Shown here piece after piece: positions 1 through 29,490 of a DNA stretch of 29,490 bases. The translations under genes and the position numbers were made by a program. Under the pieces are notes generated by a model. The model had not been told where the DNA came from and searched no databases. It saw only the letters and a list, made by a program, of their open reading frames with translations. This DNA comes from a virus. Numbering within the stretch: the first letter of the stretch is position 1; each line of letters starts with the position of its first letter. The stretch spans positions 1-29,490 of the IMG/VR virus record IMGVR_UViG_3300021962_000458; one strand, written 5' to 3'.

Positions 1-1
1 T

Positions 2-808
2 GTTCGTTCTGAAATTGGTAACGTAGATTATATTCTTCATCTTGCTGCTGGTTCTCACGTTGATCGTAGTATTGAATATCCAATGGAGTTTGTTCTGGAT
101 AATGTTGTAGCAACCTGCAATATTCTTGAGTTTGCAAGACTACAAAAAAATAATCTGGAACGATTCATTTATTTCAGCACTGATGAAGTCTTTGGTCCTG
201 CACCAGATGGAATTAAATATCAAGAAAATGATAGGTATAATTCTACTAATCCTTATAGTGCTACAAAAGCAGGTGGTGAGGAACTTGCAGTTGCCTATGA
301 GAACACCTATGGTCTTCCGATTTACATTACTCATACGATGAATGTGTTTGGAGAGCGGCAACATCCAGAGAAGTACATTCCAATGTGTATCAAAAAAATT
401 CGTGATGGAGAAACTGTAACAATTCATAGTGATAAGACCTGTACAATTCCTGGTTCACGTCACTACATTCATGCAGAAGATGTTGCAGATGCCATCCTGT
501 TCCTTCTAAATTATCAAGGAACATTTGAACCAACTTGGGGTGGTGCAAAATGTCCTAAGTTTAATATTGTTGGTGCAGAAGAACTGAATAACCTTGAACT
601 TGCCCAGATTATAGCAGAAGCACAAGATAAAGAACTTAAATATGAATTAGTTGACTTCCACTCTTCACGTCCTGGACACGATTTGCGTTATGCTCTGGAT
701 GGTGATAAAATGAAACAACTGGGATGGGTGTCCGCAAAATCTGTACGGGAACGCATCGCAGAAGTAACAAAATGGACTCTTATTAACAAACGCTGGATTA
801 CTCTATGA
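2..808 (+). CDS. dTDP-glucose 4,6-dehydratase-like SDR enzyme (5' truncated by window)
   Basis: The reading frame is open from base 2, so the N-terminal Rossmann part lies outside the window. The visible part begins with YILHLAAGSHVDRS, a typical extended-SDR stretch. It continues with STDEVFG, where the Asp-Glu pair is the acid/base signature of RmlB-type 4,6-dehydratases, and with YSATK, the YxxxK catalytic pair. By family knowledge such enzymes convert a nucleotide-activated hexose to its 4-keto-6-deoxy form. In a phage the product may serve glycan modification. The next two genes overlap or lie close, and the second is a sugar-isomerase-type cupin, which supports a sugar role. The exact nucleotide sugar cannot be read from the sequence. 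Confidence 0.88.
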   Translation, partial: VRSEIGNVDYILHLAAGSHVDRSIEYPMEFVLDNVVATCNILEFARLQKNNLERFIYFSTDEVFGPAPDGIKYQENDRYNSTNPYSATKAGGEELAVAYENTYGLPIYITHTMNVFGERQHPEKYIPMCIKKIRDGETVTIHSDKTCTIPGSRHYIHAEDVADAILFLLNYQGTFEPTWGGAKCPKFNIVGAEELNNLELAQIIAEAQDKELKYELVDFHSSRPGHDLRYALDGDKMKQLGWVSAKSVRERIAEVTKWTLINKRWITL

Positions 809-963
809 CTATTCGCAATTTTGTAGATAAAAATGGAAACTCTTGGGAGTGGGAAGAGACTGCAGAAACTGTAAAAGCAGTTCAAGAACTTGCAAAGTTT
901 GCAGGAAATTACAACGGACCTCTTTATGCACCGCATTCAAGATCAAAAAATGAACAAAACTGA
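805..963 (+). CDS. small hypothetical protein, 52 aa
   Basis: The ATG overlaps the stop of the dehydratase gene in an ATGA junction, typical of translational coupling, and the last bases overlap the cupin start. The protein starts MTIRNFVDKNGNSWEWEE and is acidic and aromatic at the N terminus, with no motif I recognise. Its place between two sugar genes makes it a likely operon member. Confidence 0.65.
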   Translation: MTIRNFVDKNGNSWEWEETAETVKAVQELAKFAGNYNGPLYAPHSRSKNEQN

Positions 964-1294
964 ACGTCCTTGGGGATGGTTTGATAACCTTGAAGAAGGA
1001 GAAAATAATCCTTATAAGGTAAAAACCATCTATGTTAAACCAAATCATCAGTTTTCACTTCAACGTCACGAACAACGTCAAGAATTTTGGGTTGTGGTTG
1101 AGGGAGATGGAATTGTAACAACCTCAACATATAATTGTAATGTTAATCGTGGAAGTTATATTCATATTCGTGAAAACGAAATACATAGAATGAGTGCTGG
1201 TGAATTTGGTATTAAATTTATTGAAGTTCAGATTGGTTCTATGTGTGATGAAGATGACATTGTAAGACTTGAGGATGATTATGGAAGAAAATGA
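950..1294 (+). CDS. cupin, type II mannose-6-phosphate isomerase-like
   Basis: A 114-residue single cupin domain. It opens with the ERPWGW motif (residues 5-10) found at the start of the C-terminal cupin of type II phosphomannose isomerase/GDP-mannose pyrophosphorylase proteins. The metal site is visible as H33-x-F-x-L-x-x-H40-x4-E45 followed by EGDG. The start at 950 is preferred because PWGW is then N-terminal, as in the family; an upstream in-frame start exists at 890. It stands alone without the nucleotidyltransferase domain, so only the fructose-6-P/mannose-6-P step is expected. With the upstream dehydratase it points to phage-encoded nucleotide-sugar supply. Confidence 0.82.
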   Translation: MNKTERPWGWFDNLEEGENNPYKVKTIYVKPNHQFSLQRHEQRQEFWVVVEGDGIVTTSTYNCNVNRGSYIHIRENEIHRMSAGEFGIKFIEVQIGSMCDEDDIVRLEDDYGRK

Positions 1295-1490
1295 ACTAAT
1301 TGATGATGCTTTCTACGTCAAACAACAGCGTTGGGGAACTTGGGATTCTTATGACAAAGAAAATAAAGCAATTGTCACATCTCTCACTAAAGAGCAATGT
1401 ATATCAGCGACCCGTTATGTCCTTAAAGGACGGCAGGAAGGTTTCCCTGAATCCCAAACTTATGAAGGACAGGTAGGTGGAAAACTCTAA
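1281..1490 (+). CDS. small hypothetical protein, 69 aa
   Basis: Starts inside the end of the cupin gene, at the ATG of MEENELIDD with GAGG just upstream. Other in-frame ATGs at 1269 and 1275 are possible. The protein is hydrophilic (QQRWGTWDSYDKENK) and its C-terminal half is rich in Gly and Glu. No catalytic motif is seen. The overlap with both neighbours supports expression within the sugar-gene operon. Confidence 0.65.
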   Translation: MEENELIDDAFYVKQQRWGTWDSYDKENKAIVTSLTKEQCISATRYVLKGRQEGFPESQTYEGQVGGKL

Positions 1491-1641
1491 TTATCCATAT
1501 CACGTCTTAGATCCAACCACTCCTTGGTATGAGTGGTTGTGTTACTGTGAAATTTGTCATCAATTGAATGTTCCCAATCAACCAAAGTGGCAAAGATATG
1601 CTGCTTATCGTAATTATCTAAAAGAAGTCGGAATATTATGA
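1477..1641 (+). CDS. small Trp/Tyr/Cys-rich protein, 54 aa, GTG start
   Basis: A GTG start preceded by AGGACAGG opens inside the end of the previous gene. The product contains PWYEWLCYCEICHQL, three closely spaced Cys and a His that could bind a metal, and is unusually rich in Trp and Tyr. The stop overlaps the next ATG (ATGA). No family is recognised. The continuous overlapping chain on both sides is the main support. Confidence 0.6.
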   Translation: MENSNYPYHVLDPTTPWYEWLCYCEICHQLNVPNQPKWQRYAAYRNYLKEVGIL

Positions 1642-1883
1642 TCAGACGTCTAAGAATATGGTTGTGGCACATAGTTTCTGAACTAGAGCAACGCCTGTAT
1701 CCTTTTGAAAAAGAGGATATGGGCGATTACTACTATACTGTAAAAAATGAGGAGACAGGTGAAAACTATATGATTATTGAATGGATTAAATCATTTGATG
1801 AACGTATTATAAGACTTCAAGATGAAATGCTTTATGTGCAAAGTGAATTGAGGGGAATTAAACATGATCAAGAGAATAATTAA
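1638..1883 (+). CDS. small hypothetical protein with C-terminal coiled coil, 81 aa
   Basis: ATGA overlap with the upstream stop. The N terminus is basic and aromatic (MIRRLRIWLWHIV), compatible with a short amphipathic or membrane-touching helix. The C-terminal half (EWIKSFDERIIRLQDEMLYV) has heptad-like hydrophobic spacing. The next gene encodes a protein of similar plan, so the two may pair; that is inference. Confidence 0.62.
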   Translation: MIRRLRIWLWHIVSELEQRLYPFEKEDMGDYYYTVKNEETGENYMIIEWIKSFDERIIRLQDEMLYVQSELRGIKHDQENN

Positions 1884-2082
1884 TTGGTTCTTCTCTCCAT
1901 CAGTAGAACCAATTGTAGAAGACATTGATGTATACTCTAAACTTATTGAATTAGAAAATCGTATTATCAAGTTAGAAGAGGAAAATATAGAAACTACAAA
2001 TGAGTTATATCGTATGGAAAATTCCCTTGATGCTCGCATAGATATTCTTGCAGAAAAATGTAGGATTGATTTCAATGTATGA
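1864..2082 (+). CDS. small coiled-coil protein, 72 aa
   Basis: Overlaps the previous gene by 20 bases. It has the same plan as its neighbour: MIKRIINWFFSP followed by an acidic segment and a long heptad-patterned helix (ELENRIIKLEEENIETT). This suggests an ancient duplication of the gene at 1638, although identity is low. No enzymatic motif. Confidence 0.62.
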   Translation: MIKRIINWFFSPSVEPIVEDIDVYSKLIELENRIIKLEEENIETTNELYRMENSLDARIDILAEKCRIDFNV

Positions 2083-2254
2083 ATTAGACGATTTTGAAAA
2101 AGCACTCGCTCACTTTGGAACAAGAGTTGATGTCATCATAGCAATGGAAATGGGAGGAAAGTTTGATGCTGAAACTGCTTACAAAAATATTAAGATGGAA
2201 CTCAAAGAACTCAAGCGTATCCGAAAGTCCATCAAAAAAGACAAGGATTTGTGA
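2075..2254 (+). CDS. small helical hypothetical protein, 59 aa
   Basis: The chosen start is the ATG of MYELDDFEKAL, which overlaps the end of the previous gene and has TAGGA upstream. The composition is that of a compact helical protein with a basic tail (ELKELKRIRKSIKKDK). It is one link in a chain of overlapping genes. Function unknown. Confidence 0.65.
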   Translation: MYELDDFEKALAHFGTRVDVIIAMEMGGKFDAETAYKNIKMELKELKRIRKSIKKDKDL

Positions 2255-2369
2255 TAAGTGTGGAGTTGAAAAACCACTTGATAAAGATCATTATGATGTT
2301 GTAAAATACTTCCGTGATGGTTTTTCATATTATTGCCACGAATGTTCTAAACCAAAACCAAGAGAATGA
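2166..2369 (+). CDS. small zinc-ribbon-like protein (start uncertain), 67 aa
   Basis: The C-terminal half has two CxxC knuckles, CDKC (C29, C32) and CHEC (C57, C60), separated by 24 residues, a plausible treble-clef or zinc-ribbon site. An ATG at 2166 has a good GGGAGGA ribosome site about 8 bases upstream. However, it would make the gene overlap its neighbour by 89 bases, and the first 25 residues look like a shadow of that neighbour. The zinc part itself begins around 2240 and has no good start codon there. Either a long overlap or a non-standard start must be true. Confidence 0.55.
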   Translation: MLKLLTKILRWNSKNSSVSESPSKKTRICDKCGVEKPLDKDHYDVVKYFRDGFSYYCHECSKPKPRE

Positions 2370-2527
2370 TGGAAGATACACTTAAAATAACAGAAAATGA
2401 GGACGGATCGTTCACTATGGACTGGGATCCGAAAGACCCAAAATGGGAATGGTTGAATGGGTTGACAAGTAAGGAGATCCAGGTTATAGTAGAGCAAGCA
2501 ATTAAGGAACACCTTGATGGACTTTGA
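2366..2527 (+). CDS. small acidic hypothetical protein, about 53 aa
   Basis: Starts at ATGATG overlapping the previous stop (either ATG, 2366 or 2369, is in frame). It contains WDPKDPKWEWLNGLTSKE, then a helix ending EQAIKEHLDGL. The last 11 bases overlap the start of the next gene. Clean coding character and tight packing support it. No function recognised. Confidence 0.62.
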   Translation: MMEDTLKITENEDGSFTMDWDPKDPKWEWLNGLTSKEIQVIVEQAIKEHLDGL

Positions 2528-3236
2528 TTATAAAAAGTATTCTCTCGAGAACCTTGAGAATTGGATGCACGATGCGATGTCTGCAGGTAGAGCATCACCC
2601 CAAGAAATCTATGATGTTATTGTTGATGTAGTTAAAGAAAATTACTACAGTTATAAACATCAAGCATCTCAGGCATATGAACTTCTTTCTCTTTTGAATA
2701 GTGGTATTGATAACAACAAGTATCAGAATCATCTGAATAAAATTCTGAGTTGTGATAAGGACGATTCATCTGAAAAGTGTAAGAATTCTTGGACTTCTTT
2801 TTGGGAAGAAAACTATTATCCAGAAGAATATAAAGGTTCAACTGTAAGTAGTGTTCAGTATACTGAAGAGGAACTGAATGCGATGTGTGATAAGGCAGCA
2901 TCAGATCAGGAAAAAGAACAGTGTCGTGAATACAATCTGCGTGAGGCAGAGTATTATGATAAGCAAGAAAAACCTGCTATGAATTATCAGGAGGCAATTG
3001 CTGCTGGATGGGAAATGACTGCTGATGGATTCTGGATCAAAGAGGATAAAGTTGTCAAGTGGCAACTTCCCGTTGAATTTGATGGTCTGACTGGAGATTG
3101 TTATATTGAGTTTCCTGATGATTTGCTTGAAGCAGCAAACCTCAGAGAAGGTGATACTGTAGAATGGATTGATCGTAAAGATGGTAGTTTTGAATTGAGA
3201 AAAGTAACTAAACCCTTAGAAATGGATGAGTGTTGA
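2517..3236 (+). CDS. two-part protein: helical/Cys-pair N part fused to AbrB/MazE-like C-terminal domain, 239 aa
   Basis: The ATG at 2517 is chosen over the TTG one codon earlier. Residues 1-75 look helical. Residues about 79-136 carry two Cys pairs (C79/C88 and C124/C136). Residues about 180-230 (WQLPVEFDG, then CYIEFPDDLLEAANLREGDTVEW) have the swapped-hairpin AbrB pattern: a strand, P-x-x-[IL] helix, then L-x-x-GD-x-[VL]-x-W. AbrB-type domains usually bind DNA as dimers and form antitoxin or transition-state regulator modules; no toxin is seen next to it. A possible phage transcription regulator; the N part is unassigned. Confidence 0.72.
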   Translation: MDFDYKKYSLENLENWMHDAMSAGRASPQEIYDVIVDVVKENYYSYKHQASQAYELLSLLNSGIDNNKYQNHLNKILSCDKDDSSEKCKNSWTSFWEENYYPEEYKGSTVSSVQYTEEELNAMCDKAASDQEKEQCREYNLREAEYYDKQEKPAMNYQEAIAAGWEMTADGFWIKEDKVVKWQLPVEFDGLTGDCYIEFPDDLLEAANLREGDTVEWIDRKDGSFELRKVTKPLEMDEC

Positions 3237-3238
3237 TT

Positions 3239-3469
3239 ATGGCATTATCTGAATCAGTTGAAGCAAGTTTAAAAGAAGCAGAGCAATCTCTGCGTAATGC
3301 ACTTGCGTATGCAGCACGACAAGAACGTCCTATGGTGTGTAGTGTCGTTGCAGATATGATCTCGCGTATTGATACTTTAATGTCAACCGATGCTCTTCTT
3401 GATAAATTAGAGAATCGTAAACCTGGTGACTCTGGTTTTTTTGGAACTATTTTTGGAAAAGATGACTGA
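3239..3469 (+). CDS. small helical hypothetical protein, 76 aa
   Basis: The ATG at 3239 lies 2 bases after the upstream stop; earlier in-frame GTG/TTG codons are less likely. Long amphipathic helices (ASLKEAEQSLRNALAYAARQ) make up most of the protein, followed by a flexible Gly-rich tail. The tail overlaps the next start. No known motif. Confidence 0.66.
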   Translation: MALSESVEASLKEAEQSLRNALAYAARQERPMVCSVVADMISRIDTLMSTDALLDKLENRKPGDSGFFGTIFGKDD

Positions 3470-3818
3470 ATCTAACGATCTTGGTAAAGCACTAAAAGAA
3501 TGGTGGGAATCTGATTCTTTTAAAGAAATGCAGAGAGCAAATGAGGAAGCAAGGCAACGTGCAGTAGGAAAGTATTTTATGCTTTCTGAGCAGGATAAGA
3601 TTGATATGGTAGAAGCAATCACTTACATTATGTGTAAGGCAGAAAGCGAAGGAACTTCTCATCGTGGTCTTCAAGATGCTCTGGGCATTTATCCCACTGG
3701 ATTTTGGGTAGATCATCTTATGGACGTTCATAATGCTCTTTGGTCATATTATAATGATCGTAAAAGAGAACAAGAGCTGAAAGATGATCTTGATTCCTTA
3801 GATAATTTCATTAAATAA
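3462..3818 (+). CDS. helical hypothetical protein, 118 aa
   Basis: Starts at ATGACTGA, overlapping the previous stop. Mostly charged helices, with a central segment SHRGLQDALGIYPTGFWVDH that could be a small helix-turn-helix-like unit. The C terminus is acidic. It ends the first operon: an 84-base AT-rich non-coding stretch follows. Confidence 0.68.
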   Translation: MTESNDLGKALKEWWESDSFKEMQRANEEARQRAVGKYFMLSEQDKIDMVEAITYIMCKAESEGTSHRGLQDALGIYPTGFWVDHLMDVHNALWSYYNDRKREQELKDDLDSLDNFIK

Positions 3819-3902
3819 TGTAACACAATCCCAAAGAAAACATTAAGTTTCTAGATATTAGTGTATTGAAATGCTAACATTGGGACACACCGCAAAAAAC
3901 AA

Positions 3903-4109
3903 ATGACTTTGCCTAAAACGAGCACCGAAACTCTTACGGAAGAAGAGTGGAATGAACTTGTAGCACTAAAAGACGCAATTAGTTATGCTCCCCAAACAGT
4001 TTCTGCCAAAAAGATGGAAAAGTTTGCGGAATTAATGGTTCGCACACTTGAAGGTAAGTGTGATCCTCCTCCATCTAAAAACTGGCGCGGAAATGCGTTA
4101 AGTGAATAA
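3903..4109 (+). CDS. small hypothetical protein, 68 aa
   Basis: First gene after an 84-base AT-rich gap, so it probably has its own transcript start, though I see no clear -10 box. The sequence TETLTEEEWNELVALKDAI suggests an N-terminal helix; the C-terminal part is basic with a PPPSKNW turn. No family recognised. Confidence 0.65.
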   Translation: MTLPKTSTETLTEEEWNELVALKDAISYAPQTVSAKKMEKFAELMVRTLEGKCDPPPSKNWRGNALSE

Positions 4110-4141
4110 AAAAATAAATATTACCATCACGATATAAAACT

Positions 4142-4354
4142 ATGGACAACATCGACCAACATATTCAGAAAGATGAGGATCTTCTGAGTGATCCTCTGAT
4201 TTCTCCACAGTCAAGAAGGCATACTGAGGAAGAATTGGAAGCATTGAAGGCATATAAAGAACATCATCCAGAAGATTTGCACGATCCCACACCTCTTGAA
4301 CTGTATTGTGATACTCATCCTGATGCTGCAGAATGTAAAGTATATGATAACTGA
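4142..4354 (+). CDS. cp12: CP12-like Calvin-cycle regulator, 70 aa
   Basis: The C-terminal half, PLELYCDTHPDAAECKVYD, matches the C-terminal signature of CP12, with the Cys pair C56/C65 spaced as in host CP12. CP12 is an intrinsically disordered redox switch that clamps GAPDH and phosphoribulokinase together through disulfides and so shuts down the Calvin cycle. Phage copies are known auxiliary metabolic genes thought to divert NADPH to nucleotide synthesis. The N-terminal Cys pair of host CP12 is missing and the AWD_VEEL core is only echoed by EEELEALKAY, as in shortened phage versions. An AATAAATA element 22 bases upstream resembles the late promoter. Confidence 0.8.
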   Translation: MDNIDQHIQKDEDLLSDPLISPQSRRHTEEELEALKAYKEHHPEDLHDPTPLELYCDTHPDAAECKVYDN

Positions 4355-4371
4355 GTGACAGTTTAAATAGT

Positions 4372-4413
4372 GGCACAAGGGGTATCCTGGTTCGCTAGGG
4401 TGCCCCTTATAAT
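4372..4413 (+). promoter_or_regulatory. hairpin plus -10 box before the restriction-modification-like pair
   Basis: A GGCAC arm (4372-4376) pairs with GTGCC (4400-4404), and AAGGGG pairs with CCCCTT just before TATAAT (4408-4413). No good -35 is present. The GTGGCACAAGGGG start of the element recurs before many genes further right. Confidence 0.5.
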
Positions 4414-4435
4414 ATGTCAATAACGAAAACTTATT

Positions 4436-4972
4436 GTGTTCAACTCAATTTTTGAAGACGGTTCTCTAACCCAATATATTGAACAGAACGCACAGGATCC
4501 ATGGATTGGTACGTCATTTCAGGGTTATGTGTTTATGTCTCCCAAACAAAAAGGTGAGTTTGGTGAACGCTTTGTTTCTAAGTATTTTGAAGCCGCTGGT
4601 CATGAAGTCAAACGTGCAAAGACTTCTACTGCTGGACATGATCGTGTGATTGATAACATTCTTACTGAAATTAAGTTCTCTCTTGCCACCCGTGACAAGA
4701 AAGGTGGTGTGAAAGAAGATCAGTTCATTATCAATCACGTTTCTAAGAATAAAGATTGGGAACGTCTTGTGTTCTTTGGTATTAATAATACTGAAGAAGG
4801 TTCTCGTTTGTTTTGGTTTACAAAAGAGGATTTTTTGAATCACCTGGAATCTAATGATTGCTTGTTTGCTCCACAGCAAGGTGGTAAATCTATCGGAAAT
4901 GATGATTACATTTGTACAAAAGTGAATAATCTGGTAGAATGTAATTTTGTGAAGTCTATTAGCGAATGGTGA
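4436..4972 (+). CDS. PD-(D/E)XK nuclease-like protein, putative restriction endonuclease, 178 aa
   Basis: Reads from a GTG (4436); an ATG at residue 34 is a possible alternative. The core is KGEFGERFVSKYFEAAGHEV followed by D69 (AGHDRV) and E78-I-K80 (LTEIKFSL). This is the helix/strand order of the PD-(D/E)XK fold, with Asp, Glu and Lys in catalytic spacing. Downstream strands WERLVFFGI and RLFWFT fit the rest of the core. It overlaps the DNA methyltransferase gene by 7 bases, the arrangement expected for a type II restriction-modification pair. The fold is fairly sure; its specificity and whether it really cleaves DNA are inference. Confidence 0.65.
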   Translation: MFNSIFEDGSLTQYIEQNAQDPWIGTSFQGYVFMSPKQKGEFGERFVSKYFEAAGHEVKRAKTSTAGHDRVIDNILTEIKFSLATRDKKGGVKEDQFIINHVSKNKDWERLVFFGINNTEEGSRLFWFTKEDFLNHLESNDCLFAPQQGGKSIGNDDYICTKVNNLVECNFVKSISEW

Positions 4973-5733
4973 ATCTTCATCTTGGCGATTGTCTAGATAT
5001 TCTACCGATACTAGATTCCAATTCTGTGGATATGGTGTTGGTAGATCTCCCATATGGGACAACTGCCTGCAAATGGGATTCAATTATCCCATTAGAAAAA
5101 TTATGGGAACAATACAATCGCATCTGCAAAGAAGATGGTGCAATGGTGTTTACTGCAGCACAACCATTCACAACTATACTTGCAGCATCAAATATTAACA
5201 ACTTTCGTTATGAATGGATCTGGGAGAAACCACAGGGAACTAATCCTATGAACGCAAAAGTGATGCCTCTCAAATCACACGAAAACATCCTGGTTTTCTA
5301 TCGCAAAAAACCCACATATAATCCTCAAATGTGGTATTCAACTCCGTACAGTGGTTTCTCATCAGACACCAGCAAGATTGGTGAGGTTTATGGTCAAGCA
5401 CAATCAAAGCATCGTGATAATCCTGATGGGTCAAGATACCCAAAGACAGTTTTGCGATTCAAACAAGAAAAAGGTTTTCATCCTACACAGAAACCAGTAG
5501 ACTTGATGGAGTATTTGATTAAAACATATACCAACGAAGGTGATACTGTTCTTGATAATACAATGGGAAGTGGAACAACTGGTGTTGCCTGTGTGAATAC
5601 GAATAGAAACTTTGTTGGTATTGAAATGGATAGTGAATACTTTAAGATTGCGGAGCAACGCATAGAAGGTGCTGTGCCAGTTATGGAAGTGGACCAGAAG
5701 GCACAGAATCCGCTGCTAGAGGCATTATACTAA
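4966..5733 (+). CDS. beta-class DNA methyltransferase (probable N6-adenine), 255 aa
   Basis: Catalytic motif IV is DLPYG (residues 27-31). The SAM-binding motif I comes later as DNTMGSGTTGVA (about 197-208), preceded by HPTQKP (motif X). This IV-then-I order defines the beta class, with the target-recognition region in between (about 85-170). A DPPY-like DLPY box favours N6-adenine over N4-cytosine. Full length with both ends intact. It would protect phage DNA against host restriction or against the product of the overlapping upstream nuclease gene. The target sequence cannot be read from the protein. Confidence 0.88.
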   Translation: MVNLHLGDCLDILPILDSNSVDMVLVDLPYGTTACKWDSIIPLEKLWEQYNRICKEDGAMVFTAAQPFTTILAASNINNFRYEWIWEKPQGTNPMNAKVMPLKSHENILVFYRKKPTYNPQMWYSTPYSGFSSDTSKIGEVYGQAQSKHRDNPDGSRYPKTVLRFKQEKGFHPTQKPVDLMEYLIKTYTNEGDTVLDNTMGSGTTGVACVNTNRNFVGIEMDSEYFKIAEQRIEGAVPVMEVDQKAQNPLLEALY

Positions 5734-5757
5734 CAAGGTAATCAACAAACGCCCTCA
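5726..5757 (+). promoter_or_regulatory. -10 box and GGTAATCAA-type leader
   Basis: TATACT (5726-5731) straddles the stop codon of the methyltransferase gene and is followed by AACAAGGTAATCAAC. The same AAGGTAATCAA leader is found after -10 boxes at 8536 and 10070. No clear -35. Confidence 0.5.
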
Positions 5758-6186
5758 ATGGCAACCCGCTCCCGTATCGGCATCGAACTTAAGAATGGTT
5801 CCGTACTTTCTGTGTATCATCACTGGGATGGTTATCCTGAGTGGTTGGGTCGTATCCTAAACACCCATTACAACTCACGTTCTCTTGCTGCCGAACTGAT
5901 TGATGGTGGTGATATGAGTTCTTGCTGGACTGAAGATCGGTTTAGTATTGATCCCACCACTGGATATAAAGTTCAAGAATATGGTCCTCAATACTACTCT
6001 CAACGCGGTGAAGATTGCCCTCCGCGTCTTGATGCTGACCTCGCAGAGTATCTTCTGCCTGCTAATGGTGAAGAGTATCACTATGTCTTCCGCAATGGTG
6101 AATGGGTATGCTATAATATGAACTGCTATGTGGAAAGCAAACTTCCCGAAATCGTTGAAATCCCTTCCGCTGCTCTTGCTGTTTGA
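5758..6186 (+). CDS. conserved phage hypothetical protein (ATRSRIG family), 142 aa
   Basis: Begins MATRSRIGIELKNGS and continues VYHHWDGYPEWLG, an N terminus that I recognise from many phage proteins of unknown function. Mixed alpha/beta character, with several Cys and Trp near the C terminus. It starts right after the GGTAATCAA leader, so it should head its own transcript together with the two membrane-protein genes that follow closely. Confidence 0.75.
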   Translation: MATRSRIGIELKNGSVLSVYHHWDGYPEWLGRILNTHYNSRSLAAELIDGGDMSSCWTEDRFSIDPTTGYKVQEYGPQYYSQRGEDCPPRLDADLAEYLLPANGEEYHYVFRNGEWVCYNMNCYVESKLPEIVEIPSAALAV

Positions 6187-6189
6187 CCT

Positions 6190-6390
6190 ATGAAAACTTC
6201 TACTGCTCTTGGTGTTGTATTTGGTGTTATTGTTCTTACAGTAGCAGGACTCTTTCTGAAAGCATGGATTCTTGGTATTATTCTCTCTTGGTTTAGTGTT
6301 TCCTTGACTATTTGGCAGAATCTTCTTATTATTATTCTTGCCGATTTGATTACTGGTAAACTTAACGTCTCTTCCAAATCTTCTAACTGA
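6190..6390 (+). CDS. small membrane protein, 66 aa
   Basis: Two hydrophobic segments, about residues 5-26 (LGVVFGVIVLTVAGLFL) and 28-53, with a short polar Lys/Ser tail. It lies 3 bases after the previous gene and 2 bases before a Band-7-like gene. It may form a membrane complex with that neighbour; this is inference. Confidence 0.7.
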   Translation: MKTSTALGVVFGVIVLTVAGLFLKAWILGIILSWFSVSLTIWQNLLIIILADLITGKLNVSSKSSN

Positions 6391-6392
6391 TT

Positions 6393-6815
6393 ATGAAACA
6401 ACAAAACGGATTTATTGACCCTGCTGTTGCTGCTATTGCTGTCGGTGTGGTTGTGATTGGTGGTCTCATCTTTATTGGTGGTCCACAATACAATGTATGG
6501 CAACAATCTCTTGCAGGTAAAGCAGAACTTCAGAAAGCAGAATTTACGAGGCAAGTAAAAGTTCTTGAAGCAAAAGCACTTAAAGATGCTTCTATTCTAC
6601 AAGCGGAAGCAGAAGTTGAAAGAGCAAAAGGTGCCGCATCTGCTAATAAAATTCTTGGAGAAAGTTTGAAGGGTAATAGTGAATACCTTCAATACCTTTA
6701 TATTCAAAACCTTGAGAATGCAGATAATAGCAAAGAAAAGACAGTGATTTATGTTCCTACTGAAAAAGGTATTCCTATCCCTATTACTGAAAGTCAACGT
6801 CTAAAACAAAACTAA
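6393..6815 (+). CDS. Band-7/prohibitin-like membrane protein, shortened, 140 aa
   Basis: A membrane anchor at residues 9-29 is followed by an Ala/Glu/Lys-rich coiled coil (AEAEVERAKGAASANKILGESLKGN). It ends with the YLQYLYIQNL...VIYVPTEKGIPI pattern seen at the C terminus of stomatin/prohibitin family proteins. Most of the beta-rich SPFH domain is absent, so this is a stripped version with anchor, coil and tail. Host prohibitin-like proteins scaffold membrane proteases such as FtsH, which in cyanobacteria turn over photosystem II. A link to FtsH here is only a hypothesis. Confidence 0.68.
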   Translation: MKQQNGFIDPAVAAIAVGVVVIGGLIFIGGPQYNVWQQSLAGKAELQKAEFTRQVKVLEAKALKDASILQAEAEVERAKGAASANKILGESLKGNSEYLQYLYIQNLENADNSKEKTVIYVPTEKGIPIPITESQRLKQN

Positions 6816-6848
6816 ATAACATTACCTGATAGACGGCAATCTTCGGGT

Positions 6849-6872
6849 GGAGGGTGAAAATCCCTCCTTTTT
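6849..6872 (+). terminator. rho-independent terminator after the Band-7-like gene
   Basis: GGAGGG (6849-6854), a 7-base A-rich loop and CCCTCC (6862-6867) are followed by five T. It closes the 5758-6815 transcript. Confidence 0.85.
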
Positions 6873-6874
6873 AG

Positions 6875-6882
6875 CATAAATA
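6875..6882 (+). promoter_or_regulatory. CATAAATA, late-promoter-like element
   Basis: One mismatch from the T4 late consensus TATAAATA, placed just behind the terminator and 24 bases before the ATG at 6907. If used, transcription would start after the ATG at 6886, which argues for 6907 as the true start of the GIY-YIG gene. Confidence 0.4.
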
Positions 6883-6906
6883 TTAATGCCGTCTATTAGA
6901 GTAGAA

Positions 6907-7110
6907 ATGAAGGGACTCATTTATTGTGTCCATTGTATTTCCACAGGAAAGAAATACATCGGACAAACTACACAAATTTTAGAAAAAAGAATAAACAGAC
7001 ACTTTTGCGATAGTGAAAGAACAGACTATCATTTTCATCGTGCCATAAAGAAATATGGAAAAGAAAACTTCATATTTGGTATTGTTGAGGAATGTAATTT
7101 AGAGGAATGA
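6907..7110 (+). CDS. GIY-YIG endonuclease, shortened, 67 aa
   Basis: The catalytic N-terminal module is clear: GLIYCVH (the GIY element), KYIGQTTQ (YIG), a conserved Arg in LEKRINRH and KYGKENFIF. An in-frame ATG at 6886 would add 7 residues. The ORF stops at EECNLEE, just where GIY-YIG endonucleases normally run on with the catalytic Glu segment (E-R-E-x-x-W-I). The catalytic Glu and all DNA-binding repeats are therefore missing. Compare the 276-residue relative on the minus strand at 12259, where this part reads LNEREAYWISHYN. Probably a decaying homing endonuclease remnant. Confidence 0.72.
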   Translation: MKGLIYCVHCISTGKKYIGQTTQILEKRINRHFCDSERTDYHFHRAIKKYGKENFIFGIVEECNLEE

Positions 7111-7165
7111 TTGGTGCAGTTGGAGGAGAAGTTAAATAAATAAAAAAGAAATTTCACTGAAAAAT

Positions 7166-7330
7166 ATGAAGTCTATCGCCAAACTTAAGGACAATTTGAC
7201 TCCTTATGCTATTGCTGTTTTCGTTCCAGCATTTCTTTCAATTATTGGATTTGGAATTTATCATGGACAGTTTCACTTCAGCTCTAATTCTGCACATTGC
7301 CACGCTGATAATGTCTGTCATACTCACTGA
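7166..7330 (+). CDS. small membrane-anchored His/Cys-rich protein, 54 aa
   Basis: A hydrophobic segment (YAIAVFVPAFLSIIGFGI) is followed by a short tail packed with His and Cys (HGQFHFSSNSAHCHAD, then CHTH). The tail suggests metal binding outside the inner membrane. No strong ribosome site is visible. Followed 5 bases later by another small membrane gene. Confidence 0.6.
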   Translation: MKSIAKLKDNLTPYAIAVFVPAFLSIIGFGIYHGQFHFSSNSAHCHADNVCHTH

Positions 7331-7335
7331 TTGAT

Positions 7336-7479
7336 ATGAGAAACTACATCATTGTTGCTGCTATTTCTGCAGTTGTTAGTGTTTTTAGTTGGGAAGTGAT
7401 GCACGTCGTCACTGGTGTCGATGCTTCTCCCAAAGAACAATCTTCAAATAAACAATTTGTTTGGAGAAAACATATTTGA
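7336..7479 (+). CDS. small single-TM or secreted protein, 47 aa
   Basis: Residues 4-18 are hydrophobic (YIIVAAISAVVSVFS), like a signal anchor, followed by a polar tail ending in basic residues. It ends directly at a strong terminator, so with 7166 it forms a two-gene transcript. No function recognised. Confidence 0.58.
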   Translation: MRNYIIVAAISAVVSVFSWEVMHVVTGVDASPKEQSSNKQFVWRKHI

Positions 7480-7480
7480 A

Positions 7481-7507
7481 ACCCTCTTGACCCCAAGAGG
7501 GTTTTTT
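7481..7507 (+). terminator. terminator whose loop carries the next promoter's -35 box
   Basis: The arm ACCCTCTTG (7481-7489) pairs with CAAGAGGGT (7494-7502), followed by a T tract to 7507. The top of the stem and the loop contain TTGACC (7487-7492). Confidence 0.9.
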
Positions 7508-7515
7508 GCTATGAT
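7487..7515 (+). promoter_or_regulatory. sigma70-type promoter embedded in a terminator
   Basis: TTGACC (7487-7492), a 17-base spacer and TATGAT (7510-7515), preceded by TGC, an extended -10. The -35 lies in the terminator hairpin and the spacer is its descending arm plus T tract. It drives the 41-residue gene at 7540. Confidence 0.75.
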
Positions 7516-7539
7516 GGGCAAGTTACTGGGAGATTCAAG

Positions 7540-7665
7540 ATGGACCTGTCCGAACTGATTGATGAACTGCGGGAGATTGAAATCTACGGATCTGAACCTT
7601 CAGATTGGATGGGATATATGAGTTCTGACGACTACTGGGTGCCAGATGAGGAACTGGCATACTGA
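7540..7665 (+). CDS. very small acidic protein, 41 aa
   Basis: It has its own promoter 25 bases upstream and a following promoter, so it is a monocistronic micro-gene. The product MDLSELIDELREIEIYGS... is strongly acidic with three Trp or Tyr near the end (DDYWVPDEELAY). A small acidic protein could mimic nucleic acid or bind a host basic protein; that is conjecture. Confidence 0.6.
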   Translation: MDLSELIDELREIEIYGSEPSDWMGYMSSDDYWVPDEELAY

Positions 7666-7691
7666 CCTCCTGAGCGGTGCGTAGGTGCCGC

Positions 7692-7718
7692 TATAATAAG
7701 TACATACGCAACCAAGCA
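7692..7718 (+). promoter_or_regulatory. TATAAT -10 box and leader
   Basis: A perfect TATAAT (7692-7697) lies 21 bases before the ATG at 7719, without a recognisable -35. It follows the stop of the 41-residue gene by 26 bases. Confidence 0.6.
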
Positions 7719-8159
7719 ATGACTACCACCTTCGCTGACTACTCCGCCCAAGCAGAAGCGCGGAAGAACATCGCAGAGGCAGTTCTGGGGCATACCTATG
7801 CCCTCTGTGAGGCGCTGCGCCAGAACTTCATCCAGTACAGCATCAAGTCTCATCAAATTTCTATTAGTTACGGACAAAATGTTGATTATCATGAGGCATG
7901 TGTTGCTGACTTGAAGAACGGCAACTGTGGTTATGAGTTCTACCCCGAAACGGGTCGTAAGTATCACAAGATCATTATGGTTGCCAATGGTTCCCGCAGT
8001 GTCCACGCTTTTGTGGATAAGAAGACTGGTGAGGTCTACAAGTCCGCATCTTGGAAAGCACCTGCCAAAGGTGTTCGCTATGATCTGCGTATCATTGAGC
8101 AGCGTGAATGGTTGCTTCAACACGCTGATTGGGCAGGTGCCTATTTGTACGCTCGCTGA
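7719..8159 (+). CDS. hypothetical protein, 146 aa
   Basis: The ATG at 7719 fits the promoter at 7692; upstream in-frame codons lie before the -10 box. The protein is mixed alpha/beta with GYEFYPETGRKYHKII and VDKKTGEVYKSASWKAP, which look like paired beta strands of a small basic domain. No family recognised. Two secreted or membrane micro-genes follow closely. Confidence 0.72.
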   Translation: MTTTFADYSAQAEARKNIAEAVLGHTYALCEALRQNFIQYSIKSHQISISYGQNVDYHEACVADLKNGNCGYEFYPETGRKYHKIIMVANGSRSVHAFVDKKTGEVYKSASWKAPAKGVRYDLRIIEQREWLLQHADWAGAYLYAR

Positions 8160-8162
8160 ACA

Positions 8163-8399
8163 ATGAAAAAACTTCTTTTACTTTTACCTCTCACATTTTT
8201 ACCTTTACCAGTGTCCGCAATTACGTGGGAACAATTTTGGTCACCATTTACTTATGATGGACCTCGTTACCATGTTCTTATGTGTGATAAAAAAGTTTAT
8301 CACGAAGAATATATTCCTGGAAACTATAGAAGACGAGGATATGTGAGATATTGGACTGAAGTAAGAAGAGTTCCTTGCTATGATTATGACAACTACTGA
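8163..8399 (+). CDS. small secreted (periplasmic) protein with two Cys, 78 aa
   Basis: A classic signal peptide (MKKLLLLLPLTFLPLPVSA, cleavage about residue 19) precedes a Tyr/Arg-rich mature part of about 59 residues with two Cys that could form a disulfide. It starts 3 bases after the previous stop. Export to the periplasm is well supported; the role there is unknown. Confidence 0.72.
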   Translation: MKKLLLLLPLTFLPLPVSAITWEQFWSPFTYDGPRYHVLMCDKKVYHEEYIPGNYRRRGYVRYWTEVRRVPCYDYDNY

Positions 8400-8481
8400 T
8401 AAACTGATCTTTGTTGGATCTTTTGTTTGGTTTCTTCACTGGGGGACCAGAATTACAGAAGAACTTATCAATTTGATTTGA
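8386..8481 (+). CDS. tiny membrane-like peptide, 31 aa
   Basis: ATG within the end of the secreted-protein gene; the stop is followed by a hairpin. The product has a short hydrophobic stretch (LIFVGSFVWFLHW). Support is only the overlap and the hydrophobic pattern, so this may be chance. Confidence 0.35.
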   Translation: MTTTDKLIFVGSFVWFLHWGTRITEELINLI

Positions 8482-8482
8482 T

Positions 8483-8541
8483 TGTGCCAGATTCCAAACT
8501 GGCACAGCGCACCCGTAGCGAGGCAGTTCTTCCCCTATAAT
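8483..8541 (+). promoter_or_regulatory. perfect 8-bp hairpin then TATAAT
   Basis: TGTGCCAG (8483-8490) and CTGGCACA (8499-8506) form a perfect stem with no T tract. A TATAAT follows at 8536-8541, then the leader AAGGTAATCAAGGGAAC, nearly identical to that at 10070. Confidence 0.62.
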
Positions 8542-8566
8542 AAGAAGGTAATCAAGGGAACAACCC

Positions 8567-8794
8567 GTGTCTAGAGAAGAACTCAACCACTTCATTGATT
8601 ATGTGATGTCGTTTTATGGTGCTGATGGATTGTATCCTATTCAAGGAATCAATCGCACTGTGGTTCGCAAGGCAACGAATGATGTGATGAAAATTGCTAA
8701 GATTAGAGATGTCCCCTTCTGTGGTGACAGTTATGATCGTGAGCAAGTATCGCATCTTCTTCTCAACAAATACAATCTGGTGCTGTGCAAATGA
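8567..8794 (+). CDS. small hypothetical protein, 75 aa, GTG start
   Basis: The GTG at 8567 lies at the same distance from its -10 box as the ATG of the sister leader at 10070, which decides the start. The helical protein (SREELNHFIDYVMSFYGAD) contains two Cys and no known motif. The stop overlaps the next ATG. Confidence 0.66.
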   Translation: MSREELNHFIDYVMSFYGADGLYPIQGINRTVVRKATNDVMKIAKIRDVPFCGDSYDREQVSHLLLNKYNLVLCK

Positions 8795-8958
8795 AAACCT
8801 ATCGTATGGTGATTGAGTATTGGGTTCCTGATGAGGATGAGAATTTGTTTGAAGAGAAGATTATCCAGTCCCGCTCTTCTTGTGGTAAAATTGTAGATGA
8901 TTACTTAGCACAAGATCGCACCAATCTCATCCGTTCCGTTGAGGTTACTCCTGTTTGA
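8791..8958 (+). CDS. small hypothetical protein, 55 aa
   Basis: ATGA overlap with the upstream gene. MKTYRMVIEYWVPDEDEN suggests an initial beta strand and acidic turn, followed by a helix. The opening resembles that of the protein at 10829 (MKYLYIVDFWVPFPS): both are strand-WVP proteins and may be distant relatives. Confidence 0.64.
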   Translation: MKTYRMVIEYWVPDEDENLFEEKIIQSRSSCGKIVDDYLAQDRTNLIRSVEVTPV

Positions 8959-8960
8959 TT

Positions 8961-9170
8961 ATGGCACTCTCTAATTCTACAATCCAACGCCTTGCTGATG
9001 CCCTCAGTGATGATGTGGCACAGTTTATTGCAGAAGATGAGCGTTTCTTTGACCTGATGGTTGAGTTGATTCCTGATGCGATCTGTGATAAACTTGGTGA
9101 TGTAGATGATATGGTTCTTGCCGAACTTTCTATGTGTATTTCTGGGCAAATTCGTTTGATTGGAGTATGA
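8961..9170 (+). CDS. small helical hypothetical protein, 69 aa
   Basis: The ATG lies 2 bases after the previous stop. Acidic amphipathic helices (TIQRLADALSDDVAQFIAEDE) fill the protein. It overlaps the RlpA-like gene by an ATGA junction and is therefore probably coupled to it. Confidence 0.66.
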   Translation: MALSNSTIQRLADALSDDVAQFIAEDERFFDLMVELIPDAICDKLGDVDDMVLAELSMCISGQIRLIGV

Positions 9171-9481
9171 TTGAAACTTTGATTGCTGGATTGACTTGTG
9201 GAATCGCTACTTTCTATGGAGTGGGTGACGGATTTCACGGTAATCGGACTGCTAACGGTGAAGTATTCGATGCTTATCGATGGACTGCTGCCCATCCGTA
9301 TCTTCCACTGGGTACTAAAATCCGTGTTACCAATCAAGATAATCTTAAACAAGTAATTGTAAGGGTCAATGATCGTGGACCTTATTCTCACGCTGATTTG
9401 GATCTAAGTTATGCAGCATTTGCTCATATTGCTTCTACAAAACAAGGAAACGCGACTGTATGTTGGAGGGTAGTTGGATGA
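9167..9481 (+). CDS. RlpA-like lytic transglycosylase (double-psi beta-barrel), 104 aa
   Basis: The whole protein is an RlpA domain: GIATFYG, then HGNRTANGE, LPLGTKIRVTN, VIVRVNDRGPY and DLDLSYAAF. E32 and D69 are spaced by 37 residues, the same spacing as the catalytic Glu and Asp I recall for Pseudomonas RlpA (E120/D157). RlpA cleaves peptidoglycan strands lacking stem peptides. The N terminus has only a weak hydrophobic segment (residues 4-11), so export may need a partner or a holin-like route. It could aid lysis or remodel the host wall. A signal-peptide gene overlaps downstream. Confidence 0.84.
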   Translation: MIETLIAGLTCGIATFYGVGDGFHGNRTANGEVFDAYRWTAAHPYLPLGTKIRVTNQDNLKQVIVRVNDRGPYSHADLDLSYAAFAHIASTKQGNATVCWRVVG

Positions 9482-9861
9482 AAAAACTTTTGTTGATTGT
9501 ATCGCTGTTGTTCTCATCTCCAGCATTTGCACAAACTGCACCACCTAAACCCAAAGTTTATCGTCCCTTTGTATATGAAACTCCGTGTATGTTAGAGTAT
9601 GGATTGCAGACATATCCTGACACTTGTAAGGTTGTAGAAACCCGTGAAACTGGTGGAGCACTTCGCACTCGTAACATCTTCTCTAACAAACACGGTCTGA
9701 CTATCAAAGGTCGCTTTGATAAAGAGAAAGGATATATGACTTGGGATAGTCATAATAAGTATGAATACAAATGGGAATATAAAGTTGGTGGTAATAACAA
9801 TGAGGGTGCCTGGACCTATGTAATGCCAGGATTTCTTCTACAAAACGTATCTTGGGATTGA
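9478..9861 (+). CDS. secreted hypothetical protein, 127 aa
   Basis: Clear signal peptide MKKLLLIVSLLFSSPAFA with the cleavage motif AFA before QTAPP. The mature domain of about 109 residues has two Cys and several beta-type stretches (YKWEYKVGGNN). ATGA overlap with the RlpA-like gene suggests that both act at the envelope. Function unknown. Confidence 0.74.
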   Translation: MKKLLLIVSLLFSSPAFAQTAPPKPKVYRPFVYETPCMLEYGLQTYPDTCKVVETRETGGALRTRNIFSNKHGLTIKGRFDKEKGYMTWDSHNKYEYKWEYKVGGNNNEGAWTYVMPGFLLQNVSWD

Positions 9862-9863
9862 TT

Positions 9864-10067
9864 ATGACTGAAACTATTGTAAATCTAAATGTTCATGAAA
9901 TTGGTGTGATTCTATCTGCACTTCAGAACCTTGAGAATGCAGATGAAAATCGAATTGCACGGGAATATGGAAGTGTGCCAGCACTGTATAACAAACTCTA
10001 TTCGCTCTGGGAGCAGATGGACACTTCCGAAACTGGACTACGCAACGACGTGGTGCCCTCCTTCTGA
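9864..10067 (+). CDS. small conserved helical protein, 67 aa
   Basis: The ATG lies 2 bases after the upstream stop. It contains EIGVILSALQNLENADENR and YGSVPALYNKLYSLWEQM. The same layout (helix, acidic loop, S-ALY-KL) recurs in the 49-residue protein at 15650, so the two look like paralogues. Function unknown. Confidence 0.68.
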   Translation: MTETIVNLNVHEIGVILSALQNLENADENRIAREYGSVPALYNKLYSLWEQMDTSETGLRNDVVPSF

Positions 10068-10069
10068 CC

Positions 10070-10101
10070 TATAATACAAAGGTAATCAAGGGAACCACCC
10101 G
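10070..10101 (+). promoter_or_regulatory. TATAAT and GGTAATCAA-type leader
   Basis: TATAAT (10070-10075) is followed by ACAAAGGTAATCAAGGGAAC, matching the leader after 8536 nearly base for base. The -10 box starts right behind the stop codon of the upstream gene. Confidence 0.62.
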
Positions 10102-10314
10102 ATGAAGGGACCAATCACTTTCACCTCTGGTCAACTGCTGGACCTGATTGATCTCCTTCAAGAAAAGGAGGATGCTCTGTACGATGCAGAAAACAGGGCA
10201 CTCTCCATTTACTATATGCAAATGGGAGTGCAGTTCCAACGGATGTACGATCGCCTACAGGATCTTCCTGGTGAGCAGCGTGTTGCCGAGTTTGTAATGA
10301 CCACCATTGAATAA
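10102..10314 (+). CDS. small helical hypothetical protein, 70 aa
   Basis: Start fixed by the leader at 10070. Long amphipathic helices (LLDLIDLLQEKEDALYDAE, then MGVQFQRMYDRLQDL) suggest a helical hairpin or dimer. No known motif. Heads a run of closely spaced small genes to 11908. Confidence 0.68.
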   Translation: MKGPITFTSGQLLDLIDLLQEKEDALYDAENRALSIYYMQMGVQFQRMYDRLQDLPGEQRVAEFVMTTIE

Positions 10315-10316
10315 AA

Positions 10317-10466
10317 ATGAAAACATCTTACATTTTTCTTGCATTTATCGCTGTTCTAATGTGGAATGGTGTTCTTGCCAAACGTGATGTAGAACTCTTT
10401 AAGGCATATGATAAGGTCTGTGCCGAACTTCCCCAACCCCATCCCGATTGCCGTTATGCCAAATGA
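10317..10466 (+). CDS. small secreted protein with two Cys, 49 aa
   Basis: Signal peptide of about 20 residues (YIFLAFIAVLMWNGVLA), then a mature peptide of under 30 residues with Cys in KVCAEL and PDCRY. It resembles in plan the secreted protein at 8163. The ATGA junction links it to the next gene. Confidence 0.6.
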   Translation: MKTSYIFLAFIAVLMWNGVLAKRDVELFKAYDKVCAELPQPHPDCRYAK

Positions 10467-10648
10467 ATGAAGAAGATATTGAACAGTTCGTCCGTGCCTT
10501 TGAAGATTTTATGAAACATTCCGAATCAGAGACTTATTCACATCAACAATGGACTGAGGCACGTCAATACAGTCAACAGTTTTATGAGCAAAAGGCATCA
10601 GAACTGGGTGTCTCAGTTGACTACTATCTTCGGGAGTTTGTATCTTGA
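10463..10648 (+). CDS. small acidic helical protein, 61 aa
   Basis: ATG overlaps the previous stop. Acidic, Gln-rich helices (EEDIEQFVRAFEDFMKH). The stop overlaps the TTG of the next gene. No motif. Confidence 0.62.
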   Translation: MNEEDIEQFVRAFEDFMKHSESETYSHQQWTEARQYSQQFYEQKASELGVSVDYYLREFVS

Positions 10649-10815
10649 CCGAACAATCTAAACTAATTTTTTCACTGATGCAGATTGAAAATCTGGTCTC
10701 TCTCCTGAATGGAAATGAGTACCAGCAATTTTTATATTCACATCTCATTTCAGTTCAGGTTGAACTTCAAAGGCAGTTGACAAATCTGAATCATTCAATT
10801 ACAATCAAGGAGTAA
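10645..10815 (+). CDS. small helical protein, 56 aa, TTG start
   Basis: The TTGA junction with the upstream stop and CGGGAG ten bases upstream support a TTG start. A Gln/Leu-rich helix (IENLVSLLNGNEYQQF) runs through the protein. No ATG gives a comparable ORF. Confidence 0.55.
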   Translation: MTEQSKLIFSLMQIENLVSLLNGNEYQQFLYSHLISVQVELQRQLTNLNHSITIKE

Positions 10816-10828
10816 TTTACACAAACAA

Positions 10829-11059
10829 ATGAAGTATCTTTACATTGTTGATTTCTGGGTTCCGTTTCCTTCTTCCGAATATGGTGGATTGGTTAATCTA
10901 ATTGCCGAATCTGATACTGAGGCATTTGAAATTCTTTCACAAGAAGAGCAATTTAATGAAAGATATATTGATCGGATTATGGAACGTGTGGTGAATGCCC
11001 AGAAGTTTGCACTGGTTGATGAGTACGAATCTGGTCTTTTAGAGGCATTTACAACCTAA
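10829..11059 (+). CDS. small hypothetical protein, 76 aa
   Basis: MKYLYIVDFWVPFPS begins with a beta strand, then an acidic helical part. It is similar in plan to the protein at 8791. An AAGGAG ribosome site lies 18 bases upstream, rather far. The stop overlaps the next ATG. Confidence 0.67.
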   Translation: MKYLYIVDFWVPFPSSEYGGLVNLIAESDTEAFEILSQEEQFNERYIDRIMERVVNAQKFALVDEYESGLLEAFTT

Positions 11060-11340
11060 TGATGATTGAGTTTCCTCACAAGGCACCGCCTGGTTATTCC
11101 TATGAACAAATCGAATTCAAGAGAAACATTATTGCTATTTGGATTGTTAATGAACGGACTTTTAGTTACAATGGGAATAGTCGCACTCCTAGTATCTGGG
11201 GATTCTACAATACAAAAACAAAGTGCTATCATGCACCCATTAACTCAAAGACAGTCGGTGACAAGGTAGATATTAGAGATACGACTGTATATTCTGCAAT
11301 GATCCCCAAACTCACACCTCTTCAGGCGGCATTTGTATGA
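11059..11340 (+). CDS. small hypothetical protein, 93 aa
   Basis: Starts at ATGATG overlapping the previous stop. A beta-rich, basic protein (FKRNIIAIWIVNERTF, then WGFYNTKTKCYHAPI). A small beta-barrel is possible but not recognisable by sequence. The stop overlaps the next ATG. Confidence 0.68.
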   Translation: MMIEFPHKAPPGYSYEQIEFKRNIIAIWIVNERTFSYNGNSRTPSIWGFYNTKTKCYHAPINSKTVGDKVDIRDTTVYSAMIPKLTPLQAAFV

Positions 11341-11573
11341 GTTATACTCCAAAGGTCAATGACTATGTAACCTGGAGCAAGGGTGTTGAGGGTTGGGTAT
11401 ATTTCAAGTGTGGTGATTATATCACGATTGAACTTCTTGTTCGCCCCAAAGACGAAGAAAACTACCAAGCATCTTCCATACATGCGAATGAAAGAGTTCT
11501 TGTCATTTGTTATCACGAGCAATGGAAAGAACTGATCTATGTTAAATCAAGGAAATCTGTTTATGAAGCATAA
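11337..11573 (+). CDS. small SH3-like hypothetical protein, 78 aa
   Basis: ATGA overlap upstream. The pattern YVTWSKGVEGWVYFKCGDYI followed by ITIELLVRP looks like a small SH3-type beta barrel (turn WSKGVEGWV). This is a structural guess only. Overlaps the next gene by 11 bases. Confidence 0.66.
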   Translation: MSYTPKVNDYVTWSKGVEGWVYFKCGDYITIELLVRPKDEENYQASSIHANERVLVICYHEQWKELIYVKSRKSVYEA

Positions 11574-11832
11574 GTCTCTGTGGCGTTGGTGGGCAAAGGC
11601 ACTGGGCGAAAAGGCATCCAAGTGTGATAAGGAATCCGATAGTATTGCCCTGATTCGCACGTTCATCTTTTTAACCTATTTGATCACGAATGGTTTTATT
11701 GTTGCTGGTGTGATTCGCCACTGGAACGATTCTCTTCCAATTCATTTGTATTATTATGAAGTATCAGGTCACTTATCTGAAACCCAAAAAGAAAACCTAT
11801 TCAAAACAAATCGTAACTTTCTATACGATTGA
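11563..11832 (+). CDS. small membrane protein with long 3' overlap, 89 aa
   Basis: The ATG at 11563 has AAGGAA upstream (11539 is an alternative). The N part, KHKSLWRWWAKALGEKASK, is basic and aromatic. One TM segment follows (about residues 31-49, FIFLTYLITNGFIVAGVI). The final 25 residues overlap the following gene in another frame and are low in pattern, so the original stop may have been lost by a small deletion or frameshift. Confidence 0.66.
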   Translation: MKHKSLWRWWAKALGEKASKCDKESDSIALIRTFIFLTYLITNGFIVAGVIRHWNDSLPIHLYYYEVSGHLSETQKENLFKTNRNFLYD

Positions 11833-11908
11833 GGATGCAACTCTCTGGGAGAAACATATTCTCTCTCAGGGTTGTAAAGATTCGGAGATTATTCCTATTT
11901 TTTCTTAA
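11756..11908 (+). CDS. small basic hypothetical protein, 50 aa
   Basis: MKYQVTYLKPKKKTYSKQ is a basic beta strand pair, followed by FYTIEDATLWEKHI and a C-terminal Cys. It looks like a complete small domain. It overlaps the upstream membrane gene by 77 bases, and its coding pattern looks the more convincing of the two there. Confidence 0.64.
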   Translation: MKYQVTYLKPKKKTYSKQIVTFYTIEDATLWEKHILSQGCKDSEIIPIFS

Positions 11909-11913
11909 GAACC

Positions 11914-12051
11914 ATGAGACTTTCCCGAGCACTGGAATATGTGTTTATTTCTTCTCTTGTAATTTTATTCGGTGGTAATATTCTCCTGGCACTAACCACA
12001 TTAATTCCACAGGGATCAAATACGATGATTAACAGTCAAAGTAAATATTAA
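11914..12051 (+). CDS. small single-TM protein, 45 aa
   Basis: One long hydrophobic segment (EYVFISSLVILFGGNILLALTTLI) after a short basic N terminus. The last 23 bases lie over the end of the minus-strand oxygenase remnant, so the C-terminal tail may be a by-product of that insertion. It is the last plus-strand gene before the inverted segment. Confidence 0.58.
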   Translation: MRLSRALEYVFISSLVILFGGNILLALTTLIPQGSNTMINSQSKY

Positions 12052-12193
12052 ATGCAACTGAGATTCTGTCTTCTGTTCCCTTATTTGCAGTCAAATAGTG
12101 CCATAACTGACCAGGAATAAGATATAACCTACCAGGTTCTGCACTTATATGAAATGACAGTAGATCGGGCCTGTTTTTATAGAGTGATCCATT
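12029..12193 (-). pseudogene. 2OG-Fe(II) oxygenase C-terminal remnant
   Basis: On the minus strand an open frame of 54 codons follows an in-frame TGA at 12194-12196. It reads NGSLYKNRPDLLSFHIS, then GRLYLIPGQLWHYLTANKG, EDRISVAFNIY and a stop. P-x-x-LWH plus the Arg in EDRIS(V/I)AFN is the C-terminal end (second Fe-binding His and 2OG-binding Arg) of the small 2OG-Fe(II) oxygenases common in cyanophages. The N-terminal HxD half is absent. It lies head-on against the plus-strand genes and directly downstream of the GIY-YIG gene on the same strand. Confidence 0.68.
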
Positions 12194-12258
12194 TCATGTG
12201 TGGTACACAAGATGAAATGAAACTTGGAAATAAAGAATCTGTTAAGAATGATGAGTAA

Positions 12259-13089
12259 TTAGTTTGCATAGAACCAGTAGTAACCTTTCCAACTGTAATG
12301 ACCAGGATTGCGTAAACTTTTGATCAGTCCACTAGTCTTTGCTCCAGGTGCAATAGATCGTACGGCAAATGCAATTGACTCGTATCTGCCTTCTATTTCT
12401 CCTGTTTTTTTATTTACGGCAAAGACCGCCTTTTTCTTAGGTTTATCTTCCAAAATCTCCCATTTGTACCCATAGGCAGTTCCACCTTTTCTGGCGGCAA
12501 GTAGAATGTTACTATTCTTATTTGCATCGCCCGTAAGAGATTGTGCTGCCATACGAGCATTCTCATAATCAGTACACAATCCAGTTTCTAGATTCTTACC
12601 TCTTATCTTTAATCCTGAATGTTTACCATTACCTCTGTTTTTCTCAGTTAGACAACCCCACGAATTCTTTTTTGATCTTTCTGTTAATGATGTGGATATG
12701 TTTTGTATGCGAGATTCAGTTAATACTTTCTGTGATGCTTTTGTAGATATCTTCTTTTTAGTTTCTTCTGAAAATACAACTTTATCTCCATCACTTGTTG
12801 AGTCTAGAGACTGTACATTATATCCTTCTGCACTTTCAAATGCATTATAATGACTTATCCAATATGCTTCTCTTTCATTTAATAAACTCTCATCACATTC
12901 ATCTATTTCCTGAATACTGAATCTATGATTACCATATTTACGCATTGCGGAATGTAATGGTTTGCTACTCATTCTCATTGCTTCTTGTATGTGTTGTTGC
13001 CAACGCTTATTCATTCCCTGAGTGGTTTGTCCAATGTATTTGTGACCGTTTTCTTTGTTTGTAATTAAGTAAATAATACCTCTACTCAT
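12259..13089 (-). CDS. GIY-YIG homing-type endonuclease with NUMOD-like repeats, 276 aa
   Basis: The only convincing full-length minus-strand gene. Start at MSRGIIYLITN; an upstream in-frame ATG would add 7 residues. The catalytic domain (residues 1-90) has GIIYLI, KYIGQTTQ, the Arg in MNKRWQQH and the Glu in LNEREAYWISHYN. A NUMOD3-like stretch (FSEETKKKIS) comes next, then two NUMOD1-like units (GLCTDYENARMAAQSLTG and EGRYESIAFAVRSI), each ending with an aromatic YGYKWEI or WKGYYWFY strand. These bind DNA in homing enzymes. It lies next to an oxygenase gene remnant, consistent with invasion of that gene. Confidence 0.86.
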   Translation of the reverse strand: MSRGIIYLITNKENGHKYIGQTTQGMNKRWQQHIQEAMRMSSKPLHSAMRKYGNHRFSIQEIDECDESLLNEREAYWISHYNAFESAEGYNVQSLDSTSDGDKVVFSEETKKKISTKASQKVLTESRIQNISTSLTERSKKNSWGCLTEKNRGNGKHSGLKIRGKNLETGLCTDYENARMAAQSLTGDANKNSNILLAARKGGTAYGYKWEILEDKPKKKAVFAVNKKTGEIEGRYESIAFAVRSIAPGAKTSGLIKSLRNPGHYSWKGYYWFYAN

Positions 13090-13335
13090 TTTTATTATGC
13101 TAGACAACACTCTGTATTTATGATATGCAATACTTATTTTATAGTATACAACACTCTTATGGAAAAGTCTGTGGAAATTGTGGAAATTGTGGAAACTATT
13201 GAAAAAACTATAAGTAATGTTTTGTTTTCTTTATAAATATCCGTTCTTATTGTAAGCTTAGTCAACGTACCATAAGACGCGCAGTTTGTCAAGCCCCACG
13301 CCGCCGAAAATTATGAGACCCACACAATCTTATAA
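13090..13335. other. AT-rich non-coding stretch upstream of the minus-strand GIY-YIG gene
   Basis: No convincing gene. It holds a direct repeat ACAACACTCT (13104-13113 and 13148-13157) and a run of three 9-base GTGGAAATT units near 13170. A TATTTATG at 13115-13122 reads CATAAATA on the minus strand and could be a late promoter for the endonuclease. A possible minus-strand sigma70 promoter is TTGACA (13292-13287), 17 bases, TACGTT (13269-13264). A TATAAATA at 13232 on the plus strand has no gene behind it. Confidence 0.4.
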
Positions 13336-13568
13336 AATCTCGTCTAGAAATCTTGACGAGATTGTGAGCGTTATAACACATTTTACACATATAACGCATA
13401 TATAATATCGTATCTTCAAAATCTCGTCGAGATCGGGCACGAAGCGGTATTGCAATCTCGTCGAGACTATGATAGAATTAACCAATCACACAATCTCGAC
13501 GAGCTTATGTACGACGATTACGATCTCGACTATACGTATAGCAACGATTATGCAGATCTCGACGAGGA
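13336..13568. repeat. cluster of ATCTCG-W-CGAGAT near-palindromes
   Basis: Inverted arms AATCTCGTC (13336-13344) and GACGAGATT (13355-13363) are separated by 10 bases. A perfect ATCTCG-T-CGAGAT lies at 13421-13433. One-mismatch or partial copies lie at 13455-13467, 13493-13505 and 13556-13568, with further half-sites in the coding part to 13620. The even shape suggests an operator or origin-binding site for a dimeric protein. The motif recurs at 14869-14960. Confidence 0.7.
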
Positions 13569-13662
13569 CACGTACTATGAGAATGGTACACGAGATCTAG
13601 ATGACGATTATGCACGCGGCGGGCAAGATTATCAAGATCTTGCATATCGTCACTATGCATGA
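13507..13662 (+). CDS. Asp/Tyr-rich low-complexity protein, 51 aa
   Basis: The ATG at 13507 lies about 30 bases behind a TATGAT box (13469-13474); a TTG at 13450 would extend it to 70 residues. Roughly half of the residues are Asp or Tyr (MYDDYDLDYTY, then ADLDEDTYYENG). The DLDE/DLDD units are written with the same GATCTCGACGA bases that form the palindromic repeats. The ORF could therefore be a real acidic peptide or a by-product of the repeats. Confidence 0.45.
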   Translation: MYDDYDLDYTYSNDYADLDEDTYYENGTRDLDDDYARGGQDYQDLAYRHYA

Positions 13663-13694
13663 TACAATAAATCAATAACACATACGAGATTCTT

Positions 13695-13847
13695 ATGCCT
13701 ACCGCACAGAAACGTAGAGTGATTGTAACTCTAGATATAGACTGCTATGATGATCTAGACCTAGAAGACATCAATTGGCGTGATGTCCTAGATCTGCAGG
13801 GCGATGAGGACGTGCATTCTAGCATCAAGGAGTTTGATCCCTTTTGA
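13695..13847 (+). CDS. small acidic hypothetical protein, 50 aa
   Basis: A basic start (TAQKRRVIVTLDID) runs as a beta strand into an acidic Asp/Leu-rich part (DDLDLEDINWRDVLDL) and ends FDPF. A TACAAT box about 40 bases upstream could serve as its promoter. No motif known to me. It shares the Asp-Leu-Asp wording with the gene before it. Confidence 0.6.
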   Translation: MPTAQKRRVIVTLDIDCYDDLDLEDINWRDVLDLQGDEDVHSSIKEFDPF

Positions 13848-13936
13848 GTACTGTGACAGTTTATAAAGCGGCACACAGGGGCACACAGAGGGTGCTGGCG
13901 ATGTTATATTACATTCGTTCCTGAGTTCTGAACCAA

Positions 13937-14083
13937 ATGTGTGGTCCTATTGAGTATACCTTTGAGGATTATATTAATGAGGCCTCAAGTGAAGAATGGG
14001 ATGAATGGGAAATGAATGCTACCAAACTTGAATTGCCTCTGGATTATTATATTCAGGAGTTCGTTGGTATGCCAGTTGGATAA
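13937..14083 (+). CDS. small acidic hypothetical protein, 48 aa
   Basis: Preceded by TATATT and the leader ACATTCGTTCCTGAG, the second of the three leader families in this window. The product is acidic with Trp (SEEWDEWEMNATKLEL). The C-terminal YYIQEFVGMPVG resembles the YYLREFVS end of the 10463 protein. Confidence 0.6.
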   Translation: MCGPIEYTFEDYINEASSEEWDEWEMNATKLELPLDYYIQEFVGMPVG

Positions 14084-14092
14084 GTGGCACAA

Positions 14093-14127
14093 GGTTGCCT
14101 TGAAGCAACCTGATCTGGGTTTATGTT
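14093..14127 (+). promoter_or_regulatory. hairpin and TATGTT box with TTCGTTC leader
   Basis: GGTTGC (14093-14098) and GCAACC (14105-14110) form a stem. The box TATGTT (14122-14127) and the leader GGTTTCGTTCAAC follow the same plan as at 13937 and 14430. This places the start of the next gene at 14153, not at the ATG inside the -10 box. Confidence 0.48.
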
Positions 14128-14152
14128 GGTTTCGTTCAACACCACAGCACCG

Positions 14153-14356
14153 ATGATTCTCTTCACCGCCACCAACTACGGATGTGTTTTCACTCTCTCC
14201 CAAGAAAATGGGGATGAGTTGTATTATGCTCCGATCTATGCCGATGGTACAGTAAACCTGAAAGAATTCGCCCCAGTGGATATGGATTCTGTGGATATGG
14301 ATGAAATGGAGATCTTTGATATCCGTAACCGCCTTGTGGAAATGTGCCAGGTCTGA
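14153..14356 (+). CDS. small acidic hypothetical protein, 67 aa
   Basis: The start is taken at ATG 14153 in the context ACCGATG, as in many genes to the right; the ATG at 14123 lies inside the -10 box. Beta-rich N part (MILFTATNYGCVFTLSQ) and acidic C part (DMDSVDMDEMEIFDIR). Acidic like its neighbour ardA, but no fold is recognised. Confidence 0.66.
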   Translation: MILFTATNYGCVFTLSQENGDELYYAPIYADGTVNLKEFAPVDMDSVDMDEMEIFDIRNRLVEMCQV

Positions 14357-14368
14357 AACTGGCACACT

Positions 14369-14402
14369 GGGGGTTGCAGGGTCCCCCAAACCCTGCTACA
14401 TT
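14369..14402 (+). promoter_or_regulatory. hairpin-embedded promoter for the ArdA-like gene
   Basis: GGGGG (14369-14373) and CCCCC (14383-14387) enclose a loop that starts with TTGCAG (14374-14379). A 17-base spacer leads to TACATT (14397-14402) with TGC before it. So the -35 lies in the hairpin loop and the -10 is extended. Confidence 0.68.
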
Positions 14403-14429
14403 ACATTCGTACCTGAGGGAACCACCCCA

Positions 14430-14864
14430 ATGTCCATCACCCTGACCGCTTCCTACAAAGAGATGCTCAACGCTGAAACCGTTGAGAAGATTGATGAGTT
14501 GCTGGATGAACAGTATGCTCTGGAAGACATGCTGGAGTTCATTGATGAGTACAATGAGCAAGACTTCGTGTCTTTCTATGAGGAATATGTGCGTTGTGGT
14601 GAGGCAATTGGTTATGAGGCAGTTGATGCCCTGATTGGTGAAATGGGCAGCGTTTGTGATGTTGAGGACTGTGATGAGCGTTATCAGGGTTGCTATGAAA
14701 ATGAGGCAGACTTTGCCGAAGAATTCTATTCTGATCTGTATGATCTTCCCTGTGCAATTGTGGTAGACTGGGAGGCAACTTGGGAGCAGAATCTTCGTTA
14801 TGATTTTACTGCCTGTAATGATGGCACTTCGTATCGTTCGTGCCACATCTTTCGTGATTGCTGA
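14430..14864 (+). CDS. ArdA-like antirestriction protein, 144 aa
   Basis: The start is fixed by the promoter and leader (ACATTCGTACCTGAGG). The protein is very acidic. Its C-terminal half, ECD/ERYQGCYENEADFAEEFYSDLY followed by VDWEATWEQNLRYDF, matches the end of ArdA proteins; the middle (LEFIDEYNEQDFVSFYEEY) fits the central ArdA domain. ArdA is a B-DNA mimic that blocks type I restriction enzymes. It is somewhat shorter than plasmid ArdA (about 165), lacking part of the N-terminal domain. Combined with the phage methyltransferase it indicates strong pressure from host restriction. Confidence 0.76.
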   Translation: MSITLTASYKEMLNAETVEKIDELLDEQYALEDMLEFIDEYNEQDFVSFYEEYVRCGEAIGYEAVDALIGEMGSVCDVEDCDERYQGCYENEADFAEEFYSDLYDLPCAIVVDWEATWEQNLRYDFTACNDGTSYRSCHIFRDC

Positions 14865-14868
14865 TTAA

Positions 14869-14960
14869 AATCTCGTCAAGATATCTCGTCGAGATGTGTG
14901 TGATACATACATCTCGACACACATGACGAGATATATCACACGATGTATAATCTCGTCATG
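14869..14960. repeat. large composite inverted repeat made of ATCTCGTCGAGAT motifs
   Basis: A perfect ATCTCGTCGAGAT lies at 14883-14895, inside a longer structure. ATATCTCGTC (14881-14890) pairs with GACGAGATAT (14925-14934), and ATGTGTGT (14894-14901) pairs with ACACACAT (14917-14924). More half-sites follow at 14871-14876 and 14950-14956. The structure lies between the ArdA-like gene and the tRNA gene. Confidence 0.78.
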
Positions 14961-14968
14961 ATATATGA

Positions 14969-15053
14969 GGGAGCATGGTGGAATCGGTAGACACACCAGA
15001 CTTAAAATCTGTTGACCGTTAAGGTCGTGGGAGTTCAAGTCTCCCTGCTCCTA
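14969..15053 (+). tRNA. tRNA-Leu (anticodon UAA)
   Basis: 85 bases with all arms of a long-variable-loop tRNA. The acceptor GGGAGCA pairs with TGCTCCT (a G-U pair at the end). The anticodon stem CCAGA/TCTGT encloses CTTAAAA with anticodon TAA. A variable arm with GACC/GGTC is present, and the T arm is GGGAGTTCAAGTCTCCC. The 3' CCA is not encoded. tRNA-Leu(UAA) is frequent in T4-like cyanophages, and the AT-rich late genes would use many UUA codons. Confidence 0.95.
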
Positions 15054-15055
15054 TT

Positions 15056-15080
15056 GGGTGATTCGATAACATCATCACCC
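15056..15080 (+). other. hairpin just downstream of the tRNA
   Basis: GGGTGAT (15056-15062) and ATCACCC (15074-15080) form a 7-bp stem 3 bases after the tRNA. There is no T tract, so a processing signal is more likely than a terminator. Confidence 0.55.
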
Positions 15081-15130
15081 ATCATGCGCGAGAACGTTAT
15101 ATAAACTACAAGGTGGATAGGGTAACATAA

Positions 15131-15156
15131 GGCGGGAGTGGTGTCCCGCCTTTTTT
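15131..15156 (+). terminator. rho-independent terminator after the tRNA
   Basis: GGCGGGA (15131-15137) and TCCCGCC (15144-15150) with a 6-base loop, followed by six T. Nothing else is encoded between the tRNA and this terminator. Confidence 0.92.
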
Positions 15157-15158
15157 CT

Positions 15159-15166
15159 TATAAATA
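15159..15166 (+). promoter_or_regulatory. TATAAATA late-promoter consensus without an obvious gene behind it
   Basis: Perfect match to the T4 late promoter, directly after the terminator. Only a 17-codon reading frame follows before stops, so it may make a non-coding transcript or be chance in AT-rich DNA. Confidence 0.45.
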
Positions 15167-15430
15167 AATGCAATTAATTATAATGTGCGAGAGTTCATCC
15201 TATCTCTGGCAAATAAAATAGGAAACAATACATTCGTGACTGATAAGAATATAAAAAACAGGACGATTCCTGATTAGATTCTTGTATTTAAATCTAGTCA
15301 CTTAGGGATCATATCTTTGTGTCTTAAAGTACTTATACTCTCATCTTCATCCTTAGCAAAGCGATTCTAGCAAGATCTTTATACTTTGTCAACCCCCTCT
15401 GTGCCAGTTGGTCTAGTGGCACCATACCCC
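15167..15430. other. apparently gene-free structured stretch
   Basis: No plus-strand frame of credible length. It holds an inverted repeat TGATTAGATT (15271-15280) and AATCTAGTCA (15291-15300), 10 bp with one G-T pair, and a convincing minus-strand promoter at 15364-15392. On the minus strand a 30-codon ORF (15425-15333) exists but begins upstream of that promoter. Confidence 0.5.
15364..15392 (-). promoter_or_regulatory. minus-strand sigma70 promoter of a possible antisense/non-coding RNA
   Basis: On the minus strand, TTGACA (15392-15387), exactly 17 bases, then TAGAAT (15369-15364). Transcription would run left through the structured stretch towards the terminator stem at 15131-15156, which reads as a hairpin on this strand too but with a poor T tract. 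About 200 bases of RNA without a credible ORF. Confidence 0.55.
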
Positions 15431-15459
15431 TTGTGTTCGTGTGGTGTGCGTGCCATACT
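15431..15459 (+). promoter_or_regulatory. TTGTGT-17-CATACT promoter with extended -10
   Basis: TTGTGT (15431-15436), 17 bases, CATACT (15454-15459) preceded by TGC. The leader ACGTTTGTTCCTGAG follows. Same construction as at 16691 and 17657. Confidence 0.6.
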
Positions 15460-15484
15460 ACGTTTGTTCCTGAGAGGCACACCG

Positions 15485-15607
15485 ATGTTTGATGAAATGT
15501 GGCAAGAGATCCAGGATGCCCCTGGTGAGATCTTTGACATTCCCGAACTTCGTGATGAAGAAGATTTCAACATGAATGAATACCTGAACGGTAACTATGA
15601 CTATTGA
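15485..15607 (+). CDS. small acidic protein, 40 aa
   Basis: Start in the context ACCGATG, 25 bases behind the -10 box at 15454. The product (MFDEMWQEIQDAPGEIFDI) is strongly acidic with an Asn/Tyr-rich end. It heads a run of tightly packed genes to 16662. Function unknown. Confidence 0.6.
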   Translation: MFDEMWQEIQDAPGEIFDIPELRDEEDFNMNEYLNGNYDY

Positions 15608-15650
15608 TCTGATCGCTTCAATCGTTGTTCGTTTCTACTTTCACCACTGA
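15597..15650 (+). CDS. possible tiny peptide, 17 aa
   Basis: ATG inside the end of the previous gene; its stop overlaps the next ATG (TGATGA). The peptide MTIDLIASIVVRFYFHH is hydrophobic. It may be a translational bridge that couples the genes on both sides. Weak evidence. Confidence 0.3.
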   Translation: MTIDLIASIVVRFYFHH

Positions 15651-15799
15651 TGACTCTCACCACATTAACATTTGAGGAACTGGATGCGTTGCTGGCGCTG
15701 ATAGAGTTTCATGATGATTGGGATGAGGTTAGTGAAATCGTGGGGTGTAATGTTTCCGCACTCTATGATAAACTCTCTGAAATGCGTGATGAGGTCTGA
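15650..15799 (+). CDS. small helical protein, paralogue-like to the 9864 gene, 49 aa
   Basis: Reads FEELDALLALIEFHDDWDE then VGCNVSALYDKLSEM. This matches the plan of the 67-residue protein at 9864 (EIGVILSALQNL, ENADEN, VPALYNKLYSLWEQM). Overlaps on both sides suggest coupling. Function unknown. Confidence 0.64.
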   Translation: MTLTTLTFEELDALLALIEFHDDWDEVSEIVGCNVSALYDKLSEMRDEV

Positions 15800-16038
15800 T
15801 GCAATTCCAAGTTACTGCAATCGAGTTTGATTTTGATGATAAGTGTCCCTATTGTGGTGATCCTCAATCCCCAGAACACGATGCAGAATGTGATGGATTC
15901 TTGGAGTTTGATTATGTCACTCAAGCAACAATCGGTCAAATCTGGGAGGCAGATGATGAAGATGATCTAATTGAAGAGATCACATCTGCCTACGGTTGGT
16001 GCATCAAATCTATTGATTATCGTCACGTTCTGAAATGA
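15799..16038 (+). CDS. small zinc-binding-type protein, 79 aa
   Basis: ATG overlaps the upstream stop. A possible metal site C16-P-Y-C19-G, H27, C31 lies within the first 31 residues (DKCPYCGDPQSPEHDAEC). An acidic region (WEADDEDDLIEEIT) and a strand follow. Rubredoxin-like knuckle; partner unknown. Confidence 0.68.
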   Translation: MQFQVTAIEFDFDDKCPYCGDPQSPEHDAECDGFLEFDYVTQATIGQIWEADDEDDLIEEITSAYGWCIKSIDYRHVLK

Positions 16039-16208
16039 CTGACCTTCGTTACTCTACAGGCACAGAACTTGAGGAGTTTCTGTATGAGAAGTGCAGGCAA
16101 GATCCTGACCTTCTCGCTACTATCATCAATGAGTATGTGTGCTCTTTGAGTGATAGCAAACTCATTGAACTTGAAGACTTCCTCACCAACAACTTTGGAG
16201 ACGATTGA
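16035..16208 (+). CDS. small helical protein, 57 aa
   Basis: ATGA overlap with the gene before and after. Acidic helices (LEEFLYEKCRQDPDLLATI), two Cys, C terminus FGDD. No motif recognised. Confidence 0.65.
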   Translation: MTDLRYSTGTELEEFLYEKCRQDPDLLATIINEYVCSLSDSKLIELEDFLTNNFGDD

Positions 16209-16477
16209 TGTACCGCACTCTTTCTGAACTTCGTGATTCAATCAACCAAATGATTGATAGACAAGGTGAGGACGCAGTTTGTGCTGCGTTTGTATTCACT
16301 CAAGATGATGTATTTGAGATCGTTGGTGAAAACTGCGATGAAGTGCGTTTCTCCAAAGAACTCACTGAAGATGTGCTCTGTGATGTAGGAGGTTCCGACT
16401 ACATTTACGAACAGATTGGTGAGGTGATTGATGATTCAATCCGTCTCCGTAAGAAACTGCCCCTCTACGCTAACTGA
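16208..16477 (+). CDS. small acidic protein, 89 aa
   Basis: ATG overlaps the previous stop. Helical N part (LSELRDSINQMIDRQGEDA), an acidic middle with three Cys, and a basic C-terminal tail (RLRKKLPLYAN). No family recognised. Confidence 0.66.
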   Translation: MYRTLSELRDSINQMIDRQGEDAVCAAFVFTQDDVFEIVGENCDEVRFSKELTEDVLCDVGGSDYIYEQIGEVIDDSIRLRKKLPLYAN

Positions 16478-16479
16478 TT

Positions 16480-16662
16480 ATGAACCGCTCCGAACTTCAA
16501 GATCAAATGGTTCAGCAAATGCTGGACGATATGGATCTCAAAACAATGACCTGCCTTTGCTATGATTATCTGATGGAGGGTTATGATAAGTATTCTGATG
16601 AAGAATTGACCGAAGAGGTTAATCAATACTATCCTGAACTGCTGGAGGAATCTGCAGACTAA
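16480..16662 (+). CDS. small acidic helical protein, 60 aa
   Basis: The ATG lies 2 bases after the previous stop. Met/Asp-rich helix (QDQMVQQMLDDMDLKTM), then YLMEGYDKYSDEELTEEV. Last gene of the 15485-16662 run. Confidence 0.65.
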   Translation: MNRSELQDQMVQQMLDDMDLKTMTCLCYDYLMEGYDKYSDEELTEEVNQYYPELLEESAD

Positions 16663-16690
16663 GACAGTTGGACAGGTGGCACACACCCCC

Positions 16691-16719
16691 TTGTGCTGCC
16701 CCCTGATCCGTGCCATACT
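16691..16719 (+). promoter_or_regulatory. TTGTGC-17-CATACT promoter, hairpin upstream
   Basis: TTGTGC (16691-16696), 17 bases, CATACT (16714-16719) with TGC before it. The -35 sits in the right arm of an imperfect GGCACACA/TTGTGCTGCC hairpin. Confidence 0.62.
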
Positions 16720-16740
16720 GATTACATCAACAGGAAACCG

Positions 16741-17637
16741 ATGAAGAACCTCCACCAAGAGCACCCCGAAGACACCATCCTCACGGGTGACCTGAGCGTG
16801 CTGGACTGGTTCGTGACGCCTGGCACCCTGAGCGTTAAGATCGACGGAGCACCCGCAATCGTGTGGGGGATTGATCCTGCGACTGGTACGTTCTTCGTGG
16901 GCACCAAAGCAGTCTTCAACAAAAAGAAGATTCGTATTGCACACAATCATCAGGAGATTGATCAACACTATGAGGGCAACGTTGCAGACATTCTGCACAC
17001 TTGCTTTGACATTCTGCCCCGTACTGAGACAATCTATCAGGCAGAGTTCATCGGGTTCGGTGGATCTGATGAGTACAAATCCAACCTGATTACGTATCAG
17101 TTCCCTGAGATTGTCACTCAAACTATTATCATCGCACCCCATACCTGCTATTATGCTGAGCACGATCTTCGTGATGCTGTTGCTATGCCTGACCGTGCTA
17201 CGTGGAATGACACTGACACGATCAAATTCGTGAAACCTGATGCCTACATTCTGCACAATCAGGAATCGTTCGCTGATGTTCAAGAGGTATGCAACTTCGC
17301 CCGCCAGATGTCAACCACCGTACAGTTCGTGACTAATGCACAAGCGGCAAAGATTAAAGTTGCAATTAACGCCTGCATCCGCGAACAGCGTGAGGTTGAG
17401 GATGTTGCATTTGATTGTGACCCTAACCTGATTCGTTTGTGGAAGTTGGTGAAGTCAATCAAAGAGGATTGCCTATTCTTGTGCCGCAATAATGGTCCTG
17501 CAGCATACATCGGGCAGGATCGGATTGATGCCGAAGGTTACACAATGACCAATGAGTTTGGTATGTTCAAACTGGTCAATCGTGAGGTATTCTCCTACCA
17601 TAATTTCAACAGCGGGCGCTTTCAGTGTGCCGCCTGA
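16741..17637 (+). CDS. ligase-fold nucleotidyltransferase-like protein, 298 aa
   Basis: Start in ACCGATG after its own promoter. K33-I-D-G in LSVKIDGAPAIVWG is motif I of covalent nucleotidyltransferases (DNA/RNA ligases, capping enzymes), where Lys forms the AMP adduct. GTFFVGTKAVFN resembles motif III and YQAEFIGFG an acidic motif IIIa or IV. TIKFVKPDAY with two Lys could be motif V. No OB-fold or adenylation accessory domain is evident. It may seal or tag nucleic acid; the substrate is not readable. Codon use begins to shift to C-ending codons here. Confidence 0.68.
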   Translation: MKNLHQEHPEDTILTGDLSVLDWFVTPGTLSVKIDGAPAIVWGIDPATGTFFVGTKAVFNKKKIRIAHNHQEIDQHYEGNVADILHTCFDILPRTETIYQAEFIGFGGSDEYKSNLITYQFPEIVTQTIIIAPHTCYYAEHDLRDAVAMPDRATWNDTDTIKFVKPDAYILHNQESFADVQEVCNFARQMSTTVQFVTNAQAAKIKVAINACIREQREVEDVAFDCDPNLIRLWKLVKSIKEDCLFLCRNNGPAAYIGQDRIDAEGYTMTNEFGMFKLVNREVFSYHNFNSGRFQCAA

Positions 17638-17650
17638 TGTAGTGTCACAA

Positions 17651-17685
17651 GGGGGGTTGTGCTGCCCCCCATCCCGTGCCATACT
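17651..17685 (+). promoter_or_regulatory. hairpin-embedded promoter for the HNH gene
   Basis: GGGGGG (17651-17656), loop TTGTGCTG (17657-17664) and CCCCCC (17665-17670). TTGTGC in the loop is the -35, 17 bases follow, then CATACT (17680-17685) with TGC. The leader ACGTATGTTCCTGAGG comes next. Confidence 0.72.
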
Positions 17686-17712
17686 ACGTATGTTCCTGAG
17701 GGATTCGCCCTT

Positions 17713-18135
17713 ATGACAACACTTGCTCAGCAGATGAAAGAGAAGTTCTTTGCCGAAGGGCACGAACTTCCTGACTGCGTCAATCACGGTTGCGACCGTA
17801 AAGTATTAGTTCGTGAGTGGAAGTACTGGTCATTCAAGTCTGAATGTTCCCGTTGTACTGATGCTCGCAAAAAGGGTAAAACCATACCTGGCGTTACAAT
17901 TCACAAAAAGAACTTTTGTGAGAATGTAGACGGTCAATTGGGTTGGGTTTGCCCTGTCCCCCGCGATGGATGGGTTGGGTTTGAGAATAGTTTGGACCTG
18001 GACCACATTGACGGCGATCACCACAACAATGTGCCCGCCAATGTCAAGACCTACTGCAAACTCTGCCACGGCAAAAAGTCACTGATCAACGGTGATTGCA
18101 ACAGTAACAAACAATCCCGCCGCACGATTGACTGA
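17713..18135 (+). CDS. HNH endonuclease, 140 aa
   Basis: The start ATG 17713 fits the promoter. The C-terminal half has the HNH core: LDLDHIDGDHHNN, then NVKTYCKLCHGKKS, with catalytic His, Asn and a Cys pair for zinc. The N-terminal part has two more Cys pairs (CVNHGC and CSRC) that may form a separate zinc knuckle. It may be a free-standing homing nuclease or a DNA nicking enzyme. Intact length, ATG-overlapping membrane gene behind it. Confidence 0.85.
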   Translation: MTTLAQQMKEKFFAEGHELPDCVNHGCDRKVLVREWKYWSFKSECSRCTDARKKGKTIPGVTIHKKNFCENVDGQLGWVCPVPRDGWVGFENSLDLDHIDGDHHNNVPANVKTYCKLCHGKKSLINGDCNSNKQSRRTID

Positions 18136-18251
18136 TGAAAGTTCTCACCTTCGCCTTTACCCTGATGCTAGGATGGGCGGCGATTCGTGCAATGGACACC
18201 ATTGCCTACATTGAAACGACAGATCCTACTCCATCCCTGCAGGCACAATAA
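18135..18251 (+). CDS. small single-TM protein, 38 aa
   Basis: ATG overlaps the HNH stop (TGATG). One hydrophobic segment (VLTFAFTLMLGWAAIRAM), then a short polar tail. Ends just before a terminator. Confidence 0.55.
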   Translation: MKVLTFAFTLMLGWAAIRAMDTIAYIETTDPTPSLQAQ

Positions 18252-18259
18252 CTTTAATC

Positions 18260-18284
18260 AGGGCGCAATCCGCGCCCTTTTTTT
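18260..18284 (+). terminator. rho-independent terminator
   Basis: AGGGCGC (18260-18266), loop AATCC, GCGCCCT (18272-18278) and a run of T. Marks the left end of the GC-rich micro-gene array. Confidence 0.92.
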
Positions 18285-18462
18285 ATACTTTTCTTTTTTT
18301 TTATTTCATGGCAGGGGGCGTGGCGACCGTTTTCGTCATCAGGGCTACCCCGCCCCTCCTTCGCTTGTGTCCGTATTATACGCATCAGGATGCCCGCAAA
18401 ACCTGCATCGTGTGCCACTTTTCGGACTGTCCATGAACCCGTCCGCTGACCCGCTCATGCCC

Positions 18463-18492
18463 TATACTGATCTCAGTTCACAAGGCAACCCA
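18463..18492 (+). promoter_or_regulatory. TATACT box and CTCAGTTCAC leader
   Basis: TATACT (18463-18468) followed by GATCTCAGTTCACAAGG, first copy of the third leader family. Between the terminator at 18284 and this box about 180 bases hold no gene I can support. Confidence 0.6.
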
Positions 18493-18732
18493 ATGCGCCT
18501 CAAGCAAGTGACCACCACCAGCACCGAAGTGGAACTGGCAGACGGCACCTGCGTGCTGTTCTCCTACCAGACCCCTGTCGCCGCCCTGGTGCCTGGCAAG
18601 GGTTGGATTCGCACCGCCACCAAGTGGAGCGTGACCACCTCTAAGCACATTAACCGCTGGCTAGCAGAGAACTGCGGCGGTGAAGTGGCAACCGTGCCAC
18701 AATGGGAACTGGACCAACTGGTGGCGTTCTGA
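18493..18732 (+). CDS. small hypothetical protein, 79 aa
   Basis: Start fixed by the leader. A beta-rich N part (LKQVTTTSTEVELADGTCVLF), then TPVAALVPGKGWIRT and TKWSVTTSKHINRWL. I recognise this layout from small phage proteins in which a strand-rich domain ends with a helix, but it has no known function. Codons end mostly in C or G, unlike the left part of the window. Confidence 0.72.
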   Translation: MRLKQVTTTSTEVELADGTCVLFSYQTPVAALVPGKGWIRTATKWSVTTSKHINRWLAENCGGEVATVPQWELDQLVAF

Positions 18733-18746
18733 GGGGCGCCACCCCC

Positions 18747-18774
18747 TATAATTCTCTCACACACAATCAACCCG
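18747..18774 (+). promoter_or_regulatory. TATAAT box and TCTCTCAC leader
   Basis: TATAAT (18747-18752) follows the GGGGCGCCACCCCC hairpin-like stretch behind the previous stop. Leader TCTCTCACACAC. Confidence 0.6.
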
Positions 18775-18909
18775 ATGCGCTTCGAAGTTCGTTACAGGAC
18801 CCCCTACGGTTCGCAGCAGTGGCGTTCACAATTCTTCTCAACCCGTGAGGAGGCACAGCGTATGGTAGAATTCTACCGTTCCTGCGGTTCCCCCGCTCAC
18901 ATCGCCTGA
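18775..18909 (+). CDS. very small basic/aromatic protein, 44 aa
   Basis: Start in CCGATG. MRFEVRYRTPYGSQQWRS is a beta-hairpin-like start, followed by a helix TREEAQRMVEFYRSCG. This is the beta-beta-alpha plan of many small cyanophage proteins. Own promoter. Confidence 0.62.
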   Translation: MRFEVRYRTPYGSQQWRSQFFSTREEAQRMVEFYRSCGSPAHIA

Positions 18910-18915
18910 CCTGCT

Positions 18916-19002
18916 ATGCTGACTGGCGTGTTCTTCCTGATCGGTTATGCTATGGGGGCAGGACACCTCCTGCTCCTACAGCGCCTTCTCAACCGCCGCT
19001 GA
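18916..19002 (+). CDS. tiny membrane peptide, 28 aa
   Basis: The ATG lies 6 bases after the previous stop, inside the TGCTATGCT stretch that would be a -10 box in the sister cassettes. A hydrophobic segment (GVFFLIGYAMGAGHLLLL) is followed by a basic end. Probably translated by coupling. Modest evidence. Confidence 0.42.
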   Translation: MLTGVFFLIGYAMGAGHLLLLQRLLNRR

Positions 19003-19007
19003 CGTGC

Positions 19008-19039
19008 TACAATTCTCTCAGTTCACAAGCAATCGACCG
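19008..19039 (+). promoter_or_regulatory. extended -10 TGC-TACAAT and CTCTCAGTTCAC leader
   Basis: TACAAT (19008-19013) with TGC before it, then the TCTCTCAGTTCACAAGC leader and ACCGATG. No -35. Confidence 0.65.
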
Positions 19040-19240
19040 ATGCCCAACCTGGAAACCGATCTGATTAATGCCTGGAACGACACCATGGCAGAACTGACCC
19101 CTGAGGAGCGTAAGATCCTTGCTCAGGGCACCGCTCAGGATTGGGCAAAGGCAATCGCTGAATGTGCCGCTGATCCTACATTCTGGGCTCAAATCGGCAC
19201 CGCTTTTGTCGACGGTTTTGTGAGGGGTGCCACTCGCTGA
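19040..19240 (+). CDS. small helical protein, 66 aa
   Basis: Start in ACCGATG. Acidic N half (ETDLINAWNDTMAELTPEE), Ala-rich middle (WAKAIAECAADP) and a Gly/Phe tail (AFVDGFVRGATR). No motif recognised. Confidence 0.65.
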   Translation: MPNLETDLINAWNDTMAELTPEERKILAQGTAQDWAKAIAECAADPTFWAQIGTAFVDGFVRGATR

Positions 19241-19251
19241 ACCGTCCACTA

Positions 19252-19285
19252 GGGGGCACAGACCCCCTTCCCGACCCCCTATACT
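19252..19285 (+). promoter_or_regulatory. G/C hairpin and TATACT box
   Basis: GGGGG (19252-19256), loop CACAGA, CCCCC (19263-19267), then TATACT (19280-19285) and the GATCTCAGTTCAC leader. The loop sits where the -35 belongs but is not consensus. Confidence 0.6.
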
Positions 19286-19311
19286 GATCTCAGTTCACAC
19301 CACACCACACC

Positions 19312-19476
19312 ATGACCACCGCAACCCGCCTCACCGCCTCCGAAGCACGCTGCGCGATCTACGACCTGGCAGACCTCTATTCCTGGGAGACTGTTGCCCG
19401 TGAGATGATCTGCAACATGAGTGGCGATCAGGCACGGGAGTTTGTGGAAGACTTCCAGCGCCTCTATGCCGACTGA
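19312..19476 (+). CDS. small helical protein, 54 aa
   Basis: An Ala-rich helix (LTASEARCAIYDLADLYS) is followed by VAREMICNMSGDQAREF and an acidic end. Two Cys. Own promoter and leader. Function unknown. Confidence 0.62.
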   Translation: MTTATRLTASEARCAIYDLADLYSWETVAREMICNMSGDQAREFVEDFQRLYAD

Positions 19477-19490
19477 GGCACTGGCACAAG

Positions 19491-19525
19491 GGGGCATCCT
19501 GCCTCCTCCCCCGACCCTGTAGACT
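19491..19525 (+). promoter_or_regulatory. G/C hairpin and TAGACT box
   Basis: A GGGG run (19490-19494) and CCCCC (19508-19512) enclose a pyrimidine-rich loop. TAGACT (19520-19525) follows, then TCTCTCAGTTCACAAGC. Confidence 0.55.
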
Positions 19526-19551
19526 TCTCTCAGTTCACAAGCAACCGACCG

Positions 19552-19737
19552 ATGACCACCAAAGTGTACGCCGTGATCGCTGGAATTGACTATGAGGGTG
19601 AGGTCTTTGAGACCCTCCGCCTGTTCGATTGCTTTTCCACTGCTGACGCCTACCTGAAGCACCTGGGGGAAGAATACGACTACGCTAAGATGGACACCCG
19701 CGAAGTGTGCATGGAATCCGCCTACGCGGTCGCCTGA
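19552..19737 (+). CDS. small acidic protein, 61 aa
   Basis: Beta-type start (KVYAVIAGIDYEGEVFETL), then a helix with STADAYLKHLGEEYDYAKM. A compact alpha/beta micro-protein of unknown function. The following -10 box overlaps its stop codon. Confidence 0.65.
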   Translation: MTTKVYAVIAGIDYEGEVFETLRLFDCFSTADAYLKHLGEEYDYAKMDTREVCMESAYAVA

Positions 19738-19800
19738 TACAATGGGAGCGGGTGCGCCCTTAAAGACGCCCAACCACAAACCACAATCCCAAATTCTAAC
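19738..19800 (+). promoter_or_regulatory. TACAAT box with a long leader
   Basis: TACAAT (19738-19743) abuts the stop codon. The 57-base leader contains GGGTGCGCCC and ACGCCC and lacks the CTCTCAG motif, so this cassette differs from its neighbours. Confidence 0.45.
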
Positions 19801-19932
19801 ATGACCCGCGAACTCGCTCTCTCCCTGCTCCGCTCTGGCAACGACGGCGCTCAGATCCTGCAGATCCTGGAGACGATCGCCGCCCCTGAGGATGGCACCG
19901 CTGAACCGACCGCCGAAGAAATCCAATTCTGA
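19801..19932 (+). CDS. very small acidic protein, 43 aa
   Basis: MTRELALSLLRSGNDGAQIL has a helix-turn-helix-like rhythm, followed by ILETIAAPEDGTAEPTAEE. Small enough that function cannot be guessed; clean codon bias and its own leader support expression. Confidence 0.58.
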   Translation: MTRELALSLLRSGNDGAQILQILETIAAPEDGTAEPTAEEIQF

Positions 19933-19973
19933 TAGTGGCACAACGGAGGGGGACACCCCTTCCCTTTTGCCTC

Positions 19974-20002
19974 TATACTGATCACAGATCAGACAACCAC
20001 CG
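19974..20002 (+). promoter_or_regulatory. TATACT box and leader behind a G/C hairpin
   Basis: GGGGG ACA CCCC lies just upstream, TATACT at 19974-19979, then GATCACAGATCAGAC, a variant leader. Confidence 0.55.
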
Positions 20003-20197
20003 ATGACCGAAGACCGCATCCTCTCCCTCTACGAAGACCTGCTCTGCCTGGCAGAGGCAATCGCCAATGAGATGTATGGTTGCGACCTGGACCGCCTGGA
20101 CCCTGAGGAACTGGAATGGTACGGTTCCCGCCTGACGGAGGACAACCTAGAAGAATTGGCAAACGACCTTGCCGCCGCTGCCTGGTTCGCCTACTGA
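20003..20197 (+). CDS. small acidic helical protein, 64 aa
   Basis: Start in ACCGATG. Highly acidic and Leu-rich (EDRILSLYEDLLCLAEAI, then LDRLDPEELEWYGSRL), likely an all-helical bundle. The charge would suit binding to a basic host protein, but nothing specific is seen. Confidence 0.66.
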   Translation: MTEDRILSLYEDLLCLAEAIANEMYGCDLDRLDPEELEWYGSRLTEDNLEELANDLAAAAWFAY

Positions 20198-20202
20198 CCT
20201 GC

Positions 20203-20232
20203 TACAATACTCTCAGATCACACCACAACGCC
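20203..20232 (+). promoter_or_regulatory. extended -10 TGC-TACAAT and leader
   Basis: TGACCTGC-TACAAT (20203-20208), then ACTCTCAGATCACACC. The TGA of TGACCTGC is the stop of the previous gene. Confidence 0.65.
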
Positions 20233-20418
20233 ATGATCGACTTCCGCGCCATCCGCGACTACGGCATCGCCGCCCTGGTGATCATCGCCATCGCAGTCGG
20301 TTACGCTGTGCTACTGAACACCGCAAACGCTAAGATTGAAGCGAAGTGCGCCGCGAACGGGGGACAGGTGCTTGTGACACCTGGAGATGTGTCTAAGTGC
20401 CTCCAACCTGCCCGCTGA
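20233..20418 (+). CDS. small membrane-anchored protein with two Cys, 61 aa
   Basis: A single TM segment (about residues 11-28, GIAALVIIAIAVGYAVLL) follows a charged N terminus. The C-terminal domain of about 30 residues (KCAANGGQVLVTPGDVSKC) carries two Cys and would lie in the periplasm. Own promoter. Confidence 0.65.
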   Translation: MIDFRAIRDYGIAALVIIAIAVGYAVLLNTANAKIEAKCAANGGQVLVTPGDVSKCLQPAR

Positions 20419-20423
20419 CCTGC

Positions 20424-20451
20424 TACAATACTCTCAACCGCAACGCCCCCG
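20424..20451 (+). promoter_or_regulatory. extended -10 TGC-TACAAT and leader
   Basis: TACAAT (20424-20429) preceded by TGACCTGC, as at 20203; leader ACTCTCAACCGC. Confidence 0.62.
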
Positions 20452-20787
20452 ATGCTGCTCACCTCAGGACAGAAGCAACGCCCCCGCCTGGCACAGCAGA
20501 TCTACCGCTTTATGCTGGATCAGGAACCGCTGCTAGGCGCCGCCACCGTCACGGTTCACCACCGCCGCCTGACCGCTGAGGGTGTGGTAGGATGGCAGCA
20601 GCAGGAGGATGCCCACGACTTCCTGATCGACATTGACCGCGACCTGAACCGCAAAGACTACATCCTCACCCTGATCCATGAGTTGGTACACTGCCGCCAA
20701 ACGCTGGAAGGGATGACCTGCGACATCCTGCGGGAGATGGAGGCAGACCACCTGGAATCCGAATACTACGATCGCTTCACCGCCTGA
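20452..20787 (+). CDS. putative HEXXH zinc metallopeptidase-like protein, 111 aa
   Basis: HELVH (residues 76-80) sits in a helix (ILTLIHELVHCRQ). It is followed 17-21 residues later by EMEADHLE, which offers Glu97 or Glu102 as a third zinc ligand, the gluzincin or SprT-like plan. Much shorter than known peptidases, so it may be a minimal domain. The largest gene of the array. The sequence before the motif has a strand pattern (TVTVHHRRLTAEG). Activity is inferred from the motif alone. Confidence 0.62.
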   Translation: MLLTSGQKQRPRLAQQIYRFMLDQEPLLGAATVTVHHRRLTAEGVVGWQQQEDAHDFLIDIDRDLNRKDYILTLIHELVHCRQTLEGMTCDILREMEADHLESEYYDRFTA

Positions 20788-20792
20788 CCTGC

Positions 20793-20822
20793 TATAATTC
20801 TCTGAGATCAACCGACCACCCC
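20793..20822 (+). promoter_or_regulatory. extended -10 TGC-TATAAT and leader
   Basis: Perfect TATAAT (20793-20798) preceded by TGACCTGC; leader TCTCTGAGATCAACC. Confidence 0.68.
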
Positions 20823-21011
20823 ATGTTCATCACCAACGACACCGCCGCCAACGACCCCGCCTGCCAGGCAGCGATGAAAGCATACGCCGCCCAACTGCAG
20901 CGGGAGGAGGAGCAGCGTCAAGCGATCCGCGATGCTCATGCCGCTGGTGACCTGGCGGCAATCGCCAAGTGGGGACGGACTAGCAACTGGTACATCAGCG
21001 ACCGCGACTGA
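20823..21011 (+). CDS. small helical protein, 62 aa
   Basis: An Ala/Gln/Glu-rich long helix (MKAYAAQLQREEEQRQAIR) makes a coiled coil likely. The C terminus, KWGRTSNWYISDRD, is aromatic. No motif. Confidence 0.62.
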   Translation: MFITNDTAANDPACQAAMKAYAAQLQREEEQRQAIRDAHAAGDLAAIAKWGRTSNWYISDRD

Positions 21012-21025
21012 GCGGCAGGACCGAC

Positions 21026-21053
21026 TAAGATACTCTCAAGCGCAACGCCACCG
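21026..21053 (+). promoter_or_regulatory. TAAGAT box and leader
   Basis: TAAGAT (21026-21031) and ACTCTCAAGCGC in the position of the sister elements; the weakest -10 of the array. Confidence 0.45.
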
Positions 21054-21287
21054 ATGACCAACCTCACCGCTTCCTTCTGGTATCTGTCCTGCCTCACCGA
21101 CGCGCAACTGGAAGACGCCTACAACGGCGCCAACCTGACCTGCGACGCCGACCTCTCCGATGCGATCCTCCTGGAGATTCTGAAGAACCGCCCCGCCTTC
21201 TGCCCCCAAGACTACGACCTCCAGTGGGAACTGGAAGACTGGGGATGGAACGGCGGCGCCACTCAAGAGGATCGGGACGCCCGCTGA
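21054..21287 (+). CDS. small acidic protein, 77 aa
   Basis: Start in ACCGATG. Contains LTDAQLEDAYNGANLTCDA and ILLEILKNRPAFCPQDY, then a Trp-rich acidic end (LQWELEDWGWNGG). Helical core with three Cys. Function unknown. Confidence 0.65.
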   Translation: MTNLTASFWYLSCLTDAQLEDAYNGANLTCDADLSDAILLEILKNRPAFCPQDYDLQWELEDWGWNGGATQEDRDAR

Positions 21288-21298
21288 TCTGGCACAAC

Positions 21299-21334
21299 GG
21301 GGGGTCGACAACCCCCCACCCGACCGTCTACAAT
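21299..21334 (+). promoter_or_regulatory. hairpin-embedded promoter
   Basis: GGGGGG (21299-21304), loop TCGACAA, CCCCCC (21312-21317). The loop holds TCGACA (21305-21310), 18 bases before TACAAT (21329-21334). The TCTCTCAGTTCAAAC leader follows. Confidence 0.7.
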
Positions 21335-21357
21335 TCTCTCAGTTCAAACAAACGACC

Positions 21358-21522
21358 ATGACCCGCTACGACGTGATCTGCCCCTCCGCTCCTTGGGAGA
21401 ACACCACCACCGATCAGGACCGCGCATGGGACCTGTGCCTCTCCCTCTCTGAAGAATACGGATACGCTCAGGTCCGCTGCAATGGGGTGATCATCGGAGA
21501 CTACACTGACGGGGGGATCTGA
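21358..21522 (+). CDS. small protein with three Cys, 54 aa
   Basis: MTRYDVICPSAPWENTTTD, then a helix (AWDLCLSLSEEYGYAQ) and a strand (VRCNGVIIGDYTDGG), a beta-alpha-beta micro-fold. Own promoter; its stop begins the 24-base repeat. Confidence 0.62.
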   Translation: MTRYDVICPSAPWENTTTDQDRAWDLCLSLSEEYGYAQVRCNGVIIGDYTDGGI

Positions 21523-21543
21523 CCCCTACGGGGCGGGTTGACC
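21520..21543 (+). repeat. 24-base direct repeat, copy 1
   Basis: Bases 21520-21543 are identical to 22020-22043, exactly 500 bases later. Each copy starts with the stop codon of the upstream gene, holds CCCCTACGGGG and ends in TTGACC. Confidence 0.9.
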
Positions 21544-21568
21544 TCCCGCCCCCCTTATGGACTACAAT
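21530..21568 (+). promoter_or_regulatory. hairpin-embedded promoter
   Basis: GGGGCGGG (21530-21537), loop TTGACCT, CCCGCCCC (21545-21552), a perfect 8-bp stem. The TTGACC in the loop is 19 bases from TACAAT (21563-21568); the leader is TCTCTCAGTTCACC. Confidence 0.78.
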
Positions 21569-21591
21569 TCTCTCAGTTCACCACCCCCACC

Positions 21592-21780
21592 ATGAACGCC
21601 ACCTTCGCTGAGATCCTCTGGAACTGCACCGACCCCAGCAACGGCACCATCCCCTGGAGCACCGCCTGCCAGGCAGCAAAGGAGCACGGGCTCTGGGATG
21701 ACTTCCGCACCGACTATGGGGTGACCGCCAAATTCGGTCCCGTCGATACGGGTGAGTTCCTTGTGTGGTTGGGGTATTGA
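21592..21780 (+). CDS. small protein, 62 aa
   Basis: N part MNATFAEILWNCTDPSNGT, middle ACQAAKEHGLWDDFRTD, C part KFGPVDTGEFLVWLGY. The middle resembles a small helix-turn unit. The last codons GGGGTATTGA form part of the next promoter hairpin. Confidence 0.63.
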   Translation: MNATFAEILWNCTDPSNGTIPWSTACQAAKEHGLWDDFRTDYGVTAKFGPVDTGEFLVWLGY

Positions 21781-21805
21781 CCCCCCACCCCTGACCCTGT
21801 AGAAT
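21771..21805 (+). promoter_or_regulatory. promoter and hairpin overlapping a stop codon
   Basis: GGGG (21771-21774), loop TATTGA, CCCC (21781-21784). TTGACC (21777-21782) contains the TGA stop of the upstream gene and is 17 bases from TAGAAT (21800-21805). The leader differs (TCCAGAGC). Confidence 0.7.
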
Positions 21806-21830
21806 TCCAGAGCAAACCGCAACCGACCCG

Positions 21831-22022
21831 ATGACCACCGCCATCACCCCCGACTTCCAGTTCCGCGTCGTCATCCCCACCGCCGATGGGCTGGAGGTGC
21901 TGGGGTACTTCCGCTCTCTGCTCCGTGCCGCCACCTTCCAGCAGGCAATCATCCTGGAGGACGGTCTGAAGGTGTCGGTGGAGTGGTTCCGCAACGGTCA
22001 CTGGTGGAGTGACTGGGGCTGA
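21831..22022 (+). CDS. small protein, 63 aa
   Basis: A beta strand (FQFRVVIPTADGLEVLGYF), a helix (SLLRAATFQQAIILEDG) and a strand with Trp (KVSVEWFRNGHWWSDWG). A beta-alpha-beta micro-fold similar in plan to 18775 and 21358. Function unknown. Confidence 0.66.
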   Translation: MTTAITPDFQFRVVIPTADGLEVLGYFRSLLRAATFQQAIILEDGLKVSVEWFRNGHWWSDWG

Positions 22023-22043
22023 CCCCTACGGGGCGGGTTGACC
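22020..22043 (+). repeat. 24-base direct repeat, copy 2
   Basis: Identical to 21520-21543. It again runs from the stop codon of one gene into the -35 of the next. Confidence 0.9.
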
Positions 22044-22067
22044 GATCCGCCCCCTACCGACTACAAT
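22030..22067 (+). promoter_or_regulatory. hairpin-embedded promoter
   Basis: GGGGCGG (22030-22036) and CCGCCCC (22047-22053) enclose GTTGACCGAT. TTGACC (22038-22043) is 18 bases from TACAAT (22062-22067). Leader TCTCTCAGTTCACC. Confidence 0.78.
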
Positions 22068-22091
22068 TCTCTCAGTTCACCACCCGAACCG

Positions 22092-22268
22092 ATGATCCTC
22101 TCCCAAGCAACCCGCCTCACCGATCGCCAGACCGTGTGGGTCGCCCGCAAGAATGACGACACCCCCTTCTACAAACTGACCACTGACTACGGCGTGCCCG
22201 CTACCGTCATCGCTGGACAGTTCGCTGATGTGTTCTCCTCTGACGTGGCGGCGCTCCGCCTGGACTGA
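22092..22268 (+). CDS. small protein, 58 aa
   Basis: Start in ACCGATG. MILSQATRLTDRQTVWVAR, then DDTPFYKLTTDYG and an Ala/Val-rich end. A small beta-rich fold is likely. Unknown function. Confidence 0.63.
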   Translation: MILSQATRLTDRQTVWVARKNDDTPFYKLTTDYGVPATVIAGQFADVFSSDVAALRLD

Positions 22269-22282
22269 TTCGTGAGGGGGGT

Positions 22283-22317
22283 GGGGTTCGTGCCCTGCCC
22301 CTGATTCGTGCTACAAT
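22283..22317 (+). promoter_or_regulatory. hairpin and extended -10 TGC-TACAAT
   Basis: GGGG (22283-22286), loop beginning TTCGTG, CCCC (22298-22301), then TGC-TACAAT (22312-22317) and the TCTCTCAGTTCAC leader. The loop hexamer is 19 bases from the -10. Confidence 0.62.
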
Positions 22318-22348
22318 TCTCTCAGTTCACACCTCACCCCATCTGATT

Positions 22349-22591
22349 ATGGCAAAGGCAATCGGAACTGTTCGCGCCTCTGACCTGAACATCAAAGGAC
22401 AGACCGTTCGCTGCAGCAGCGGTGGCGGCATGACCTTTACCCGTGCGCGTGGTCTTGGCGCCGTTATGGTAGAGGACCTTGACTCTGCCATCGCCAATGC
22501 TAAGGCGATCCACCGTGCTGATCGTATCGCTGCCGCCCGTGATCGTTTGGCGGATCGCGTAGACCATTCGCACCTGGCAGTCCGCTTCTGA
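22349..22591 (+). CDS. small basic protein, 80 aa
   Basis: Last gene of the array. Basic, Arg/Ala-rich (KAIHRADRIAAARDRLADR) with a Gly-rich loop (CSSGGGMTFTRARGLG). It could bind nucleic acid. Its start in GATTATG lacks the ACCG context of its neighbours. Confidence 0.64.
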   Translation: MAKAIGTVRASDLNIKGQTVRCSSGGGMTFTRARGLGAVMVEDLDSAIANAKAIHRADRIAAARDRLADRVDHSHLAVRF

Positions 22592-22601
22592 GGACAGATG
22601 T

Positions 22602-22620
22602 GGGGGTGGCACACACCCCC
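22602..22620 (+). terminator. terminator-like hairpin at the end of the array
   Basis: GGGGGTG (22602-22608), loop GCACA, CACCCCC (22614-22620), followed only by TTGCG. Strong stem but poor T tract. Confidence 0.55.
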
Positions 22621-22827
22621 TTGCGTGGGTTCGTGCGATGGGCACGCCCCCGTCGGGGGGGCGGTCGGGCGGCGCCGCCGTGTATATAAAATCGCAAACT
22701 ACCCTAAACTATAAAGTGTTACCCAAGCGAGATCTCTATAACACTCAAAAACAAAAAAATTTTCCCATAAAAAAATTACTCAAAAGGTCGTTTATGATAT
22801 ATAAAAATAAAAATATTCTCTAAGCGC
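22621..22827. other. composition boundary, no gene seen
   Basis: GC-rich inverted runs (CCCCCGTCGGGGG and GGGCGGCGCCGCC) up to about 22680 give way within a few bases to very AT-rich DNA. No supported gene; A-rich tracts and TATATAAAA stretches lie in the right half and may hold the promoter of the next gene. Confidence 0.6.
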
Positions 22828-23001
22828 ATGAAAAAAAATTCCGAGAAAAATAAAAGATCCCTAGAGGTTGATCCAATTAGTGGCGACTATTATGTCAAGA
22901 TACCCGAATGGATTGTAAACGATCTTTGTTGGTACGAAGACACTGAAATTATTTTTAATTTGGAGGGAAAAGACATTATTTTATCCGAAAACGCCGATTG
23001 A
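22828..23001 (+). CDS. AbrB-like small protein, 57 aa
   Basis: A basic N terminus (MKKNSEKNKRS) precedes SGDYYVKIPEWIVNDLCWYE and EIIFNLEGKDIILSE. The strand, P-x-W-[IL] helix, W-Y-E-D-T-E and final strand match the AbrB/MazE swapped hairpin, as at the end of the 2517 gene (YIEFPDDLL...GDTVEW). A possible DNA-binding regulator at the junction of early and late regions. The next promoter's -35 overlaps its stop. Confidence 0.66.
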   Translation: MKKNSEKNKRSLEVDPISGDYYVKIPEWIVNDLCWYEDTEIIFNLEGKDIILSENAD

Positions 23002-23027
23002 AAAATACATAGATAGTGTGTTATAAT
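22998..23027 (+). promoter_or_regulatory. TTGAAA-18-TATAAT promoter with extended -10
   Basis: TTGAAA (22998-23003) includes the TGA stop of the AbrB-like gene; 18 bases later TATAAT (23022-23027) with TGT before it. Drives the glycosyltransferase gene. Confidence 0.7.
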
Positions 23028-23049
23028 ATTGATGTAAACATCTTAACTT

Positions 23050-23805
23050 ATGGCTAAAGGATTTACAGTAAAAGCAAAAACGCCAATCCCACAAAAGGAA
23101 GAAGAGTGGGACTATGATTTGGCAAGAGAAATGGTGAGGGGAAAATCCATCATTTTCTGTCTTCCAGGTAGAGGAGTTTCATACACCTATCTGAAAAGCT
23201 TTGTACAACTTTGTTTTGATCTTGTACAAGCAGGAGCGAGCATCCAAATCTCGCAGGACTATTCATCGATGGTAAATTTTGCCAGATGCAAATGTTTAGG
23301 TGCGAATGTACTGCGAGGACCCGATCAGCTTCCTTGGGACGGCAAATTAAATTATGACTGGCAACTTTGGATTGACAGTGACATTGTTTTCAGTACCGAA
23401 AAGTTCTGGCAATTAATCCTTCTGGACAAAGATATTGCAGCTGGATGGTACTGTACAGAAGACGGGCACACAACTTCGGTTGCACACTGGTTAGACGAAG
23501 AAGATTTTCGTGGTAATGGTGGTGTAATGAATCATGAAACAATTGAAAGTATCTCAAAGCGCCGCAAGCCATTTACGGTTGACTATACTGGTTTCGGATG
23601 GCTTCTGATTAAACACGGAGTCTTTGAGCACTCCGAAATGAAATATCCCTGGTTTGCACCAAAAATGCAAGTCTTCGAATCTGGGGAAGTTCAGGATATG
23701 TGTGGAGAAGATGTGAGTTTCTGTTTGGATGCAAAGGAAGCAGGATTTGAAATTTGGTGCGATCCTCGCATCAGAGTTGGTCACGAAAAAACAAGAATCA
23801 TTTGA
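23050..23805 (+). CDS. GT-A type glycosyltransferase, 251 aa
   Basis: Nucleotide-sugar fold: KSIIFCLPGRGVSY (first strand), SQDYSSMVNFAR, the DxD-type LWIDSDIVF (metal/UDP site, D109-D111), and near residue 220 GEDVSFCLDAKEAGFEIW followed by CDPRIRVGHE. This is the ED-x-x-F-C acceptor signature of family-2-like enzymes. Full length. It may glycosylate phage DNA or virion or host surface sugars; the dehydratase and cupin at the left edge fit a sugar theme. No secretion signal, so it acts in the cytoplasm. Confidence 0.82.
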   Translation: MAKGFTVKAKTPIPQKEEEWDYDLAREMVRGKSIIFCLPGRGVSYTYLKSFVQLCFDLVQAGASIQISQDYSSMVNFARCKCLGANVLRGPDQLPWDGKLNYDWQLWIDSDIVFSTEKFWQLILLDKDIAAGWYCTEDGHTTSVAHWLDEEDFRGNGGVMNHETIESISKRRKPFTVDYTGFGWLLIKHGVFEHSEMKYPWFAPKMQVFESGEVQDMCGEDVSFCLDAKEAGFEIWCDPRIRVGHEKTRII

Positions 23806-23815
23806 AATAAAACAA

Positions 23816-23977
23816 ATGAGCACTCAATACAATATCCTATGTGAGGGTAGAAAAATTTATTCAAATCTTACAGAAGAAGAGTATTTTGATACAATGGAAG
23901 ACCTTGCGCAACAATTTTATGAGCAAGGTTCTCCAAGCCCAGAAGAATTAGAAACTGAAATGATTGAGGGAAATTAA
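23816..23977 (+). CDS. small acidic protein, 53 aa
   Basis: MSTQYNILCEGRKIYSNLTEEE, then an acidic helix (FDTMEDLAQQFYEQG). It lies 10 bases after the glycosyltransferase gene. No motif known. Confidence 0.65.
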   Translation: MSTQYNILCEGRKIYSNLTEEEYFDTMEDLAQQFYEQGSPSPEELETEMIEGN

Positions 23978-23980
23978 AAC

Positions 23981-24130
23981 ATGGCAAAATCTAAAGTTGG
24001 TTTAAATAAGAGTTCTTATATTCCAGGTCCTCCTAAGAAGTCTCGTCAAGGCGATGGTGGTGGGACCAAGTACGCTGCGTCTTCTCGTAATGGAGCACGT
24101 AAAAAGTATAGAGGTCAGGGTAAAGGATGA
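23981..24130 (+). CDS. small very basic Gly/Lys/Ser-rich protein, 49 aa
   Basis: SKVGLNKSSYIPGPPKKSR, then GDGGGTKYAASSRNGARKK and YRGQGKG. Disordered and strongly positive, suited to binding DNA, RNA or an acidic partner. Three bases after the previous gene; its stop overlaps the next ATG. Confidence 0.68.
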   Translation: MAKSKVGLNKSSYIPGPPKKSRQGDGGGTKYAASSRNGARKKYRGQGKG

Positions 24131-24738
24131 GTTATTTCCTGGATGTCAATGATGAATGGAATCAAATACATCCAAAAGACATCTGGGCATACAATAAATT
24201 GTCATTAGGTCGGTTATTGGGGTATACATGTGGTCCTACTGGGACCACTGTTCCCAAATCCGACTTTTATATTATTCGCCCTTGTATCAATTTGCTTGGT
24301 ATGGGGCGTTTTGCACGTAAAGAATGGATTGAAAATAAAACGGATGCCTATCATCCATCAGAATTTTGGTGTGAAATATTTCAGGGTCCTCACCTTAGTA
24401 TAGATTTTCATGAAAAAAAATCAAAATTAGTAGTCATTGGTGAAAAAAACACGGATGATCCACTTTACAAATGGACTAAATGGGAAAAAATTGATGTAGA
24501 GGTAGATTTTCCCCCTATTTTGAATGATTTGGTCGGTGAATATGAGTGGATTAACTGCGAAATGATCGGAAATCGCCTAATCGAGGTTCAATTTCGCCAA
24601 AATCCCGATTTTCGTTATGGAAATTCGGTCGCCATACCCGTATGGGAAAATATTTTGAACAAAAATAAAGAAAATTTTGTTTTTATAGAAGACTTTGAAT
24701 ATGATACTTACCGAAGAAAAGGTTTTTGGATTAAATAA
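24127..24738 (+). CDS. hypothetical protein, 203 aa
   Basis: ATGA overlap with the basic small protein. Mixed alpha/beta, aromatic-rich (MSYFLDVNDEWNQIHPKD, then EFWCEIFQGPHLSIDFHE). Segments YIIRPCINLLGMGRFARK and VVIGEKNTDDPLYKWT look like conserved cores of a globular domain I cannot name. Coupled to the basic protein, which may be its partner. Confidence 0.7.
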   Translation: MSYFLDVNDEWNQIHPKDIWAYNKLSLGRLLGYTCGPTGTTVPKSDFYIIRPCINLLGMGRFARKEWIENKTDAYHPSEFWCEIFQGPHLSIDFHEKKSKLVVIGEKNTDDPLYKWTKWEKIDVEVDFPPILNDLVGEYEWINCEMIGNRLIEVQFRQNPDFRYGNSVAIPVWENILNKNKENFVFIEDFEYDTYRRKGFWIK

Positions 24739-24777
24739 ATAAATTTTTAAAATAAAACTGAGTTGAAAAAACATTCA

Positions 24778-25104
24778 ATGGGTAAACACCTGCTCTTAGA
24801 GGTGTATGATGTTGGTTTTGAAGTGATTAATGACGTAGAATCGCTTCAAAATGCAATGCTTAGAGGTATAGAACGTGCAAAAATGACAGTTTTGAACACT
24901 TTTTCGCACTGTTTTTTACCTCAGGGATGCACGGTTGTAATTGCGCTTGCAGAAAGTCACGTTTCTTGTCATACATGGCCAGAAAATGGTTGTATTGCCA
25001 TCGATGTTTATACATGTGGTGAGGGAAATCCTCGTTTAATTGCGCTTGAGTTGTTAAAATATTTAAATTCTAGTAATTATAATATAAGAGAAATAGATCG
25101 TTAA
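24778..25104 (+). CDS. speD: S-adenosylmethionine decarboxylase proenzyme, 108 aa
   Basis: Bacterial-type SpeD: GKHLLLEVYD at the N terminus, then ALAESHVSCHTWPE with S60 as the future pyruvoyl serine, and DVYTCG with the catalytic Cys (C80). The proenzyme self-cleaves between E59 and S60. It makes the aminopropyl donor for spermidine. speD is a known cyanophage auxiliary gene. A TTG at 24763 would add 5 residues (MKKHS), like many family N termini; I keep the ATG. TAAATAAATA runs lie upstream. Confidence 0.9.
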   Translation: MGKHLLLEVYDVGFEVINDVESLQNAMLRGIERAKMTVLNTFSHCFLPQGCTVVIALAESHVSCHTWPENGCIAIDVYTCGEGNPRLIALELLKYLNSSNYNIREIDR

Positions 25105-25115
25105 ATAGAGATAAG

Positions 25116-25163
25116 GAGATAGCAACCTCCTATCAAAAAAGTTCTGTTTTATTCTTAAAACAG
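25116..25163 (+). other. two hairpins between speD and the next gene
   Basis: A GATAAGGAG...CTCCTATC stem, then CTGTTTTA (25144-25151) with TAAAACAG (25156-25163). Neither has a T tract on the plus strand. They may protect mRNA ends or end transcripts weakly. Confidence 0.5.
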
Positions 25164-25171
25164 GGGCTAAA

Positions 25172-25336
25172 ATGTTATTTCAACCAGAGAAAAAAGTTAT
25201 TCAAGAAATTTTCAACGATATTGCTCCCAAGCACGATTTTAAAAAACAAAGTGAAATTCATTCCAAAATTAGAAATGATGAAGACTATGATGACTGGGAA
25301 TATGGAACGGAACCAATTTACGAAAGTAAGGTATAA
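25172..25336 (+). CDS. small hypothetical protein, 54 aa
   Basis: Basic N half (EKKVIQEIFNDIAPKHDFK), acidic C half (DEDYDDWEYGTEPIYE). Its stop codon lies inside the late promoter of gene 25. Confidence 0.64.
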   Translation: MLFQPEKKVIQEIFNDIAPKHDFKKQSEIHSKIRNDEDYDDWEYGTEPIYESKV

Positions 25337-25339
25337 ATA
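25332..25339 (+). promoter_or_regulatory. T4-type late promoter TATAAATA
   Basis: Exact consensus, 22 bases before the ATG of gene 25. In T4-like phages it is read by host polymerase carrying gp55 sigma, with gp33 and the gp45 clamp. It drives the baseplate operon. Confidence 0.85.
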
Positions 25340-25361
25340 AAATTAAGAAATATATTGTCCA

Positions 25362-25763
25362 ATGGCAATTACACGGATATCGAGGACATTTAAGGATATA
25401 AGTTTTGATTTTCAACCTAATCCTGTAACTAAGGACATATCTGTTCTCAAAAATGAATCTGCAATTCGTAGATCTGTGAGAAATTTGGTAGAAACAATTC
25501 CAACTGAAAGATTTTTTAATTCGTTACTTGGATCAGATGTTCGATCAAGTTTATTTAATTTCGTAGATGATGGTACAGCATCTATAATTGCAGATCAGAT
25601 TGAAAATGTTCTTTCAAATTATGAACCTAGAATTGAAAACGTAAAAGTAATTGTCGATCCACAACCAGATCAAAATTCATTTGATGTTAGTATTTTATTT
25701 GAAATTATTGGGCAAGAATTTCCAATTCAAGAATTTAACTTCCTTTTAGAGGCAACAAGATAA
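25362..25763 (+). CDS. 25: baseplate wedge protein gp25, 133 aa
   Basis: The length matches T4 gp25 (132). Contains NESAIRRSVRNLVETIPTERF and LLGSDVRSSLFNF, then YEPRIENVKVIVDP, the core of the gp25/W family. gp25 joins gp6 and gp53 in the wedge and primes sheath assembly. First gene of the late operon, 1 base before gene 6. Confidence 0.93.
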   Translation: MAITRISRTFKDISFDFQPNPVTKDISVLKNESAIRRSVRNLVETIPTERFFNSLLGSDVRSSLFNFVDDGTASIIADQIENVLSNYEPRIENVKVIVDPQPDQNSFDVSILFEIIGQEFPIQEFNFLLEATR

Positions 25764-25764
25764 A

Positions 25765-27702
25765 ATGCCTTTTACTAAATTTACTAACTTAGATTTCGAT
25801 CAAATAAAAACCTCAATAAAAGATTATCTTCGTGCAAATAGTAATTTCACGGACTTTGACTTTGAGGGTTCTAATTTTTCAGTCTTAATTGATACTTTAG
25901 CTTATAATACTTATATTACAGCATTTAACTCGAATATGATTGTAAATGAATCCTTTTTGGATTCTGCAACAATCCGAGAAAATGTTGTTTCTTTAGCTAG
26001 AAATATTGGATATGTACCTAAATCTAGGTCGGCGGCAAGAGCAGAAATAAGTTTTAGTGTATCAGTATCTCAAAATTTAAATAATTTACCAATATCTTTA
26101 GAACCTGGTATTTTATGTGTTGGGGATGCAAATGAAACTTCATTTGTCTTTTCCATACCAGAAAGAATTACAGCAATAGTTAAAAATGGTGTTGCAGTTT
26201 TTGGAACAACAGAAAAACCAATCGTAATATATCAGGGATCATACTTATCAAAACGTTTTGTTGTTGATAGTTCATTGGATCAGAGGTTTATATTAGACAA
26301 TCCATTTATCGATACTTCAACAATAGCAGTTTTTGTTAGAGGTGCATCTGAAAGTGGTGGATTGGGTTCTAGATATATTAAAGTTGATAATATTTTAAAT
26401 ATTAATAAGTTTTCGGATATATTCTTATTACAAGAAGTTCAAGATGAAAAATATGAGTTATTATTTGGAGATGGAATATTTGGTAAAAAGTTAGAGAATA
26501 ATTCTATTGTTAATGTATCGTATATTGTCACTGATGGTAGGGATGGCAATGGCGCGTCATTATTTTCTTTCAGCGGTGTTATTACAGACTCGGCAGGAAA
26601 TAGAGTAGTTCCAACCGATTTTATTGATGTTTCTACAGTATCTCCTGCGAAAAATGGAGGTGATATTGAACCATTATCATCAATTAAGTATTTTGCTCCC
26701 AGATTGTATTCTTCGCAGTATAGAGCAGTTACTTCAAGAGATTATGAGGCTATTATTCAACAAATATACCCAAATACAGAATCCGTTTCTGTCGTTGGTG
26801 GAGAAGAATTAGATCCTCCACAATTTGGAAAAGTTGTAATAAGCATTAAGCCCAGAAATGGTAATTACATTTCAGATTTTGAACGTGAAAATATTTTACT
26901 TAATCTAAAACAATATTCAGTTTCTGGTATAAATCAAGAGATAATTGACCTTAAAGTCCTATATGTTGAAATCGATTCTTCAATATACTATGATACATCC
27001 AAAGTTGATAATTCGGACCAGTTAAAAAGTTTAATTATAGATTCTTTACAAAAATATTCGGAGTCACCAGAAATTAATAAATTTGGTGGAAGATTTAAGT
27101 ATAGTAAAATTCTCCAGTTAATTGATAATGTTGATACTAATACAATAACTTCAAATATCACAAAGGTTAAAATTAGAAGAAATTTAAAGGCGTTAATTAA
27201 CCAGTTCTCTCAATATGAATTATGCTTTGGAAATAGATTTCATATAAATGTTGAAGGAAAGAATATAAAAAGTAGTGGATTTTACATTGAAGGATATACT
27301 AATCCTGTATATTTTACTGACATTCCCAATAAAGATTCTAACGGAAATTTGGATGGAAGTGGTAAAGGTTTTATTTCAATAGTCCAAAAACAGGCAGATG
27401 GAAATTATCAAATCATTGGAAAATCTGGTGGTACAGTAGATTACAATAAAGGTGAAATTAATATATTTGGAGTTGTGATAACATCAACAGTTAAACCAAA
27501 TAATGTTATAGAAGTGCAAGCAAATCCAGAGTCTAATGATGTCGTTGGATTAAAAGATCTATATGTTGAATTTGATCTTTCAAATAGTAAGATAAATATG
27601 GTTAAAGATGTCATATCTTCCGGTGAGGATATATCTGGCGTTACTTTTGTAAGAGATTATTACGTATCAAGTTATTCTAATGGAGTATTAGAGAGGCAAT
27701 AA
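25765..27702 (+). CDS. 6: baseplate wedge protein gp6, 645 aa
   Basis: The N part (FEGSNFSVLIDTLAYNTY, then FLDSATIRENVVSLARNIGY) is the gp6 signature. The baseplate-J-like core, YSSQYRAVTSRDYEAII, then QFGKVVISIKP, lies near residues 310-370. Length is close to T4 gp6 (660). gp6 forms the dimer ring that joins the six wedges around the hub. Very AT-rich codon use, unlike the array. Confidence 0.95.
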   Translation: MPFTKFTNLDFDQIKTSIKDYLRANSNFTDFDFEGSNFSVLIDTLAYNTYITAFNSNMIVNESFLDSATIRENVVSLARNIGYVPKSRSAARAEISFSVSVSQNLNNLPISLEPGILCVGDANETSFVFSIPERITAIVKNGVAVFGTTEKPIVIYQGSYLSKRFVVDSSLDQRFILDNPFIDTSTIAVFVRGASESGGLGSRYIKVDNILNINKFSDIFLLQEVQDEKYELLFGDGIFGKKLENNSIVNVSYIVTDGRDGNGASLFSFSGVITDSAGNRVVPTDFIDVSTVSPAKNGGDIEPLSSIKYFAPRLYSSQYRAVTSRDYEAIIQQIYPNTESVSVVGGEELDPPQFGKVVISIKPRNGNYISDFERENILLNLKQYSVSGINQEIIDLKVLYVEIDSSIYYDTSKVDNSDQLKSLIIDSLQKYSESPEINKFGGRFKYSKILQLIDNVDTNTITSNITKVKIRRNLKALINQFSQYELCFGNRFHINVEGKNIKSSGFYIEGYTNPVYFTDIPNKDSNGNLDGSGKGFISIVQKQADGNYQIIGKSGGTVDYNKGEINIFGVVITSTVKPNNVIEVQANPESNDVVGLKDLYVEFDLSNSKINMVKDVISSGEDISGVTFVRDYYVSSYSNGVLERQ

Positions 27703-27705
27703 AAT

Positions 27706-29490
27706 ATGATAGCAACTGGATTTGATAGAAAGGTAAAAATTCAACAAGTAATTCAAAATCACCTTCCGGAATTTGTTACTGCAGATTTTCCAAAAGTAAC
27801 TGAGTTTTTGAAGCAATATTATATTTCTCAAGAATATCAGGGTGGTCCAGTAGATATTACTGATAACTTAGATCAATATTTGAAACTAGATAACCTTACT
27901 CCAGAGGTTATTAATAATTCTAATAATAAGTTATCGTATGATATCAATTCAACTGTTGGCATCATAACAGTATCTTCTAGTACAAAAGGATATCCATCAT
28001 CATATGGTCTATTAAAAATTGATGATGAGATTATTACATATACTGGGATAACAACAAACACTTTCACTGGTTGTATTCGCGGATTTTCAGGTATAACCGA
28101 ATATAATAAACTTAGTAGTCTGGGTGAGTTGCAGTTTTCTACTTCTTCAGCAAAGTCTCACTCTAAAAATGCAACAATAGTTAATCTTAGTTCTTTATTT
28201 CTAAAGGAATTTTATAAAAAACTTAAATATACACTAACTCCAGGTTTAGAATCTTCTAATTTTTATTCTGATTTAAATGTTAATAATTTTATTAAAAATA
28301 TTAGAAGTTTTTACCAGTCGAAAGGAACTGAGCAATCTATAAAAATATTATTTAAAGTTCTTTATGGTGAAGAAATTTCTGTTATAGATCTTGAGAAATA
28401 TTTAATTAAACCGTCCTCTGCAAGATTTAATAGATTAGAAACAATTTCTGCAGAATTAGTTTCTGGAAAAAATCCAATTAATCTGATTGGTCAAACTATT
28501 AGAAAATCAACAGATCCTAACACTCAGGCATCAGTATCTGACGTTCAGATATTTACTGATAAATTAAAAACATACTATAATATTTCACTATTTGTTGGAT
28601 ATGGTGACCAATCATTAATCGAAGGTGATTTTACTATTCCAGGAAAAACAAAAGTATTGGAGAATACTCCAATAGGTTCATCAATAATAACCGTAGATTC
28701 TACAATTGGATTTCCAAAAAGTGGATCAGTAATCTGTGGTAATAATATTATCAAATATACAGATAAAACAATTAATCAGTTTTTAAATTGCTCAGGTGTT
28801 CGAGAATATATTCCATTAGGATCAAATATACGTTTTGATGAAGTAATTTATGGGTATGAAAATGGTAATTTAGATGAAAAAGTAGAACTAAGAATTACTG
28901 GATCCATTTCTAAATTAGAATATGATGTAAGTCCCATTTTAGCATCTAAACAAGATAAGATTACTGTAAAAAATATTGGAGAATATATTGAAAATCCAGA
29001 ATCAAACAAAACATATAAGGAATTATTTGCAAATTCTTTCATATACAATACAAGCACATTATATGATATAAAAGATATTTCTGGGTCTATTTTTTATCTA
29101 AAAACAAATATTGATAAGTCAAGTTTAAAAATTGGCGATAATGTGGATATAGTTTTATCAAAGGATAAAACTATTGTTTTATCAGATGCAGTTGTTGCTT
29201 CCGTAAATCCAGCAAATAGACAAATAAGTTTAAATAACATTTCTGGATTTACTCCATCTCCAAATCAAAAATATAGTATTAGGAGAAAATTAAAAAAAGC
29301 ATATAGTAATACCACAGATTTGGAATTTGGAAATAACAAATTAGTATCCGATGTTCAAAATTTATATACTGACTCTAATAACTTTGCATACTTAGCATCT
29401 AATTCTTTACCAAGCTATGAAATAAAAAGTAAAATAATATTTTCAGAAATATCTAAGGGATACAATATTGATCAAATAATCAATTTTTGC
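27706..29490 (+). CDS. large tail/baseplate structural protein, 3' truncated by window
   Basis: Open for 595 codons from ATG 27706 to the window end without a stop. Begins MIATGFDRKVKIQQVIQN, with FPKVTEFLKQYYISQEYQ and IRSFYQSKGTEQSIKILF, then LYGEEISVIDLEKYLIKPS. Repeated beta segments of the kind GSSIITVDSTIGFPKSG and KIDDEIITYTGI (two or more copies) suggest stalked beta domains. The position after genes 25 and 6 is that of the wedge protein gp7 in cyanophages; homology to T4 gp7 cannot be shown by eye. Confidence 0.78.
   Translation, partial: MIATGFDRKVKIQQVIQNHLPEFVTADFPKVTEFLKQYYISQEYQGGPVDITDNLDQYLKLDNLTPEVINNSNNKLSYDINSTVGIITVSSSTKGYPSSYGLLKIDDEIITYTGITTNTFTGCIRGFSGITEYNKLSSLGELQFSTSSAKSHSKNATIVNLSSLFLKEFYKKLKYTLTPGLESSNFYSDLNVNNFIKNIRSFYQSKGTEQSIKILFKVLYGEEISVIDLEKYLIKPSSARFNRLETISAELVSGKNPINLIGQTIRKSTDPNTQASVSDVQIFTDKLKTYYNISLFVGYGDQSLIEGDFTIPGKTKVLENTPIGSSIITVDSTIGFPKSGSVICGNNIIKYTDKTINQFLNCSGVREYIPLGSNIRFDEVIYGYENGNLDEKVELRITGSISKLEYDVSPILASKQDKITVKNIGEYIENPESNKTYKELFANSFIYNTSTLYDIKDISGSIFYLKTNIDKSSLKIGDNVDIVLSKDKTIVLSDAVVASVNPANRQISLNNISGFTPSPNQKYSIRRKLKKAYSNTTDLEFGNNKLVSDVQNLYTDSNNFAYLASNSLPSYEIKSKIIFSEISKGYNIDQIINFC

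Follow-up and report, generated by a model that had tools for sequence, protein, structure and literature searches.

A probable restriction-modification gene pair of T4-like cyanophages and the absence of TCGA from many phages that carry its nuclease without its methyltransferase

Restriction-modification gene pairs encoded by viruses are a known kind of system. Chloroviruses carry adjacent genes for a methyltransferase and a site-specific endonuclease acting on short words, and in the extracts of PMC7019647 used here these enzymes are thought to degrade host DNA; the hosts there are eukaryotic and the enzymes are packaged in the virion. Marseilleviruses also encode a pair, which, in an extract of PMC7253447, acts on GATC, leaves host DNA intact and could cut rival viruses; its host, word and context are other than those of the pair described here. 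In addition, a jumbo-phage survey states in the part cited here that modification of phage DNA allows endonucleases to be turned on the DNA of the host (PMC7824862). Solitary restriction endonucleases, that is, nucleases without a cognate methyltransferase gene, occur in prokaryotes and are discussed in the relevant section of PMC3488263 as separated or decaying systems.

The cyanophage pair differs from the chlorovirus pairs in its T4-like carriers, in its overlapping genes, in the two nuclease families that go with one methyltransferase and in a form that lacks both the methyltransferase and the site. Unlike the solitary prokaryotic enzymes, the solitary cyanophage nuclease is a gene under purifying selection in a genome without the word. 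What appears to be new is the occurrence in T4-like cyanophages, the pairing of one methyltransferase with interchangeable nuclease families, and the form that has neither methyltransferase nor site. The open PMC literature, which excludes subscription journals, yielded nothing on such pairs or on a TCGA or TTAA nuclease in cyanophages, and nothing on phages in which the target site of their own nuclease is missing.

The window analysed here, a virus contig of 29,490 bases, carries the pair on its forward strand. The gene of a nuclease that we call family A (4436..4972, GTG start, 178 aa) is followed by that of a beta-class DNA methyltransferase, MT1 (4966..5733, ATG start, 255 aa). The sequence-only reading had placed both reading frames correctly, and the overlap it described was verified as the 7 bases ATGGTGA (4966..4972), which include the stop codon of the nuclease gene. 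Its attribution to a cyanophage is also borne out, by the named viruses that carry the closest relatives of the pair, Prochlorococcus phage P-SSM7 and Marine virus AG-345-E15, and by genes for CP12 (4142-4354), S-adenosylmethionine (AdoMet) decarboxylase (24763-25104) and a gp6-like baseplate protein (25765-27702). These relatives and this gene content fit a T4-like cyanophage (Kyanoviridae). Elsewhere the window holds two GIY-YIG endonuclease genes (6886-7110 on the forward and 12259-13110 on the reverse strand) and one tRNA match (14969-15053). The region 18000-22700 is richer in G+C (fraction 0.55-0.62) than the DNA that precedes it (about 0.38) and follows it (0.29); its GC skew is reversed and its ORFs are small.

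The window nuclease is contained in phrog_6927, a family of unknown function. It matches the PADLOC profile REase_II PDLC03515 at 2.4e-10, and its homologue in phage S-ShM2 does so at 1.4e-22; this profile and the MTase_II profile that MT1 matches were built from prokaryotic defence systems. Pfam and NCBIfam gave no match for the window nuclease, a plasmid search found no relative of the S-ShM2 nuclease, and a scan of genome contigs with the nuclease alignment found no relative either. Across 32 aligned sequences reaching down to 31% identity, W23, K39, G40, G43, E44, V58, D69, E78, K80, F113, K130, Q147 and G150 are invariant. D69 (codon 4640..4642) and the E-x-K of E78-I79-K80 (4667..4675, with E78 at 4667-4669 and K80 at 4673-4675), already picked out from the letters alone, lie where they had been noted and would form the catalytic centre, and E44 (4565..4567) would be the helix glutamate of motif I of the PD-(D/E)XK fold. 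Ratios of dN/dS between 0.02 and 0.25, obtained for 11 of 12 pairs, indicate purifying selection on the nuclease.

The nuclease was modelled with AlphaFold2 from 27 sequences, of the window and of IMG/VR, at a mean pLDDT of 92.0. In a second structural comparison after Foldseek, all 50 matches listed for the model belong to restriction enzymes or further nucleases of PD-(D/E)XK type, a membership that we take as given for some of them, and on this model we read the window protein as a PD-(D/E)XK nuclease. A different predicted fold had been named in advance as grounds for rejecting the pairing, and this outcome did not occur. The best Foldseek matches were I-Ssp6803I (E 7.3e-5) and Eco15I/NhoI. 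The second comparison gave Eco15I (Z 10.6, 133 residues, rmsd 5.8), NhoI (Z 10.3, 123 residues, rmsd 3.9), I-Ssp6803I (Z 9.8, 115 residues, rmsd 3.1), 3ndh (Z 9.0, 136 residues, rmsd 4.5) and Hjc (Z 8.6, 102 residues, rmsd 2.7), the last below the best restriction enzymes. The likeness to Eco15I, NhoI and I-Ssp6803I is one of predicted structure; a PDB sequence search found no relative of the nuclease, these three included. Moreover, enzymes of the BisI family, to which Eco15I and NhoI belong, differ in requiring methylated GCNGC, according to an extract of PMC11347163.

The predicted fold alone cannot separate a restriction enzyme from a homing endonuclease or a resolvase. I-Ssp6803I and Hjc stand near the best matches, which suits a homing endonuclease or a Holliday-junction resolvase that happens to lie beside an orphan methyltransferase, and the match to the REase_II profile argues against such a nuclease.

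MT1 is a complete beta-class methyltransferase, as had been proposed, with motif IV (DLPYG, residues 27-31, 5044..5058) before motif I (DNTMGSGTTG, residues 197-206, 5554..5583), the SAM-binding motif, which aligns with solved methyltransferases. It matches Pfam N6_N4_Mtase (PF01555) at E 2.7e-33 and PADLOC MTase_II PDLC03251 at 1.6e-84. Its relatives in the PDB are DpnA, MboIIA, CcrM and RsrI, by which its target base is probably adenine. In some MT1 homologues (L133, L132 and L151-L153) the match begins at residue 31-32, right after DLPYG, and about 720-760 bases separate nuclease from methyltransferase; L133 lies on the same contig as another locus, L012. An HNH-like ORF stands inside this gap in L132 and L151. 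A group I intron was considered at the interruption and set aside, as a search of 7 sources gave no match to any Rfam intron family. The phage contig of L132 also carries a cyanobacterial-type tmRNA (3296-3554) and 14 tRNA matches.

Linkage of the two genes was surveyed in the best 80 of 594 candidate stretches encoding MT1 relatives, near copies included. In this sample a nuclease lies directly upstream at 63 of 63 loci with MT1 identity of at least 75%, of family A in 50 and of a second family, B, in 13; at 65-75% identity it is present at 7 of 10 loci, always as family B (two loci lack it and one has no room for it), and below 65% at 1 of 7. The 7-base overlap of the window is the commonest family A junction in the sample (32 of 50 loci), and at some loci family A has diverged to 33% identity where MT1 is still at 77%. 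A separate MT1 scan of genome contigs gave 40 loci, and most of the 25 viewed have no nuclease-like neighbour. Given the invariant residues, the purifying selection and the 63/63 linkage among the best 80 of 594 stretches, the gene pair is more than chance. For the idea of a homing enzyme or resolvase beside an orphan methyltransferase, the overlapping arrangement with MT1 at 50 of these 63 close loci and the other nuclease at 13, again among the best 80 of 594, are unfavourable.

The family B nuclease has about 195 aa and shares no detectable sequence profile with family A. Its model (pLDDT 89.9) matches 3ndh best (Z 9.7, 162 residues, rmsd 3.8), followed by Eco15I, NhoI, EcoRV, SwaI and HinP1I, and both families thus have the same predicted fold, PD-(D/E)XK. 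Loss of the nuclease where MT1 stays had been named as an outcome that would count against the pairing. Family A is indeed missing from 13 of the 63 close loci, but family B fills the slot in all 13, which favours the restriction-modification reading. One methyltransferase served by two nuclease families in one slot is the behaviour expected of a restriction-modification cassette.

The restriction-modification-like pairing suggested by the sequence is thus supported, but its tie to the methyltransferase is not universal, for the nuclease stands alone in several cyanophage lineages. In S-SSM4, S-SSM6b, S-ShM2 and S-SSM2 it follows a ResIII/DEAD helicase gene with no adjoining methyltransferase; in ACG-2014f it lies among small genes, beside a short N6_Mtase-like ORF; and many IMG/VR nuclease loci lack MT1. 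At three loci (L056, L058, L060) another methyltransferase (P0003, motif I before motif IV) begins 4 bases downstream of the nuclease. An N6_N4 methyltransferase is encoded elsewhere in the genomes of S-SSM4, S-SSM6b, S-BM3 and ACG-2014f; the genome-wide search detected none in S-ShM2 and S-SSM2. The helicase was considered as a component of a type I or III system and set aside, as it also occurs in 12 of 14 nuclease-free cyanophages. The aligned solitary nucleases retain their catalytic residues and evolve under constraint. To account for the loci without MT1, the nuclease tree requires 5 changes, and well supported branches make 2 of these unavoidable. Only this count is taken from the tree, because long branches are joined in it. 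Groups without MT1 are not wholly independent of one another. Shifts of the nuclease gene between genomic contexts might be expected of a homing endonuclease, but the window gene is not in an intron, and the several unrelated contexts show no single conserved insertion site.

A phage whose restriction enzyme stands alone would be destroyed by it unless the phage genome were free of the site. Short words were therefore counted, and the numbers expected were derived from how often 3-mers and 2-mers occur in that DNA (counts are given below as found/expected). In S-SSM4 no TCGA was found where 330 were expected. Among 14 records with a nuclease and no adjacent MT1, TCGA is zero in nine (S-SSM4, G003, G005, G008, G010, G011, G012, G014 and G015), reduced in three (G013 3/11, G016 13/32, G017 5/25), and kept despite the nuclease in two, G001 (25/51), which is a fragment, and ACG-2014f (335/416), which has other methyltransferases. 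Records with MT1 were at zero in 0 of 15, with 40/72 in the window and 259/340 in P-SSM7; low counts also occur among them (G024 3/72, G025 7/53, G026 1/39, G023 5/38). In G006 another methyltransferase adjoins the nuclease, yet TCGA is at 4/54. None of 14 cyanophages checked to be free of the nuclease (20 or 40 kb each) avoids TCGA, and their pooled count is 808/1026. This pattern is unique to TCGA among the 136 canonical 4-mers, and no 5-mer behaves like it. A comparison with gapped palindromes (TCGA 0 against 691) was not counted, as its records had been picked for being at zero.

New loci were gathered by a scan with the S-SSM4 nuclease. TCGA is zero in 7 of 7 new MT1-free loci (L337 0/8, L338 0/4, L339 0/16, L340 0/7, L356 0/30, L358 0/6, L359 0/5), of which L337-L340 and L358 resemble one lineage and L359 is on a contig that ends near the nuclease gene. 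New loci with MT1 keep it (L353 30/49, L355 16/43, L357 26/45, L361 25/36), L353 and L357 being in contigs counted before. Loci at contig ends gave 12/20 (L360), 4/26 (L363) and 2/10 (L366), and the distant L364/L365 gave 19/24.

After merging of loci at 95% over 1.5 kb, with at least 8 expected TCGA required and contigs ending just after the nuclease omitted (4 for family A, 2 for family B), family A was at zero in 13 of 20 groups without MT1 against 6 of 55 with it; the corresponding figures for family B are 5 of 16 and 1 of 29. In ten of the 16 family B groups without MT1, a simple motif rule picks out another methyltransferase-like ORF no more than 3 kb away, and 1 of these 10 is at zero; the other six have neither, and 4 of them are at zero. 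The absence of TCGA from carriers without a methyltransferase likely reflects the specificity of the nuclease. This association of the nuclease with the loss of one 4-base word also bears on the alternative of a homing endonuclease or resolvase beside an orphan methyltransferase. A long-site homing enzyme or a resolvase is not expected to cause the loss of a 4-base word, and we consider that alternative very improbable.

Loss of TCGA could also be the work of the host. A host system cutting TCGA would drive avoidance, phages would escape through MT1 or through loss of the word, and the nuclease would be an unrelated passenger. Sites of host systems are widely avoided by phages, as stated in the cited part of PMC6286503, and TCGA is depleted in MT1 carriers as well (pooled over the 55 groups, 643 found against 1406 expected). 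Moreover, CCGG is at zero in 13 of the 14 nuclease-free cyanophages and near-absent from nearly all cyanophages counted, which makes it uninformative about the nuclease and shows that other forces remove words too. On the other hand, the 14 nuclease-free cyanophages keep TCGA without exception, and phages of the same strain, with hosts taken as written in the phage records, differ with the nuclease. On WH8109, S-SSM6b, which has it, is at 0/140 for TCGA against 137/152 in Syn19 and 99/105 in S-SSM7; on WH8102, S-SSM2, which has the S-ShM2 type of nuclease, is at 0/146 for TTAA against 176/208 in S-SSM5.

This second subfamily, about 31% identical to the window nuclease, pairs with a second word. 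TTAA stands at 0/590 in S-ShM2, 76/552 in S-BM3, 0/31 in L334, 6/40 in L335 and 1/95 in L336, and TCGA is normal in all five. Host restriction cannot easily yield such a match of nuclease and word, and we regard the host-driven explanation as unlikely. Other words are also scarce in individual phages. P-SSM7 lacks CGCG and GCGC; the nuclease-free S-SM1 (L319, L440-L442) and Syn1 (L324, L332, L443, L444) have GTAC at 0/222 and 0/239 in 80 kb each, and the nuclease-free S-SM2 (L318, L445-L447) has CTAG at 0/122. S-SM1 carries in the S-ShM2 nuclease slot, 2 bases after the helicase, a 170-aa ORF with an ESK motif (SSM1_072), which has no family match. Four family B loci without MT1 (L418-L421) have GATC at 3/72, 10/70, 0/76 and 0/37.

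In our preferred reading, to which we give a probability of roughly 0.8, the pair is a phage type II restriction-modification system whose nuclease and MT1 act on TCGA, and lineages without the methyltransferase are immune to their own enzyme because they have lost TCGA. The data show intact reading frames, a predicted fold, unvarying catalytic residues, a conserved linkage and the pattern in which TCGA is lost; the enzymatic activity, the recognition of TCGA, the methylated base and the target are what we infer. The nuclease most likely cuts unmethylated TCGA, and MT1 most likely methylates the same word, probably at adenine, so that the phage's own sites would be spared and the DNA of the host or of a rival phage would be cut. 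Where MT1 is absent, the missing site would give the same protection. The gene overlap suggests coupled translation, and early self-cutting may be avoided most simply by marks carried over from the previous host. The model does not account for the TCGA depletion in many MT1 carriers, which may be left over from ancestors without MT1 or may be a cost of imperfect methylation. ACG-2014f and G001 are unexplained by this model unless another enzyme protects them, and the low TCGA of G006 beside a second type of methyltransferase is unexplained by it.

The sequence-based proposal had left the target as host or rival phage DNA. Host DNA, cut for takeover and nucleotide recycling, is in our view the somewhat likelier target of the two. 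It is a tentative but serious alternative that the pair is real and serves to exclude rival phages or to maintain itself as a cassette, and does not destroy host DNA. All 14 nuclease-free cyanophages tested retain TCGA and would be vulnerable to such an exclusion. The chlorovirus enzymes, in contrast, are credited with degrading host DNA, and according to the cited extract they were not the cause of exclusion (PMC7019647). As for self-maintenance, where MT1 and the site are both gone, loss of the cassette would be harmless to the phage, and addiction therefore cannot retain it in these phages.

Beyond the single pair, we lean towards a wider reading of the restriction-modification system, in which T4-like cyanophages wield site-specific restriction enzymes and protection is exchangeable, coming either from a cognate methyltransferase or from a genome of about 180 kb without the word. 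The missing word would then read out the specificity: TCGA for families A and B and TTAA for the subfamily of S-ShM2. Further enzymes might possibly stand in the same way behind the missing GTAC of S-SM1 and Syn1 and the missing CTAG of S-SM2.

During infection, cyanophages break down the genome of the host, and a fitness model in the cited part of PMC2570332, for the podovirus P-SSP7, lets the phage reuse its nucleotides. Phages that do so require a nuclease that leaves their own DNA uncut, and a restriction enzyme together with a methylated or site-free genome would fit this need. If the reading is true, the missing words of phage genomes are a map of their nucleases, and the outcomes of co-infection between cyanophages might be predictable from TCGA content.

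Follow-up and report, generated by a model that had tools for sequence, protein, structure and literature searches.

The stem-loops of the virus fragment analysed here (29,490 nucleotides, positions 1 to 29,490 of IMG/VR record IMGVR_UViG_3300021962_000458; hereafter the window) are real and form a family, although not quite the family that an earlier, sequence-only reading of this DNA had described. The window is a fragment of a T4-like cyanophage, and the case rests on the register of the hairpins and on their covariation across phages. We consider it probable that the unit is a composite gene boundary working like the PeSLs (promoter-early stem-loops) of T4-like phages. Each unit would run from the stop codon of a tiny gene, often through a GGCACA element, to a GC-rich stem-loop and a putative sigma70-type early promoter, with the -35 position at the loop, then a -10/start segment that hardly varies and, up to the next ATG, a leader of ~18 nt rich in C and A in which a Shine-Dalgarno word is usually missing. 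In the transcript of the preceding gene the hairpin would be the 3' end, which it may mark or protect, probably lowering read-through without a U tract; at the DNA level its bases would double as the promoter of the next gene. Host RNA polymerase would initiate every cassette independently, and the constant core could provide short homology for cassette exchange that keeps expression intact.

Hairpin-promoter units in the window

The window contains an island of tiny genes with 52-62% GC per kb, against 27-48% in the remaining window; a baseplate-wedge gene lies ~3 kb downstream of the island. Most island genes come with a -10 box of their own and a start segment that stays constant. Fifteen units are listed there, nine with a strong in-register stem, defined in the window as a score of at least 14 and a loop centre at -24 to -15 relative to the -10. 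The island ORF at 19801 is without a listed unit of the hairpin-promoter kind.

14092-14111, + strand: hairpin AGGTTGC(CTTGAA)GCAACCT, its arms not simple G- and C-runs; a degenerate -10 lies near 14121, in a unit picked by eye; gene 14153-14356
14361-14365, + strand: GGCAC element, 36 nt upstream of the -10
14369-14387, + strand: hairpin GGGGG...CCCCC of the earlier reading; TTGCAG 14374-14379; -10 TACATT 14397; gene 14430-14864
17651-17670, + strand: class II hairpin GGGGGGT(TGTGCT)GCCCCCC; TTGTGC 17657-17662, spacer 17 nt to -10 CATACT 17680; gene 17713-18135
18000-22640, + strand: GC-rich island of tiny + strand genes, from GC per kb and ORFs
18720-18743, + strand: hairpin GGTGGCGTTC(TGAG)GGGCGCCACC, spanning the upstream stop codon (18730); -10 TATAAT 18747; gene 18775-18909
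19251-19268, + strand: hairpin AGGGGG(CACAGA)CCCCCT; -10 TATACT 19280; gene 19312-19476
19489-19507, + strand: hairpin AGGGGGCA(TCC)TGCCTCCT; -10 TAGACT 19520; gene 19552-19737
19945-19963, + strand: hairpin GGAGGGGG(ACA)CCCCTTCC; -10 TATACT 19974; gene 20003-20197
20203-20220, + strand: unit lacking a strong in-register stem; the preceding gene's stop codon is 8 nt ahead of the -10
21299-21317, + strand: hairpin GGGGGGT(CGACA)ACCCCCC, the -35-like TCGACA 21305-21310 extending into the loop; -10 at 21329; gene 21358-21522
21329-21346, + strand: class I unit core, -10 TACAAT + TCTCTCAGTTCA, from core search and collection scan
21530-21552, + strand: hairpin GGGGCGGG(TTGACCT)CCCGCCCC, loop holding the -35-like TTGACC 21538-21543; -10 at 21563; gene 21592-21780
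21771-21784, + strand: hairpin GGGGT(ATTG)ACCCC, overlapping the upstream gene's stop codon (21778); -35-like TTGACC 21777-21782; -10 TAGAAT 21800; gene 21831-22022
22030-22053, + strand: hairpin GGGGCGGGTT(GACC)GATCCGCCCC, stem taking in part of the -35-like TTGACC 22038-22043; -10 at 22062; gene 22092-22268
22277-22302, + strand: hairpin GGGGGTGGGGT(TCGT)GCCCTGCCCCT, lacking a convincing -35; -10 at 22312; gene 22349-22591

The constant part of the unit is the -10 with the following 12 nt (TACAATTCTCTCAGTTCA); the hairpin is not constant. Exact copies of the core at 21329 occur at 19008, 21563, 22062 and 22312, with inexact copies at 19520, 20203 and 20793 (2-3 mismatches) and at 18463 and 19280 (4 mismatches). 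GGCAC also stands 35-38 nt upstream of the -10 at 14086, 15418, 16678, 19483, 19937 and 21291, and shows a positional peak across the unit family.

The seven G/C stem-loops of the sequence-only reading all lie within 6 bases of where it had placed them; their predicted energies range between -7.0 and -20.2 kcal/mol, and the hexamer it named is 17-19 nt from the -10 in 7/7. At 14369, the -10 box is TACATT (14397), and an alternative stem (14376-14396) outscores the one it gave. As -35 elements, only the hexamers at 21305, 21538, 21777 and 22038 reach 5/6 of TTGACA; the other three fall short, TTCGTG (22287) with 2/6 and TTGCAG and TTGTGC with 3/6. Five more in-register stems had been missed (14092, 18720, 19251, 19489 and 19945).

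Among 14 units located by the core or class II pattern alone, with the hairpin ignored, seven carry a strong stem-loop with the loop ~20 nt upstream of the -10, against a shuffle expectation of 1.35 +/- 1.02 (maximum 5 in 500 sets); these include 13905, which is outside our hand list of 20 units. The hand list gives 11/20 against 1.89 +/- 1.33 in shuffles (500 sets, maximum 8) and 1/40 in displaced windows, but is biased, as it holds the units that the earlier reading chose by their hairpins and 14121, added partly for its hairpin. A strong in-register stem is absent from the nine others (14397, 15454, 16714, 18463, 19008, 20203, 20424, 20793 and 21026, the last with a weak 4-pair stem). Mean folding z over the 20 is only -1.0, with four of the -10 positions used 1-3 nt off.

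Position and pairing across related units

A search of 203 sequences returned 744 core matches (<=4 mismatches), compared with 8-44 for five permuted cores. An ATG ORF follows in 244 of 249 non-redundant units, at a median of 30 nt from the -10 and with a median length of 63 aa. In six large records, three of which have identical matched words, the units fall within a stretch of up to ~3.5 kb, with isolated 3-mismatch matches outside it in five. A strong stem is present in 82/98 class A units (those with an intergenic gap), against 22/98 at a displaced position, and in-register class A hairpins begin at a median distance of 13 nt from the stop codon's first base. Where the upstream gene reaches the -10 (class C), hairpins are weak or absent (mean z -0.42; stems in 20/71 against 19 at the displaced position), so the putative promoter does not require one.

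In-register stems number 158 among 411 segments. In sets filtered to <~71% identity, pairing is stronger between the arms of one unit than after arms have been exchanged among units: -12.51 against -9.15 (sd 0.24) in class I-A, -7.68 against -6.45 (sd 0.19) in other class I units and -6.71 against -4.92 (sd 0.46) in class II. With a class I-A loop centre whose interquartile range relative to the -10 is 1.9 nt, this bears out the earlier proposal that structure is under selection and layout is kept. Class II stems in any register (n=29) are G-left in 20 and C-left in 9. That GC-rich intergenic DNA in which G-runs precede C-runs folds by chance, its shared position reflecting recent common descent, we regard as very improbable: G-C pairs do dominate the stems and folding z in the window is modest, yet neither dinucleotide shuffles nor displaced windows reproduce the signal, the arm-swap result contradicts such an origin, and all four Watson-Crick types occur among the pairs next to the loop.

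In the strict in-register sets of classes I and II, G-U pairs outnumber A-C mismatches by 15:4 (p=0.01), and in a larger, less filtered set by 21:6 (p=0.003); stable tetraloops are found in 6/19 against 2.0 expected. Since the arms covary over the 249 non-redundant units and G-U exceeds A-C, the hairpin appears to act at the RNA level. Loop position in class I-A nonetheless varies somewhat less relative to the promoter (median absolute deviation 1.0 nt) than relative to the stop codon (2.0 nt), contrary to what an element serving the 3' end alone would lead one to expect. The -10 is present in all units by construction of the search, and a -35 in the loop, given earlier as part of the layout, is not the rule: a TTG/TCGAC-type sequence lies at the loop in 36/136 class I and 14/24 class II in-register stems. 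A recognisable -35 is missing from most class I units, of which 64/249 reach at least 4/6 of TTGACA (9% and 18% do so at the control offsets, two in number), and class II has TTG at -23 in 29/46. The class I-A loop falls at -23 to -16 in 11/12 stems with TTG and in 49/69 without a -35-like box, so that the position persists without a -35.

The tighter spacing from the -10, and the loop position that many units keep although they have no -35-like box, would suit a DNA promoter element: an extruded hairpin, or a palindrome bound by a protein, exposing or masking the -35 region and so tuning initiation. We judge this unlikely, as DNA palindromes do not predict the G-U excess, units without a strong hairpin retain a similar -10 and leader, and the hairpin tracks the upstream gene (see below); stem sequences also differ, which argues against a single protein site.

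As claimed earlier, most stems lack T tracts: none of 62 class I-A stems has 5 or more T among the 8 nt that follow it, and three have at least 4. The role of the hairpins might then be confined to shielding the 3' ends of mRNA or steering RNase processing of an early polycistronic transcript, with no termination, and we hold this to be a possibility of somewhat less than even weight. It would account for the missing U tract; against it, nearly all units enter an ORF at a fixed spacing from their own -10/start segment, which a processed polycistron does not need, and RB49 PeSL hairpins are reportedly effective terminators. Within the window, T-tract hairpins at 15129 and 18260 suggest that the phage also has ordinary terminators. 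A further, unlikely reading is that the hairpin is a Rho- and U-tract-independent transcript-end signal, active only when fixed over the next promoter with its loop ~20 nt before the -10, coupling end and start. If true, this may belong to the termination routes whose existence in cyanobacteria has been deduced but which have yet to be described.

Ownership of the hairpin and exchange of neighbours

Hairpin segments are 0.77 identical when the upstream gene is shared (12 families), 0.63 when the downstream gene is shared (9 families) and 0.60 in random pairs; by these values the hairpin goes with the upstream gene and not with the downstream one. Unit genes that are 70-97% identical share their upstream neighbour in 14-34% of pairs, compared with 56-66% for AT-rich control ORFs at the same identity. 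With all ORFs of at least 100 aa as a first control, the fraction of pairs sharing the neighbour at 70-97% identity was 0.27-0.31, near the unit genes; family averages were 0.39-0.54 for ORFs of at least 100 aa against 0.22-0.37 for unit genes; and at identities under 60% the loss of neighbours is about equally frequent in small control ORFs and in unit genes. Neighbour exchange across the unit thus appears greater than in AT-rich control ORFs at 70-97% identity, the other controls being mixed. Exchange across a shared core suggests homologous instead of non-homologous recombination as its probable cause.

Comparison with known boundary elements

PeSLs are composite promoter/terminator cassettes of T4-like phages, reportedly the subject of work by Arbiol in 2010 and Comeau in 2014. 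Encapsidated mini-circles are reported to form between neighbouring PeSL units. Like a PeSL, the cyanophage unit joins a stem-loop with a putative sigma70-like early promoter, sits among small variable genes and is a site at which genes appear to be exchanged. In the promoters we compared, RB49 has the loop in the -35/-10 spacer (~-9) in 7 and around the -10 (0 to +1.5) in 9 of 24 gaps examined, and in the genome parts examined a loop near -17/-18, over the -35, occurs in 5/21 nt-1 and 2/19 KVP40 promoters. The cyanophage loop, in contrast, lies at ~-20, with the -35, when present, at the loop instead of an arm. Cyanophage units are also without a T tract (printed nt-1 and KVP40 examples have 6 T and 3 T), their stems and genes are GC-rich, a constant core lies downstream of the hairpin and many lack a -35. 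Word searches with one class II core found no match in RB49, KVP40, nt-1 or T4, and with one class I form a single 3-mismatch match each in T4 and RB49 and none in KVP40 or nt-1. We liken the unit to PeSLs by its working and do not claim common descent.

Promoter/stem-loop boundaries of this kind are described as PeSLs in T4-like phages (PMC4503421, available part, refs 36, 37), so the idea of such a boundary is not undescribed, although the sequence-only reading knew of no description of the unit as a family; early promoters of RB49, KVP40 and nt-1 nest hairpins too, in a different arrangement. What is new is the arrays of U-tract-less units in cyanophages, including the cultured S-PM2. S-PM2 (NC_006820) has ~11 units of the family in an island of 50-60% GC at 21.5-25.0 kb, ~2 kb upstream of gp25 (the region upstream of gp25/gp6), and 5/12 pattern matches there have an in-register stem. 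In both S-PM2 and the window the island lies a few kb upstream of a baseplate gene (gp25; baseplate-wedge). The available part of PMC4503421 deems PeSLs unlikely for the neighbouring ORFanage of S-PM2 and holds no discussion that we found of the unit island.

In the available text of PMC1524935, the morons of lambdoid phages are single ORFs between promoter and terminator-like signals, with GC unlike that of the genome. Unit genes resemble them in composition (mean GC 59%, distinct from the phage core), but morons are isolated insertions, whereas the cyanophage arrays share one promoter core and exchange across it. As in intrinsic terminators, a GC-rich RNA hairpin soon follows the stop codon; unlike in them, no U tract follows.

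Our data suggest that each tiny gene is its own transcription module, with a boundary that doubles as an exchange point, and that T4-like cyanophages could thereby keep a quickly exchanged store of tiny, mostly uncharacterised genes expressible. RNA-end formation in Rho-less cyanobacteria is given as an open question in the available part of PMC13289151, which makes the earlier suggestion that the hairpins are insulators plausible, and more than 100 natural variants of a U-tract-less hairpin are at hand for its study. Family members occur in S-PM2 and S-SRM01, both of them in culture, and a public strand-specific RNA-seq data set covers S-PM2d infection (E-MTAB-5840; PMC5931967), so that a first test of transcript ends is possible. 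The units also point to genes absent from the S-PM2 annotation, and the product of gene 14430-14864 in the window is 67% identical to an S-PM2 protein annotated 'anti-restriction'.

Units in the window and in viral contigs

The sequence-only reading had noted seven G/C hairpins between positions 14369 and 22317. All seven are present in the sequence, as members of a larger set of units, that is, gene boundaries at which a stem-loop is often followed by a -10 box and a constant segment, and then by the next tiny gene. The constant part is TACAATTCTCTCAGTTCA, made up of the -10, 6 nt, the presumed start A and a further 5 nt. Among 20 units listed by eye, 11 carry a strong stem whose loop centre lies 15-24 nt before the -10, compared with 1.89 ± 1.33 in shuffled sequences (maximum 8 in 500), and the same stem criterion gave 1 of 40 at displaced windows. 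Because that list includes units first spotted by their hairpins, we recounted on units picked by the core or class II pattern alone; the comparison with shuffles, proposed as a check in the same reading, again favoured the hairpins (7 of 14 units against 1.35 ± 1.02, maximum 5 in 500). An additional class II pattern match lies at 13905, about 32 nt 5' of an ORF at 13937.

The window is a T4-like cyanophage record of 29,490 bases with baseplate-wedge genes at its right end. The DNA of its one tRNA-Leu has matches in 26 phage records, of which 23 bear the name Synechococcus, and the gene at 16.7 kb has homologues in 458 phage records, mostly of cyanophages, the best being that of freshwater S-SRM01. 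GC content per kb is 52-62% in an island of consecutive tiny ORFs, all on the + strand, at about 18.0 to 22.6 kb, against 27-48% in the rest of the window, and 9 of the 15 listed island units hold an in-register stem (loop about 20 nt upstream of the -10).

An exact scan of viral contigs for the core returned at least 119 stretches, to which two further scans added 37 and 76. The window and 202 loci, 203 sequences in all, held 744 core matches; five permuted cores gave 8 to 44. Before counting, units close to the end of a contig or containing N were removed, and class I, the units collected by the core, was filtered from 701 to 249 units with less than about 71% identity over 45 upstream bases. 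Class II units, with a -10 of CATACT or TACATT type followed by ACRT and a TGAG-containing leader, were filtered to 46 non-redundant members. Since class I was gathered by the core, conservation of the core is partly circular, as is the near constancy of AGTTCA, the presumed first transcribed bases; the hairpin played no part in collection. An ATG ORF stands behind 244 of the 249 class I units (median 30 nt from the first base of the -10, median 63 aa), and a Shine-Dalgarno-like word occurs in 24 of these 244 leaders. Class I leaders, for example window 21341-21357, are C/A-rich and mostly free of such a word. All units lie on one strand in 131 of the 138 loci with at least two units, at a median spacing of 305 nt. 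In six large records, three of them with the same matched words, units are confined to up to about 3.5 kb, and five of the six also carry single 3-mismatch core matches elsewhere. A host origin of the core was rejected, as the genome collection gave only 4 exact matches; none of them carried a picocyanobacterial title, and one came from a short contig of Pseudanabaenaceae. Searched against phage records, a 75-nt unit gave weak matches only, in unrelated phages.

Selection on the hairpin and its place over the predicted promoter

Upstream stop codons in class I cluster near -45, -25 and -10, and stop position defines groups A (or I-A, with an intergenic gap), B and C (upstream gene reaching the -10); six further class I units, with no assigned upstream stop, stand outside them. 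Mean folding z was -1.69 in A (98 units), -0.70 in B (74) and -0.42 in C (71), with flanks at -0.07 to -0.46, and strong stems were found in 82 of 98, 34 of 74 and 20 of 71 units, against 22, 17 and 19 at a displaced position. When right arms were dealt to other units, pairing fell from -12.51 to -9.15 (sd 0.24) in A, from -7.68 to -6.45 (sd 0.19) in other class I units and from -6.71 to -4.92 (sd 0.46) in class II, where folding z was -1.61 (flanks -0.10 and -0.24). The proposed selection on structure is thus borne out by own arms out-pairing swapped arms and by stems exceeding displaced positions; on the shuffles, displaced positions and arm swaps, a chance product of base composition was rejected as an explanation of the hairpins.

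All four Watson-Crick pair types occur at loop-proximal positions, and the 29 class II stems, not all in register, comprise 20 with G and 9 with C on the left. Single interior mismatches are more often G-U than A-C in the strict in-register sets (15 against 4, p=0.01), in any register (16 against 7) and in a larger, less filtered set (21 against 6, p=0.003 with units taken as independent). GNRA, UNCG or CUUG loops make up 6 of 19 four-base loops, where 2.0 were expected. This wobble bias, with the stable tetraloops, argues for selection of the hairpin as RNA, and these sequence patterns point to a hairpin acting as RNA transcribed from the upstream gene.

The -35 boxes named earlier for the seven hairpins held in part: four match TTGACA at 5 of 6 bases, and three at only 2 or 3. 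A TTG/TCGAC-type sequence lies at the loop in 36 of 136 in-register class I stems and 14 of 24 in class II, where TTG at -23 occurs in 29 of 46 units. In I-A, 11 of the 12 stems that have TTG place the loop between -23 and -16, and so do 49 of the 69 that lack a -35-like box; since most stems lacking a -35 still hold position, a -35 in the loop does not serve as the organising rule. An anticorrelation between the -35 box and a TG-extended -10 reached nominal significance in I-A (p=0.02) and was not seen when all units were taken together (p=0.14). A second element, GGCAC, lies at -36 ± 1 in 34 of 46 class II units, and GGCAC(A) lies there in 29 of 98 I-A units.

GGCAC elements in the window, about 36 nt before the -10
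14086, GGCAC element
14361, GGCAC element
15418, GGCAC element
16678, GGCAC element
19483, GGCAC element
19937, GGCAC element
21291, GGCAC element

An outer GGCAC/GTGCC stem was rejected as a general feature: GGCAC keeps its place where the complement is absent, and is therefore treated as a separate element. In some units GGCAC(A) holds its position even inside the 3' end of the upstream coding sequence, and it is possibly an activator site.

For 82 I-A stems, without pre-selection by loop position, the median absolute deviation of the loop centre was 1.0 nt from the -10 and 2.0 nt from the stop codon. Loop position thus appears somewhat promoter-linked, beyond what a -35 in the loop alone explains. 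Two readings draw on such a fixed position. The hairpin might be a U-tract- and Rho-independent transcript-end signal that works only when fixed over the next promoter, coupling end and start, which we consider unlikely; that it is instead a promoter element in DNA is about as unlikely. Both were marked down because the promoter linkage of the loop proved weaker. The best-supported mechanism is a composite boundary that would end or protect the upstream RNA and start the next gene, with the constant core as the putative exchange point between cassettes; its termination, promoter activity and recombination are deduced from sequence. Cyanobacterial hosts are without Rho, and in S. elongatus canonical intrinsic terminators are absent from the ends of most transcription units (PMC13289151).

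Apparent gene exchange at the boundary

Hairpin segments (gaps of at least 33 nt) were 0.77 identical where the upstream gene was common (at least 80%) and the downstream gene differed (12 families), compared with 0.63 in the converse case (9 families) and 0.60 in random pairs, and the hairpin therefore travels with the upstream gene. Exchange appears to take place between the hairpin and the ATG; the precise point cannot be placed because the core is constant. Among unit genes 70-97% identical, 14-34% of pairs had the upstream neighbour family in common (family averages 22-37%), against 56-66% (64-76%) for AT-rich control ORFs, the unit-gene test being limited to genes whose upstream neighbour is a unit gene too (293 of 684). 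Pairs at least 97% identical kept their neighbours in unit genes and controls alike, and at 35-60% identity small control ORFs resembled unit genes. The AT-rich ORFs replaced a control of all ORFs of at least 100 aa of any GC, in which 27-31% of pairs at 70-97% identity kept the neighbour (family averages 39-54%); its mixed GC suggests that it is confounded by spurious ORFs in GC-rich DNA, and it lends weaker support to exchange.

Likeness to PeSLs and genes behind the units

The primary papers on promoter-early stem-loops (PeSLs), by Arbiol (2010) and Comeau (2014), reportedly contain terminator assays. The sequence-only reading knew of no description of the unit as a family, but PMC4503421 already describes PeSLs in T4-like phages, as mediators of modular shuffling. 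Among the papers listed, PMC4503421 alone joins PeSLs with cyanophages; subscription journals lay largely outside the search, so any claim of novelty is limited accordingly. For S-PM2 and Syn9, early promoters with sigma70-like motifs have been described (PMC2984593). Of 24 RB49 gaps of 45-125 nt in chosen stretches, 16 hold a hairpin together with a promoter of 9/12 or better, the loop lying at about -9 in 7 gaps and at 0 to +1.5 in 9; a second comparison gave a consistent picture. In the parts examined, a loop near -17/-18, over the -35, was found at 5 of 21 early promoters in nt-1 and 2 of 19 in KVP40, and T4 had no dominant loop position. T follow the stem in the examples (nt-1, 6; KVP40, 3), whereas the cyanophage unit has no T run. 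By analogy, the cyanophage unit would work like a PeSL in a different register and without the T run, a likeness proposed for function and not claimed for descent.

The S-PM2 ORFanage is said, in PMC4503421, to be without the PeSL density found elsewhere. Adjoining it, at 21.5-25.0 kb and about 2 kb upstream of gp25, S-PM2 carries a GC-rich array of about 11 units (12 pattern matches, of which one is likely to be spurious). A stem in register is present in 5; shuffles averaged 1.13 ± 0.96, and the highest of 300 sets reached 5 as well. Some boundaries of the array, such as the one at 23472, are poor in hairpins. Seven ORFs behind units at 21,570-24,058 of NC_006820 are absent from the annotation; three of them are overlapped by p067 and p070, genes annotated on the other strand.

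Unannotated S-PM2 ORFs
21570-21758, ORF behind a unit
21830-22027, ORF behind a unit
22097-22264, ORF behind a unit
23012-23215, ORF behind a unit
23263-23466, ORF behind a unit
23503-23718, ORF behind a unit
23789-24058, ORF behind a unit

A unit with a GCAA loop lies at 89,320 in S-SRM01, 30 nt 5' of an annotated gene; S-CRM01 was searched with one class I form and one class II core, and neither matched.

Neither Pfam, run on 12 island proteins, nor PHROGs, run on 11, gave a match at cut-off to any family of known function (ORFs 19801, 21358 and 21831 left out); one sub-threshold match was to DUF6782, a putative metallopeptidase. Class II genes outside the island include one HNH-endonuclease-like and one ArdA-like protein (sub-threshold). 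Behind a unit, window 14430-14864 encodes a 144-aa protein 67% identical to an S-PM2 protein annotated 'anti-restriction', its Pfam ArdA match lying below cut-off (17.8 against 27 bits); anti-defence genes may be among the cassettes. A homing-endonuclease-like gene (GIY-YIG/HNH PHROGs) lies on the minus strand at 12259-13110. With Rfam, the tRNA was the sole RNA family match in 14.0-22.8 kb, and membership of the hairpins in an already known RNA family was rejected on that result. Two ordinary-looking terminators, at 15129-15152 and 18260-18278, have a hairpin with a T-tract, which unit hairpins by contrast lack, and repeats of ATCTCGTC-type sequence occupy 14866-14964, just 5' of the tRNA-Leu.

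Follow-up and report, generated by a model that had tools for sequence, protein, structure and literature searches.

The 29,490-nucleotide stretch analysed here (the window), from an IMG/VR virus record, carries a GC-rich island of small genes at 18,463-22,591, nearly all of which have their own promoter and a shared leader. In dozens of related viruses a similar row, its genes exchanged, occupies the corresponding genome position, so that the locus looks like a plug-in slot for small genes that probably act on the host. We consider it likely that the island is a modular expression array of exchangeable cassettes read by the host, and that the slot which it fills is a hyperplastic one in a T4-type cyanophage resembling the Kyanoviridae. 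Each unit would begin with a GC hairpin, or simply with a stop codon, and continue through a promoter, a leader and a GC-rich micro-gene to TGA. The promoter would be of the host sigma-70 type (-10 alone, extended -10, or -35 plus -10), and the leader a ~18-nt, AC-rich sequence without a Shine-Dalgarno element. Host RNA polymerase would read all units upon DNA entry and, probably early, make numerous mRNAs that are short or arise partly by read-through. With the shared promoter-leader repeated from junction to junction, cassettes or co-infecting phages could recombine in ways that add, drop, swap and re-promoter genes with expression intact.

A row of micro-genes behind a repeated leader

Seventeen small plus-strand ORFs (28-111 aa) lie between 18,493 and 22,591, where the first-pass annotation had located them, although it counted about 16 and assigned a -10 box and leader to nearly each. 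The TAYAMTNNTCTCAGWTCAC pattern with up to 3 mismatches gives 11 matches, every one on the plus strand and inside the island, against a chance expectation of 0.73; no shuffle reached this number. With weaker variants counted, the leader is found at 15 of the 17 genes, the exceptions being g3, which has none, and g7, which has a different, structured one. In these 15 genes the leader extends ~16-25 nt after the -10 box with nearly constant length, and 14 of them have a -10-to-ATG distance of 28-32 nt, with g17 at 37 nt. Several genes are directly preceded by ACCGATG or CCGATG, and the stop codon is TGA in all 17.

18463-18732 (+): cassette 1; -10/leader 18463-18492; g1 18493-18732, 79 aa, phrog_5643, homologs in other arrays
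18747-18909 (+): cassette 2; leader 18747-18774; g2 18775-18909, 44 aa
18916-19002 (+): g3, 28 aa, hydrophobic; no leader of its own; 6 nt after g2
19008-19240 (+): cassette 4; compact junction, extended -10 (TGCTACAAT); leader 19008-19039; g4 19040-19240, 66 aa
19241-19476 (+): cassette 5; GC hairpin in 19241-19279; leader 19280-19311; g5 19312-19476, 54 aa
19477-19737 (+): cassette 6; GC hairpin in 19477-19519; leader 19520-19551; g6 19552-19737, 61 aa, phrog_17343
19738-19932 (+): g7 unit; structured intercistronic element at ~19741-19775 replaces the shared leader; g7 19801-19932, 43 aa
19933-20197 (+): cassette 8; GC hairpin in 19933-19973; leader 19974-20002; g8 20003-20197, 64 aa
20203-20418 (+): cassette 9; compact junction; leader 20203-20232; g9 20233-20418, 61 aa, S-PM2 homolog at 23263-23466
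20424-20787 (+): cassette 10; compact junction; leader 20424-20451; g10 20452-20787, 111 aa, HELVH motif, phrog_10499, weakly similar to metallopeptidase DUF6782
20793-21011 (+): cassette 11; compact junction; leader 20793-20822; g11 20823-21011, 62 aa, phrog_14769
21026-21287 (+): cassette 12; weaker leader 21026-21053; g12 21054-21287, 77 aa
21288-21522 (+): cassette 13; GC hairpin in 21288-21328; leader 21329-21357; g13 21358-21522, 54 aa, phrog_17176
21523-21780 (+): cassette 14; hairpin 21523-21562 with TTGACC in the loop; leader 21563-21591; g14 21592-21780, 62 aa
21800-22022 (+): cassette 15; variant leader (TAGAATTCCAGAGCAAACC) 21800-21830; g15 21831-22022, 63 aa
22023-22268 (+): cassette 16; hairpin with TTGACC 22023-22061; leader 22062-22091; g16 22092-22268, 58 aa
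22269-22591 (+): cassette 17; hairpin in 22269-22311; leader 22312-22348; g17 22349-22591, 80 aa

The GC content of the island ORFs is 0.55-0.64 (~0.59 overall; GC3 0.73). Along the stretch it is 0.55-0.63 in the island and 0.25-0.43 (about 0.38) in the right flank. The proposal that GC lies far above both flanks thus applies to the right; the left edge is gradual, since the sequence just upstream is already at 0.46-0.51.

Promoters and junctions

Judged by their sequence, the island promoters are of the sigma-70 type. In the retrieved arrays described below, TTGAC, which lies outside the scored motif, is spaced 16, 17 or 18 nt upstream of the -10 box in 47 of 56 occurrences. The junctions fall into two main sizes, measured from the stop codon to the -10 box: 5 nt, or 38-43 nt containing a GC hairpin. 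In the compact type, an extended -10 is fused to the preceding gene's stop codon in a fixed 5-nt register; extended -10 elements occur in 85% of compact junctions versus 20% of hairpin junctions. The window has seven hairpin junctions, about half of the total (before g5, g6, g8, g13, g14, g16 and g17). These hairpins, the 5-nt register and the syntenic slot had not appeared in the first-pass annotation.

None of the junction hairpins is followed by a U-tract, a CCGACC-type sequence taking the place of T-runs, and the one at 19945-19963 is the sole hairpin scored as terminator-like. Over all junctions, the hairpins outscore shuffles only moderately (mean z -1.09). Lacking a terminator, the compact junctions are likely to allow read-through from one cassette to the next, and the mRNAs need not be strictly single-gene. 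The late box ATAAATA is absent within the array and is found 29 nt before gp25 (late promoters written TATAAATA). The sigma-70 geometry and the missing late box suggest that the array is probably expressed early. Cyanomyoviruses, without alt/modA, are thought to use unmodified host RNA polymerase early (PMC2984593), and one cassette gene, S-PM2p073 (= S-PM2d241), was counted in RNA-seq 3 h after infection (PMC10976474). The promoter geometry and the cassette boundaries are clear at the nucleotide level, and the earlier description of modular cassettes with their own promoters is well supported by the -10/leader at 15 of 17 genes, this geometry and the comparison across arrays.

A fixed slot with partly reshuffled cassettes

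The phage has gp25/gp6 homologs in S-PM2, Syn1 and S-SRM01, as expected of a Kyanoviridae cyanomyovirus, and its best DNA match is S-SRM01. The arrays occupy one fixed slot upstream of the baseplate genes gp25-gp6, with the following landmarks.

16741-17637 (+): upstream border; DUF6267 gene (phrog_455), found in 26 of the 35 arrays that extend 2 kb or more to this side
22828-23805 (+): downstream border; small protein 22828-23001 (phrog_661) and 251-aa gene 23050-23805
25362-27702 (+): gp25 and gp6 baseplate genes, fixed landmark ~3 kb downstream of the arrays

Of the 53 arrays whose contigs continue for 1.5 kb or more downstream, 51 have one or both of the downstream border genes; gp25 is present in all 27 that continue for 5 kb or more. 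The phrog_661 protein is annotated as "DNA-binding domain-containing" in S-SRM01. The best DNA match to the island itself is S-CREM1, which keeps one g13 homolog, with no leader reaching the threshold.

A leader-only DNA scan of IMG/VR retrieved contigs with, for the most part, the same micro-genes differently ordered, amounting to 547 cassettes of 86 families at 85 non-redundant loci. Motif matches numbered 567 on the majority strand versus 16 on the opposite one; 547 open an ATG ORF, at a -10-to-ATG distance of 27-34 nt (5-95%). Because these loci were picked by their leader, part of its conservation inside the 19 scored columns follows from that choice. In the reverse, protein-first test, for which homologs outside the motif-first contigs were used and g7 was left out, the leader was found at 85 of 170 homologs versus 0 of 220 control ORFs. 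About half of these homologs fall below the leader threshold, and inspected examples show other hairpin/-10 variants.

In same-family cassettes with different neighbours, homology is 0.84 in the motif, 0.50 at -20 to -1 and 0.33 at -40 to -21; past the stop codon it declines from 0.59 through 0.47 and 0.42 to chance. Cassette adjacency is retained in 44% versus 13.5% at random, so array order is partly conserved and shuffling is not free. Two loci, L011 and L105, are identical except at 7 of 2,058 nt; 4 of these differences lie within 6 nt of the -10 block and convert one known leader allele into another, a single clean event. In 21 of 35 pairs of g13 genes whose coding sequences are at least 93% identical, the leader class differs. 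Leader similarity by family versus by locus showed only a small excess either way, and strong within-genome leader homogenisation was not found in this comparison. The g7 element was handled with a simple segmentation script (MAFFT left the 3' strand unaligned), and four second-subtype sequences were mis-split. The partial shuffling, the leader-allele swaps and the fixed slot are evident in the sequences. The expected cassette gain and loss by recombination at shared leaders agrees with the gene-order comparison (homology decay, order changes, leader-allele swaps), and we infer that recombination is the mechanism of exchange.

The median dN/dS of the cassette genes is 0.20, which reveals purifying selection at the sequence level. 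Searches of Pfam, NCBIfam, PADLOC and PHROGs gave a few PHROG matches, nearly all of unknown function; Rfam found only a tRNA-Leu in the whole window, and BLAST of the 49-nt consensus leader against phages gave no match, the query probably being too short. An ArdA-like anti-restriction gene forms a cassette in S-PM2 and at one retrieved locus (L098), in keeping with a putative role in host takeover. The cassettes probably encode small proteins that the phage can do without and that are directed at the host, for counter-defence or host modulation.

S-PM2 has a counterpart array of 11 cassettes at 21.5-24.8 kb, mostly unannotated and separate from its published ORFanage. The predicted -10 boxes of these cassettes start at 21542, 21799, 22069, 22313, 22984, 23232, 23472, 23758, 24098, 24313 and 24583 in NC_006820.1. 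A parallel had been drawn with the small-ORFan region of S-PM2; if the ORFanage (5.8-15.3 kb) was meant, it is the wrong region. We rejected it as the counterpart: it is AT-rich, its genes abut or overlap, and the only window-protein match in the first 30 kb of S-PM2 lies outside it, at 23.3 kb.

Alternative readings and known systems

The leader might instead be mainly an operator, its TCTCAGTTCAC block past the -10 box bound by a phage or host regulator, such as the small putative DNA-binding protein encoded just downstream; the array would then be one regulon and its modularity a by-product. Up to about +5 the leader is highly conserved (motif positions 9-18, ~1.1-2.0 bits per column) before giving way to mere A/C richness, a drop sharper than homogenisation alone predicts. 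In addition, 45 of 53 arrays have the phrog_661 gene behind them. However, several leader alleles, some without TCTCAGTTCA (TAAGGGAACC, TTCCATCGTTCAC), precede the same gene, S-SRM01 retains the phrog_661 gene yet only two motif genes, the regulator binding is putative and the motif columns are partly ascertained; we regard this reading as unlikely. A bolder conjecture, to which we give little credence, is that a phage-specific regulator or RNA polymerase-associated factor recognises TCTCAGTTCAC, that genes gaining the ~45-nt junction would join one coordinated early regulon, and that cyanophages would share a pool of at least 86 interchangeable cassette families.

The GC richness might reflect GC-biased repair at a recombination hotspot, with codon selection not involved, as the array recombines often and NNY and NNR codons are both shifted toward GC. 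This seems doubtful, since in the Thr, Pro, Ala and Ser boxes C-ending codons dominate and those ending in G (0.06-0.10) are less frequent than those ending in T (0.16-0.30), and GC3 (0.73) exceeds the intergenic value (0.58). The pattern goes beyond plain GC bias because NNA and ACG/CCG/TCG/GCG are avoided while C-ending codons dominate. The earlier idea of host-tuned codons is borne out in part by this pattern, the match to the host itself being putative.

The array might also be transcribed, late or constitutively, into a single long polycistronic mRNA or a few of them, with the repeated leaders mattering little. This would suit the lack of terminator space in compact junctions, the hairpins without U-tracts and the missing shared leader at g3 and g7, but is quite improbable, since almost all genes show promoter geometry (-35 spacing and extended -10 included) and the array is free of late boxes. 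Recent acquisition from a host, plasmid or satellite with incomplete amelioration would explain the GC of 0.59 versus about 0.38 downstream and the host-like codons, but is highly implausible, as the families, slot and GC contrast recur in dozens of diverged contigs and S-PM2, there are no plasmid relatives (weak g1 matches in Variovorax and Achromobacter are the exception), and the leader pattern has only 4 matches in GTDB genomes, 0 of them cyanobacterial.

The modular array that we favour can be set beside several known systems. The S-PM2 ORFanage is likewise a cyanomyovirus cluster of small ORFans in variable order, whose authors considered its density of promoter-early stem-loops (PeSLs) too low (Puxty et al. 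2015, PMC4503421); unlike the island, it has a GC of 0.383, abutting or overlapping genes and no leader array. The g15-g18 hyperplastic region of marine cyanomyoviruses is also a variable insert in a structural module, but at another position, with metabolic genes and no repeated leaders described there (PMC2984593). The haloviruses HF2 and HGTV-1 share a repeated intergenic promoter motif before many ORFs, accompanied in HGTV-1 by an inverted repeat likened to PeSLs, but they are archaeal viruses with TATA-type promoters, and HF2 transcripts are very long (PMC8707807; PMC3950731).

The array bears on the question of how phages gain and lose their many small uncharacterised genes, as the exchange unit, its promoter and the insertion slot are visible at the nucleotide level across dozens of uncultured cyanophages. 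In addition, the cultured, well-studied S-PM2/S-PM2d, which grows on Synechococcus WH7803 and for which infection RNA-seq is published, carries the 11-cassette version, with most genes absent from its record. The leader motif also offers a means of finding further small, probably host-directed proteins.

The closest parallel is the PeSLs of T4-type phages, reportedly described by Arbiol and colleagues in 2010 and Comeau and colleagues in 2014. PeSLs are reported to be stem-loops that sit between the small variable genes of hyperplastic regions, each next to an early promoter, and to serve as exchange points between otherwise unrelated sequences. The island likewise combines a stem-loop and a promoter between small genes at its hairpin junctions (the compact ones lack it), and has exchange points, seen as homology decay at the leader and stop codon, order changes and leader-allele swaps. 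It differs from PeSLs as reported in that its stems lack the U-tract of a terminator, the hairpin lies immediately upstream of the -10 box of host-like or extended -10 promoters, a second, hairpin-free junction type fuses the stop codon to an extended -10, and a constant ~18-nt leader belongs to the unit, in dense GC-rich arrays confined to a single fixed slot. By this analogy, the array is a PeSL-like regulatory cassette system in a new form.

The micro-gene array and its predicted promoters

The 29,490-base IMG/VR record has no end repeats, and its nearest isolate relative at the DNA level is Synechococcus phage S-SRM01 (Kyanoviridae; from a reservoir in Singapore), with 76% identity over 22.7-25.0 kb.

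12259-13110, minus strand: GIY-YIG endonuclease gene
18,463-22,591, plus strand: array of 17 micro-genes (g1-g17), all with a TGA stop
25,362-27,702: gp25 and gp6

The claim of the first-pass annotation, that nearly every array gene has its own -10 box and leader (the stretch between the -10 and the ATG), held for 15 of the 17 genes. The leader pattern had 11 matches in the window, all in the array and on its strand, against 0.73 expected. Since no two of the 17 proteins were clearly related, the repeated leaders did not come from tandem gene duplication. GC3 is 0.73 in the array genes, compared with 0.14-0.56 in flanking genes. C-ending codons dominate and NNA is mostly avoided, but simple GC pressure is insufficient to account for this usage, because ACG, CCG, TCG and GCG are also rare. 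At 18400-22600 GATC reaches 9.5 per kb, against roughly 4.5 per kb in flanking sequence. GATC also occurs in one leader allele, and the phage carries a Dam-like methylase gene (4966-5733).

The scoring matrix is limited to the -10 plus the next 13 nt, leaving upstream sequence unscored. TTGAC occurred within 40 nt upstream of the scored motif in 56 cases, 47 of them at sigma-70 spacers of 16, 17 or 18, and the elements upstream of the array leaders are predicted to be sigma-70-type promoters. The late box ATAAATA is absent from the array and occurs just before gp25. The genes alt, modA and modB are missing from cyanomyoviruses, whose early genes are thought to be read by unmodified host RNA polymerase (PMC2984593).

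Stop-to-(-10) distances have two peaks, one at exactly 5 nt and the other at 38-43 nt; some junctions fall at 12-21 nt. Junctions of the 5-nt class read CTGAYCTGCTACAAT, which holds the stop codon in a fixed register relative to the extended -10. In the long class a GC hairpin lies immediately 5' of the -10, and in several cases TTGAC(C) is found inside or close to its loop. An extended -10 (TGn) was present in 85% of compact junctions versus 20% of hairpin junctions. The hairpins lack a U-tract and are therefore not canonical terminators.

Homologs of g7 carry, instead of the shared leader, a common structured intercistronic element (window 19741-19775) laid out as GGGARC-stem-CGCCCTTAAAGA-stem, which had no match in Rfam. 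Changes in its stem are paired (GGGTG/CGCCC, GGCAG/CTGCC, GGGAG/CTCCC and, by eye, GAGCA/TGCTC), and the element would be an H-type pseudoknot if the GGG-CCC contact forms.

Distribution and genomic slot

Scanning IMG/VR with the leader pattern alone retrieved at least 119 stretches, most of which encode homologs of the window micro-genes; gene order differs among them, and identities reach 100%. Among the matches listed, over 125 loci, 567 lay on the majority strand versus 16 on the opposite strand, and 547 then open an ATG ORF; 90% of these 547 cassettes have a -10-to-ATG spacing of 27-34 nt. Cassette genes among the matches listed have a median GC of 0.60 and a median length of 63 aa, and the largest arrays there reach 20 cassettes. 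The genes sort into at least 86 families, with 34 singletons, over at least 85 non-redundant loci.

As these loci had been chosen by leader, protein searches were then used to collect relatives of g13, g10 and g17. With g7 and the contigs of the motif-first set excluded, a leader lay at most 60 nt away in 85 of 170 array-gene homologs, versus none of 220 ordinary ORFs in a similar test. The leaderless g13 and g17 homologs inspected still had a hairpin and a -10, with different initiator sequences.

Arrays with at least three cassettes are bordered upstream by a DUF6267 gene (26 of the 35 with enough upstream sequence) and downstream by one or both of a phrog_661/251-aa gene pair (51/53), beyond which lies gp25 (27/27). 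Arrays and border genes share a single strand throughout; mean GC is 0.575 in the arrays, 0.376 downstream and 0.44 upstream. The 57-aa phrog_661 protein (window 22828-23001), encoded directly 3' of most arrays, is a candidate regulator of the leaders; its S-SRM01 relative is annotated as DNA-binding. The window array has an HNH endonuclease-like gene immediately to its left (17713-18135), a gene seen in only 3 of 77 arrays.

Among isolates, S-SRM01 has two motif genes. S-PM2 (NC_006820.1) has an array of the same kind at 21.5-24.8 kb with 11 cassettes (by motif and inspection), a GC of 0.568 and hairpins in many junctions. Its annotation omits most of these ORFs and at two places lies on the opposite strand.

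Some of the S-PM2 cassette ORFs that are unannotated or annotated on the opposite strand (within 21542-24802)
21570-21758
21830-22027
22097-22264
23012-23215
23263-23466
23503-23718
23789-24058

Shuffling of genes and exchange of leaders

The gene-order comparison proposed in the first-pass annotation revealed a partly shuffled order, with homology fading at the leader and past the stop. Between same-family cassettes with different upstream neighbours, the motif itself had an identity of 0.84, the 20 nt on its 5' side 0.50 and the sequence farther up 0.33; 3' of the stop, identity fell from 0.59 to chance. Adjacency was retained in 44% of testable neighbour pairs versus 13.5% under random order; the array is therefore partly shuffled, with some polarity.

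Leaders also move independently of genes: leader classes differ in 21 of 35 g13 pairs whose coding sequences are at least 93% identical. Two loci from different metagenomes (L011 and L105) show 7 differences in 2,058 nt, 4 of which fall within 6 nt of the -10 block and change TATACTGAT to TACAATACT, leader alleles both common elsewhere. A third locus, L087, differs from L011 by the identical four changes and by none besides in the compared flanks. This four-base change between near-identical contigs looks like short-patch conversion in a single event.

Function and relation to known cassettes

In S-PM2d, RNA-seq counts taken 3 h into infection include the cassette gene S-PM2d241 (14,805-15,005), which was about 2-fold up under phosphorus depletion (PMC10976474). 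Once the 9,540-nt deletion is allowed for, this gene is S-PM2p073 of the original numbering, offset by 2 nt. Purifying selection acts on the cassette genes (median dN/dS 0.20). The cassettes include an ArdA-like/anti-restriction type (S-PM2p068, and a member in locus L098, phrog_36653), and g10 has an HExxH motif. Given this 3-h detection, the selection, the ArdA-like cassette and the g10 motif, an early host-directed function is likely. The ArdA-like gene of the window itself (14430-14864) lies outside the array; its relatives lie inside the S-PM2 array (22340-22774) and, as a cassette, in L098.

The published S-PM2 cluster of small ORFans, the ORFanage (5.8-15.3 kb), is a different region from the S-PM2 cassette array. 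Puxty et al. judged shuffling of the ORFanage in the manner of promoter-early stem-loop (PeSL) cassettes unlikely, promoters and stem-loops being sparse there (PMC4503421). The literature searched yielded no description of dense arrays of such cassettes in cyanophages, which is not proof of absence. The window array works like the PeSL cassettes of T4-type phages, as these are described, but lacks the terminator feature in that description, and strict membership fails on this point. Set against the same description, the array is best called a variant of PeSL-type cassettes not described before.
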